Made by a program: the position numbers and the translations under genes. Source: Lachnospiraceae bacterium (lineage in GTDB: Bacteria; Bacillota; Clostridia; Lachnospirales; Lachnospiraceae). From it: a DNA stretch of 45,506 nucleotides. Shown piece after piece: positions 1 to 45,506 of this stretch. Below the pieces are notes generated by a model. The model worked only from the letters and a program-made list of their open reading frames with translations. It was not told the DNA's origin and did not search any database. Each line of letters starts with the position of its first letter. The stretch's first letter is position 1. The DNA lies in contig JAFPAQ010000094.1 of NCBI GenBank assembly GCA_017424235.1, positions 1 to 45,506 on the forward strand, given 5' to 3'.

Positions 1-388
1 ATGCAGAGTTCATAACGCACTTTTTCTACCCGTTTCCTAACTCATTGTTTTTTGTTAGTAGATTGTTACATTGTACAGTGACTTGTCGCCAGTTTCCTAA
101 CTTGACATTCGCTCCGCGGAAAACCTGATATGTTTTTCAACACTCAGCAACCTCACGTTTCATCGCTATCATGTCACAGCAATTGATAGTATATCCTACT
201 TACTTTATTTTTGCAATAGTTTTTTTGTATTTTTTTTAGTACAAAATATTTTTATTTAAATACTATTTTTTTCATTGATATGCTATAATAAACTAGGTTA
301 ATTTGACAGACTAACATATTACTTCTATATAATATGTTCATAGCCTGTTTTTCTATCATTATACATTACATCGAAAGCGAGGTCTAAT
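1..388. other. Non-coding leader region upstream of the first gene
   Basis: I see no credible coding frame here. The first 200 bases hold an 11-base direct repeat (GTTTCCTAACT at 32-42 and 92-102) and an imperfect palindrome at 73-90 (GTTACATTG followed by TACAGTGAC). From about 190 to 300 the sequence is very AT-rich and holds the promoter listed separately. The first 100 bases may be the edge of an upstream unit or a decayed intergenic repeat; no RNA family was recognised. Confidence 0.5.
281..289 (+). promoter_or_regulatory. Extended -10 promoter of the methyltransferase gene
   Basis: The sequence TGCTATAAT is an extended -10 element (TGn followed by the perfect hexamer TATAAT at 284-289). 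No good -35 hexamer lies 17 bases upstream, which fits an extended -10 promoter. It would start transcription near 296 and give a leader of roughly 90 bases. A GAGG ribosome-binding site at about 379-382 precedes the ATG at 389. Confidence 0.6.
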
Positions 389-1282
389 ATGTGGATTGCA
401 GATAATTGGAAAGATTATGAGGTTATAGATACATCAAAAGGGGAAAAGCTTGAGCGATGGGGAGAATATCTTCTGGTAAGACCTGATCCCCAGGTTATAT
501 GGGATACTCCAAAATCTCAAAAGGGTTGGAAAAAGCATAACGGACATTATCACAGAAGTTCTAAAGGTGGTGGAGAATGGGAATTTTTTGACCTCCCTGA
601 AGAATGGTCTATACATTATAAGGGAACAAATAATTTTGAATTAACATTTAATCTTAAACCGTTTAGCTTTAAACATACAGGACTTTTTCCTGAACAGGCT
701 GTTAACTGGGATTGGTTTTCTTCTATTATAATGAAGGCAAAAAAGGAAAATCCCGAAAGGCAAATAAAAGTACTTAATCTTTTTGCTTATACCGGTGGTG
801 CTACTGTAAGTGCTGCTGCTGCCGGAGCTGCAGTAACGCATGTTGATGCCTCGAAAGGAATGGTAACCTGGGCAAAAGAAAATGCTGTTGCTTCTGGTCT
901 TGGAGATGCACCTATCAGATGGCTTGTTGATGACTGTGTAAAATTTGTCGAACGCGAAATACGACGTGGCAATAAATATGATGCAATCATTATGGATCCT
1001 CCTTCTTACGGAAGAGGTCCAAAAGGGGAAATATGGAAAATAGAAGATTCTATTTATCCCTTCATTGAATTAACTACTCAGATACTTTCAGAATCTCCTC
1101 TTTTCTTTCTCGTGAATTCATATACAACAGGACTTCAGCCTGCAGTCCTTACTTATATGATGAATACTGCTATTGTTTCTAAATTTAACGGAAGTGTCGA
1201 GGCTTCAGAAATAGGTCTTCCTGTATCTTCAAATGGATTAGTACTTCCATGCGGTGCAAGTGGACGATGGACTTCAAAATAA
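389..1282 (+). CDS. Class I SAM-dependent methyltransferase, RlmI/COG1092-like
   Basis: A 297-residue protein with the fold of RNA C5-cytosine-type methyltransferases. Motif I is NLFAYTGGAT near residues 130-139, the acidic SAM ribose contact is in VDASKG near 152, and the catalytic-type DPPSYGRGP motif lies near 204. These match the catalytic half of RlmI/RlmK proteins (COG1092), but there is no N-terminal PUA domain; an N-terminal beta-rich segment rich in Trp and Gly replaces it. The probable role is methylation of 23S rRNA or another RNA, with the exact base unknown. The start is supported by a GAGG site about seven bases upstream. It is the only plus-strand gene, has its own extended -10 promoter and ends at a bidirectional terminator shared with the converging small membrane gene, so it is unrelated to the polysaccharide locus. 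Confidence 0.85.
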   Translation: MWIADNWKDYEVIDTSKGEKLERWGEYLLVRPDPQVIWDTPKSQKGWKKHNGHYHRSSKGGGEWEFFDLPEEWSIHYKGTNNFELTFNLKPFSFKHTGLFPEQAVNWDWFSSIIMKAKKENPERQIKVLNLFAYTGGATVSAAAAGAAVTHVDASKGMVTWAKENAVASGLGDAPIRWLVDDCVKFVEREIRRGNKYDAIIMDPPSYGRGPKGEIWKIEDSIYPFIELTTQILSESPLFFLVNSYTTGLQPAVLTYMMNTAIVSKFNGSVEASEIGLPVSSNGLVLPCGASGRWTSK

Positions 1283-1295
1283 TACTTCATATGCC

Positions 1296-1344
1296 TTATA
1301 AACAACAAAGGATATCGCACAGCGATATCCTTTGTTGTTTATAA
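1296..1344. terminator. Bidirectional intrinsic terminator
   Basis: A perfect inverted repeat with 23-base arms at 1296-1318 and 1322-1344 around a 3-base loop. GC-containing cores (GGATATCGC) are flanked on both strands by T-rich outer arms (TTTGTTGTTT), so either strand forms a stem followed by a U-rich run. It sits between two converging genes (stops at 1282 and 1370), as expected for a terminator shared by both. Confidence 0.85.
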
Positions 1345-1369
1345 AAATAATTATAAATCAATTAGATGA

Positions 1370-1684
1370 TTAATACATTGATGAAGCTATATTAGCCAAA
1401 GCAGCACCAAATGCAATAGACATAACAAATCCAAATACTATACCGATAAGAGCCCATACAAGAGCTGCTTTAAAATAATTTGACTTACTCTTCTTTGTTC
1501 CTGAACCAAATGCCCAAACAAACATCATAACAATATTAACACATGGAATGCACATAATTAACGTTGTAAGCATCCATTCTCCAAAGCTTACCGGCTCTTC
1601 TAAATCGCCATTCATCTGTGGCTGATAAGCCTGCTGTGGCTGTTGAAATTGCTGCTGTCCATTAAACATATTATTGTTATCCAT
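1370..1684 (-). CDS. Small two-helix membrane protein with Gln-rich N-terminus
   Basis: A 104-residue protein. Residues about 8-24 are rich in Gln, Pro and Asn (QQQFQQPQQAYQPQ), followed by two hydrophobic segments at roughly 37-60 and 72-100 separated by a basic loop (GTKKSKSNYFK). The layout resembles short bacterial dispanin/CD225-like or DUF4190-like proteins, but I cannot assign a family with confidence and give no function. The start is backed by GAGGG four bases before the ATG. It has its own promoter, TTGATT-17-TATAAT, with two CGTTTACA repeats over it (listed separately), and ends at the bidirectional terminator. It is therefore a single-gene unit, probably separately regulated. Confidence 0.7.
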   Translation of the reverse strand: MDNNNMFNGQQQFQQPQQAYQPQMNGDLEEPVSFGEWMLTTLIMCIPCVNIVMMFVWAFGSGTKKSKSNYFKAALVWALIGIVFGFVMSIAFGAALANIASSMY

Positions 1685-1747
1685 TCTTCCCTCTCATTCC
1701 GTCATCTCTTTTGTATGACTGTTTTTTTGACAAAATAATATCTTTGT

Positions 1748-1783
1748 CGTTTACATTATATATAGTGCGTTTACATAAATCAA
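1748..1783 (-). promoter_or_regulatory. Promoter with two 8-base direct repeats (putative operator)
   Basis: Read on the minus strand, a -35 TTGATT (1778-1783) and a perfect -10 TATAAT (1755-1760) are separated by 17 bases. Two identical octamers, TGTAAACG on the minus strand, lie at 1768-1775 (in the spacer) and 1748-1755 (touching the -10). They are spaced exactly 20 bases, about two helical turns, so one protein dimer or two monomers could bind the same face. The promoter drives the small membrane gene at 1370-1684. The operator role is inferred. Confidence 0.65.
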
Positions 1784-1800
1784 TATTTTTTTATAAAACT

Positions 1801-2241
1801 TTAATATTTTTTTAATATATTAAGTAATACATTATTTTTGTAATAAATCAATGGAGGTGAGTCAGGAAAAATTTTTATCATGCGATACAAATATATCAAT
1901 ATGGTAATTGCTGAAATGACACCCAGATAAATCATCCATTTTTTAGTGTCCTTCATACCTTTAATATATCTATTGCACAAAAAGGATACAATATAAATAA
2001 TCCAAAAGAATGCAGCCGGATTATACTTAAATCCAGCTGCAAAATCTCCACACAAGATACTAACAACCGCCCTTGTAAGACCACAACCCGGACAAGGAAA
2101 ACCTGTCAAAATCACCATAGGGCAGACTGTTCCAAATATAACAGAACAAATAAACAGATATAATATTATCACAATAATAGCAATACCACATTTTCTTAAG
2201 TCATCAATTATTCTGTTTAAAATCCTTTTTATCTGTTCCAT
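1801..2241 (-). CDS. DUF2752 family membrane protein
   Basis: A 146-residue protein with hydrophobic segments at roughly 18-48, 70-88 and 102-122. The signature of the DUF2752 family is present: C50-P-G-C53-G-L-T-R, preceded by CPMVILTGFP. Asn-Pro-Ala-Ala-Phe in the following loop is also typical. The molecular function of the family is unknown; the paired cysteines suggest metal binding or redox chemistry at the membrane face. Its ATG is only three bases after the clpX stop codon and has no clear Shine-Dalgarno of its own, so it is probably translated by coupling to clpX. Confidence 0.85.
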   Translation of the reverse strand: MEQIKRILNRIIDDLRKCGIAIIVIILYLFICSVIFGTVCPMVILTGFPCPGCGLTRAVVSILCGDFAAGFKYNPAAFFWIIYIVSFLCNRYIKGMKDTKKWMIYLGVISAITILIYLYRMIKIFPDSPPLIYYKNNVLLNILKKY

Positions 2242-2244
2242 TCT

Positions 2245-3864
2245 CTAAAATTCGCAAAAATCAATATGCTCTTTCTTTTTTTCTTCAACTTTAACTTCTT
2301 CTTTTACCGATTCTTTGTTTTCATGTTTAGTCTTTACATTATCTGTGCGAATCTGAATTACAGGACCACCGGTACCATTTATATAGTCTCCATTTATAGT
2401 AACTTCACCGATATTATCATCTTTTGGTATTTCATACATAATATCAAGCATGAATTCTTCGATTATTGCTCTAAGTGCTCTGGCTCCTGTATCGCGCTCC
2501 ATCGCCTTTTCTGCAATCGCTTCAAGCGCACTATCATCAAAAATTAAATTAACCTCATCAAGCTCCAATAATTTTTGATATTGCTTTAATATTGCATTTT
2601 TAGGCTCTTTCAAGATTTTTATATAACTTTCCTTGGTAAGACTATCCATAGGACAAATAATAGGCAGTCTTCCAATAAACTCCGGTATCATTCCAAATTT
2701 CTTTATGTCTTCAACCGTTACTTTTTTAAGGATATTCTTTTCTTTATCATAGGCATCTTTTAATTCTGCATTGAAGCCTATTGATGATTGCTTATTAAGT
2801 CTTTGTTTAATTATTTCCTCAAGGTCCGGAAAAGCTCCTCCGCAGATAAACAGAATATTTCTTGTGTTAACTGTTGTAAGTGGAACCATTGCATTTTTGC
2901 TATTTGCTCCAACAGGAACTTCCACATCAGCACCTTCAAGCAGTTTAAGCATTCCCTGCTGAACAGATTCTCCACTTACATCTCTTGAAGTAGTATTTTT
3001 CTTTTTAGCTATTTTATCAATTTCATCTATAAATACTATTCCCTGTTCTGCTTTTTCTACATCATTATCAGCAGCCGCCAAAAGTTTTGAAATAACAGAC
3101 TCTATGTCATCACCTATATAACCTGCCTCTGTAAGTGATGTTGCATCTGCTATGGCAAGTGGAACATCGAGAAGTCTCGCAAGAGTTTTTACAAGATAAG
3201 TCTTACCACATCCGGTTGGACCTAATAATAAAATATTGGACTTTTCAATCTCAATCTCATCCATTGTTCCTGTAGATACCCTTTTATAATGATTATATAC
3301 AGCTACAGAAATCACTTTTTTGGCATAATCCTGTCCCACAACAAAATCATCTAACTGTGCCTTTATTTTATGTGGTGCCGGCAAATCATTAATATTAAAA
3401 ACCGGTTGTACTTTATTTTCTTTTGCTTTTTTTCTTTTTAATTTTTGTCTGTTAGGTATTCCACCATCACCTTGTAAATCTGCTAAATTTACAAAACTAA
3501 TATTAGGAAATTTTCTTTTTCCTTCTTTTTCTTTGTCATTTCCAAAATTTGAAGTGGAATTCAACATTCCCTGATAGTCAAACTGACTGACTGTATCCAT
3601 TGTTTTATGCATACAATCAGAACAAACTGATATATGATTAGGAAGCTTAAACATTCTTCCTGTTTTACTTTCCGGACGTCTGCAGATAAAGCATACATCT
3701 TCGTATTCACTTTCTCTGTCTTCGCCATACATGTCCATTTTTTTATCGTTGTCTTCGTCTTTATTAAAATCTGTTTGTGAAGAATCATTTTGTTCATTTG
3801 CATTTTCTTCACTACTATCAACTATCTCAATGTCTTCAAATTCGTTATTATCCTTATATGTCAT
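2245..3864 (-). CDS. clpX: ClpX-like AAA+ unfoldase, divergent paralogue
   Basis: At 539 residues this is about 110 longer than usual ClpX. An acidic 55-residue N-terminal tail precedes a four-cysteine zinc finger (C58, C61, C81, C84). A lysine-rich linker of about 75 residues then leads to the AAA+ module, which begins LPAPHKI near 161. Walker A is GPTGCGKT (215-222), Walker B IVFIDE (276-281), and the pore loop is GYIGD (249-251 region) in place of GYVG. The ClpP-docking IGF tripeptide is kept (362-364). The RKH substrate-entry loop is not recognisable: the segment after EVPVGANSKN has lost those residues. The C-terminus carries an acidic/lysine tail. GGAGGT five bases before the ATG supports the start. 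No clpP, tig or lon is adjacent, so a canonical clpX probably lies elsewhere. It most likely unfolds a special set of substrates for ClpP. Confidence 0.85.
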   Translation of the reverse strand: MTYKDNNEFEDIEIVDSSEENANEQNDSSQTDFNKDEDNDKKMDMYGEDRESEYEDVCFICRRPESKTGRMFKLPNHISVCSDCMHKTMDTVSQFDYQGMLNSTSNFGNDKEKEGKRKFPNISFVNLADLQGDGGIPNRQKLKRKKAKENKVQPVFNINDLPAPHKIKAQLDDFVVGQDYAKKVISVAVYNHYKRVSTGTMDEIEIEKSNILLLGPTGCGKTYLVKTLARLLDVPLAIADATSLTEAGYIGDDIESVISKLLAAADNDVEKAEQGIVFIDEIDKIAKKKNTTSRDVSGESVQQGMLKLLEGADVEVPVGANSKNAMVPLTTVNTRNILFICGGAFPDLEEIIKQRLNKQSSIGFNAELKDAYDKEKNILKKVTVEDIKKFGMIPEFIGRLPIICPMDSLTKESYIKILKEPKNAILKQYQKLLELDEVNLIFDDSALEAIAEKAMERDTGARALRAIIEEFMLDIMYEIPKDDNIGEVTINGDYINGTGGPVIQIRTDNVKTKHENKESVKEEVKVEEKKKEHIDFCEF

Positions 3865-3935
3865 TTAGACCTCCATAGGCAGCCTCTTACCAATATAATC
3901 TAAAGCTCTCTTGCTGTGTCCTGCCCATCATCAAC

Positions 3936-5537
3936 TTATTTTTGTCCAAGAACCACTTCCAGTTCTTTCTCAACATACTTATTATTCAAATGTTGCATTA
4001 CTGTGACTGTAATCTTTTCATCTTTTTTGTAATATGAAAGTATATTCTGTAATTCTGACATTTTTGTAATATTCTGATTATCAACGGCTGTAATTACATC
4101 GCCTTTTTTTAATCCACTCTTTTTGGCGGGAGATTTATCAATAACAGCAGTTACATATATACCAATTGGTATATCATACTTTTCTGCTGCATCTTCTGTT
4201 ACATCATTTCCCGACACTCCAAGATATGCTCTTTCTTCTTCTGCAACTTTTTTTCTTGTCTCATTTTCCATTAATGTCTCAATTACAGGCTTTGCAGTCG
4301 AAACAGGTATAGAATATCCGACACCTTCTATTATTCCATCAGCCATCTTACCTATATTTATGCCAATTACTTCGCCTCTGACATTTAAAAGTGCTCCGCC
4401 AGAGCTTCCAGGGTTTATTGCTGCATCAGTCTGTATATAACCACACGCATCTGATTCTGCATCTTCAACATCTGCAAATCTGCGGTCTAATGCACTTATT
4501 ACACCTGTTGTAACTGCCTGTCCATATCCTGCTGAATTTCCAATAGCTATTGCCGGCTCGCCTAACTGAAGATTATCTGAATCTCCTAAGAGCGCAACCG
4601 CAATGCTGTCTAAGGTTTCTTCCTGAATATCTTCGATGAAAACAGAAATGACAGCCAGGTCATATTTTGCATCAGTACCCTTTATATATGCCTCAGCCTT
4701 ACTCGAATCTGCAAATTCAATTGTTAATTCATCTGCACCTTCTACGACATGATTATTTGTAACAATCATTATTTCTTCTTCGGACTCTGCTACAATAATG
4801 CCTGTTGCTCCTGATTCAGTAGGTACCTCATCATCATACATATAATTGTATGTGCTGCAATTACATGTAATTTTAACTATACATGGCATTGCTGATTTGA
4901 CTACTTCAGTTACATCTGAAACAACTGCAACCGCAGATTGCGCCTGCTTTAATTTAGTTGTCGTTTTTTCATCTTTTTCACTTTTTTCTTTGTCTTTTAC
5001 TTCGGTATCAGTTTCAGCTTCTGTAGATACTTTAATATCTGACTCTTCTTGTGTATTTGTCTCTTCTAAATCATTTTCATACGACTGTGCAGATGCCTCG
5101 GTATCCGGCTCACTCTCTATACTTTGAGATGTTTCCTCTGTTTCTTCTATTTCTGTTTCTTCTATTCCTGTTTCTTCTGTCTCTGTCTCTTCTTTGCTGT
5201 TTTCGCTATTTTTTTTGTTAATAACACCTGTATCTTTTGGACCATTGTTTGAAGAAGCATTATATGTATCCATATTTCTTTGACTTGTTGTAGCCTGAAC
5301 ATTATTCTCCTTTGCAATATTCTTGGCCACATCAGTATTATCATTCATGCTCAAGGTAACCCTATCCTGTTCATTACCTTTATGAAAATAATTATCAAAA
5401 AACCATAAACCAACAACAGAATATGAAAAAACCATGAAAATGCACAATATAACAGAAAAAATATTTAATACATTTCCTTTTTTCTTTTTCTTCTTATAAC
5501 GCTTCTGTTCATAATCATAATAATATTTATTATCCAT
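3936..5537 (-). CDS. htrA: Membrane-anchored HtrA/DegP-like serine protease with PDZ domain
   Basis: A 533-residue protein: basic cytoplasmic tail (about 1-22), one transmembrane helix (24-47), a long Glu/Thr/Ser-rich linker (about 60-200), a trypsin-like domain (about 210-415) and one PDZ domain (about 425-530). The catalytic triad is visible as H263 in NNHVVEG, D293 in KYDLAV and S379 in NPGSSGG. This is the arrangement of Gram-positive HtrA proteins, which degrade or refold damaged proteins outside the membrane. AAAGGAGAG before the ATG supports the start. It lies between glmS (68 bases upstream) and the clpX-like gene (71 bases downstream), placing two quality-control proteins next to the wall-polymer locus. 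No separate promoter was recognised. Confidence 0.92.
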   Translation of the reverse strand: MDNKYYYDYEQKRYKKKKKKGNVLNIFSVILCIFMVFSYSVVGLWFFDNYFHKGNEQDRVTLSMNDNTDVAKNIAKENNVQATTSQRNMDTYNASSNNGPKDTGVINKKNSENSKEETETEETGIEETEIEETEETSQSIESEPDTEASAQSYENDLEETNTQEESDIKVSTEAETDTEVKDKEKSEKDEKTTTKLKQAQSAVAVVSDVTEVVKSAMPCIVKITCNCSTYNYMYDDEVPTESGATGIIVAESEEEIMIVTNNHVVEGADELTIEFADSSKAEAYIKGTDAKYDLAVISVFIEDIQEETLDSIAVALLGDSDNLQLGEPAIAIGNSAGYGQAVTTGVISALDRRFADVEDAESDACGYIQTDAAINPGSSGGALLNVRGEVIGINIGKMADGIIEGVGYSIPVSTAKPVIETLMENETRKKVAEEERAYLGVSGNDVTEDAAEKYDIPIGIYVTAVIDKSPAKKSGLKKGDVITAVDNQNITKMSELQNILSYYKKDEKITVTVMQHLNNKYVEKELEVVLGQK

Positions 5538-5605
5538 ATGTCTCTCCTTTTATCGCAATGATCCATTATGAATCAAGGACAAGAACAATATTTTAACCCG
5601 CTTAA

Positions 5606-7432
5606 TTATTCAACAGTTACAGATTTAGCAAGATTTCTAGGTTTATCCACATCACAACCCTTTCCAACTGCTACATAATAGCCAAACAACTGCAATGGAA
5701 TAATTGCAAGTGAATTGGTAAAGTATGAATTTGTACGTGGAATATAAATCACATAGTCTGCTGCCTTCTCAATGTCTGTATTTCCAACATTTGTTACTGC
5801 AAGCACAAATGCACCTCTTGCCTTTACCTCAACCATATTACTGAGAGTCTTCTGGAAAAGGTTATCCTGAGTTGCGACTGCCGCTACAAGTGTACCTTCC
5901 TCAATAAGTGAAATTGTTCCATGCTTAAGTTCACCTGCCGCATAAGCTTCCGAATGGATATATGATATTTCCTTAAGTTTTAATGAACCCTCCATAGCAA
6001 TTGCATAATCAATACCTCTTCCTACAAAGAAAATATCCTTGGCTGCGATATAACGGTTCGCAAATCTTTGAATCTTTTCCTTATTTGCAAGAAGCATCTC
6101 TATCTGTTCCGGAAGACGTTTGAGGTCTTCTATCATTTCTGCAAAACTTATATCCCCAAGTTTTCCTCTTACTTTACCAAACTTCATGGCAAGCAGATAT
6201 AAAGCCACAAGCTGTGCACTGTATGCTTTTGTTGTTGCAACAGCAATCTCCGGACCTGCCCATGTATACATTACATTGTCAGCTTCTCGCGCTATGGAGC
6301 TTCCAACTACGTTTACAATACCTAGCACTTTATGTCCTAATTTCTGTGACTCTCTAAGTGCTGCAAGTGTATCAGCAGTTTCTCCTGACTGACTGATAAC
6401 AATAACCATTGCACCTTCTTCAAGAATCGGATTTCTATATCTGAATTCACTTGCAACGTCAACCTCAACAGGTATACGCGCAATTCCTTCAATTATATAT
6501 TTTCCTGTAACACCTGTATGATAAGCCGAACCACAGGCTACAATATGAATTTTCTTTATTGCTTTTATTTCCTCATCACTCATACCAAGCTCTTCAATAA
6601 CAATGTCACCATCTTTTATTCTTGGCATAAGAGTGTCTGTTACAGTTTTAGGCTGTTCATACATTTCCTTAAGCATGAAATGCTCATATCCGCCCTTTTC
6701 TGCCGCATCTGCATCCCACTCAATAGTAACCGGCTCTTTTGTTATCTCCTCTTCATCTACTGTATAGAAATGCATATGATCCGCACGAAGACGAACTACT
6801 TCCTGATTTTCAATAAAATATACCTTTCGAGTATATTTAAGAATTGCCGGTACATCAGAAGCAATAAAACAGCCATCTTCATTCTGTCCGACAATAAGCG
6901 GACTATCCTTACGAACAGCAAAAATCTGATCCGGATGTTCAGCAAACATTATTCCAAGTGCATAAGAGCCTTGTACTCTGTGCATTACTTTTGTGATTGC
7001 CTCAAGTGGATTTCCTTTGTAATAATAATCAATCAAATGTGCTATTACTTCCGTATCAGTATCTGAAACAAATGTGTATCCCTTTGACAAAAGTTTTTCT
7101 TTAAGTGGAAGATAATTCTCAATTATTCCATTATGAACTACGGCAATTGTTTCCTCGGCATTATAATGAGGATGCGAATTGACATCACTCGGTGCACCAT
7201 GTGTTGCCCATCTGGTATGACCAATTCCAACTACACCCGGCATAGTAGCTCCACCATGCGTCAGTTCTTCAAGCACCTTTAATCTACCTACAGATTTTGA
7301 TATCTGTATCTTTTCACCATTATAAACAGCCATTCCGGCTGAATCATATCCTCTGTATTCAAGTTTCGCAAGTCCGTCAAGAATTACCGGAGCTGCTGAT
7401 TTTTTTCCTATATATCCTACTATTCCACACAT
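5606..7432 (-). CDS. glmS: Glutamine-fructose-6-phosphate aminotransferase (isomerizing)
   Basis: A 608-residue protein of standard length. It starts MCGIVGYIG, so Cys2 is the nucleophile of the N-terminal glutamine amidotransferase domain (about 1-220). Two SIS sugar-isomerase domains follow (about 285-430 and 455-590), with the SQSGETADT and VACGSAYHTG motifs, and the typical end KSVTVE. It makes glucosamine-6-phosphate from fructose-6-phosphate and glutamine, the entry to UDP-GlcNAc for peptidoglycan and wall polymers. AGAGGAGG seven bases upstream supports the start. The leader is only about 13 bases from its own promoter, so there is no room for a glmS ribozyme and control must act otherwise. 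Confidence 0.97.
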   Translation of the reverse strand: MCGIVGYIGKKSAAPVILDGLAKLEYRGYDSAGMAVYNGEKIQISKSVGRLKVLEELTHGGATMPGVVGIGHTRWATHGAPSDVNSHPHYNAEETIAVVHNGIIENYLPLKEKLLSKGYTFVSDTDTEVIAHLIDYYYKGNPLEAITKVMHRVQGSYALGIMFAEHPDQIFAVRKDSPLIVGQNEDGCFIASDVPAILKYTRKVYFIENQEVVRLRADHMHFYTVDEEEITKEPVTIEWDADAAEKGGYEHFMLKEMYEQPKTVTDTLMPRIKDGDIVIEELGMSDEEIKAIKKIHIVACGSAYHTGVTGKYIIEGIARIPVEVDVASEFRYRNPILEEGAMVIVISQSGETADTLAALRESQKLGHKVLGIVNVVGSSIAREADNVMYTWAGPEIAVATTKAYSAQLVALYLLAMKFGKVRGKLGDISFAEMIEDLKRLPEQIEMLLANKEKIQRFANRYIAAKDIFFVGRGIDYAIAMEGSLKLKEISYIHSEAYAAGELKHGTISLIEEGTLVAAVATQDNLFQKTLSNMVEVKARGAFVLAVTNVGNTDIEKAADYVIYIPRTNSYFTNSLAIIPLQLFGYYVAVGKGCDVDKPRNLAKSVTVE

Positions 7433-7451
7433 ACTTTTTCCTCCTCTAAAT

Positions 7452-7481
7452 AATATACCATGATATATATGCTTTTTTCAA
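7452..7481 (-). promoter_or_regulatory. Promoter of glmS
   Basis: On the minus strand a -35 TTGAAA (7476-7481) and a -10 TATATT (7452-7457) are 18 bases apart, with TGG directly before the -10 as an extended element. Transcription would start near 7445, leaving just enough leader for the ribosome-binding site. Confidence 0.6.
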
Positions 7482-7504
7482 TGATATCTGAATATTTAGT
7501 TACT

Positions 7505-8440
7505 CTAGATCCGCCAGTAATTAATATTCATTGTACACTTTTTAATCATTTTATCCGGAAGCTTATTATAATTAAGCCCTAACTTATAGCCAATATATTT
7601 ATATGCGCTGGATACTATAAGATATGGTATATATCTTTTATTATTTGTATTCCATAAATGAACTATAGTGTCTTTCACCAGACGCATCCCTTCACTGCTT
7701 GACGAAATGTCAGCAAAAACCTCTGGATGATCTGACTGAGATACTCCAAGATCAAAATTGCGTTTTAATTGCTGTAAACAGGTATAATTGTGAGAATGTC
7801 TTACCCTTGCCTCTGCACAATATGCGATTCGATAGCCTGCTTTTATAGCCTTACCTGCATAGATCATATCCTCATTAAAAATTGTCCTGCAAATAAATTT
7901 TCCCTGATTTTCAAAGATTTTTCTATTATAAGCGGCACAGACATTTGAGCAGAAAAAAGTCTTAATGCCAAGTCTGTCTATATCAGCAATAGATTTAACA
8001 CAGGATTTATCGGGATAATTAAATTCTCGTGTATATCTCTCAATTTCACGGCAATCAGCAAGTGGCAATTGCCGCGCATAAGCAGCAGCAATATCCGGCT
8101 TATCCATTAATGCTTTGACTAAATTTTCAACCAGGAATTCATTATCAGGTATCGCATCCTGCGTCATGCATATAAAAATATCAGATTCAGAATATTTGAC
8201 TGCCTTATTTCTGGTTTTTCCATGATCAAATTCCTTTTCTGAAATATGATAAACCTCAAGATTATTATACTTTTTCATAAATCCGGTTTCATAAAATATT
8301 TTTCTGAAATATTTTTCTTCTGTATTGATAATAATAATCTTCTCAACCGGATAAGTCTGCTTTTCCAGCAAATCTATTAATTGTAATACCTGCTCTTTAG
8401 GCTTGTATGTCAACAAAACCACATCTACACTATACTGCAT
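7505..8440 (-). CDS. Family 2 glycosyltransferase, rhamnosyltransferase-like
   Basis: A 311-residue protein beginning with a GT-A nucleotide-binding fold (VDVVLLTYKPKEQVLQLI). A DxD-type position appears as MTQDAIPDN near residue 93, and the acceptor-side IFNEDMIYAGKA segment with the conserved ED lies near 185. The organisation resembles dTDP-rhamnosyltransferases of the RfbF type (starting strand, H-G-K-T-R-N motif seen here as DHGKTRNKA, and ED motif). The sugar is inferred from the dTDP-rhamnose genes nearby. An AAAAAGGAG site supports the start. It lies after the LCP terminator and before the glmS promoter, so it may be a single-gene unit. Confidence 0.85.
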   Translation of the reverse strand: MQYSVDVVLLTYKPKEQVLQLIDLLEKQTYPVEKIIIINTEEKYFRKIFYETGFMKKYNNLEVYHISEKEFDHGKTRNKAVKYSESDIFICMTQDAIPDNEFLVENLVKALMDKPDIAAAYARQLPLADCREIERYTREFNYPDKSCVKSIADIDRLGIKTFFCSNVCAAYNRKIFENQGKFICRTIFNEDMIYAGKAIKAGYRIAYCAEARVRHSHNYTCLQQLKRNFDLGVSQSDHPEVFADISSSSEGMRLVKDTIVHLWNTNNKRYIPYLIVSSAYKYIGYKLGLNYNKLPDKMIKKCTMNINYWRI

Positions 8441-8508
8441 TTATTACTCCTTTTTATGTGAACGCCCAGTCATTTATATACTTGTTTTTGTGAACACATT
8501 TTTTTAAA

Positions 8509-8530
8509 AGGGCCGTAAAAATACGACCCT
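8509..8530 (-). terminator. Intrinsic terminator after the LCP gene
   Basis: On the minus strand AGGGTCGTA and TACGGCCCT form a 9-base stem (one G-U pair) around a 4-base loop, followed by TTTTAAAAAAA. It lies 26-47 bases after the LCP stop codon and closes the unit that begins at the promoter near 11.65 kb. Confidence 0.8.
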
Positions 8531-8555
8531 CTTTTTCATATTTTATATTAAGAAA

Positions 8556-10100
8556 CTACGGATTATAACTAATGCCTGTATCCGCAACAATCTTCTTACT
8601 ACAACGTTTAACAGTATCAGAAGGTTGATATTCTGTATCATCTGCAAAGAAGAATTTGTGCAGAAGCTTAACATTCTCTTCAAGGTCAACAGGAGCTACT
8701 ATACTCTTAGAGCCTACACGTCCTCCCTGAACATAACCATCAAAAGGAAATGCTGCCTGATCTACCATCTTATATCCTGCTATACCCGAAATCAGTTCCA
8801 GGATTTCTGTCATTTCTAATGAAGTCTTGATTTTTGGAAATACTGCTTCAGCTATCTTATTCAATGTAACCGGATTTAATGTTATAGCTTTTTTGGCTGT
8901 CTCCATAAGAACTGTTCTCTGTCTTGAAGTTCTTGCATAGTCATTACCTACATAACGTATACGGCAATATGCTGTTGCCTGCAAACCATTAAGCTTTTGC
9001 TTTCCAGGTTTAGTTACAGGTATATAATCTATACCCTCCCTTGCCTTGTAATTTGGCTCACCTGCAGCGTTCAAAGTACCATCAGGTTCACCTGACAGGC
9101 ATATCTGATAACTGTTAAGATGTACTATCTCGTCCTGTGTAACATCTATCTCAATTCCACCGACAGCATCTATTACATCTTCCAACGCTTCAAATCCACA
9201 GGTTACAAAATCAGTTATATTCATATCCAGATTCATATTAAGCATACTTATCGCCTGAGCCGGACCACCCTTTGCATAAGCAGCATTTGCCTTATCATAA
9301 CTGTCTGTACTCATATTTAACCATGTATCTCTATATACAGAAACAAGTTTAACTTCTTTTGTATCCATATTTATTGATGCAATCATAATAGTATCAGTTC
9401 TTGTATTCTTATCAAGCTGCTGGTCTCTTGAATCTACGCCAAACAATGCTATATTTCGATAACCCTTCATAGCACCTGTTTCCTGCGCTTCAATTACCTG
9501 CTCATCGATTTTAACTTTCTCATCATCAATGACTACTTTTTGAATTTTGGAAGCCTGAGAAGCAAACCAGAATATTATAAGAATTATCAAAAGAACTAAT
9601 ATTTCTGCAATAAACAGAATAATCTTATTACGCTTTTTATTTGCATTTTTCTTACTTTTTTTCTTACTTGCTACTGACTGATTTATACGAACACGATCTG
9701 TTTTATCATTCATATTCCGGCCGGATGCAGGTCTTTGACCTTGTGGTCTTGGCTGGCCCTGTCCTTGCGGTCTTGGCTGGCCTTGTGGTCTTGGCTGACC
9801 CTGTCCTTGCGGTCTTGACTGACCTTGGGGTCTCGGCTGACCTTGACCTTGGGGTCTTGCTTGTCCCTGTGGTCTTGGCTGACCCTGTCCTTGCGGTCTT
9901 GCTTGTCCCTGCGGTCTTGGCTGACCTTGACCTTGGGGTCTTGGCTGACCCTGTCCTTGCGGTCTTGCTTGTCCCTGTGGTCTTGGCTGACCTTGACCTT
10001 GGGGTCTTGGCTGGCCCTGTCCTTGTGGTCTTGGCTGATTGCCATTACTCCTCTGTCTGTTAACAGGTCTATTTTCATTATTATTAGAATTATCCTGCAT
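8556..10100 (-). CDS. LytR-CpsA-Psr (LCP) ligase with Arg-Pro-Gln-Gly repeat tail
   Basis: A 514-residue protein. Residues about 22-123 are a low-complexity tract of PRPQGQ and RPQGQG units, followed by a lysine-rich stretch (SKKKSKKNANKKR), one transmembrane helix (about 158-182) and an extracytoplasmic LCP domain (about 212-480). The domain shows the arginine/aspartate pattern that binds the polyprenyl pyrophosphate: TRTDTIM, VYRDTW, and the CRIRYVGNDYARTSRQR region. LCP enzymes move lipid-linked wall polymers onto peptidoglycan, so this is the likely final attachment step for the polymer made here. AGGAG before the ATG supports the start. The repeat tail is cytoplasmic, basic and probably disordered; its role is unknown. 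It lies 40 bases after the sugar-1-phosphate transferase gene. Confidence 0.92.
   Translation of the reverse strand: MQDNSNNNENRPVNRQRSNGNQPRPQGQGQPRPQGQGQPRPQGQARPQGQGQPRPQGQGQPRPQGQARPQGQGQPRPQGQARPQGQGQPRPQGQSRPQGQGQPRPQGQPRPQGQGQPRPQGQRPASGRNMNDKTDRVRINQSVASKKKSKKNANKKRNKIILFIAEILVLLIILIIFWFASQASKIQKVVIDDEKVKIDEQVIEAQETGAMKGYRNIALFGVDSRDQQLDKNTRTDTIMIASINMDTKEVKLVSVYRDTWLNMSTDSYDKANAAYAKGGPAQAISMLNMNLDMNITDFVTCGFEALEDVIDAVGGIEIDVTQDEIVHLNSYQICLSGEPDGTLNAAGEPNYKAREGIDYIPVTKPGKQKLNGLQATAYCRIRYVGNDYARTSRQRTVLMETAKKAITLNPVTLNKIAEAVFPKIKTSLEMTEILELISGIAGYKMVDQAAFPFDGYVQGGRVGSKSIVAPVDLEENVKLLHKFFFADDTEYQPSDTVKRCSKKIVADTGISYNP
9731..10037 (-). repeat. Coding tandem repeat in the LCP gene (RPQGQ units)
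   Basis: About 300 bases made of 15-, 18- and 24-base units encoding PRPQGQ/GQ variants (unit example on the plus strand: GGTCTTGGCTGACC). Unit order is irregular and the wobble positions differ slightly between units, as expected for an array that has expanded and contracted by slippage or recombination in whole codons. The reading frame is kept throughout. It lengthens the cytoplasmic tail of the LCP protein and is a candidate for length variation between strains. Confidence 0.9.
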
Positions 10101-10140
10101 TTCTCCTAACCTCTCTCCAAAAAGTTTCTTTCATTTCTTA

Positions 10141-11550
10141 CTAATATGCATTCTTATTAACAAATCCTGTAAAAAAAGTCATAAGAATTATTTTTATATC
10201 AAATGTCAATGTCCAATTTTCTATATAATACAAATCATATTCTATTCTCTTTTTAATAGATGTATCCCCTCTGTAACCATTCACCTGAGCCCATCCGGTT
10301 ATTCCGGGTCTTACCTGATGTTTGATCATATATCTTGGAATTTCTTCCTTAAACTGTTCAACAAAACGTGGTCTTTCAGGTCTTGGCCCTATTAAACTCA
10401 TATCTCCCTTTAAAACATTGAACAATTGAGGAAGTTCATCTATACTTGTACTTCTTAATATTCTTCCAATCTTTGTAACACGAGGGTCATTTTTCTTTGT
10501 CCATCCTTTTTTCTCCTCTTCAACAGGCTGAACCTCCATACTCCTGAACTTATACATCTTAAATGTCTTATTATGAAGACCTACTCTTTCCTGTTTAAAA
10601 ATAAGTGGACCTTTACTCGTTGTTTTAACACCTATTGCAGCAATAATCATTATAGGAGAAAATATAATTATCGCAAGGGTCGCACCTATTATATCAACCA
10701 TACGTTTTATAAGCATATTTGCAGTATTGGTCAACGGCACCCTTCTGATATTTATTACTGCTAATCCTCCAAGATCCTCTAAATAGGGTTTACTTGGAAT
10801 CACACTGTTATAATCAGGTATAAACTTAGTGTGAACACCCGACTTTTCACATGTATTGACAATTTCTTCAAGTCGGTAATAATCTTCAAGTGCCAAGGTT
10901 ATACCTATCTCGTCAAGCTTATTTTCAGGAAGTATTATATCTAAGTTATCAATATCACCTATAACCTTAACTCCCTTATATACAGCGCCTCTTGGAACTT
11001 TGTCATCAAGTATGCCGCATACCTCATATCCCCACTCAGGATTAGACTTCAATCTTGTTATATATTCTTCTGCCGCTCTGGAATAACCAACAAGCAGAAT
11101 ATGCTTGATATTATATCCTTTTTTACGAAAGAATCTAAGTACAATTCTTACCGTCTTGCGCATAGCCGATTCAAGAACAATATTTACACCATAAAAAAGC
11201 ACTATCATTCCTCGTGAATAATCATCCACGTGAATCGCGAACATCACCACCATTACAGCTATAAGCCCAATAGTATTAGCCCGTATAATGTTAAATATCT
11301 CATAAACTGTCCTTGCAATACGTTTGGATGAGTACATGTCAACCATGTTATACAAAATAAGATATCCCGGTACTACAGCGACCAGCGCCATAAAGTAAAT
11401 CTCCTGTGCAAGCACTCCTGTATCAGGATGAACTTCTTTTATATAACCACTAAGCCATACAAACCATGATAATAAATATGAAATTATTATCACTATTGCA
11501 TCTAAAATCACAAGCAGTCGGTTAAAATATTTCTGATTATCTCTTATCAA
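10141..11550 (-). CDS. Polyprenyl-phosphate sugar-1-phosphate transferase (WcaJ-like)
   Basis: A 469-residue protein with four N-terminal membrane helices (about 10-125), a CoA-binding-like soluble domain with HILLVGYSRAAEEYI (about 150-250), a further helix (about 280-305) and the C-terminal bacterial sugar transferase domain. In it, FKMYKFRSM, DELPQLFNVLKGDMSLIGPRP and RPGITGWAQVNG are diagnostic. It transfers a hexose-1-phosphate, usually glucose or galactose, from a UDP-sugar to undecaprenyl phosphate and so starts a lipid-linked chain. The start codon is TTG (11548-11550), chosen because AAGGTGA lies about six bases upstream and the next ATG is over 50 codons inside. A strong promoter precedes it. 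It is the second enzyme of this type in the window. Confidence 0.93.
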   Translation of the reverse strand: MIRDNQKYFNRLLVILDAIVIIISYLLSWFVWLSGYIKEVHPDTGVLAQEIYFMALVAVVPGYLILYNMVDMYSSKRIARTVYEIFNIIRANTIGLIAVMVVMFAIHVDDYSRGMIVLFYGVNIVLESAMRKTVRIVLRFFRKKGYNIKHILLVGYSRAAEEYITRLKSNPEWGYEVCGILDDKVPRGAVYKGVKVIGDIDNLDIILPENKLDEIGITLALEDYYRLEEIVNTCEKSGVHTKFIPDYNSVIPSKPYLEDLGGLAVINIRRVPLTNTANMLIKRMVDIIGATLAIIIFSPIMIIAAIGVKTTSKGPLIFKQERVGLHNKTFKMYKFRSMEVQPVEEEKKGWTKKNDPRVTKIGRILRSTSIDELPQLFNVLKGDMSLIGPRPERPRFVEQFKEEIPRYMIKHQVRPGITGWAQVNGYRGDTSIKKRIEYDLYYIENWTLTFDIKIILMTFFTGFVNKNAY

Positions 11551-11603
11551 TTTATCTCACCTTTATTCTGGTAAGTTTTCACCAAAATTAGTTCAAATAT
11601 ATC

Positions 11604-11622
11604 TATTCCACTATTTGGAATA
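11604..11622. promoter_or_regulatory. Inverted repeat in the leader of the sugar-1-phosphate transferase
   Basis: TATTCCA and TGGAATA form a perfect 7-base inverted repeat around CTATT, about 20-40 bases downstream of the -10 element at 11641-11646. It could be an operator or a small RNA hairpin in the leader. No regulator is identified. Confidence 0.4.
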
Positions 11623-11640
11623 AAAACATAAACTGTTATC

Positions 11641-11669
11641 ATTCTACATTATTTGAGTCAAAAGTACAA
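11641..11669 (-). promoter_or_regulatory. Promoter of the 10.1-11.5 kb sugar-transferase/LCP unit
   Basis: On the minus strand a -35 TTGTAC (11664-11669) and a -10 TAGAAT (11641-11646) are 17 bases apart. It lies between the GT2 gene ending at 11699 and the TTG start at 11550, giving a leader of about 85 bases. Confidence 0.6.
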
Positions 11670-11698
11670 CTTTTATTTTAATTAAATACTATATATAT

Positions 11699-12673
11699 TT
11701 AATTATTTAATAATCTAAGCATATTTATCCATAAATCCATCTGAATCTTAATATAGTTCTTCAAATTTTTAAATTCAAATTTCTGCTTCTTTTCTCTCCC
11801 CTGCTCACTCAAAGAGAGTTTAAATCCGTTTAATAATCCTTGTATATATTCTTTTCCAAGTCCTTTTCTTATAAAAAACAGAATTTTAATAAAAAATCCC
11901 ATAAACAGAAAAGGTAAATTTATTATTATTTGCAAAGCCGGCATATTTTTAGCTATAATGTATATACTATTTTTTGAAGCCAGCCTGGTCTTAAATTCAT
12001 TATATCGTGAACCGCTTGTTGCACTTCCTGCATGGTAAACTATCGCCTGTGGTGCAAACATATTCTTATAGCCTTTAACACGTGCCCTGTAACCGATATC
12101 TATATCTTCAAGATAAGCAAAATGGTTTTCATCAAAAAGTCCAACCCGGTCAGCTTCAAAAAGCTCTCTTCTGTATATTGCTCCACCACCACATGCTGCA
12201 AATATCTCTGATGCTCTATCGTATTTATCCGGAGACTTTCCTTTTCCTCTTGCATAAGCCCAGCCTAATGCACAATAAAAATCCCCTGCATCGTCAGTTA
12301 TATTTCTATCATAGAGAGAAATCAGCTTAGCTGAGGCTGAAAATATCTTTTTATCTTTATCCATAATCTTCTCAAGTTCATGAATAAATGATATATCTAC
12401 TCTGGTATCATTATTAAGAAGTATTACGTACTCTGTATCACTTGCCTCAATACCCTGATTAACAGCTTTACAGAAACCTGTATTAACTTGATTTTCAATC
12501 AGTTTTACCTGTGGAAATCTCTCTTTGACAAGTTCAAGGCTGCCATCTTTTGAAGCGTTATCCACAACTATAACCTTAAAGTCCTTTACTGTTCCTGAAA
12601 ACAGACTTTCAAGACAGGCTTCTATATATTTTATTCCATTATAATTTGGTATTACTATTGTAGATTTAGACAT
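11699..12673 (-). CDS. Family 2 glycosyltransferase, WbbL-like rhamnosyltransferase type
   Basis: A 324-residue protein with a full GT2 domain: STIVIPNYNGIKYIEACLESL at the start, VVDNASKDGS near residue 37, a DxD-equivalent LLNNDTRVD near 90, and the FAYLEDIDIGYRA acceptor/base motif near 195. The C-terminal 90 residues carry a membrane-associating hydrophobic segment (INLPFLFMGFFIKILFFI). This architecture is typical of WbbL-like rhamnosyltransferases and relatives; the sugar is inferred. The start has an excellent GGAGGAG site. That site directly abuts the direct repeat at the end of the MITE-like insertion, so the insertion separates this gene from the GT2 gene upstream in the same operon. 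Confidence 0.9.
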   Translation of the reverse strand: MSKSTIVIPNYNGIKYIEACLESLFSGTVKDFKVIVVDNASKDGSLELVKERFPQVKLIENQVNTGFCKAVNQGIEASDTEYVILLNNDTRVDISFIHELEKIMDKDKKIFSASAKLISLYDRNITDDAGDFYCALGWAYARGKGKSPDKYDRASEIFAACGGGAIYRRELFEADRVGLFDENHFAYLEDIDIGYRARVKGYKNMFAPQAIVYHAGSATSGSRYNEFKTRLASKNSIYIIAKNMPALQIIINLPFLFMGFFIKILFFIRKGLGKEYIQGLLNGFKLSLSEQGREKKQKFEFKNLKNYIKIQMDLWINMLRLLNN

Positions 12674-12681
12674 GGCTCCTC

Positions 12682-12830
12682 CATCTAATCGTTACAGTAC
12701 ACACATAGTGTGCACTGTAACAAATTATGCACACAAATTAAGCAAAAGCTTAATTTTGCGCATGAAAAACTCGGGTTTTCATTTTGAAAACACCTCGCGG
12801 GATATAACCTGTGTACAGTAACATCTAATC
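12682..12830. mobile_element. MITE-like palindromic element with flanking direct repeats
   Basis: A 132-base non-coding segment (12691-12822) ends in 13-base imperfect terminal inverted repeats: GTTACAGTACACA at 12691-12703 and TGTGTACAGTAAC at 12810-12822 (12 of 13 match). It is flanked by the direct repeat ATCTAATC (12683-12690 and 12823-12830; nine bases if the shared C is counted), as a target-site duplication would be. Inside are more hairpins: 14-base arms at 12691-12704/12708-12721 (one mismatch), AATTAAGC/GCTTAATT at 12736-12755, and GTTTTCA/TGAAAAC near 12775-12791. It has no reading frame. Removing it and one repeat leaves the two flanking GT2 genes about 35 bases apart, like other gaps in this operon. 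Confidence 0.7.
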
Positions 12831-12847
12831 ATAAGTACATCATAAAA

Positions 12848-14218
12848 CTATATTTTTCTAACACTTTCAGGATCCAAAAGCAGTCTTATTTTATCTTTTC
12901 TAAGCTGTCTGCTAAGTTCTGCATTAAGTCTTTCTATCTTTTCTCTTCCCTGCTTTGTTCTATTTAGTTCTTCTATCCATTTTGGCATTTCATTTGAATC
13001 ACTGGCAAATGTATTCTCATAATGATGTCCTGTAACTTTCTCATATATAGGCTGATATGCTTTATTAACAGCCAGATTTCTTATATCAAGAATATCTGTA
13101 TTCTGGTAAAGATCCATTCTGTTCATATAACCGGCATATAAAAGTGGTTTTTTGGCATACTCTCCGTTAATAATCTTACCATTTCTGACAATATATCCTC
13201 CTACAGCAGCAAGATCAGGTCTGTGTACCAAAACATTATTCCTATAGATTATCCTGTAAAATCCAAGATGTTTGTTATGTCTGACATCAACCTTCCATCC
13301 CATTCGTTTTGAAAAGTCTATCAAGGCTTTTTTGCCGGCTTCATATGCATACATTTTACTTTGTGGATTGTCAGCAGTTGAATTTTGATGACATCTCCAA
13401 TGATAGAGAATCTTTGGCACATGAAGTATCAGATCATCTATCATACCTGTTTCTTTATTTAACTGCCCTTCTTTTTCTTTTAAAAGAAGATTACTTACCA
13501 CTCTCAAAATCAGGTCAAAGTCCTGTGAACCGTCATACTCCTTGCGTATACCGAGTTTTTTAATAAGCTCTGTTTTAATAACAAGAAAATGACAAATATA
13601 ATTATTAGTCAAAAGCAGATCCAGATTAAAATCCTTTTTAAAATGTGGATCATAGAAATTTTTGCCCTCTGAATCACATTTGTCCTCATCTGAATATACC
13701 ATTACAGGCGCATATTTTGCATGCGAAATTTTTCTCGCCATCTCATATAAGGCATCAGGAGTAAGCATGTCATCATGATCAAGCAGACCACAATAATCTC
13801 CACACGCCATTTCTATAGCCTTATTGGTATTGTCTGCTATTCCACCGTTTTTATCCAGTTTAACATACTTTATACGTTTATCTCTATATTTATCAAGAGT
13901 TTTACGCACTATATCCGTAGCTGAACCATCAGCTATAATGAGCTCCCATTTACCATAGGTCTGTGCAATACAGCTATCTACCAATGCTTCAAGATATTTT
14001 TCTCCTGTCTCATACGCAGGTACCAGGATTGAAAACTTAATATCAGATAGCGTTTTATCTTCTCTTTGCTTATGCAGCTTATCTTCCTGTGGCAATACAT
14101 ATTTATAATCCGCATAATACCTTGCAGTCACACGCTCCCAGGCTGCGATAACAGTCTCGGTATATCCATTTTTTTTACTATAGTTAATAGTTTTTCTAAT
14201 ATTTTGAATTAATGACAT
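12848..14218 (-). CDS. Family 2 glycosyltransferase with reduced second domain
   Basis: A 456-residue protein. Residues about 55-280 form a complete GT2 domain: SILVPAYETGEKYLEALV, IADGSATD, the DxD-type LLDHDDMLTPDAL, and YDGSQDFDLILR with IYHWR-like LYHWRCHQNS. The rest (about 300-410) keeps scattered pieces of a second GT2 domain (RPDLAAVGG, GYMNRMDLYQN). These line up with the VGAVGAKLYYG and GYMGKLCYAQN parts of the 666-residue protein at 16.7-18.7 kb, but the catalytic centre between them is gone. It therefore looks like a tandem GT2 that has lost the core of its second half. Spacing is five bases after gtrA. The Shine-Dalgarno is weak, suggesting coupled translation. Confidence 0.88.
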   Translation of the reverse strand: MSLIQNIRKTINYSKKNGYTETVIAAWERVTARYYADYKYVLPQEDKLHKQREDKTLSDIKFSILVPAYETGEKYLEALVDSCIAQTYGKWELIIADGSATDIVRKTLDKYRDKRIKYVKLDKNGGIADNTNKAIEMACGDYCGLLDHDDMLTPDALYEMARKISHAKYAPVMVYSDEDKCDSEGKNFYDPHFKKDFNLDLLLTNNYICHFLVIKTELIKKLGIRKEYDGSQDFDLILRVVSNLLLKEKEGQLNKETGMIDDLILHVPKILYHWRCHQNSTADNPQSKMYAYEAGKKALIDFSKRMGWKVDVRHNKHLGFYRIIYRNNVLVHRPDLAAVGGYIVRNGKIINGEYAKKPLLYAGYMNRMDLYQNTDILDIRNLAVNKAYQPIYEKVTGHHYENTFASDSNEMPKWIEELNRTKQGREKIERLNAELSRQLRKDKIRLLLDPESVRKI

Positions 14219-14223
14219 TTATC

Positions 14224-14664
14224 TTACTTTTTCTCCAAAAATATTTTTCTTGTTATAAAATTATAAACCATAACAATTGCTGTTGCCACTATTTTTGAAG
14301 CAGCAAACCATAATGTATCTGTAAAGCTTTCCATAAGTAAAGCATTTCCTTCATATATCATTCTGCAAACTACAAGTATTATTTCATTTACTCCAAGACC
14401 AAATACACTTAAAATAACAAAAACAACAAATTCTTTTTTTCTGCTCATATCCTCTTTGCGTTCAAATACAAATTTCATGCTGAGGATATAATTTACCACT
14501 ACTGATATTGTAAAACCAAAAAATCCACTTATTGCAGTTGCCATATTTCCTGTGGTAAAACCGGAAATAACTTTAAACATCACTGTTGATATAGCAAAGT
14601 CAATAAGGAAACACAAAACTCCAACGAAACCAAACTTAATAATCTGTTCAAATAATTTTTTCAT
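14224..14664 (-). CDS. gtrA: GtrA family membrane protein (probable polyprenyl-phosphate-sugar flippase)
   Basis: A 146-residue protein with four transmembrane helices (about 8-30, 38-62, 78-102, 115-138). The typical GtrA opening is KFGFVGVLCFLIDFAIS, with basic loops between helices and a lysine-rich end. GtrA proteins are thought to flip undecaprenyl-phosphate-linked monosaccharides for glycosylation outside the cell. I place the start at the ATG at 14664 because GGAG lies six bases before it. A longer frame reaching 14742 overlaps the pgm stop and has no good site. It is followed directly by the 456-residue GT2. Confidence 0.88.
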   Translation of the reverse strand: MKKLFEQIIKFGFVGVLCFLIDFAISTVMFKVISGFTTGNMATAISGFFGFTISVVVNYILSMKFVFERKEDMSRKKEFVVFVILSVFGLGVNEIILVVCRMIYEGNALLMESFTDTLWFAASKIVATAIVMVYNFITRKIFLEKK

Positions 14665-14690
14665 AAAAAACTCCATCTTGTAAACCGAAC

Positions 14691-14712
14691 CAGACAGCCC
14701 GTAGGCTGTCTG
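14691..14712 (-). terminator. Hairpin between pgm and gtrA (weak terminator or processing site)
   Basis: CAGACAGCC and GGCTGTCTG form a perfect 9-base GC-rich stem around a 4-base loop, with a possible outer CCGA/TCGG extension. On the minus strand only TTT follows, so termination is probably partial. It could set the ratio of pgm to gtrA transcripts or protect the pgm 3' end. Confidence 0.45.
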
Positions 14713-14731
14713 TCGGAATTTATATATATAA

Positions 14732-16459
14732 TTAACCTTCAATTACTGCTTTTACAGCATTTGTAAGAGCTTCAACTCTCTTCTGTGCATCTTCAAGGCT
14801 TGTACCCTTTACACCCATGTAGAATTTGATCTTTGGTTCTGTACCGGAAGGTCTTGCACAGCACCATGAATCATTTGAAAGGTCAAAGTACAGAACATTT
14901 GACTTAGGAAGTCCTGTTGTAGAAGTCTTTCCTGTCTCCATATCTGTGATAACATCATTTGCATAATCTCTAAATGCTGTTACTGTTAAATCACCAAACT
15001 GCTTTGGAGGATTATTTCTGAATTTATCCATAAGAGCGGCAATCTCTTTTGCTCCATCGATTCCCTTCATTGTGATAGAATACTGTGTTTCTTTGTAATA
15101 TCCATATTTTTCATACATATCGATCATCATATCCCAAAGAGTCATGTTATTCTTCTTGCACCATGAAGCGACCTCTGAAAGCATCATAACTGCAACGATT
15201 GCATCCTTATCTCTTGCATGTGTTCCAACAAGGCAACCATAGCTTTCTTCAAGACCAAATGCATAATTGTTTGCACCTGTCTGCTCAAATAATTTAATCT
15301 GCTCACCGATATATTTGAATCCTGTAAGTACTTCGATAAGCTTTACATTATAATTTGCTGTAATAGGCTTTGTCATGTTAGTTGTAACGATTGTTGTTAC
15401 AAGCGCAGGATCTTTTACCATTGTATTTGTTGCTGTTCTTTCACGTAAGATATATTCAGCAATAAGCATACCTGACATGTTTCCTGTAAATGGAACATAC
15501 TCACCGGTCTTTGTGTCAAGTGCATAAACACCAAGACGGTCAGCATCAGGATCTGTAGCCATAACAATGTCTGCACCCACTTCTTTTGCAAGCTTAAGCG
15601 CAAGTGTAAATGCCTTTGGATCTTCAGGATTAGGATAATCAAGTGTTGTAAAGTTAGGATCAGGAAGCTCCTGCTCAGGCACAACATATACGTTTTCAAA
15701 GCCTAATTCTTCGAGAACTCTTCTTACCGGAAGATTTCCTGTTCCGTTAAATGGTGTATATACGATCTTAATATCCTTTGAAACTTCTTTGATGATTTCA
15801 GGATGAATAATCTGCTTTTTAAGCTCTGCCATATATGCATCATCAATTTCTTTGCCAATTATTTCATAAAGACCCTTTGCCATGGCATCTTCCTTTGACA
15901 TTGTCTTTACATCATGATAATCACTGATAGCTCTTACCTCTGAAATAATTCCATTATCATGAGGAGGTGTAACCTGTGCACCATCTTCCCAATATGCCTT
16001 ATATCCATTATATTCAGGTGGGTTGTGACTTGCTGTTATAACAACACCTGCAATACATCCAAGTGTACGAAGAGCAAATGAAAGCTCTGGTGTAGGTCTT
16101 AATGAATCAAATACATAAGCCTTGATTCCATTAGCTGCAAGACATCTTGCAGTCTCATCAGCAAACTCAGGACTCATACGACGTGAGTCAAATGCAATTG
16201 CAACACCTTTAGAAGCTTTGCCCTGCTTGATAATATAATTGGCAAGTCCCTGTGTAGCCTTACGAACTGTATATATGTTCATTCTGTTTGTACCTGCACC
16301 GATAACTCCTCTAAGTCCACCTGTACCAAACTCTAATTCTTTATAAAAACGCTCCTCAATCTCGCTTTCATTATCTTTTATTGCTGAAAGCTCGTCTTTT
16401 GTTTCCTGATCAAAATAATCATCATTTAACCAGAAATTAAATTCATCCATAAAACTCAT
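14732..16459 (-). CDS. pgm: Phosphoglucomutase/phosphomannomutase, alpha-D-phosphohexomutase family
   Basis: A 575-residue protein of normal PgcA-type length. The active-site serine lies in TASHNPPEYNGYK, the metal-binding loop is DPDADRLG, the sugar-specificity loop GLEESYGC, and the phosphate-binding loop RPSGTEPK near the C-terminus. It interconverts glucose-6-phosphate and glucose-1-phosphate (possibly also mannose phosphates). Glucose-1-phosphate is the direct substrate of RfbA in the same locus. The start is set at the ATG at 16459, with GGAGGT about ten bases upstream; a longer frame to 16513 reads through that site. The 269 bases before it hold no other gene, so it may have its own weak promoter. 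Confidence 0.95.
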   Translation of the reverse strand: MSFMDEFNFWLNDDYFDQETKDELSAIKDNESEIEERFYKELEFGTGGLRGVIGAGTNRMNIYTVRKATQGLANYIIKQGKASKGVAIAFDSRRMSPEFADETARCLAANGIKAYVFDSLRPTPELSFALRTLGCIAGVVITASHNPPEYNGYKAYWEDGAQVTPPHDNGIISEVRAISDYHDVKTMSKEDAMAKGLYEIIGKEIDDAYMAELKKQIIHPEIIKEVSKDIKIVYTPFNGTGNLPVRRVLEELGFENVYVVPEQELPDPNFTTLDYPNPEDPKAFTLALKLAKEVGADIVMATDPDADRLGVYALDTKTGEYVPFTGNMSGMLIAEYILRERTATNTMVKDPALVTTIVTTNMTKPITANYNVKLIEVLTGFKYIGEQIKLFEQTGANNYAFGLEESYGCLVGTHARDKDAIVAVMMLSEVASWCKKNNMTLWDMMIDMYEKYGYYKETQYSITMKGIDGAKEIAALMDKFRNNPPKQFGDLTVTAFRDYANDVITDMETGKTSTTGLPKSNVLYFDLSNDSWCCARPSGTEPKIKFYMGVKGTSLEDAQKRVEALTNAVKAVIEG

Positions 16460-16728
16460 AATGCTGCTACCTCCACATAAATAAATAAATACAAAAACCG
16501 AATGCCCCGTCATTCAATCATAAGAATTTTCTATAAAAACTCTTAATAATCATCACTGTGCAATCATAATTTCGTGTGCCCTATAAGACACTAACTTCCT
16601 TATTATTAAAACAAAAATTTGTATTTTTTGCAATATCTTAATAAACTTTAACTAATTTTAGCCTATTTTTTTCAGTGTTCGTAATATAAAATATTCAGTA
16701 AATGCATTTTTATATACTTTTTAAGCAA
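16460..16728 (-). other. Non-coding gap between the 666-residue GT2 gene and pgm
   Basis: This 269-base gap is much longer than others in the operon. I see no open frame, no strong terminator and no full-consensus promoter. A possible promoter is TTGCAA followed 17 bases later by TTTAAT on the minus strand around 16.61-16.64 kb. A short imperfect hairpin (GAATG/CATTC) lies near 16500-16516. It probably separates a pgm-led subunit from the export operon. Confidence 0.35.
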
Positions 16729-18729
16729 TTAATTAATTTTAGACTTTAATGTGTAATCGCTATGATCAAGTGAGAAATTCGGATTATAATAGGGATCTCC
16801 CTTTTCAATAACCTGTTTCCATCTTTGTCTGAACTTCTCAGATTCTTCCTCATATCTCTTAGCCTTTGCTTCATCGGCAACATCTATTCCTCTTGATGCT
16901 GATTCGAAATGATAAAGCTCTGCAAATGGAGTAAATACATTAAGATAGCCTTTTTCTCTTATTCTCAGGCAAAAATCCACATCGTTTAAGGCAATCTTAA
17001 ATTCTTCATCAAGTCCCCCAAGCTCATCAAATATCTTTTTCTTTACCATAAGGCAGGCACCTGTAACCGCTGATACATTCTGTGCATAACACAGTTTTCC
17101 CATGTATCCGAGATTATCATAATTGATCTTATAATGTGTATGACCCGCTGTTCTGTGTGCTCCAAGCCCAATAACAACACCTGCATGCTGTATTGTCTTA
17201 TCCCCATAATAAAGCTTCGCACCAACAGCTCCAACATCCTCACGCTGTGCATACATAAGCATCGCCTCAAGCCAGTTCATTGTGATAACCTGTGTGTCAT
17301 TATTAAGCAAAAGAAGATATTCACCGGTTGCATACTTTGCACCAAAATTATTTATTTTGGAATAATTAAATTCGCCCTCATATCTTACAATTTTTATCCT
17401 TGAATCATCTTTAAGAGTCTTATAGTAGTCTGAGGTTGCTTTCTCTGTACTATTGTTCTCAATAATTATGATTTCATAATTATCATAGGTTGAACGCTGC
17501 TTTATCGACTCAATACATCTTCTGAGATCATCTGAATGATCCTTGTTCGGAATAAGAATTGATATCTTGTCCTCCCTTAATATTTCATATTTTATCTCAA
17601 AAATAGTCTCAAAAGCGCGGGTACTTTTTATTTCAAAATTTTTAAATCCATTCTTGGTAAGATGATCCGCAACTGCACCCTTTGCTGCTGCTATTGCATA
17701 GGGTTTTGCACTTATGTCACTTGCAACACTTCCCTTATGCGAACGCCAATAGTACATAAGCTTTGGTATATGCACAACATTTTTAGCATTGGAGGTGAGT
17801 CTTAATATCATATCGTGATCCTGACTTCCGTCAAAGCCACTTCTGAACAATTCCGTACCTTCTAATAATTCTCTTGAAAATACGCTAAAATGACAAATGT
17901 AGTTATTAGCCCTAAGATTATCAATAGAAAAATCAGGTTTAAAATGCAAGGTCAGCATATTATCAATGCTGTCTCCCTTAAAGGTAGTCTCATCACAATA
18001 TATATAATCTGCATTCTGTTCATTTATTGCCTTCACATATTCGTAAAGCACTGATGGGTGCAAAATATCATCCTGATCAAAAAGACCTATATATTCGCCT
18101 GTTGCAAGCTTGTAGCATTCATTTGTATTTCCTGAAATACCGCCATTTTTTTCAAGCTTTTTATAAACTATACGTCCATTTGCCTTCGCAGCATATTCAC
18201 GGCATATTTCTTCTATATAGGCATGCTCCTTGTCAGACCCGTCAGCAAGACAAAGCTCCCAGTTCTCATAAGTCTGGTTCATTACTGACTCTATCATATC
18301 TATCTGATATTGTCTTTCATTATTCCACAAAGGTACAAGAATACTTATCTTGACCATTTTGTCAAATTTCTCGGCACGTTGTCTTGCAGCCTCCTGTGCA
18401 TCCGGAAAGCTTGCAGTACCATGAAGCTTCTTTGCCTCTGCTTCGATTGTTTTTTGCTTTATTTTTCTTGCAATCCCCTTAGGACCACCAAGATTTTTGA
18501 TGCGTCTGAAATTTCTAAGTCCCCAGTGCATAGTCACTCTTAAAGGCTTTGAGGCTTTCCACATGGGATTGGTCTTAATCCTGTCTAACTGAAACTGGAG
18601 ATTGTCTGCTTCATTTTTAGCATCTGCCAGTCTTCCTGCAAGAGAGGCCGATTTTGCCTTTTCCTGTTCATAGGCTTTTTTATAAAATTCTATATCATGT
18701 TCTTCCTTATTGTATTTTTCATTATCCAT
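16729..18729 (-). CDS. Tandem two-domain family 2 glycosyltransferase
   Basis: A 666-residue protein. An N-terminal coiled-coil-like region (about 5-60) and a basic segment precede two complete GT2 domains. Domain 1 (about 127-340) has KISILVPLWNNERQ, ADGSDKE, GLFDQDDILHPS and GFDGSQDHDMILR. Domain 2 (about 385-630) has KISILIPNKDHSDDL, IIENNSTEK, LLNNDTQVI, the AQNVSAVTGACLMV stretch and LNDVDFCLRI. Such double GT2 proteins make alternating linkages in rhamnan-type and other wall polysaccharides. AAAGGA nine bases before the ATG supports the start. It lies 29 bases after the 704-residue GT2 and is the last gene of the export operon before the long gap to pgm. Confidence 0.92.
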   Translation of the reverse strand: MDNEKYNKEEHDIEFYKKAYEQEKAKSASLAGRLADAKNEADNLQFQLDRIKTNPMWKASKPLRVTMHWGLRNFRRIKNLGGPKGIARKIKQKTIEAEAKKLHGTASFPDAQEAARQRAEKFDKMVKISILVPLWNNERQYQIDMIESVMNQTYENWELCLADGSDKEHAYIEEICREYAAKANGRIVYKKLEKNGGISGNTNECYKLATGEYIGLFDQDDILHPSVLYEYVKAINEQNADYIYCDETTFKGDSIDNMLTLHFKPDFSIDNLRANNYICHFSVFSRELLEGTELFRSGFDGSQDHDMILRLTSNAKNVVHIPKLMYYWRSHKGSVASDISAKPYAIAAAKGAVADHLTKNGFKNFEIKSTRAFETIFEIKYEILREDKISILIPNKDHSDDLRRCIESIKQRSTYDNYEIIIIENNSTEKATSDYYKTLKDDSRIKIVRYEGEFNYSKINNFGAKYATGEYLLLLNNDTQVITMNWLEAMLMYAQREDVGAVGAKLYYGDKTIQHAGVVIGLGAHRTAGHTHYKINYDNLGYMGKLCYAQNVSAVTGACLMVKKKIFDELGGLDEEFKIALNDVDFCLRIREKGYLNVFTPFAELYHFESASRGIDVADEAKAKRYEEESEKFRQRWKQVIEKGDPYYNPNFSLDHSDYTLKSKIN

Positions 18730-18758
18730 TGTCTGATTCCTTTCATTTTAGCCAAGCT

Positions 18759-20873
18759 TTAGTCTATTTTAACTTTAATGTCCTTTACAAATGAAATATA
18801 TTCTTTACCATTTATTTTTGACCTAATTCCAAGTGCATATAAACCTTTTTCAAATTGATTTTTGTCAATAATCATATGAATACCTGCAAGTCTGGTATTG
18901 GTTGTGCTGCTGTCCTCTTTAAACAGGTTATCAACATCCTCTCTTAAGCAGGGATACATATTGGCTGAATATAATGTCATGATATCAGATTTTTCATCTG
19001 TACTATATATAAGCATATCACGTGAAATCTGTGCATTGTCATGCTTTTGAAGCACGTACCAGCCATCAATTATAATATCATCCATTTCATAAGATACTTT
19101 GTCTACATTGAACATTAAAAGATTAACACCCGTAAATCTATTCTCAAGCTTATCAAATATATTTAAACTTCCTTTTTCATTCTGCTTCTTATATTTAAGA
19201 TATGCTTTTTCTATTTTCTCTTTGGCATGACTGTTCTCAATAGTAACTGTAGCTTTTTTATCATATGCAAATTCATAATTTACATTATAATCTATATCTT
19301 TCTTATTCTGAACAAGATTTATATTGTAAAAAGGATCTTTTTTATATAGCTTTGGATGCTTTTTATAGAGAATTTCTTTCTCATTGTTAAGTCGTTTTTC
19401 CTTTTCTGTGGAAACATCACTGCCTCGACTTAGGGATTCATGGTGTACAAGCACTGCCAAATTAACCTGCACATTGTAAAACCCTTTTTCATACAATTTA
19501 AAACACAAGTCAACATCATTATATGCCACTGCAAGTTTTTCGTCAAAGCCTCCTACGCTATAATACTTTTCCTTATTCACAAGAAGACAGGCCCCTGTAA
19601 CTGCAAGCATATTATAATTGACCATATTATGTCCATGATAAAGATTACCCTTGTCAACCCTCCCACCAAGCTTATGGGCTGATCCTATGGCCATGTTGGT
19701 TATTCCTGCATGCTGTATTTTATATTCTGATTCTTCTGCTTTTGGATAATACAGCTTGGCACCTACTGCACCTGTATGCCTTTTTGCAGCATAATAGAGC
19801 ATATATTTCAACCATTTGGAGTCAATTATTTCAATATCATCATTTAAAAACAAAAGATATTCTCCTAAAGAAGCCTCTGCCCCAATATTACACATCTTTG
19901 AAAAATTAAAAGGCATTTTATCATACAAATATTCTATTCTGCTTAAATTACTTTTGCTGCCAATATATCTTATCTGTTCAACAAAACTTTCTATGCACAT
20001 TTTTTCTTCTTTACTGCTTCCATTATCCACAATAACTATCTCATAATGTGCATAAGAGGTAAGTTCAATTAACGAGCTTATACATTTTTTTAGAATAACA
20101 CTATTATCTTTGCTTGGTATTATTATTGAAATAAGCGGTTGTTCACAGTCTATCTCAAAATTCTTTTTCTCATATCCCGGAAGCTCCCTGCTTCTCAAAA
20201 TATCTTCATTTGTATATAAAACCTTATCTACATGATAGATCTCTTCACATATTTTTACAGCTTGTCTTATAAATTGATATAAAGACAGCTTGCCATAAAT
20301 CGAATATGACTTTGCAAAAATATCTCCGCGCACTGCAATCAGACTTCCAAAATAGAAAAAGGACTCTAATGTATCAGGCGAAAAATCCGGTTTAAACCAG
20401 GGTTCTCCCCTGTAATAGCCTTTGCAGCCAAAACTGTATTTTTGTAATTCTTTTAATATTTCAATATCAAAATCGGACTCTTCTATTCCATACAATTCTT
20501 CCAAAGTCCCAAGATAATCTTCATCAGCATATAAGATTCCAATTTCAGAGTTTTTGTCAAAGCAATCGCATATCTCATATTTTGCATACTCATCAACAAA
20601 GCCCTTGTCTCTATAAAAAATCATTATACCGTCTTTTACTTCATTAATATCATTAATTCCATACTTTTCCCGGACTTTATCAAATATGTCTTCTACTTCA
20701 TCCATACACGAAGAAAAGGGAAGCATGTATACATGCGTCCCTGAAAATTGCTTCTTACCTAATCTATCCGACAAATCCTTCTGCTGAGCCTTGAGCAATT
20801 GAAGATATGGGGTATATTGATTAAAGAGTTCCCTGTTATAGTTGTTCATATAAATGCTGTTTTTTTCTTTCAT
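18759..20873 (-). CDS. Multidomain family 2 glycosyltransferase with C-terminal beta domain
   Basis: A 704-residue protein. The N-terminal part (about 80-230) is a degenerate GT2-like module that keeps YADEDY and WFKPDFSPDTL but not a full nucleotide-binding start. A complete GT2 domain follows (about 245-490): ISIIIPSKDNSVILKK, IVDNGSSKE, LFLNDDIEI, AVTGACLLVNK, AYNDVDLCFK. The last 120 residues form a beta-rich domain (DGWYVLQ, DNAQIS, LREDV, LAGIH, KGLYALGI) that is shared with the next gene upstream. Its ATG directly follows the TAA of that gene, with GAGGG overlapping the stop, so translation is coupled. It is probably a paralogue of the 702-residue protein by duplication. The sugar specificity is unknown. 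Confidence 0.9.
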   Translation of the reverse strand: MKEKNSIYMNNYNRELFNQYTPYLQLLKAQQKDLSDRLGKKQFSGTHVYMLPFSSCMDEVEDIFDKVREKYGINDINEVKDGIMIFYRDKGFVDEYAKYEICDCFDKNSEIGILYADEDYLGTLEELYGIEESDFDIEILKELQKYSFGCKGYYRGEPWFKPDFSPDTLESFFYFGSLIAVRGDIFAKSYSIYGKLSLYQFIRQAVKICEEIYHVDKVLYTNEDILRSRELPGYEKKNFEIDCEQPLISIIIPSKDNSVILKKCISSLIELTSYAHYEIVIVDNGSSKEEKMCIESFVEQIRYIGSKSNLSRIEYLYDKMPFNFSKMCNIGAEASLGEYLLFLNDDIEIIDSKWLKYMLYYAAKRHTGAVGAKLYYPKAEESEYKIQHAGITNMAIGSAHKLGGRVDKGNLYHGHNMVNYNMLAVTGACLLVNKEKYYSVGGFDEKLAVAYNDVDLCFKLYEKGFYNVQVNLAVLVHHESLSRGSDVSTEKEKRLNNEKEILYKKHPKLYKKDPFYNINLVQNKKDIDYNVNYEFAYDKKATVTIENSHAKEKIEKAYLKYKKQNEKGSLNIFDKLENRFTGVNLLMFNVDKVSYEMDDIIIDGWYVLQKHDNAQISRDMLIYSTDEKSDIMTLYSANMYPCLREDVDNLFKEDSSTTNTRLAGIHMIIDKNQFEKGLYALGIRSKINGKEYISFVKDIKVKID

Positions 20874-22982
20874 TTATCCCTCAATAACAATCTTTTTGTT
20901 CGTGTCTCTATATAAACGCTGTCTTGAACATCCATCTTTTGCAGTCAGCCATAGCTCATAAGTGTCAGCAGGAATCGCCCCTTCACATATCCAGCAGCAA
21001 AATCCTGATAACTCTACATTTTTTTCACCTGAAATAATCTTTGCCACATCCTTGCGATAACGTCTCTGTACCGGCAATTCCCAAACCATTCCTTTACTAT
21101 TCACAAATAAAAGCTTTACTTCATATCTGGCATTATCAGCTCCCGGTACATAAGACCAGCCTTTTACAAGATAGTAGTCTTTTAATTCCTTTTCTTTGCC
21201 ACCTGATAAAGTCACAGGAACCTTCATAAATTTCTCTTTGCCACATTCTTCAATGGAAAGCATTATTGCATTATTCATTTTGCTTTTATCAGGAAGCTTT
21301 CTTCCCCGCTCAAGCTTGTCATTGTGATCAAGAGAATTGACTATTTCATAACCCTCAAGCCATCTGCAAAAATACTGAGGTTCTCCACTGTTAAGCAAGG
21401 TACCTATAAACGGATCATGTCTGTACAAATGCTCATGTCTTGAATACAGCTTATCTTTTTCTGCAAGGAGTCTTTTGAGCTTATTTTCATCCTGCATATC
21501 ATCACCACGGCTTAAGGATTCATGATGATACAAAACAACATCATTTCTCTGAACATTGAACAGTCCTATCTCATGTATTCTAAAACACAAGTCAACATCA
21601 TTATATGCTACCGCAAGTCCTTCATAAAGTCCCCCCAGGGCTTTATATACTTCTCTTCGCATAAGCAGACACGCCGCTGTGACTCCTATCAGATCATAAA
21701 TAAATCTGTTTCTGCCATAATAATAGGATATATTATCTTCCATCTGCTTAAGCTTATGTCCTGGTCCATATATTGTGTTACTTATTCCTGCGTGCTGTAT
21801 CAAAGTAGTTTGAGGATATAAAAGCTTGGCACCTACTGCACCTGTATGATTTAAACCGGCCTGACCTACCATTCTTGTAAGCCACAAGTCCTCTATTGCC
21901 TCCATATCATCATTCAAAAGCAGTATGTATTCACCTCTGGATTTTTCAAATCCGATATTGCACATTTTTGAAAAATTAAATTCCATTGGCTCATAAACAT
22001 AATTAAAAGCATAGTCCTTTTTAAATTCTTTTATTATCTGCTGATTTTTTTCGCCGCTGCCATTATCAACAACAATAATCTCAAAATTAGTATAGGAAGA
22101 ATGTTCATATACAGACTTTATGCACTGTTTCAATACTTCCGGGTTGTCCTTTGATGGAATGATTATGCTCACAAGCTTATTCTCGGAAACATCATATAAA
22201 GGATATGACACACCTGTCACTTTATCTTCAATAAACTCTGCATGAACTCCTATTCTCTCCATTGCAGAAGCTTTTATGTCATCATAGTATTTTCCAACAC
22301 CAATAAAATCTGTCTTGTGCATAATGGTGTTTTCGATTTCTTCTTTGCTATTTCCACCCTGATACAAGTGAAACAGTACTTTATCGATATGTCCGACTGT
22401 ATTAACCTGCTGTGTCGCCTTTAATACAAAATCATATATATTTCTCTTATAATCTGTATCCTTTAGCCATTCTATACCAATAAATTTTTCTTTTCGTATA
22501 ACAAAAATATTGCCAAAATACAAAAAAGAAAGTAATGTATCCGGTGACCAAACCGGTTTTGTCCAAGGAAAAATCCTGCGGGCAATTTCATTATCTTTAT
22601 CCCCCTGACTATCCTTTTGAGATTTAGCAGCACTTCTCACTATATCTGTAGTCCATATATCCTCATCTGCATAAGCAATATCAATATCATTATTATTATT
22701 AAAAAAATCTTCAATTTCAAAATAGGCTCTGTTTGAAAGCCTGCCATTTTTTGAAATGAAAATTAAGTATTCATATTCATTATTATCAATTTTAAAATCC
22801 TGTCCACAATCTTCAATGCAGACTACCTCTGCTGATAAACTGCTGTCACAGGCTCTCTTACTCTCTGTCTCATTTATCCAAATGAGATAAGGATCTGTCT
22901 GAAGCCTTATCTCATCTGAATATTTCTGAATGCACTTATTATACAATTTATTTTGAATGGATGATTTAATTTTTCTTATCAT
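20874..22982 (-). CDS. Multidomain family 2 glycosyltransferase, paralogue of the next gene
   Basis: A 702-residue protein with the same plan as the 704-residue protein. A degenerate N-terminal GT2-like module (IAYADEDIW, KPVWSPDTLLSF) precedes a complete GT2 domain (about 270-515: VSIIIPSKDNPEVLKQC, VVDNGSGEK, LLLNDDMEA, GVTAACLLMRR, AYNDVDLCFRI). A C-terminal beta-rich domain (about 590-700) carries GWSYVPGADNA, YRKDV, LSGF and DTYELWL. The two proteins probably transfer to the same polymer with different linkage or acceptor. The ATG lies 17 bases inside the end of the methyltransferase-kinase gene, so the two are tightly coupled. The Shine-Dalgarno is weak. Confidence 0.9.
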   Translation of the reverse strand: MIRKIKSSIQNKLYNKCIQKYSDEIRLQTDPYLIWINETESKRACDSSLSAEVVCIEDCGQDFKIDNNEYEYLIFISKNGRLSNRAYFEIEDFFNNNNDIDIAYADEDIWTTDIVRSAAKSQKDSQGDKDNEIARRIFPWTKPVWSPDTLLSFLYFGNIFVIRKEKFIGIEWLKDTDYKRNIYDFVLKATQQVNTVGHIDKVLFHLYQGGNSKEEIENTIMHKTDFIGVGKYYDDIKASAMERIGVHAEFIEDKVTGVSYPLYDVSENKLVSIIIPSKDNPEVLKQCIKSVYEHSSYTNFEIIVVDNGSGEKNQQIIKEFKKDYAFNYVYEPMEFNFSKMCNIGFEKSRGEYILLLNDDMEAIEDLWLTRMVGQAGLNHTGAVGAKLLYPQTTLIQHAGISNTIYGPGHKLKQMEDNISYYYGRNRFIYDLIGVTAACLLMRREVYKALGGLYEGLAVAYNDVDLCFRIHEIGLFNVQRNDVVLYHHESLSRGDDMQDENKLKRLLAEKDKLYSRHEHLYRHDPFIGTLLNSGEPQYFCRWLEGYEIVNSLDHNDKLERGRKLPDKSKMNNAIMLSIEECGKEKFMKVPVTLSGGKEKELKDYYLVKGWSYVPGADNARYEVKLLFVNSKGMVWELPVQRRYRKDVAKIISGEKNVELSGFCCWICEGAIPADTYELWLTAKDGCSRQRLYRDTNKKIVIEG

Positions 22983-25110
22983 AAAATAATGACTTTCCTT
23001 TATTCTTTAACTTATCTATAAAGCTAAGCTCAATCTCTTCCATATTTTTTGAATTGTCCACTATCTGCTTTGCAAGCATTTGTGGCAACTCACACACCTC
23101 AATATCAGCTGAAAGTCTCTTTCCACCTGCCACCGGTATTACAATGTTAGGGTCAACAGTATCAAATACCATATAACCGCTTTCCTGTAATGAACCATTT
23201 ATTTCCATTACATCATTTGTATATAATCTGTCACCAACACTCAGCCTGTTTATTCCAACACTGCAACAAAATGCGCAAGGGTCAATTCGTACCCGCACAA
23301 CATCCTCAGGAACATCAAACTCAAAGCGTGCAAATTTGTATTCATCAAAGCAATCTCTGATTCTAAATGAATCTTTCTCAGAAAAACCGTTTCCACGGTC
23401 ATAAAATATCTGTACTGCAAATTTTTCATGGGTAAATGTACAGCTTGCTTCTATTGATTTAAGCTCATAAGCCTTATTACCAATTATCTCACGCATACCA
23501 TTTACAGATACCTTATCGCCGGTTATCATCTTCTGAAATTCTCTTTCATCTTCTATGGCATCAGCAATTTCTTTGTCCGTATAATGTAAAATGTCTTTAA
23601 AGAGCAGATTTTCCTGTTCTTTTCTTATTTCACTGCCAAGAATGTAATTGTAGAAAGCTCTAAATGCAATATCCTTTGAGGATATCTTTTTCTCAACTGT
23701 CCATTCATAATCGATTACATGCCACTTATCGCGCTCAACGATAATATTAGGGAAAATGAAATCCAAATTGCTAACGTCAGAGGATTCCTCACCAAACGCA
23801 AGCCACTTAAGATACTCATCTATAAGTACCTTAAAACCCTTTATATCATTCTTTGCAAGACAGGCATCTAAAAGTGCCTCCAATGTTACTCCTTTACAAA
23901 ATTCAAATGCAAGTCCCTTTATGCCATTTCTTGAAACCAAAACACATTTATTTATATCAATTTTAGTATTTTCATAACGTTTTGACAAAAGCTCATAGGC
24001 TCTCTTGGTCTTTTCAATATGAGGCTGCGACTTATCTGAGCAAGGCATTTTTTCTATATGCAATGCACCTGTTTTTTCCTCTACCATTGTAGTTGTTATC
24101 TTCCAGGCTTCATCCCTGTCATTTGAAAACCTGGCGTAAGCAATATTAGGTGCTGAGCCTATAACTAACAGATAAGAGTTTGAGAAAAGCGGAAACTCTT
24201 TTTCTTCAATAATCTGATCAAATACCTGCTTTTCATCAAACAATAACAGTCTGTCCCTGTCAAAATTTCTGAGGTTATTTGATAACTCTCCCTTTTTAGG
24301 CAGATACTTATCAGAATATATTGTAGTCATAAATTTATAATCAGGATATGGATAATAGAAAGCATACTCACTTATACCTGCTTTAGACAATATTTTCTCA
24401 AAGCCATGCCTTGTAAATGTTCTTGCCACACCACCTTCATGATATCCCTCAAGACCTGAGAAATATGTTCCAAGATGATCTTCTCTGCATCCTGCCCAAT
24501 ATTTAAGACCAAATTTGTTTTCTATGGCAATAACAAGTCTTCCATTGTCTTTTCTATGTCTGTTACAGATTTTCATAAAATCTTCGTATGGATGTGAACC
24601 ACCTATATATGCCTGACCATACTCAAATACTCCAATAAGCAGTACATAGTCATAGTCCTCTGAAAGCTGTGGCTCTATATCCTTAAAATTACCTACCATA
24701 ATGGTAATATTATCGCATGATTTATTCCTGTATGCATTTACAAGACTGCGCTTTTTAGACAAATCTATACAAGTCACACTGCCGGCCTTAGCAGCAACTG
24801 CACCTGTTATAGCTCCACACCCGGAGCCAATCTCGAGAACCTTATCTGTCTTTTTGAAGGGTATCCAGTCAATTATATTTGATCTGTATGATGACAAATG
24901 ATAAAATACAGGCCAGCTTTTTCTTTCCTCTATAATTTTGGGAAAAGCTTCTTTCGAATTGTTCTTTACAATATCAAGAATATCATCTTCAATATCTCCG
25001 TCGGAATAATAATCTTCTCCCGGATAATAAGTAAGATCAAGCACCACTTCTCCTACTTTTTCAATTTTTTGTTCCTGATTGTTATCAACCGCGTCCTTAA
25101 AATCTGCCAT
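22966..25110 (-). CDS. SAM methyltransferase-kinase fusion, WbdD-like chain-terminator candidate
   Basis: A 714-residue protein. Residues about 60-270 form a class I methyltransferase with motif I VLEIGSGCGA (91-100) and the acidic CIDLS loop. Residues about 325-500 resemble an aminoglycoside-phosphotransferase/choline-kinase fold: an N-lobe with WKITTTMVEE, a GLAFEFCKG hinge, then D450-F-I-F-P-N455 spaced as in the catalytic HxDxxxxN motif, and D467 in HVIDYEW as the DFG equivalent. The usual His before the catalytic Asp is absent. A beta-rich C-terminal domain follows (about 540-690). The order methyltransferase then kinase, next to wzm/wzt, is that of WbdD, which caps O9a O-antigen with methyl phosphate. 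The capping role here is inferred. GAGG before the ATG supports the start. It overlaps the downstream GT2 by 17 bases. Confidence 0.8.
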   Translation of the reverse strand: MADFKDAVDNNQEQKIEKVGEVVLDLTYYPGEDYYSDGDIEDDILDIVKNNSKEAFPKIIEERKSWPVFYHLSSYRSNIIDWIPFKKTDKVLEIGSGCGAITGAVAAKAGSVTCIDLSKKRSLVNAYRNKSCDNITIMVGNFKDIEPQLSEDYDYVLLIGVFEYGQAYIGGSHPYEDFMKICNRHRKDNGRLVIAIENKFGLKYWAGCREDHLGTYFSGLEGYHEGGVARTFTRHGFEKILSKAGISEYAFYYPYPDYKFMTTIYSDKYLPKKGELSNNLRNFDRDRLLLFDEKQVFDQIIEEKEFPLFSNSYLLVIGSAPNIAYARFSNDRDEAWKITTTMVEEKTGALHIEKMPCSDKSQPHIEKTKRAYELLSKRYENTKIDINKCVLVSRNGIKGLAFEFCKGVTLEALLDACLAKNDIKGFKVLIDEYLKWLAFGEESSDVSNLDFIFPNIIVERDKWHVIDYEWTVEKKISSKDIAFRAFYNYILGSEIRKEQENLLFKDILHYTDKEIADAIEDEREFQKMITGDKVSVNGMREIIGNKAYELKSIEASCTFTHEKFAVQIFYDRGNGFSEKDSFRIRDCFDEYKFARFEFDVPEDVVRVRIDPCAFCCSVGINRLSVGDRLYTNDVMEINGSLQESGYMVFDTVDPNIVIPVAGGKRLSADIEVCELPQMLAKQIVDNSKNMEEIELSFIDKLKNKGKSLFYDKKN

Positions 25111-25135
25111 AATGCCTCACATTCTTTGTACCAAT

Positions 25136-26449
25136 TTATATCACTGTAATTTTTGAGTCCATATCATAATAACCAACGGTATTCTTATCAGAAATAACAG
25201 TAACATCAAGAGCATCGTATAATCTATGATATACCTCAAAATCATCACCATTATATCCTGTTGCACCGAATGAAAGCAGATATTCTCCACCCTGAAGAGA
25301 CATCTTTTGTGTGAAACTGATTTCTTTTATTTCTCCAGCCTTAACAGGCTCAAGAAAAGCTTTTTCAAACATGGTATTAGTACCTGTTATCTCTGTTCCC
25401 TTTGGATTTTTAAATGAAAATGCAAAAATAGGTGCCGGAAGATCACTGTAAAATCTTACCTTCATCTTTATTGTAAATTCCATACCTTTGATAATGGAAT
25501 TAGTACGAATACCTCTGTCATCTATCACATAGTATTCTATGATTTCTGCATCCTTTGTTCCATATTCAAGTACTTTTGATGAATCCTCTTCCTTCTGTTT
25601 CTTTTGCATTGCCTCTTTGGTCTCAACTGCCTCTTTGATCTGTTCATCATTTACGAGACTGTTTTCAGACTTCGACTCCGGAAGCTCATACTGCCCTACA
25701 AGTACTCGCTTAAAGTCGTCAATCATTGCCTTAGGGGAGCCTTCTCCAAGCTTAACCCCCTGGTTTAAAAGTATAACCCTGTCACAGTACTTTGCAATAC
25801 TGCTAAGGTCATGGCTGACAAATATTATTGTCTTGCCCATCTTTTTAAATTCATCAAATTTGTGGTAACACTTTGCCTGAAAAAATACATCACCTACTGA
25901 CAAAGCCTCATCAACTATAAGAATTTCCGGATCTATATTTATTGCAACTGAAAATGCCAGTCTTACAAACATACCGCTTGAATATGTCTTAACCGGCTGA
26001 TTCACATAGTCACCAATATCAGCAAAATCAAGAATATCCTGCATTCTTGCATCTATCTCTTCTTCAGTAAATCCATTCATTGTACCATTAAGATAAATGT
26101 TCTCAATACCTGAATATTCCATATTAAAGCCTGCACCCAGCTCCAAAAGTGCTGATATTCTTCCATTTACATCAGTTCTGCCACTTGTTGGATTAAGTAC
26201 ACCTGTAATAATCTTAAGAATTGTTGATTTTCCGGAACCATTTGTTCCTATTATACCAACACATTCTCCCTGTTTGACATCAAAGCTTACATCAGATAAT
26301 GCAAAATGCTCTCTGTATTTTTTTTCTCTTGTAAGCCCCAGTGCCTCTTTAAGTCTGTCTGTGGGCTTATCATATAGCTTGTATACCTTGGATACATTCT
26401 CCACAAGTATAGCTATATTTTTATTATCATTGTTTGTTTTGTTTTCCAT
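25136..26449 (-). CDS. wzt: Polysaccharide ABC exporter ATP-binding protein with cargo domain (Wzt/TagH type)
   Basis: A 437-residue protein. The nucleotide-binding domain (about 12-245) has Walker A GTNGSGKST (68-76), signature YSSGM (156-160), Walker B ILIVDE (176-181) and the VSHDLSS switch. A Glu/Lys-rich linker (about 255-290) leads to a C-terminal beta-sandwich of about 145 residues (IEYYVIDDRGIRTN, FAFSFKNPKGTEI, GEYLLSFGATGYNG, YHRLYDALDV). That domain matches the carbohydrate-binding domain of Wzt proteins that recognise a modified chain end. TagH and streptococcal rhamnan exporters usually have shorter or different ends. It pairs with the permease gene 27 bases upstream and is followed by the methyltransferase-kinase, fitting recognition of a capped chain. 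Confidence 0.94.
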   Translation of the reverse strand: MENKTNNDNKNIAILVENVSKVYKLYDKPTDRLKEALGLTREKKYREHFALSDVSFDVKQGECVGIIGTNGSGKSTILKIITGVLNPTSGRTDVNGRISALLELGAGFNMEYSGIENIYLNGTMNGFTEEEIDARMQDILDFADIGDYVNQPVKTYSSGMFVRLAFSVAINIDPEILIVDEALSVGDVFFQAKCYHKFDEFKKMGKTIIFVSHDLSSIAKYCDRVILLNQGVKLGEGSPKAMIDDFKRVLVGQYELPESKSENSLVNDEQIKEAVETKEAMQKKQKEEDSSKVLEYGTKDAEIIEYYVIDDRGIRTNSIIKGMEFTIKMKVRFYSDLPAPIFAFSFKNPKGTEITGTNTMFEKAFLEPVKAGEIKEISFTQKMSLQGGEYLLSFGATGYNGDDFEVYHRLYDALDVTVISDKNTVGYYDMDSKITVI

Positions 26450-26476
26450 AAAATGAACACAACCTTCCTCTATTCT

Positions 26477-27316
26477 TTACAGAACATCAGCAAAATGAAC
26501 CTTAAGTCGTCTGAATATTGTTGAACCTATTAAAAACAGCACAATTGTTACTATCCAAAAATATGCTGTTGAGGCCATATCCTGCCAAAACCATTTACCG
26601 GAAAACATTGCATCTCTGTATCCATTAACTATATAAAATACCGGATTAAGCTTTAATACAAACTGCAATTTTTCTGACACCAGTGTTATATTCCACAATA
26701 TTGGAGTAGCCCACATTCCAACCTGTAAAAAGATTCCTATTATCTGTGTGAGATCTCTGAAAAATATAACCAGAGAACAGGTAGTGTAACTCAATGCCAA
26801 CACAAACATAAACATACAAAAACTGTAATATAAAAGCTGAATAAGATAAATACTTGGTGTAAATCCATAGCAAAAATATACCACAAGCATAAATGTCACA
26901 AAAAACATATGAATAAACGAAGCAGCAATAAGCTTTACGATAGGAATGATACTTATCTTAAAAACAACTTTTTTAACAAGATAACTGTATTCCAGAAGAG
27001 AGGTTGTTCCATTATTTATGGTTTCTGTAAAATAAAACCATGGCACAAGTCCTGCTGTAAGCCATAATACATAAGGTGCTGTCACTCCGGCTGCAACCGT
27101 TTCAAGCTTGTCTTTACCCATTACATGTCCAAAAACAAACCAATAAAGCAACACAGTAACCACAGGCTGTGTAAATGCCCACACCCTTCCCATGTAAGAG
27201 CCCGCATATCTGTTTTTAAAATCATTTTTTGCCAGTTTCCATATAAGCTTTCTTGAACTCCACAGCTCTGCCGGCAGAGATATTATTCTACTATGCTTCT
27301 TTGATTTATCCTTCAT
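26477..27316 (-). CDS. wzm: Polysaccharide ABC exporter permease (Wzm/TagG type)
   Basis: A 279-residue ABC-2 family permease with about six transmembrane helices and the usual opening LIWKLAKNDFKNRYAGSYMGRVWAF, which forms the amphipathic cytoplasmic gate helix. Other family features are the long second loop with WLTAGLVPWFYF and the NPVFYIVNGYRD segment. With the Wzt-like subunit it would move undecaprenyl-diphosphate-linked polysaccharide across the membrane. AAAGGA ten bases before the ATG supports the start. It lies between rfbC and wzt with short gaps. Confidence 0.95.
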   Translation of the reverse strand: MKDKSKKHSRIISLPAELWSSRKLIWKLAKNDFKNRYAGSYMGRVWAFTQPVVTVLLYWFVFGHVMGKDKLETVAAGVTAPYVLWLTAGLVPWFYFTETINNGTTSLLEYSYLVKKVVFKISIIPIVKLIAASFIHMFFVTFMLVVYFCYGFTPSIYLIQLLYYSFCMFMFVLALSYTTCSLVIFFRDLTQIIGIFLQVGMWATPILWNITLVSEKLQFVLKLNPVFYIVNGYRDAMFSGKWFWQDMASTAYFWIVTIVLFLIGSTIFRRLKVHFADVL

Positions 27317-27334
27317 TAATATTTATCCTTTTTC

Positions 27335-27901
27335 TTATCTTTCTAATTCCTTTATTGAACCCCACTTTGTATCTTTTTCAGATAAAGTAAGCTCCATTCC
27401 TTCCGGTATAGGCCACTTAACACCTATCTCGGGATCGCTCCATAAAAGTCCGCCTTCATCATCAGGATGATAGAAATCTGTGCATTTATAGCAAAATTCT
27501 GCATAATCTGATAAAACTAAAAAGCCATGTGCAAAATTCTTTGGAATAAAGAACTGTTTTTTATTTTCTTCTGATAAAAGAACTCCAAACCACTTTCCGT
27601 ATGTTTCAGAACCTTTTCTCATATCTACCGCTACATCAAAAACTTCTCCCTTGATTACTCTTACAAGCTTATCCTGTGGGAAATTCTTCTGAAAATGAAG
27701 ACCTCTTAATACACCTTTTTTTGAGGCAGACTGATTGTCCTGTACAAATACATGATCGATACCAGCTTCCTTAAAATCATTGTAATTATAGGTTTCCATG
27801 AAATATCCTCTGTTATCCCCAAAAACCTGTGGAGTGATAACTTTAAGACCTTCTATAACAATTCCATCTGTTTCACAATTTTCAACTGTAATTTTTCCCA
27901 T
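27335..27901 (-). CDS. rfbC: dTDP-4-dehydrorhamnose 3,5-epimerase
   Basis: A 188-residue cupin protein with the RmlC hallmarks: FGDNRGYFMETYN near residue 24, VQDNQS, GVLRGLHFQK with the catalytic His, the KGEVFDVAVDMR strand, IPKNFAHGFLVLSD and CTDFYHPDDEGG. It converts dTDP-4-dehydro-6-deoxyglucose to the L-rhamno form. I choose the ATG at 27901 (protein starting MGKIT, as family members do). A TTG at 27913 with AAGGA five bases upstream is an alternative that would add four residues. It sits between the second GH25 gene and wzm. Confidence 0.95.
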   Translation of the reverse strand: MGKITVENCETDGIVIEGLKVITPQVFGDNRGYFMETYNYNDFKEAGIDHVFVQDNQSASKKGVLRGLHFQKNFPQDKLVRVIKGEVFDVAVDMRKGSETYGKWFGVLLSEENKKQFFIPKNFAHGFLVLSDYAEFCYKCTDFYHPDDEGGLLWSDPEIGVKWPIPEGMELTLSEKDTKWGSIKELER

Positions 27902-27921
27902 TCTAATAACCAAACCTTTCC

Positions 27922-29211
27922 TTATCTTCCAATGTAACTTATATTAAGATCTACTCTTCCTTCTATCCCGGATACAGCACCACTTGAAGTATACTGCCAG
28001 ATATCATATTTATCTTCATATTCAGGAGTCTGTCGGTACTCAGCAAGCCAAATTGTAAAATCATAAAAATCTTCTCTGTTCAGTTTGTTAAGATACCAGT
28101 TTCTGCTTGCATATACACCTGCTTCAAGTCCTGCATTCTGTATAGTCTGGCAGAAGGCATTTATCACTGCTGTTCTTGTTGCCGGATCAAGATTATCTGC
28201 TCTTCCATTTCCACCGGCTCCTTCAGTATCAATAAACACCGGATAATCAAGTTCTCTTTCTCCTAAAAGAGTGATGACAGCACTTGCTTCTTCAACTGCC
28301 TCAACAAGATTTGTTGCCTGTGTGAAGAAGTAAACACCTACTTTTACGCCTGCTCGCTGTGCATTGTCAATATTCTGCTTATAATATGGATCTTCGACAA
28401 GACAGCCTGTAGATGAGCCTCTGTAGCCACATCTTATGATAGCGAAATCAACGCCTTCGGCCTTAACAATGTCCCAGTCAATCTCTCCGTTCCATTTAGA
28501 TACATCAATACCCATCTCAACAACGTTTTCCTGTTCATCAACCTCCAGTAAAGATGTATACTGTGTATCATCCTCATCTTCCGAATCAATCTGTTCTGCT
28601 TCGGTATCTTCCTTCAAAATATCTATTTCATTCTCAGAGTGTACAAAATATTCAATATCCTCAATTGTTGTATATGAAACAATTGATTTGACATTCACAT
28701 TGACAGGCTCTGAAGGAACCTTTAACCCATCCATATCCCGAAGTGATAATTTGTAATCTCCCGGCTTCACATTCTGAATCTGAATGACTCCGTCCATGTC
28801 TTCATCAATATGCAGACCTTCACCTTCTACATCTATCATAAAGTCATGCCCTGTAACAATATTTCCTTTGTCATCAACTATTCTGACTCTGATATCCTTT
28901 TCAACAGAGCTTGCAAGTAATGAAACAGCAGTCACAGGCTGCCCATTCTCATCATATTCCTGCTCGGCTGAATAGTTTGAATTTGTCTTAGAGCTGGTAT
29001 CCTTGTCAAAGAAATCGTCATCACGCAAAAATGCAGAAAGGTCAGCTCCAATTATACGACCATCTTCTTCTGTGTAACTTTTACTTACTTCTATCTCATC
29101 AGAAATGTTATCAGATAATTCCATGCAGCCAAGCACAACTGCTGCCCCCATAAATATCAGAACCAGAATCAAGAATAAAAGTAGTACTATCCTCTTTTTA
29201 TTAGAGCCCAT
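27922..29211 (-). CDS. Membrane-anchored GH25 lysozyme-like protein
   Basis: About 429 residues from the ATG at 29211, which has GAGG seven bases upstream; a TTG two codons earlier is less likely. An N-terminal transmembrane anchor (about 7-30) is followed by a beta-rich domain (about 90-190: [32 protein letters not shown]), an acidic linker and a GH25 domain (about 228-429). Catalytic features are [19 protein letters not shown] and [10 protein letters not shown]25 enzymes cleave between MurNAc and GlcNAc in peptidoglycan. The beta domain and the catalytic domain both match the 1088-residue protein at 31.3 kb. It overlaps the end of rfbA by 11 bases, so it is locked into the dTDP-rhamnose/export operon. 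It may open the wall for polymer insertion. Confidence 0.92.
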
Positions 29212-30070
29212 TAGCAACCTCTACAAGATACTTTCCATATTCTGTCTTCATCAATGGCTCAGCAAGCTTCAAAAGCTGTTCTTTGTCTATAAACCCTTTC
29301 TTATAGGCGATTTCTTCTATACATGAAATATAAAGTCCCTGTCTTTTCTGGAAGGCACATACAAAGTTTGCAGCATCAATAAGAGAATCATGATTGCCTG
29401 TATCAAGCCATGCAAATCCTCTCCCCATTGTTTCTACAGTAAGAGTTCCTCTGTTAAGATACTCATTATTTATACTTGTTATTTCTATTTCACCTCTTGC
29501 AGAAGGCTTAACATTTTTTGCAATCTCAACAACATCATTATCATAGAAATAGAGTCCGGGTACAGCATAATTGCTCTTTGGATTAGCCGGCTTTTCTTCG
29601 ATTGAAATAGCCTTTCCATTTTCATCAAACTCAACAACACCATACTCTCTTGGATCTCTTACATAATATCCAAATATTGTAGCTCCTTTTTCCTTCTGTG
29701 CCACTTTGGTGAGAAGCTTTGAAAAGCTCTGTCCGTAAAATATATTATCGCCAAGCACTAAAGCTACTGAATCGTTTCCAATAAAATCTGCACCTATAAT
29801 AAATGCATCCGCAAGACCTCTTGGCTGTTCCTGAATTGCATATTCCATATGAAGTCCAAGCTGCTTGCCTGTACCGAATAACTCCTTAAACACTGGTAAA
29901 TCTCTTGGAGTTGAAATGATAAGAATATCCTTTATCCCTGCAAGCATAAGAGTAGATAATGGATAATAAATCATCGGTTTATCATATACCGGCATAATCT
30001 GCTTTGAAATTGCTTTTGTTAACGGATACAAACGGGTTCCTGAACCACCTGCTAAAATAATACCTTTCAT
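29201..30070 (-). CDS. rfbA: Glucose-1-phosphate thymidylyltransferase
   Basis: A 289-residue protein of standard RmlA length. The nucleotide-binding motif is [17 protein letters not shown], with the metal-binding Asp in LVLGDNIF, the EEKP motif, and the [10 protein letters not shown] segment near the C-terminus. It joins dTTP and glucose-1-phosphate to give dTDP-glucose, the first step to dTDP-rhamnose. AAAGG nine bases before the ATG supports the start. It lies downstream of rfbB across a strong hairpin and has no room for a separate promoter, so it is probably expressed by read-through from rfbB. Confidence 0.97.
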
Positions 30071-30093
30071 TGTCTATAACCTTTCCTTTCATT

Positions 30094-30136
30094 AAAAATC
30101 TGGTAGGAGGTAGTATCTACCTCCTACCAGATTTTT
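30094..30136. terminator. Strong hairpin between rfbB and rfbA (terminator or attenuator)
   Basis: A perfect inverted repeat with 20-base arms (30094-30113 and 30117-30136) and a 3-base loop, overlapping the rfbB stop codon. The stem core CTGGTAGGAGGTAG is GC-rich and the outer arms are A5/T5, so on the minus strand it ends in TTTTTAAT. It is the strongest hairpin in the window yet lies inside a gene pair of one pathway, so partial termination is likely. Confidence 0.85.
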
Positions 30137-31214
30137 ATTTATACATTTCAGAATAATATTTCTGATAATCACCACTGGTTGCATTTTTCATCCACTGTTC
30201 ATTTTCAAAATACCACTGAATTGTCTTTCTGATACCTTCCTTGAACATTGTCTCCGGGTACCAGCCTATTTCAGCCTTGATTTTATCCGGAGCAATTGCA
30301 TATCTTCTGTCATGTCCCTTTCTGTCTTCAACATAAGTGATAAGCTTCTCACTTACATTAGCTTTTCTGGGATCTCCTTCCGGAAGCATATCCTGAAGTG
30401 TTTCAAGAATAATATGAAGAATCTCTATATTCTGTTTTTCATTGTGACCACCTATATTGTAAGTTTCAAACAGCTTTCCCTGTTCCTGAACCATATCAAT
30501 TGCTTTTGCGTGATCCTCAACATATAACCAGTCTCTTACATTCTTTCCATCGCCATAAACCGGAAGATTTTTTCCCTGTAATGCATTGTTAATCATTAAA
30601 GGAATGAACTTTTCAGGGAACTGATATGGTCCATAGTTATTTGAGCAGTTCGTAATATTGGCAGGGAACTTATAAGTATCCATGTACGCTTTTACCAACA
30701 TATCTGAGCTTGCCTTACTTGCTGAATATGGACTATGTGGATCATATGGAGTTGTCTCATAAAAGAATGCATTATCATCATCCGGAAGAGAACCGTAAAC
30801 CTCATCAGTTGATACATGAAGGAATTTCTTGCCTTCCTTAAAGCTTCCATCCGGCAATTCCCATGCCGCCTTTGCACAGTTGAGCATTACAGCTGTACCA
30901 AGTACATTAGTCTGAACAAAAACCTCAGGATTTCTGATACTTCTGTCTACATGACTCTCTGCTGCAAAATGAACAACTCTGTCAATATCATTTTCTGCAA
31001 AAATCTTTGATATCGCTTCCTTGTCTGTTATATCAGCCTTGATAAATGTATAATTATCCCTGTTTTCTACATCCTTCAAATTCTCAAGATTACCTGCATA
31101 AGTAAGAACATCAACATTTATGATCCTGATTTCATTATCATATTTTTTGAACATGTAATGAATATAGTTAGATCCTATAAATCCAGCTCCTCCTGTAACC
31201 AAATATGTTCTCAT
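30135..31214 (-). CDS. rfbB: dTDP-glucose 4,6-dehydratase
   Basis: A 359-residue short-chain dehydrogenase/reductase of RmlB type. The NAD-binding motif is TGGAGFIGSNYI at the start, HFAAESHVDRSI follows, then the catalytic STDEVYGSL and YSASKASSD (Tyr and Lys), NNYGPYQFPEKFIP and GDGKNVRDWLYVEDHA. It forms dTDP-4-dehydro-6-deoxyglucose. GGAGGG about ten bases before the ATG supports the start. It has its own promoter just after the 1088-residue GH25 gene and is followed by a very strong hairpin before rfbA. The fourth enzyme, RfbD, is not in the window. Confidence 0.97.
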   Translation of the reverse strand: MRTYLVTGGAGFIGSNYIHYMFKKYDNEIRIINVDVLTYAGNLENLKDVENRDNYTFIKADITDKEAISKIFAENDIDRVVHFAAESHVDRSIRNPEVFVQTNVLGTAVMLNCAKAAWELPDGSFKEGKKFLHVSTDEVYGSLPDDDNAFFYETTPYDPHSPYSASKASSDMLVKAYMDTYKFPANITNCSNNYGPYQFPEKFIPLMINNALQGKNLPVYGDGKNVRDWLYVEDHAKAIDMVQEQGKLFETYNIGGHNEKQNIEILHIILETLQDMLPEGDPRKANVSEKLITYVEDRKGHDRRYAIAPDKIKAEIGWYPETMFKEGIRKTIQWYFENEQWMKNATSGDYQKYYSEMYK

Positions 31215-31285
31215 AAAACAAAACCCTCCAAAAAGTATTATAAATTTATTTATTATCTTTAATTATTTGACCTTAGACCGCTATC

Positions 31286-31314
31286 ATTGTATCGTAAAAC
31301 ATAAAATACTTCAA
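31286..31314 (-). promoter_or_regulatory. Promoter of rfbB
   Basis: On the minus strand a -35 TTGAAG (31309-31314) and a -10 TACAAT (31286-31291) are 17 bases apart, directly after the stop codon of the GH25 gene. It gives a leader of roughly 65 bases to the rfbB ATG. Confidence 0.6.
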
Positions 31315-31316
31315 GA

Positions 31317-34300
31317 CTAATATCCCATATAACTCAAATTTAAGTCAACTTTTCCGCTTATTCCACTAATGGTTCCTTTGCTTGAATACTGCCACATATC
31401 ATATTTTCCTTTATATGTAGGGGCAGCGCAATATTGCGCAAGCCATATTTTATAATTTCCAACACTACTCATATTTAGTTTATCTTCAAACCATGTCTTT
31501 GACGCATAGATTCCGGGGCGGTATCCTGCACTTGCCACTGTCTGGCAGAAAGCATTTACAACTGCTGTTCTTGTGGCCTTATTTATGCCATCAGCTCTTC
31601 CGCCGCTGGACTCAGTATCTATAAATATAGGATATGTAAGATTGTAGCCTTTAACCATACTTACTGCCAGTGAAGCCTCTTTTACTGCCTCGACCTCATT
31701 TATTGCCTGTGAAAATACATATACACCAACCTTGAGTCCTGCTGCTGTCGCACCTTTTATGTTAGTGTAGAAATTCTGATCCGGAATAAGTGCACCTGTC
31801 GCAGAACCTCTGTAACCACATCTGATTATTACATAATCGACACCTGAAGCTTTTACTGCATTCCAGTCTATATTACCATTATGACGTGACACATCAATAC
31901 CAAATTTATGTCCATTTACGGATGTAGCTATCGCGCCTTCTGAATCAAAATTGTAGGTAACTCCTTTTATTATCTGCGTACCGGTAACTGCGACTCCGTT
32001 TTTGTCATAATAATATGTTTTTCCATTAATTGTCTGCCAGCCGGTATAAGCATATTTGCCTTCAGTCTTTAAATAAAATTCCTGAGCTGTAAAATAATCA
32101 GCATATACTGCTTCTTTATATGTTCCATCATCATTCTTTAAATATATCTGATTTCCATTTTTATCTTTTAGTTTAGTATTTTCATCATAAGACGCATTAG
32201 CTGTTACTGTGATTACACATTCTGCCTTTACAGCATTGCCCTCAGCATCTTTTTCATTTGTTTTGGCAATTATTTTAACGCTGCCAACAGAAACACCGGT
32301 TACAACACCATTTTCGTCAACAGTAGCCACCTTATTATCTGAGGATTCCCAGGTAACACCGGCATCAGATGAATAATTAGATACTGTGGCAGTAATAGTT
32401 ACTGTCTTGCCTACTTCAACCTTAACGTCTGAGGTTTTATCAAGCTTCAATGAAAGCTTTGTATCAGAAGTAACTTTAATCTGAGTAGTTGCTTTTATTT
32501 TCAGCTCTTCTCCATTGTCTCCAATAATTCCCTTAATCTTTGCAACAATATCAACAGTTCCCTTCTTCACACCGGTTACAACACCATTTTCATCAACTGT
32601 TGCAATTGATTCGTCAGAACTGCTCCAGCTTATTTTAGGGAAATTATCAGTAATGGTATCTGTACTTCCATCTCCATTTGTATATACAAGTTTTTCCGGC
32701 TTAACAGTTACTGTTCCACCAATACTGCAGGTTTCTGAGCTTCTGCTTATTTCCAGTGTTCCGGAAGAAGCTCCTGCCTTCTTTACTGTAACTTCACACG
32801 TTGCACTTGCCTCTTCATTTGTCTCATCAATATGTGTACCATTTACCTTATTATATTTATATCCTGTGATTTGCCCATCATCATCTGTAATAATCGTACA
32901 TTTTTCTTTTTCTTCATCAGACAAGGCATCATATTCTTCTACACTTATTTCTACTGTTTCCGTATCCTGTGTTTTTGTAACAGTTTTTTTATTAACAGTA
33001 TATGTTATTGTAGCCTTGCCTTCAGACTTTGCTTTAAGCTTTCCATTATCTACTGTAACAACACCTTCGTCGGATGACTTCCAGCTTGTAGTGTACACAT
33101 ACTCAACATCTCCATCTTTGGAATCATGAAATTCTGTACCTTTAAGCTGTGCGCTGCCACCTTCTGTCATTGATATCTCAGAACTGTCAAGGCTTACATT
33201 AAGCCCATCAAACAGCATTCTTGAATATGCCTTTGTCGTAAGCGAAGGATCAGGGATAGTTGTTTTATCAGTTATAAGATATCCTTCTGAACCTTCAATA
33301 AGTGTCTTTGTAGATTCTACCCACTCAACAGTATCAGTCAGCTTTTCTTCTTCCTTTGCTGCTTCTTTTTGCTGTGTATCTTCTTTTGCTACATTAACCT
33401 GACTTTCTGATTTTATTTCATCCTGAATATTGATTACTACATATTCCACTTTGTCCTTAACCGTTACGACCTGGGCAGTCTGCGGAAATTTGTACTTATC
33501 TGTTGATTTAATAATTGCATCAAATTTACCGGCTGTAACATTTGTTGCATAGATTACACCATCGGCATCATCATCTTTAAGCACAATTTTTTTGCCACTC
33601 TTCTTATTTGTGAGTTCAACTTCAAAGACAGTTCCTTTAATAAGTTCACCCGTATTGGCATCTGTAAACCTAATCTTTAAATCCTTTTCAATCGAAACAA
33701 AATCTACACTTACTTTACAGCTTTCACTAACCGGAGCACTCTCTGTCTCGATTACCGTCTGTGTTTCCTGAGTCTCCTGATTCCATATTCCCATAAGCGC
33801 AGCATCCGCCATTGAATTTAGCCCGTCTTCTCCAACAATTCCAATTGCTGACAATTCTGTTCCTAATGGAGCCAGAGCCTCGATACTGTCCTGAATGCGC
33901 TTAGTTGATGTATACATATTTAAAGCCACTATCAACCCCACTACAAGCACTATTCCGGTAGCTCCCAGAACAAAATCAAATGCTGTCATGTTAGAAACCG
34001 TATCCTTTATGACTTCTGCAATTCTGTCTATATCAAAACCGGTATTTCTTTTACCTGATTTTTTTGCAGCTTTCGTGACTGTCGTTTCTTCATCGGTATA
34101 GTCATCACAATCTGTTTCAAAAAAATCTTCATTTTCATAATATTCATCATCGTAATAATATTCGTCTTCATATTCATCAAAATACTCTTCCGAAGCATCA
34201 TATTCCGGCTGTTCATCATAATAGTAATCTTCATCTTCTTCATAATAACTGCCGGTATCCTCAGCATAGTCACCATCTTCATAATAGTATTCACCATTTT

Positions 34301-34583
34301 GCTCATAAACTGTTGTATCCGCAGCATCCGGATCGGCTTCTTCATCTTCTTCATAAAAAATTTCTTTAAAAGCTTCCGGTTGTGTATTTTTTTCAACATA
34401 TTCATTATCAGCTTCTGAATCTTCTATACCCAAGTCTTCACTTATTTCATTATCTTCTGATATATACTCATCATCAAAGTATTCGTCAGACATTTCATTA
34501 TTTATTTTTTTAGTACTGTTTTGTGGTCTCACACGACGTATAACCTTCTTTTTCTTTTTATGCTTCACTATTCCTTTTTCCAT
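31317..34583 (-). CDS. Large membrane-anchored GH25 protein with Big_2 domains
   Basis: A 1088-residue protein. A basic start (KHKKKKKVIRRVRP) and a long cytoplasmic tail very rich in Asp, Glu and Tyr (about 30-175) precede one transmembrane helix (about 200-226). Outside follow a SpaA-like beta domain (about 290-405), two or three Ig-like Big_2 repeats (about 455-805, with SWSSSDESIATVDENGVVTG and TWESSDNKVATVDENGVVTG), a choline-binding-type wall repeat (GWQTINGKTYYYDKNG) and a C-terminal GH25 domain (about 893-1088: FGIDVSRHNG, YPIFIDTES, KVDLNLSYMG). It probably cuts peptidoglycan while held at the membrane. It has its own promoter and ends one base before the rfbB -35. The beta and GH25 parts are paralogous to the smaller GH25 protein at 27.9 kb. 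Confidence 0.92.
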   Translation of the reverse strand: MEKGIVKHKKKKKVIRRVRPQNSTKKINNEMSDEYFDDEYISEDNEISEDLGIEDSEADNEYVEKNTQPEAFKEIFYEEDEEADPDAADTTVYEQNGEYYYEDGDYAEDTGSYYEEDEDYYYDEQPEYDASEEYFDEYEDEYYYDDEYYENEDFFETDCDDYTDEETTVTKAAKKSGKRNTGFDIDRIAEVIKDTVSNMTAFDFVLGATGIVLVVGLIVALNMYTSTKRIQDSIEALAPLGTELSAIGIVGEDGLNSMADAALMGIWNQETQETQTVIETESAPVSESCKVSVDFVSIEKDLKIRFTDANTGELIKGTVFEVELTNKKSGKKIVLKDDDADGVIYATNVTAGKFDAIIKSTDKYKFPQTAQVVTVKDKVEYVVINIQDEIKSESQVNVAKEDTQQKEAAKEEEKLTDTVEWVESTKTLIEGSEGYLITDKTTIPDPSLTTKAYSRMLFDGLNVSLDSSEISMTEGGSAQLKGTEFHDSKDGDVEYVYTTSWKSSDEGVVTVDNGKLKAKSEGKATITYTVNKKTVTKTQDTETVEISVEEYDALSDEEKEKCTIITDDDGQITGYKYNKVNGTHIDETNEEASATCEVTVKKAGASSGTLEISRSSETCSIGGTVTVKPEKLVYTNGDGSTDTITDNFPKISWSSSDESIATVDENGVVTGVKKGTVDIVAKIKGIIGDNGEELKIKATTQIKVTSDTKLSLKLDKTSDVKVEVGKTVTITATVSNYSSDAGVTWESSDNKVATVDENGVVTGVSVGSVKIIAKTNEKDAEGNAVKAECVITVTANASYDENTKLKDKNGNQIYLKNDDGTYKEAVYADYFTAQEFYLKTEGKYAYTGWQTINGKTYYYDKNGVAVTGTQIIKGVTYNFDSEGAIATSVNGHKFGIDVSRHNGNIDWNAVKASGVDYVIIRCGYRGSATGALIPDQNFYTNIKGATAAGLKVGVYVFSQAINEVEAVKEASLAVSMVKGYNLTYPIFIDTESSGGRADGINKATRTAVVNAFCQTVASAGYRPGIYASKTWFEDKLNMSSVGNYKIWLAQYCAAPTYKGKYDMWQYSSKGTISGISGKVDLNLSYMGY

Positions 34584-34622
34584 AGTAAAAATTCAATTCC
34601 TTCCATGCTGTCAATACTTTTT

Positions 34623-34665
34623 GTTACCGTTCACTCGCGTAACAATTATAACCTGTGTGCACTAA
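34623..34665. repeat. Short relative of the 12.7 kb palindromic element
   Basis: This stretch contains CTCGCG and then TATAACCTGTGTGCACTAAC. It matches the right end of the 12.7 kb element (CTCGCG, then TATAACCTGTGTACAGTAAC) with 18 of 20 identical bases in the second block. It begins GTTACCGTTCAC, similar to the terminal repeat. It lies in the leader of the 1088-residue GH25 gene, downstream of the promoter. No flanking duplication is visible, so it may be a decayed copy. Confidence 0.45.
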
Positions 34666-34698
34666 CTGTTTTTTATAATAACAATATCAGTCCTCACT

Positions 34699-34727
34699 AT
34701 TATACCAAATAAACACCTGTATCTCAA
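34699..34727 (-). promoter_or_regulatory. Promoter of the large GH25 gene
   Basis: On the minus strand a -35 TTGAGA (34722-34727) and a perfect -10 TATAAT (34699-34704) are 17 bases apart. The leader to the ATG at 34583 is about 110 bases and holds the short palindromic repeat. Confidence 0.75.
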
Positions 34728-34736
34728 CTATATCAA

Positions 34737-35075
34737 TTATGAATAAAACACCACTATTCCGCACATTATGCATACTATTCCAAGTATTTTTTTAATACTT
34801 ATCTTTTCTTTAAATACAAAATAGCTCATAATAAGCACTATCACATTTCCTAAAGATTCTATTATTGGTCCATTTTTGAAATCCATACCACTGTAAGCAA
34901 CAACTGTCAGAATCATTGATATCATCATCATACCATAACCACATATGACAAAAACATTCAGATATTCCCTTATAACAGATGAATATTGCTTCATCGCACT
35001 CTTTTTTAATAATATCTGTGATATTGATGCAACCACAACGGATAGGAACATACATAAAATATATGGGCTTATCAT
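34737..35075 (-). CDS. Half-size EamA/SMR-like membrane transporter, second of a pair
   Basis: A 112-residue protein with four predicted helices (about 4-22, 37-60, 68-90, 95-112). The C-terminal half NVIVLIMSYFVFKEKISIKKILGIVCIMCGIVV is the EamA repeat ending with the conserved Glu in the F-x-E motif. Size and pairing with the preceding gene resemble ArnE/ArnF, which flip undecaprenyl-phosphate-linked aminoarabinose, and other small lipid-linked sugar flippases. AAGG before the ATG supports the start. The gap to the preceding gene is 18 bases. Confidence 0.8.
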   Translation of the reverse strand: MISPYILCMFLSVVVASISQILLKKSAMKQYSSVIREYLNVFVICGYGMMMISMILTVVAYSGMDFKNGPIIESLGNVIVLIMSYFVFKEKISIKKILGIVCIMCGIVVFYS

Positions 35076-35093
35076 ATAAATAACCTTGCCTTT

Positions 35094-35462
35094 CTATTTT
35101 TCAGATTTTGATGTATCAAAATTAATAATTAATGTACCAACAAAAACAATTATGACTCCCACAATGTTTTTGAACGTTATCTGATCATTAAAGAACAGTC
35201 GCGCCCATATCATAGACCAAAAAATCGCCATTGACCGGTTAGCATATGCAATTGATAATTCAAATTTTTTAATCATCTGCTGCCAGCAAATAGCATATAT
35301 TCCCAATATAACAAATGTCATTCCAAAGAAAAACAGGGCTTTAATCATGTCGCTTCCCTGTTGTGAGGCTTTCTTTGACATTATGCTTGAAAAAGTGTAT
35401 ATGATTATAACTGCCTGAAGCATGACAATGTTCTTAATTTTCTTTAATAAATCCTTTTTCAT
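35094..35462 (-). CDS. Half-size EamA/SMR-like membrane transporter, first of a pair
   Basis: A 122-residue protein with four predicted helices and the EamA-type second half SIAYANRSMAIFWSMIWARLFF, with NDQITFKNIVGVIIVFVGT following. The usual glutamate before the last helix is replaced by Asn-Asp. With the next gene it probably forms a heterodimer, as such half-size proteins do. The substrate is inferred to be a polyprenyl-phosphate sugar from the neighbouring glycan genes. Its GGAGG site is built from the last codons of the preceding gene, and the ATG follows that gene's TAG by one base, so the two are coupled. Confidence 0.8.
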   Translation of the reverse strand: MKKDLLKKIKNIVMLQAVIIIYTFSSIMSKKASQQGSDMIKALFFFGMTFVILGIYAICWQQMIKKFELSIAYANRSMAIFWSMIWARLFFNDQITFKNIVGVIIVFVGTLIINFDTSKSEK

Positions 35463-35463
35463 A

Positions 35464-36306
35464 CTAGCCTCCTATTGCAATCACATCAGGGTCTAACAGA
35501 TTCTGCTCCTTTAATACCCAGTAGTAATTGTAATCCATGTAAATGTAATAGCCATCTACAAAATTTAACAGGAAGTAATTGTTCTCCTCCATACTGCCCT
35601 CTATCTGCTTTGCGCTTGAAAGAACTACAAAAACACAATATTCATTTCTTGCACACCTTGCAACCTCCGAAGCAATGTATTTATCCGGATCATTTTCCAT
35701 AGCATCATAAAGTTCGCTCTTAAATCCCCATTTTCTCCAGCTAAGCTCCATTATGTTTCTGCCATAAGGTGTCAGGGTATCACCTGAATACTGTCTTATA
35801 AAAGGCAAAAGTTCTGCCGGAAGAACCGCAATTGCCTTATAATTATCCAAACGCAAGGCATCGGCAACATTAATGACCACCTGCGGAAGATGGTATGCAT
35901 TAACTGACTTAAAATGAATTGTATTAGTATAGACCATTTTTCCATTAAGCATTATCACTGCTACAGCTGCCAAAAAACACAAAACCTTAAGCACTTTCTT
36001 TTTTAAACGTATCATCAGTTTTACAACTGCATATACACATACCACGCCAACCGGAAGCGCCCAAAAAACACGATAATATATGTCTTCATCTATTTTCATG
36101 CCTATCCATGCATATAATGGACATATGAAAATTGCTGCTAAAATGACACTAAGATATACAAGGCATATTTTTATATTTTTGTCCTTTTCAACTATCCATA
36201 AAGCAATGATCGCAATAATAAAGATAACAAAGAAGAGCGTTCCATTATTATAATCAGATATATTCTTCAATACCTTACCAAATATGGTTCCAAAATCACT
36301 AATCAT
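35464..36306 (-). CDS. Membrane protein with soluble C-terminal domain, possible second half of a split gene
   Basis: A 280-residue protein with about four helices in the first 125 residues (LFFVIFIIAIIALWIVEKD, YLSVILAAIFICPLYAWIG, ALPVGVVCVYAVVKLMIRL, VLCFLAAVAVIMLNGK) and a soluble, probably extracytoplasmic, domain (about 140-280: AIAVLPAELLPFIRQYSGD, YIASEVARCARN, VFVVLSSAKQIEGS). It has no recognised start-type domain and looks like the C-terminal part of a larger multi-spanning protein whose N-terminal part is the preceding gene. GGTGAT four bases before the ATG could serve as its ribosome-binding site, so it may be translated as a separate subunit. Confidence 0.7.
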   Translation of the reverse strand: MISDFGTIFGKVLKNISDYNNGTLFFVIFIIAIIALWIVEKDKNIKICLVYLSVILAAIFICPLYAWIGMKIDEDIYYRVFWALPVGVVCVYAVVKLMIRLKKKVLKVLCFLAAVAVIMLNGKMVYTNTIHFKSVNAYHLPQVVINVADALRLDNYKAIAVLPAELLPFIRQYSGDTLTPYGRNIMELSWRKWGFKSELYDAMENDPDKYIASEVARCARNEYCVFVVLSSAKQIEGSMEENNYFLLNFVDGYYIYMDYNYYWVLKEQNLLDPDVIAIGG

Positions 36307-36307
36307 A

Positions 36308-36325
36308 TAATCACCATGCTTTCTT
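36308..36325. repeat. 18-base repeat before the second membrane gene (copy 1)
   Basis: On the minus strand AAGAAAGCATGGTGATTA lies just before the ATG at 36306 and includes the probable ribosome-binding site GGTGAT. An identical copy precedes the ATG at 45268. Confidence 0.6.
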
Positions 36326-36346
36326 TAACTCATGTAATACACTAAT

Positions 36347-37405
36347 CTACAATAATAAAAATAGTCCTGCACATATCAGGCATGGCATTAAACAAAGCAT
36401 CATTTTTAACATAATCTTGAAGCTTCGCTTTTTTATTCCAATAATAATGCCTGCTACCCCAACTACAGTAGGAATCACCATAAAAGCTATACTCGTTGCA
36501 AACACTGCCGAAACAATAACACTTACAAACAAAATCCATTCACCCTTTGATACATTCTCTTCAGTCAGATATAACAGGCATAGCAAAAGTGCCGGCATTA
36601 CCATTCCTGCCATAAGACCTTTTCCCTGCCATGTTCTTGTCATGGCAAAAGTCTCTGCAGTATTTAATGATATATTTCCAAAAATGAACCATATATTTAT
36701 CAATATCATAAAAACCGGACAATAGTTCCTGTTTTCCTTTAAAAGCCTTTTAGCGAGCATAGAATAAATGCAGTACATAAACATCAGCCAGACAGGTGCA
36801 AGCACTGAATGGGCTACAATCGCCGGCGCTATCCTGCTGATTTTTGACAGCCAGGCTTGATAAATTGGTGTAGGTGAAAAAGCATGTCTTACATCAAGGT
36901 CATAAATATATCCTGTATAATTGTCTCTAAGATACATTGTATCAAAAGTATTGGTAACTACGGAAGTAGCAACATAATATGCATCATCTCCATCCCAGTA
37001 TTCATAAAAAACCGAGTATCCCATCTGAAATGCTATCATCAAAAAAACAACAAGCCAGAGAGCCTTAACCCACCATGGATTTTCCATACTTTTCTTTATA
37101 TTTACAAACATTTCCCGGAGACATTTTTTTCCGGATATTATGGCAAAAATCAATAAAAATATTGTTATTGCTGAATAAACACATACCAGCAACGTGAAAC
37201 TCTTCTTTAAAAGAATAAATGGTAAACTCGCTATCTCAAAAACAAAAAAAGACAAAAACCACCCACATGTATAAATACATGCAGGTGTCTTTTTATCTTT
37301 ACTCATATATTTTACAGGAATCAGTCCAAGTATAAATGGAACAACTAAAACCAGATTAAGCAAAAGTCCCCATTTTATTAACATACGCAATATATATTCC
37401 TCCAT
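36347..37405 (-). CDS. Multi-spanning membrane protein (DUF6077-like, possible GT-C enzyme), possible first half of a split gene
   Basis: A 352-residue protein with about nine hydrophobic segments. An acidic external loop (YEYWDGDDAYYVATSVV, near residues 132-148) and a following HAFSPTPIYQAWLSKI segment resemble the Asp-containing first loop of GT-C glycosyltransferases and DUF6077 proteins. It ends abruptly within a hydrophobic run (CLICAGLFLLL), and the next gene starts with a membrane segment in another frame 40 bases later. The assigned ATG has a weak site. A TTG five codons later has GGAGG at ideal spacing and is an alternative start. A role in adding sugars from polyprenyl-phosphate donors outside the cell is inferred. 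Confidence 0.65.
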   Translation of the reverse strand: MEEYILRMLIKWGLLLNLVLVVPFILGLIPVKYMSKDKKTPACIYTCGWFLSFFVFEIASLPFILLKKSFTLLVCVYSAITIFLLIFAIISGKKCLREMFVNIKKSMENPWWVKALWLVVFLMIAFQMGYSVFYEYWDGDDAYYVATSVVTNTFDTMYLRDNYTGYIYDLDVRHAFSPTPIYQAWLSKISRIAPAIVAHSVLAPVWLMFMYCIYSMLAKRLLKENRNYCPVFMILINIWFIFGNISLNTAETFAMTRTWQGKGLMAGMVMPALLLCLLYLTEENVSKGEWILFVSVIVSAVFATSIAFMVIPTVVGVAGIIIGIKKRSFKIMLKMMLCLMPCLICAGLFLLL

Positions 37406-37578
37406 TAATCTGCATTTTTCTTCATATTTTCAAGCTTTAGAGACACAGCTTGTGCAGGTGCATAAGCAAATCTAATGCTGTAAATCCTCTTTCTATATTT
37501 TCAGGCTCATTATATGGTCTGACACGATGTACAAGTGGTTTTAATATAATACTCACTAAAATCTAAATTCCCATAAAC
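37406..37578 (-). pseudogene. Decayed coding remnant between SGNH and membrane genes
   Basis: Directly after the SGNH stop codon the minus strand reads as protein-like sequence only by changing frame. It starts GNLDFSEYYIK in one frame, continues as PLVHRVRPYNEPENIERGFT in a second frame (open for about 38 codons), and returns to the first frame as IRFAYAPAQAVSLKLENMKK up to a TAA that overlaps the next ATG. Two compensating frame changes in about 57 codons suggest the C-terminal end of a lost gene. The parent family was not recognised. Confidence 0.5.
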
Positions 37579-38778
37579 CTATTTTTGACTAAAGTATAAT
37601 GACAGTTCTGCGGCTATATGCTCACCAAGAACACGGCTTCCTTCGTCATTAGGATGTAAAGAATCATATAAAAAACCATCTGCTATCAGATCATCTGTAG
37701 TATCCATAAATCCTGTGCCATATAAATCTATTACATTAAATCCATATTCAGCTGCCATATCCTTCATTACTTTTACATAATCACCAAGTGATGGCTGGCC
37801 ATTATAATCAGAATAGGTTGCATAGGATGTTCTCTCTACATTATAAGGTGTTACAAAGAAAATCTCTTTGTCAGAATAGTATTCCTGAAGCTGTTTCATA
37901 AAATATCTAAGCGTTCCACAATAACCTGCACTACTCAGACTGTCCTTTGGATTTCCAAATCTCTTGTTTTCTGCTTCAACAATATAATCATTAATGCCTG
38001 CAAATACAACTATTATATCTGACTCATTGTTAGTTACATTGTCAAAATTCATGCAAAGAGAAAGCTCCTCACCACCATAAACCGAAAACATTCTTCCGCC
38101 TTTTCCATGATTAAGAGTTCTGTTAAAATTCAAATACATATCTGTGTAATGTACATAACTGATATACATACCACTTAAATCCTTTGAACTTGTAATTCCT
38201 TCTGTTATACTGTCACCTATAAAAACAATATTTTTAGTACTAAAATCAAATGAATTATTGGCAATTATCTCTTTATCAACCTTATTTATCTTATCCATCT
38301 TTGCTTTTGAATTCTTTTGTTTATAAATGCTGTCTCTTAGCTTTTTATAATTTGCTTGATTTTCCCGGCGTGCCTTCTTTTCACCTTCTGTAAGACCGGC
38401 TATTTCATTCTTTTTGTTATCTGCCTGCTGACTTTCTTCTTCATTTCCACTTGTATCCTGCTGTGTAGCTTCTGATGCTGTACCTTCTAATGATGTACTT
38501 TCTTCTTCAGTTTCAGAACTTCCCAAATCAGAGTTTTCTGTTATCTGACCTTCTTCAGTACTCTCAGCTAAGTTCATCATTTCACTATCTCTAACAATAA
38601 TTGCCTCTTCATCCTCCTGTAGTGATTCAGAAATGACGGTTCCTCTGCAACACTCACATTCACAGGTACAGCCTTCTTTTCCACAACCGTTATTAGCAGT
38701 CTGTTTTACCATACTGCTACATCCATTTACTAATAAAGCGGCAGCAACTGTCAATGCAACAACCTTTTTCCTTTTCAT
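37579..38778 (-). CDS. SGNH/GDSL hydrolase lipoprotein (possible glycan esterase)
   Basis: A 399-residue protein from the ATG at 38778, chosen because GGAGG lies five bases upstream; a longer frame adds nine residues with no site. The signal peptide ends in a lipobox (LLVNGC), so it is probably a lipoprotein. A cysteine cluster (CGKEGCTCECECC) follows at once, then an acidic Ser/Thr-rich linker (about 60-135). The SGNH domain has FIGDSITEG (block I), GKGGRMF (block II), FAGINDY (block III) and DSLHPND (block V). Such enzymes add or remove O-acetyl groups on glycans. The cysteine cluster is unusual and could bind metal or crosslink. Confidence 0.9.
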   Translation of the reverse strand: MKRKKVVALTVAAALLVNGCSSMVKQTANNGCGKEGCTCECECCRGTVISESLQEDEEAIIVRDSEMMNLAESTEEGQITENSDLGSSETEEESTSLEGTASEATQQDTSGNEEESQQADNKKNEIAGLTEGEKKARRENQANYKKLRDSIYKQKNSKAKMDKINKVDKEIIANNSFDFSTKNIVFIGDSITEGITSSKDLSGMYISYVHYTDMYLNFNRTLNHGKGGRMFSVYGGEELSLCMNFDNVTNNESDIIVVFAGINDYIVEAENKRFGNPKDSLSSAGYCGTLRYFMKQLQEYYSDKEIFFVTPYNVERTSYATYSDYNGQPSLGDYVKVMKDMAAEYGFNVIDLYGTGFMDTTDDLIADGFLYDSLHPNDEGSRVLGEHIAAELSLYFSQK

Positions 38779-38846
38779 AATGCCTCCATCTTGATTATGT
38801 ATCATTTCAATTATTTTCAGTTTAAAGAATATGTGGTCAGACTCTT

Positions 38847-39761
38847 TTATCTGGCGTTTTTTAGATTCTTAAGACATTGTGCTTCCAAAAAACGATTATC
38901 AGACATATAAAATTCTTCCAGTTCTTTTCGTCTGTCATCAAGAAGCTCATGCTTAGCCATAAGATTTCCCGGATGAAACATAAGCTCAAGGTTCTTATTT
39001 TTCATTTCAGAATATTTTTTATAGCAATCAAGCAATGCAGTTACAATATCTTCTTTCATTTCGCAGGTAAAGAATATACCAAAGAATACCGGTATGTCAA
39101 ATCCTTCCTTAAGCAGCTTTCTCTTGCAGCTAATTGAATGTATTTTTAAAATAATCCATTTTATCCAGTTTACAAAAGGTACTTTAGTAATCATTCCTTT
39201 TGTATGTATCAGCGGATAAAGGGGATCTACAGGAATTCTTATTTGGGATATACTTATATTATTATTTTCCAAATCATTTTTGGATTCTTCAAGTACCTCC
39301 ATAAGACATTCAAAGGCAATAGGAATAATATGATAATGCTGGTGAGAATCTATGGCTGTTATATTAAAATCATATTCTGTAGTTACCATTTCCAATTGTG
39401 CTTTGATTTCAGCTTTTAATTCTGCTTTTAAGCTTTTTCTCGAATCCCCAAACTTAGTATAACTCCATATAAGTAATTTAACAAATGATTTATCAAAATA
39501 TCCCTTATCATCAACAAGATGTCTTACTTTTTCAATATCCGACAAAGGTCTGCCTTCAACAAAATTCAAATGAAGAACCCTTCTTATCTTTCCATTTTTA
39601 TCAAATGTGTTTAAAATCTCTAATGCCTTGCCCGGTTCTTTTACATTGGGAATAACACTTATACTGTTTAATACACCCTGAGTGTTACAGTCAAGAATCT
39701 TAACACACTGCTCATATGTAACACCATAATCATCTGCATGATAAAATATTTTTGTATTCAT
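38847..39761 (-). CDS. ChbG/YdjC/HpnK-family deacetylase
   Basis: A 304-residue protein with the family's metal-binding pattern: YHADDYGVT at residues 7-15 (His and two Asp), LHLNFVEGRP with His near 63, and DSHQHYHIIP near 137. These enzymes remove acetyl groups from N-acetylated sugars such as diacetylchitobiose or lipid-linked sugars. Here the substrate is probably a GlcNAc-type sugar of the wall polymer. AGAGG before the ATG supports the start. It follows the tandem terminators after tagA and is first in the gene run to 34.7 kb; I could not find its promoter. Confidence 0.88.
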   Translation of the reverse strand: MNTKIFYHADDYGVTYEQCVKILDCNTQGVLNSISVIPNVKEPGKALEILNTFDKNGKIRRVLHLNFVEGRPLSDIEKVRHLVDDKGYFDKSFVKLLIWSYTKFGDSRKSLKAELKAEIKAQLEMVTTEYDFNITAIDSHQHYHIIPIAFECLMEVLEESKNDLENNNISISQIRIPVDPLYPLIHTKGMITKVPFVNWIKWIILKIHSISCKRKLLKEGFDIPVFFGIFFTCEMKEDIVTALLDCYKKYSEMKNKNLELMFHPGNLMAKHELLDDRRKELEEFYMSDNRFLEAQCLKNLKNAR

Positions 39762-39772
39762 ACTTACCTCTT

Positions 39773-39801
39773 AAAAAAAATCGGATGCCAGCGCATCCGA
39801 T
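39773..39801 (-). terminator. Intrinsic terminator, distal of a tandem pair
   Basis: On the minus strand ATCGGATGC and GCATCCGAT form a 9-base perfect stem with a 4-base loop, followed by eight T (39773-39780). It ends the tagA transcript about 70 bases after its stop codon. Confidence 0.88.
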
Positions 39802-39841
39802 ATTCACACTACACTGTCGCAATTTCCTATCCTTTAAAATA

Positions 39842-39870
39842 ATAGGTTGGAAGTTTTACTCCCAACCTAC
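39842..39870 (-). terminator. Intrinsic terminator, proximal of a tandem pair
   Basis: On the minus strand TAGGTTGGGAG and CTTCCAACCTA form an 11-base stem (one G-U pair) around TAAAA, followed by TTATTTTA. It is directly after the tagA stop codon and about 40 bases ahead of the second terminator. Confidence 0.75.
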
Positions 39871-39875
39871 GATAG

Positions 39876-40670
39876 TCACTTGTTATTTTTTTCTTTTCTT
39901 ATCAATTTCAGAAATTTGATATTAGTTGTAATATATCTGTTCCACAATCTCATAGGATCCTGTAAAAGTCTGTAAAACCATTCAAGAGAAAGAGCCTGCA
40001 TCCACTTGGGTGCTCTTTTAATATATCCGGCAAAGTAGTCAAAGCCTGCACCAACACCCAGCATTACTGCATTTATCTTATTGCGATGCTCATACATCCA
40101 TCTCTCCTGCTTAGGTGCTCCCAAACCGACCCATACAAAATCTGCATTGGCACTGTTTATCATTTCTATTATCTTTCGGTCTTCTTCTTCCGTAAGTGGT
40201 CTAAAAGGCGGTGAATACATACCTGCAATCGTCATGCCCGGATAATCACGCTCAAGCGCTCTTCTCATATCATATATTGTATTCTGTGTAGAACCATAGA
40301 AAAAATGTCTGTATCCTTTTTCTTTTGAAATCATAAACATTTCTTTCATCAAATCAGGACCTGTAACTCTTTTAGCATTTTCAAAGCCTTTTTTTCTGCT
40401 GTAAATAGATAATGGTGCGCCATCAGGTAAAGCCATTGCCGCTTCGTTTTGAATTTTTCTATAGGATTCATCCTCATAAGACATTACTGTAGTATGAACA
40501 TTCGACACACATATATAATTACCTCTCATTTCCTCCAAATGAGAGTCAATATATTCTAATGTACTTTGCATATCTGTGACATTTATTCTTGTTTTTAAAA
40601 TCTCACAATATTGTAACTCATCATACATACTTATAACATTTTCATCCTTCAAACTTATTACACTTTCCAT
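39876..40670 (-). CDS. tagA: WecG/TagA/CpsF family glycosyltransferase
   Basis: A 264-residue protein of typical length. Diagnostic motifs are ALPDGAPLSIYSRKKG near residue 79, HFFYGSTQ, VWVGLGAPKQERWMYEHR near 178 and GVGAGFDYFAGYIKRAPKWMQ near 204, with the basic/aromatic C-terminus that contacts membrane lipid. TagA adds ManNAc to GlcNAc-diphospho-undecaprenol, and relatives add other hexosamines or uronic acids as the second sugar of wall polymers. The Shine-Dalgarno is weak (GAAG). It has its own promoter and tandem terminators, so it is a single-gene unit after the sugar-1-phosphate transferase at 40.9 kb, whose product could be its acceptor. Confidence 0.93.
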   Translation of the reverse strand: MESVISLKDENVISMYDELQYCEILKTRINVTDMQSTLEYIDSHLEEMRGNYICVSNVHTTVMSYEDESYRKIQNEAAMALPDGAPLSIYSRKKGFENAKRVTGPDLMKEMFMISKEKGYRHFFYGSTQNTIYDMRRALERDYPGMTIAGMYSPPFRPLTEEEDRKIIEMINSANADFVWVGLGAPKQERWMYEHRNKINAVMLGVGAGFDYFAGYIKRAPKWMQALSLEWFYRLLQDPMRLWNRYITTNIKFLKLIRKEKNNK

Positions 40671-40737
40671 GTTACTTCTTTATTTATCAATACACTATCG
40701 CACTATCACTCTTTAGTATTATAAATATTCCCCCATT

Positions 40738-40767
40738 TATATATTATATACCGTCCCCAACTGTCAA
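40738..40767 (-). promoter_or_regulatory. Promoter of tagA
   Basis: On the minus strand a perfect -35 TTGACA (40762-40767) is followed 18 bases later by TATATA (40738-40743) within a TATATAATATATAAA run that offers several -10 registers. It lies between the upstream terminator and the tagA ATG. Confidence 0.6.
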
Positions 40768-40842
40768 CGACTACACGATTATATCACTTTTATACCAGCA
40801 ACGTCAACCTTTGAGCCAAAATAGTACGCACTAACGCACAAA

Positions 40843-40874
40843 AAAAGAAGGTCTGAAGCTAAAGACCTTCTTTT
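40843..40874 (-). terminator. Intrinsic terminator after the 40.9 kb sugar-1-phosphate transferase
   Basis: AAAAGAAGGTCT and AGACCTTCTTTT form a perfect 12-base stem with an 8-base loop. On the minus strand it ends in TTCTTTTTTTG. It starts 16 bases after the stop codon of the upstream gene. Confidence 0.9.
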
Positions 40875-40889
40875 AAATACAGGCATATA

Positions 40890-42317
40890 TCATTTAGATC
40901 CTTTTCTCGCAAGAACTGTATAAACAGTCATGAAAAGTATCTTAAAATCAAGTCCTAATGACCAGTTGTCAATATATTCCAAATCAAGCTTTACAATTTC
41001 TTCAAAATCCTGAATATCACTTCTTCCACTTACCTGCCACATACCTGTAAGACCTGGAGTTATACTCATTCTTCTACGATAATATCCGTTATATTTTTCA
41101 AACTCATCCACTGTTGGCGGACGTGTTCCCACAAGACTCATATCACCAAGTAAAATGTTCAAAAACTGCGGAGTCTCATCAATACTTGTTTTTCTGATAA
41201 AATCTCCCACCTTTGTAACTCGTGGATCAGATTCCATCTTGAACATAAGACCCTTTACTTCATTCTGGCTCTCAAGTTCTTTTTTGCGTTCCTCTGCATC
41301 TATATACATCGAACGGAACTTCCATATCTTAAATCGACGTCCATTCTTACCAATACGCACCTGAGAGAAAAATACAGGTCCGGGCGAATCAATCTTTATT
41401 GCCAGAGCAACAAAAGGAGTTATTATAGCTGTAAGTATAAGTCCTACTAACGCACCAACTATATCAATAAGTCTCTTTATAAGCAAACGTCTTGAATCCA
41501 TTGTTCTAAGACTAAAAGATATTACACTATATCCGGCAAGCTTCTGTGCATATGTATTTGGATTTGCCCTGCTGAAAAGATCAACATTGTAATGGCATGT
41601 AAGTCCCATCTCCTCAATCTTTTCAACCATATCCCTTATTTCAATCATAGGAACACCTGGAAGACAGATAAACACCTCATCTACCATCATCTGAACCAAT
41701 GTATCATAAAGAGTGTCCTTTGAAGCTACCACAGGAACATCCTGAATGGTATCACCTACGCGGTCTTTATCATAAATAGATGCTGCTGTAATCTCATAAT
41801 ACCATTCTTTTCCATTAATCAGATTCTTAACAACATCGTCAGCCATTACATCACGTGTAATTACCATCATCTTAGTATTTCCGGCACTATTGCGGTAGAA
41901 CGACCACATAAATTTCTTAAGTGCCATATGACTGCAATACGTAATTATAACATTATTAATTGCAAAAAGTACATAAAGCCATCTCGAAAAATCATGTGCC
42001 TGCTGTGTAAGATAAAGCACTATTACAAGACCAACCAGCAAAATAGCAGTGTATCTTACTGTATAATACAGCTCCTGATACCATCCACGATAGAAGAAAT
42101 TTCTATTCGCATCAAGCAGAAGGCTGTATAAAAGACTAAGTACAATTATGTATGCACCTACCATGAGATGAAACTGCTGCATTGGCAGAATCTCATAATT
42201 AATAATGTAAAATCTTATGAATATTGCCAGAGCGTATGCAATACTTACACTGACAATATCCGTAAATAGAACACTGTATGTTTCTATCATACGTTTTTTT
42301 CTTCTCACATTTTCCAT
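40890..42317 (-). CDS. Exopolysaccharide polyprenyl sugar-1-phosphate transferase (CpsE/WbaP type)
   Basis: A 475-residue protein with four N-terminal helices (about 12-130), a soluble middle domain with MMVITRDVMADDVV (about 145-255), a membrane re-entry helix (about 285-310) and the sugar-transferase domain. Its motifs are KIWKFRSMYIDAE, DETPQFLNILLGDMSLVGTRPP, TPGLTGMWQVSGRSD and LDLEYIDNWS. It starts a lipid-linked chain by moving a sugar-1-phosphate to undecaprenyl phosphate. GAGGG seven bases before the ATG supports the start. It has its own extended -10 promoter and terminator. The presence of a second such enzyme at 10.1 kb suggests two polymers or two initiating sugars. Confidence 0.94.
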   Translation of the reverse strand: MENVRRKKRMIETYSVLFTDIVSVSIAYALAIFIRFYIINYEILPMQQFHLMVGAYIIVLSLLYSLLLDANRNFFYRGWYQELYYTVRYTAILLVGLVIVLYLTQQAHDFSRWLYVLFAINNVIITYCSHMALKKFMWSFYRNSAGNTKMMVITRDVMADDVVKNLINGKEWYYEITAASIYDKDRVGDTIQDVPVVASKDTLYDTLVQMMVDEVFICLPGVPMIEIRDMVEKIEEMGLTCHYNVDLFSRANPNTYAQKLAGYSVISFSLRTMDSRRLLIKRLIDIVGALVGLILTAIITPFVALAIKIDSPGPVFFSQVRIGKNGRRFKIWKFRSMYIDAEERKKELESQNEVKGLMFKMESDPRVTKVGDFIRKTSIDETPQFLNILLGDMSLVGTRPPTVDEFEKYNGYYRRRMSITPGLTGMWQVSGRSDIQDFEEIVKLDLEYIDNWSLGLDFKILFMTVYTVLARKGSK

Positions 42318-42372
42318 TACGTTCCCTCAAATCTAAAAGTATTAAATTTTTATTAAATAAACCACGACAAGC

Positions 42373-42402
42373 ATTATAACATGAACATATAAGCAAAGTA
42401 AA
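42373..42402 (-). promoter_or_regulatory. Promoter of the 40.9 kb sugar-1-phosphate transferase
   Basis: On the minus strand a perfect -10 TATAAT (42373-42378) with TGT before it (extended -10) lies 18 bases after TTTACT (42397-42402). The leader to the ATG is about 50 bases. Confidence 0.7.
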
Positions 42403-42427
42403 GTCATCATTTTAGCTGCCTGAAAAC

Positions 42428-42468
42428 TTTGGTAAATAGTGTGTTCAAATACCTATTATTTTACCAAA
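42428..42468 (-). terminator. Possible weak terminator after the GT4 gene
   Basis: TTTGGTAAAATA and TATTTACCAAA can pair over about 11 bases with one bulge around an 18-base loop, overlapping the GT4 stop codon and followed by GTTTTC. The stem is AT-rich, so efficiency is doubtful. Confidence 0.3.
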
Positions 42469-43640
42469 CTCTCCCAATATTTCACAATAATTTCATCCCA
42501 CGAAAACCTCTTTGCATTAATAAATCCTTTTTGCACAAGAGTATTGTATGTTTGCATGTCATTAAGCAGTTTTGATATTTCAACTCCAACACTCTTTGAA
42601 TCATCAGGATTTACCAGAACTGCCGCATCTCCTACAACCTCCGGCAATGAACTGTTACCCGAACAGATTACAGGAGTTCCAAGCTGCATAGCCTCAACCG
42701 GCGGAAATCCAAAACCTTCTATTAATGAAAGGAAAAGAAAAATTTTTGCCTCAGCTATAAGCTTATAAAATTCCTCATTGGACTCAATATATTTAATAAA
42801 AGTAATTTTATCAAGAATCTTTTTGTCAGGCACCTGTTTAAGCTCCTGGTTAGCAATATCCTCAAGTCCACCAATACCTACAATTTTAAGTGGTAATGGT
42901 TCGTTTTCCATTTTGCAATATTCAACATAGGCATCAATTATACCTGCAGCATTCTTGTGTGGAAGTGTTGAAGTCACCGATATGATGTAATCCTTTTTTT
43001 CTTCAAAATTGTCACAAATATATTTATCACAATTTTTTATCCCATTATAACCATTGTTAATAACTGTAATTTTATCCGAAACATCACCTGCATACTTTAA
43101 AATATCTTTTTTTGATGCCTCAGATATAGTTATAACCTTATCTGCCTTTCTTGCCGAAGCTTTAAGTCTCCACATTATATAAAAATTTTCAAATCTGCCA
43201 AGCACCCCTGGAAAATTCTCATCATAAAAAAATGGTATCATGTCATGAATTATTACCTGTTCTTTTGTAAGATGAAGCATTGATGCATATCCTCTTGGAT
43301 ACAGTATCTTTTCGGCGTTAAGCTTCTTTGCCAATATTGAAACTTCAAAAAGTTCCCATAAAATGCAGGTAATTTTGTCTAATGGGTTTTTATTTATCTC
43401 ACGAAACTCAACTCCGTCAATATCAAAATCCTTCCTGTTTTTACTGTTTCCAAGTACAACTATCCTTTTTTGTTCGCTTTTATCAAGAGTTTTGATATAT
43501 GCTGAAAGATTTCTTGTAAGATTAAGTGCAAGATTGTATATTCCAATACTCTTACCTGCACCTTTAACAAGCTTAAAGCAGTCTATGACAATAGGTCTGT
43601 CAGTATTTTTCATACTTATTACCATACCCTTTCTTCTCAT
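42456..43640 (-). CDS. Family 4 glycosyltransferase
   Basis: About 385-394 residues. The C-terminal Rossmann domain holds the GT4 signature FLFLSLIEGFGFPPVEAMQ with the E-x7-E pair, and then LGTPVICSGNSSLPEVVGDAA. The N-terminal domain opens with VIDCFKLVKGAGKSIGIYN, common in mannosyl- or rhamnosyltransferases of this retaining family. HDMIPFFYDENF is the conserved His-Asp segment. Sugar specificity is unknown. The start is uncertain: three ATGs lie within 10 codons (43640, 43625, 43613) and none has an ideal site. It lies 42 bases after the DPM-like GT2 gene in the same unit. Confidence 0.9.
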   Translation of the reverse strand: MRRKGMVISMKNTDRPIVIDCFKLVKGAGKSIGIYNLALNLTRNLSAYIKTLDKSEQKRIVVLGNSKNRKDFDIDGVEFREINKNPLDKITCILWELFEVSILAKKLNAEKILYPRGYASMLHLTKEQVIIHDMIPFFYDENFPGVLGRFENFYIMWRLKASARKADKVITISEASKKDILKYAGDVSDKITVINNGYNGIKNCDKYICDNFEEKKDYIISVTSTLPHKNAAGIIDAYVEYCKMENEPLPLKIVGIGGLEDIANQELKQVPDKKILDKITFIKYIESNEEFYKLIAEAKIFLFLSLIEGFGFPPVEAMQLGTPVICSGNSSLPEVVGDAAVLVNPDDSKSVGVEISKLLNDMQTYNTLVQKGFINAKRFSWDEIIVKYWESLVK

Positions 43641-43682
43641 TAATTCTCATTTCTGAGCAAAACAAACAGATATGAAAAAGCT

Positions 43683-44474
43683 TTATGGATTATATGCTCC
43701 TGCCATATTTTTAAACAAAATCTTTAATAAATTTCCATTTCCCTTAAAAAAGCTGATTTTAGTAGGTGTTTTGCCCTTCTTAGGATATGCTCTGGTGACA
43801 GGTATTTCACAGGCTTTATATCCTATTTGTGTACATCTTACCGATAGATAAGCCAAGAGTTCATAGGTCAAAAATATATCTCTTAACGGAGCAACCCTTT
43901 TGTCTTTTAAATATCTTGCCGAATAAGCCCTGTATGCATTTGTAGTATCGGTAAATCGCTGACCTGCCGTTATTGAAATAACCGGCGCATGTATAAGACG
44001 TACCGAAACATTTCTGATAAATGGAGTATTAACAGCTCGTCCACCCTTTATAAATCGGGAACCCTGAACAAAGTCATATCCCTGCTTCAGTTTATCAATA
44101 AACCTTGGTACGTCCTCTATGCTGTCTTTATTATTTCCATCAATTGTTATAATACCTTTGTAGCCTCTTTCAAGAGCCCACCATATACCCATTCGAAGCT
44201 GGGCACCCTGCCTGCCTTCACTTTTCTTAACAAGAAGAGTATTTACATTTAATTTCCTGAGTTTTTTCTCATCCGTACTGCCATCTGTAGAGCCTCCATC
44301 ACAAATCACTATATCGGCAAAGTCCGAAATATTATTTTTATAAGCTCTGTAAAGCTCCTTATGAATTCTTTCTCCTTCATTGATAATAGGAATAAGAACT
44401 ACATATTCTTTTGTCTTTTGCGAATATTCCATACATTCAAATGCAGGCACTCCATCCTGTTTAGCATAAATCAT
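43683..44474 (-). CDS. Family 2 glycosyltransferase, polyprenyl-phosphate sugar synthase (DPM) type
   Basis: A 263-residue protein without membrane helices. The GT2 core has YVVLIPIINEGERIHKEL, VICDGGSTDGSTD, the EGRQGAQLRMGIWWAL segment and IDGNNKDSIEDV in the DxD position. VQGSRFIKGG, TDTTNAYRAYSARYL and the terminal KISFFKGNG are typical of dolichyl- or polyprenyl-phosphate sugar synthases. It would make a monophosphate-linked donor sugar on the inner face, for later use outside by GT-C enzymes after flipping. Its ATG overlaps the upstream TGA (ATGA), with GGAG eight bases before it, so translation is coupled to the TIM-barrel gene. Confidence 0.9.
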   Translation of the reverse strand: MIYAKQDGVPAFECMEYSQKTKEYVVLIPIINEGERIHKELYRAYKNNISDFADIVICDGGSTDGSTDEKKLRKLNVNTLLVKKSEGRQGAQLRMGIWWALERGYKGIITIDGNNKDSIEDVPRFIDKLKQGYDFVQGSRFIKGGRAVNTPFIRNVSVRLIHAPVISITAGQRFTDTTNAYRAYSARYLKDKRVAPLRDIFLTYELLAYLSVRCTQIGYKACEIPVTRAYPKKGKTPTKISFFKGNGNLLKILFKNMAGAYNP

Positions 44475-45268
44475 CCAAAAATCTCCTTTACGTAAGCAAG
44501 TGTTTCTTCAATCAATGAAATATCTGATTTTCCCATCTCAACAGAAACAAATCTGTCATATCCATTCTCTTTTAAGAAAGCTGACAATTCCTCAAGAAAG
44601 TTTCTTCTTTCTTTGGATATTTCAATGGGTTTAAGAAATGGTTCACTTATATGGACATGATTAATATATGACAGTTTATTCTCAAGCATCTCAACTTTTT
44701 CATTATTTGATATCATAGAACCAATATCAAGATTTAGTTTAAACCCATCACACTCTACCCTGTCTATCAGTTCGATTGCCTCTACTGTTGTATTTATGTA
44801 ATTGGTATTATATATCGCAGGATTTGCCTCCATACCTATAACAGTATTATTTTTTAAAGCATATTCACCTATTGTCTTAAAGAATCTGACACCTTCTTCT
44901 TCAAATGAGATATCCGGTATTACCCTGTTCTTTGGACTGCCAAATACCAGGTTTCCACATTCAACTGCTTTGGCAAAATCAACTGCCCTGCAAGTGTAAT
45001 CAAGTAATTCTTTTCTTTCCTGCTCACTGCCGAAAAGCTTCTGTGTCTTTCCAAACCATATTGACTGCATTGAAGGTATTTCAAAACCATACTCTTTATC
45101 TATATTCTGTTTCCAGCTGACTGCCTTATCAGGATTATCATAAGGAGCCTCTGGTATGATTCGGGTAGGAGCTATCTCCAAACCTTCATAAGAATACTTT
45201 TTCATAAGCGCATATATTTTGTTATCATTATCCAAATCCCATGCTATGTTAGAAATTGACAGCTTCAT
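44471..45268 (-). CDS. TIM-barrel sugar phosphate isomerase/epimerase-like protein
   Basis: A 265-residue protein of the AP-endonuclease-2/xylose-isomerase-like fold. Likely metal ligands are Glu in VIGMEANP, Asp in LNLDIGSM, His in YINHVHISEP and Glu in FVSVEMG, the standard E-D-H-E set. It starts KLSISNIAWDLDNDNK, as sugar-cluster members often do. The substrate is unknown; an isomerisation or epimerisation of a sugar intermediate is likely. A GGTGA site precedes the ATG. It follows the partial epimerase gene by 21 bases. Confidence 0.85.
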   Translation of the reverse strand: MKLSISNIAWDLDNDNKIYALMKKYSYEGLEIAPTRIIPEAPYDNPDKAVSWKQNIDKEYGFEIPSMQSIWFGKTQKLFGSEQERKELLDYTCRAVDFAKAVECGNLVFGSPKNRVIPDISFEEEGVRFFKTIGEYALKNNTVIGMEANPAIYNTNYINTTVEAIELIDRVECDGFKLNLDIGSMISNNEKVEMLENKLSYINHVHISEPFLKPIEISKERRNFLEELSAFLKENGYDRFVSVEMGKSDISLIEETLAYVKEIFG

Positions 45269-45272
45269 ATAT

Positions 45273-45290
45273 TAATCACCATGCTTTCTT
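45273..45290. repeat. 18-base repeat before the TIM-barrel gene (copy 2)
   Basis: Identical on the minus strand to the copy at 36308-36325 (AAGAAAGCATGGTGATTA), again just before a start codon and containing GGTGAT as the likely ribosome-binding site. It begins at the stop codon of the partial epimerase gene. Confidence 0.6.
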
Positions 45291-45506
45291 CAAATTTCCT
45301 CCGTAAAATGCTTTATGTCTTCAAGTATCTGTTCCTTTGAACATATATACCCATTTTTTCCACCAAATAATTCTGCATATACTGTCTTGTAATCATACTC
45401 TGCCACATTAGCATTTAATTCATTAACAAATTCGTCACCTGTAAGATATCTGTACACCTCTGCTGCCGTAACAGGCTCAGTTGCAGGATTGAACATCTTT
45501 AAATCA
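45290..45506 (-). CDS. Probable NAD-dependent epimerase/dehydratase, C-terminal part only
   Basis: An open frame runs off the window edge on the minus strand and ends at a TGA at 45290-45292. The 72 visible residues contain LKMFNPATEPVTAAEVYRYL, LTGDEFVNELN and KNGYICSKEQILEDIKHF. The pattern with NPATEPVTAAEVYRY fits the substrate-side C-terminal end of extended SDR nucleotide-sugar epimerases, where a wing domain closes over the sugar. The catalytic and NAD-binding part lies outside the window, so the assignment is tentative. It would be the first gene of the unit seen here. Confidence 0.55.
   Translation of the reverse strand, partial: DLKMFNPATEPVTAAEVYRYLTGDEFVNELNANVAEYDYKTVYAELFGGKNGYICSKEQILEDIKHFTEEI

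Follow-up and report, generated by a model that had tools for sequence, protein, structure and literature searches.

WbdD of E. coli O9a is a methyltransferase fused to a kinase. Its methyl-phosphate cap stops the growth of the polymannose chain, and export by a Wzt that has a cargo domain depends on this cap; the enzyme carries a trimerising C-terminal coiled coil (PMC3482155). ORF6(O7) of Klebsiella pneumoniae O7 places a methyl-phosphate onto O-3 of the terminal rhamnose, and its D441A variant is dead (PMC11231755). The published account describes the ORF6(O7) kinase as different from that of WbdD, and its authors knew of no carbohydrate-binding module (CBM) in other terminators (PMC11231755). 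The orthologues aligned there come from alpha- and gammaproteobacteria and cyanobacteria, and an archaeal cluster is also named (PMC11231755). In Gram-positives, capping for export has been proposed for the S-layer glycan of Geobacillus stearothermophilus, a rhamnan to which WsaE adds a 2-O-methyl cap that is predicted to be read by Wzt; wzm-wzt lie next to the gene for WsaE (PMC2943079). In the S-layer glycan of Clostridium difficile Ox247, which has an ABC exporter, the capped terminal rhamnose has been assigned as 2,3-cyclophospho-rhamnose, and the authors propose a role in termination (PMC6254364); we saw no capping enzyme assigned to it. How length is set in ABC-exported surface glycans of Gram-positive gut bacteria is little known. 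Among the papers listed in our searches of the open-licence literature, none concerns a methyltransferase-kinase terminator in Lachnospiraceae.

We analyzed a stretch of 45,506 nucleotides from a Lachnospiraceae bacterium (the window), for which a sequence-only reading had suggested that a WbdD-like enzyme caps a wall polymer that is then read by Wzt. Read along the minus strand, the gene cluster begins with an rmlB-type dehydratase, an rmlA-type transferase, a GH25 lysozyme-like gene, rmlC, wzm, wzt, and the gene for a 714-aa protein. Three large GT2 proteins, a phosphomutase, and a GtrA-like protein follow, and then two further GT2 proteins, a sugar-phosphate transferase, and a LytR-CpsA-Psr (LCP) protein. 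The main genes are as follows.

30135..31214, minus strand: rmlB, dTDP-glucose 4,6-dehydratase (TIGR01181 above cut-off)
29201..30070, minus strand: nucleotidyltransferase, named rmlA from its neighbors (PF00483, 2.9e-78)
27335..27913, minus strand: rmlC-type epimerase of dTDP-rhamnose synthesis (PF00908, 2e-73)
26477..27316, minus strand: Wzm permease (ABC2_membrane, 2.4e-16)
25136..26449, minus strand: Wzt ATPase subunit, 437 aa (ABC ATPase and Wzt_C found)
25160..25570, minus strand: Wzt C-terminal cargo-binding domain (Wzt_C), residues 294-430 (PF14524, 2.5e-41)
22966..25110, minus strand: methyltransferase-kinase, 714 aa, probable chain terminator (domain scans, profiles, model)
20874..22982, minus strand: GT_A, GT2 glycosyltransferase, next gene after the terminator (match in 69/80 related loci)
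18759..20873, minus strand: GT_B, GT2 glycosyltransferase (match in 17/80)
16729..18729, minus strand: GT_C, two-domain GT2 glycosyltransferase (match in 73/80)
10141..11550, minus strand: initiating sugar-phosphate transferase, Bac_transf (family scan)
8556..10100, minus strand: LCP protein, candidate wall ligase (PF03816, 3.2e-32)

The GT_A gene overlaps the end of the 714-aa gene by 17 bases. The 714-aa protein is encoded once at full length in the source genome; a further match is weak and covers residues 85-206 only. As a hint to the polymer sugar, the cluster codes for dTDP-rhamnose steps, whereas WbdD systems cap polymannose. The methyltransferase, the kinase, and the Wzt with a cargo domain that had been read from the letters were all recovered, the PF14524 match falling on the Wzt tail. 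The 714-aa protein divides as follows.

24157..25110, minus strand: N-terminal SAM methyltransferase domain, residues 1-318
23521..24156, minus strand: kinase domain, residues about 319-530, with Lys354, Asp450, Asn455, and Asp467 (model, APH-type matches, conservation)
23083..23478, minus strand: C-terminal beta-sandwich, residues about 545-676, with an RxDP motif (mostly strands in the model)
22984..23082, minus strand: C-terminal helix, residues 677-709 (model)

The proposed kinase fold of the middle region held up when that domain was modeled separately, giving APH-type structure matches. Its active-site residues are kept in 69-70 of 71 divergent sequences. E93, G95, and G97 of the methyltransferase and K354, D450, N455, and D467 of the kinase are invariant in a 59-row alignment; the window protein retains the signatures of both active sites. 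Other searches saw little of the kinase. A PDB search with the single sequence did not find it, and the whole-protein profile gave weak protein-kinase matches within the region (best 2.2e-4), the more diverse kinase profile A4 reaching only 0.048. Pfam run on 50 members of A4 returned nothing convincing (best 0.0046, DUF4135); the kinase family is invisible to Pfam. The VIA search with the full-length model had only methyltransferases among the matches listed. WbdD is absent among the 50 matches listed for the kinase model, which is no argument against kinship with WbdD.

The nearest characterized relative appears to be ORF6(O7), judged from its published description and residues. As described (PMC11231755), both proteins begin with a methyltransferase and continue with a kinase, about 220 residues long and missed by annotation. 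A beta-sandwich follows, which the published account calls an Ig-like CBM in ORF6(O7) and which the model shows in the window protein, where it is possibly carbohydrate-binding. Both systems also have an ABC exporter and, as predicted for the window, a rhamnose-containing polymer. Unlike ORF6(O7) as published, the window protein has no long coiled coil and, by Pfam scan, no GT2 modules; its host is Gram-positive and its polymer perhaps a wall polymer. The model shows the helix at 677-709 as the sole element after the beta-sandwich, and a home-made heptad count found no coiled coil there. Heptad stretches do follow the kinase in some relatives fused to a glycosyltransferase (L142, L156, L158, L160, L181). 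The comparison with WbdD stands for the fusion of methyltransferase and kinase in one protein. We regard WbdD as an analogue. It has a coiled coil, which the window protein lacks, and it caps polymannose (PMC3482155); the likely closest relative has a kinase reported as distinct from WbdD's (PMC11231755). WsaE resembles the window system in its Gram-positive host, in acting on a rhamnan as we predict for the window, in the neighboring wzm-wzt, and in the predicted reading by Wzt; it differs, as described, in adding methyl only and in having its methyltransferase fused to GT2 modules with no kinase (PMC2943079). Ox247 shares the Gram-positive host, the ABC exporter, and the terminal-rhamnose phosphate that we propose for the window, and is likened here by description and not by genes; unlike our reading of the window, its cap is a cyclic phosphate and its glycan sits on S-layer protein (PMC6254364).

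A scan of named genomes gave at least 590 confirmed relatives, of which the best 80, picked by likeness to the 714-aa protein, were kept. Each encodes the three domains in one frame. Upstream, 79 of these loci encode a Wzt that has both ATPase and cargo domain, in two frames in L040 and about 1.5 kb away in L083; the contig begins at the remaining locus, L084. The order is also kept for wzm (76 of the 80), rmlC (74), GT_C (73), and rmlA (73). An apparent Wzt-terminator fusion in L067 was rejected as its stop codons hold masked letters (N), giving one frame.

Co-occurrence of the two domains was checked in 299 Lachnospiraceae genomes selected independently of likeness to the 714-aa protein. We called a kinase at E up to 1e-12 and a strong Wzt_C at E up to 1e-34. 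Counts rest on profile A4; an earlier, wider profile, KIN2, was dropped for its methyltransferase overlap and false kinase matches. Wzt_C is encoded in 180 genomes and the kinase in 156. With a kinase profile trained on kinase loci found beside Wzt, 147 of the 148 genomes with a strong Wzt_C encode the kinase, against 9 of the 151 others, namely 2 of the 32 whose Wzt_C is weaker and 7 of the 119 that lack it (Fisher p 4.5e-73, genomes being counted as independent despite kinship). The sole exception is G170, a genome of 79% completeness in which the contig breaks off inside the adjacent methyltransferase. Of 130 places in the survey, 106 follow Wzt_C on its own strand at a distance of no more than 700 bp, and 119 are found within 6 kb.

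Homologues without a cargo-domain Wzt, which the sequence-only reading had held would speak against capping, do occur and make up the 9 of 156 kinase genomes lacking a strong Wzt_C. For three of them there is an explanation, either a split Wzt frame (G205, weaker Wzt_C) or a contig end at the gene (G277, G279, no Wzt_C). The second genome with a weaker Wzt_C, G242, has its kinase by a short Wzt. In the group without Wzt_C, inspection covered G277, G279, G076, with a short Wzt, and G188, with none in view; G010, G090, and G186 were outside it. Methyltransferase-kinase genes stand beside a short Wzt without cargo domain in L246, L248, L265, and L268, arrangements that may represent capping without reading or another role. 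Six relatives have no Wzt in view (L247, L249, L250, L251, L264, L269); for L249, L250, and L251 a strong Wzt_C is found at another place in the genome.

We also examined 75 loci chosen from the survey as unusual, with methyltransferase-only matches, long frames, or a strong Wzt_C without a strong match. A frame was called fused if it had at least 840 aa and its best match was to a window glycosyltransferase. Methyltransferase and kinase are separate genes in 21 of the 75. In 30 the kinase is inside a glycosyltransferase frame with the methyltransferase apart, and in 14 all three share one frame, so that kinase and glycosyltransferase are fused in at least 44. Three loci have methyltransferase and kinase only, three a kinase without a methyltransferase match, and four no kinase within the stretch. 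One of those without a methyltransferase match, L174, is cut by the stretch, and the methyltransferase shows in L279. For the four kinase-less stretches, the kinase is upstream in L141 (as seen in L253) and on another contig in L173 and L185, while L171 (G170) is at a contig edge; the kinase is thus found in 74 of the 75 unusual-locus genomes. Methyltransferase-only terminators in kinase-type loci were considered and rejected, since in every case but G170 a kinase is encoded in a neighboring gene or at another site of the genome. L181 and L183 encode a large frame with a kinase in which no methyltransferase was recognized, possibly for phosphate-only caps.

The kinase follows one type of cargo domain. 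In 181 long-Wzt loci scored with a cargo-domain profile trained near the window, which aids the split in scores, all 147 with a downstream kinase reach at least 158 bits, and 27 of the 34 without one score 0-37 bits. The other seven score 170 bits or more (L067, L141, L253, L171, L173, L174, L185); L067 is the masking artefact, and L141 and L253 are one locus with the kinase upstream. Against the window, the eight nearest kinase-less loci are 58-62% identical in the nucleotide-binding domain (NBD) and only 21-27% in the cargo domain, compared with 53-55% and 35-41% for kinase loci from other families (L270, L273-L275). By these comparisons kinase-less Wzt_C loci carry a different cargo domain. 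The two exporter classes, with and without an adjacent kinase, recall by analogy the pairing of O9a with O8 in E. coli. In kinase-less loci, nine genes situated at wzt or close to it were scanned. Five code for methyltransferases of other families, one of them fused to two GT2 domains; the other four are two permeases, a Mur ligase, and a GT4. A Methyltransf_23 protein directly follows wzt in L236 (3865-5244), L238 (7011-10493), and L242 (3921-5468), the one in L238 being fused to two GT2 domains in a WsaE-like manner. From their sequences, a methyl-only class of terminators is possible for these three.

Trees took a sample of kinase loci and left out the unclear loci L067, L141, L171, L173, L174, L185, L241, L243, L245, and L253; two short-Wzt rows were removed after the first tree, and L232 was removed for the cargo-domain test. 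A single kinase clade on the NBD was not rejected (AU p 0.741). A domain swap read from tree discordance was set aside, with one quick tree suggesting it, an earlier tree without the Gram-negative rows not showing it, and no support from the AU test. The mirror-tree test for a link of kinase and cargo domain was not specific; the partial distance correlation is 0.398 for kinase and cargo domain and 0.475 for kinase and NBD, no stronger for the cargo domain. Repeated swaps are unproven by the trees, and the coupling may reflect one ancestral event.

Beyond the family, the whole-protein profile at 1e-20 matched 25 of 391 genomes of the window's class, 14 of them from the same family, and the kinase profile at 1e-6 matched 7 of 299 genomes of its phylum, four of them from the same family. 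In nine of 13 out-of-family loci inspected (L263, L266, L267, L270-L275) a cargo-domain Wzt stands by the genes; of the other four, two have a short Wzt (L265, L268) and two have no Wzt in view (L264, L269). A tblastn search of plasmids found two records, Citrobacter braakii pF217-3 and Pseudomonas asturiensis pCC1524, with a methyltransferase match of 34.9% over residues 35-267 (E 1e-31). The first encodes rmlBACD genes, wzm, wzt, a 649-aa relative, and glycosyltransferases; the second has wzm, wzt, and a 1457-aa fusion annotated as a glycosyltransferase. The methyltransferase profile matched the two at 3.9e-52 and 6.2e-50. The kinase profile matched the Pseudomonas protein at 1.8e-11 and the Citrobacter relative only at E 0.022. 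The family profile of the beta-sandwich matched the same region of the Pseudomonas protein weakly (E 5.6e-5; best of 50 shuffles 3.1) and did not match the Citrobacter relative (E 3.6). Y28, Y66, G91, G93, E112, and Y158 of the P. asturiensis protein are the residues and numbers published for ORF6(O7) and align to Y35, Y70, G95, G97, D116, and Y164 of the window protein. D443 aligns to window D450 and is two numbers off the published catalytic D441. By this residue numbering, and not by the ORF6(O7) sequence, the Gram-negative relatives look ORF6(O7)-like. The histidine usually found before the catalytic Asp is missing in the window protein, as had been observed, and we add that both Gram-negative relatives lack it too (Phe, Tyr). 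Their cargo domains share 16% and 24% identity with that of the window, which is no higher than in kinase-less loci, and score 49.5 and 46.5 bits with the cargo profile against at most 37 for kinase-less loci.

We consider it probable that the window protein is a Gram-positive chain terminator of the ORF6(O7) type, capping a rhamnan for reading by Wzt. Inside the cell, the cluster glycosyltransferases would assemble a chain rich in rhamnose on a lipid carrier. The sugar at its non-reducing end, most likely rhamnose, would then be phosphorylated by the kinase domain, after which the methyltransferase domain would methylate the phosphate. Such a capped end could no longer be extended and would be bound by the Wzt C-terminal domain, so that Wzm-Wzt would export finished chains only, with the LCP protein as the candidate for transfer to the wall. 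The cap-and-read logic first suggested from the letters is supported by the 147 of 148 coupling, the adjacency of the genes, and the glycosyltransferase fusions. A quite improbable alternative is a side-chain decorating enzyme that adds phosphate and methyl along the polymer or on a precursor, with no role in export. Rhamnans bearing glycerol phosphate have been described in Gram-positives (the R. gnavus glucorhamnan, S. uberis) and some relatives lack a cargo-domain Wzt nearby, but a decorating enzyme fits poorly with coupling to one cargo-domain type, with the position directly after wzt, and with the proven action of the likely relative ORF6(O7) at the chain end. The Gram-negative cargo domains, being off the pattern, slightly lower our estimate for a terminator and raise that for decoration.

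Two further alternatives are compatible with much of the terminator reading. The cap could be phosphate alone, a cyclic phosphate, or carry its methyl elsewhere, as the Ox247 cap (PMC6254364) and the kinase frames of L181 and L183 would allow; with both signatures intact in the window protein, we find this somewhat unlikely. The acceptor could instead be an S-layer or other surface protein, which would leave the capping mechanism unchanged. The two Gram-positive precedents found are both S-layer glycans, as described, but the LCP gene lies in the same gene run and no oligosaccharyltransferase-type family was found by Pfam among 30 of the larger window ORFs before position 43683, and we regard a protein acceptor as unlikely.

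The sequence-only reading knew of no description of length control by capping in a Gram-positive wall glycan. Capping for export in a Gram-positive was already proposed for the two S-layer glycans (PMC2943079, PMC6254364), so what is new is the enzyme type in Gram-positives, the family-wide coupling, the split and fused variants, and a window lineage with no long coiled-coil ruler. With a probable terminator in 156 of 299 sampled genomes and a link to the exporter at the level of domains, the length question becomes testable, and the study points to a kinase family unseen by Pfam and to two exporter classes. Tentatively, the main rhamnose-rich wall glycan across the family might be made to measure by phosphate-methyl capping read by the Wzt cargo domain, with terminator and polymerase modules freely split and fused; the window lineage would set length without a coiled-coil ruler, perhaps with the beta-sandwich holding the chain.

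Plasmid pF217-3 is typed conjugative, and its rhamnan-type cluster (L281:1207-16046) contains an IS630 transposase and has a group II intron protein as a neighbor; the cluster is possibly a mobile surface-glycan cassette. GH25 lysozyme-type genes lie in and beside the rhamnan cluster of the window (27922-29217 and 31317-34583), with a GH25 match inside the stretch in 74 of the 80 related loci, and perhaps open the wall for polymer attachment. A DUF6077 protein is encoded near the cluster (36347-37405), and another copy is the second gene after a relative's wzt (L173:4570-5586). The window has two Bac_transf sugar-phosphate transferase genes (10141-11550 and 40890-42317), which suggests two neighboring glycan pathways or one that is divided.
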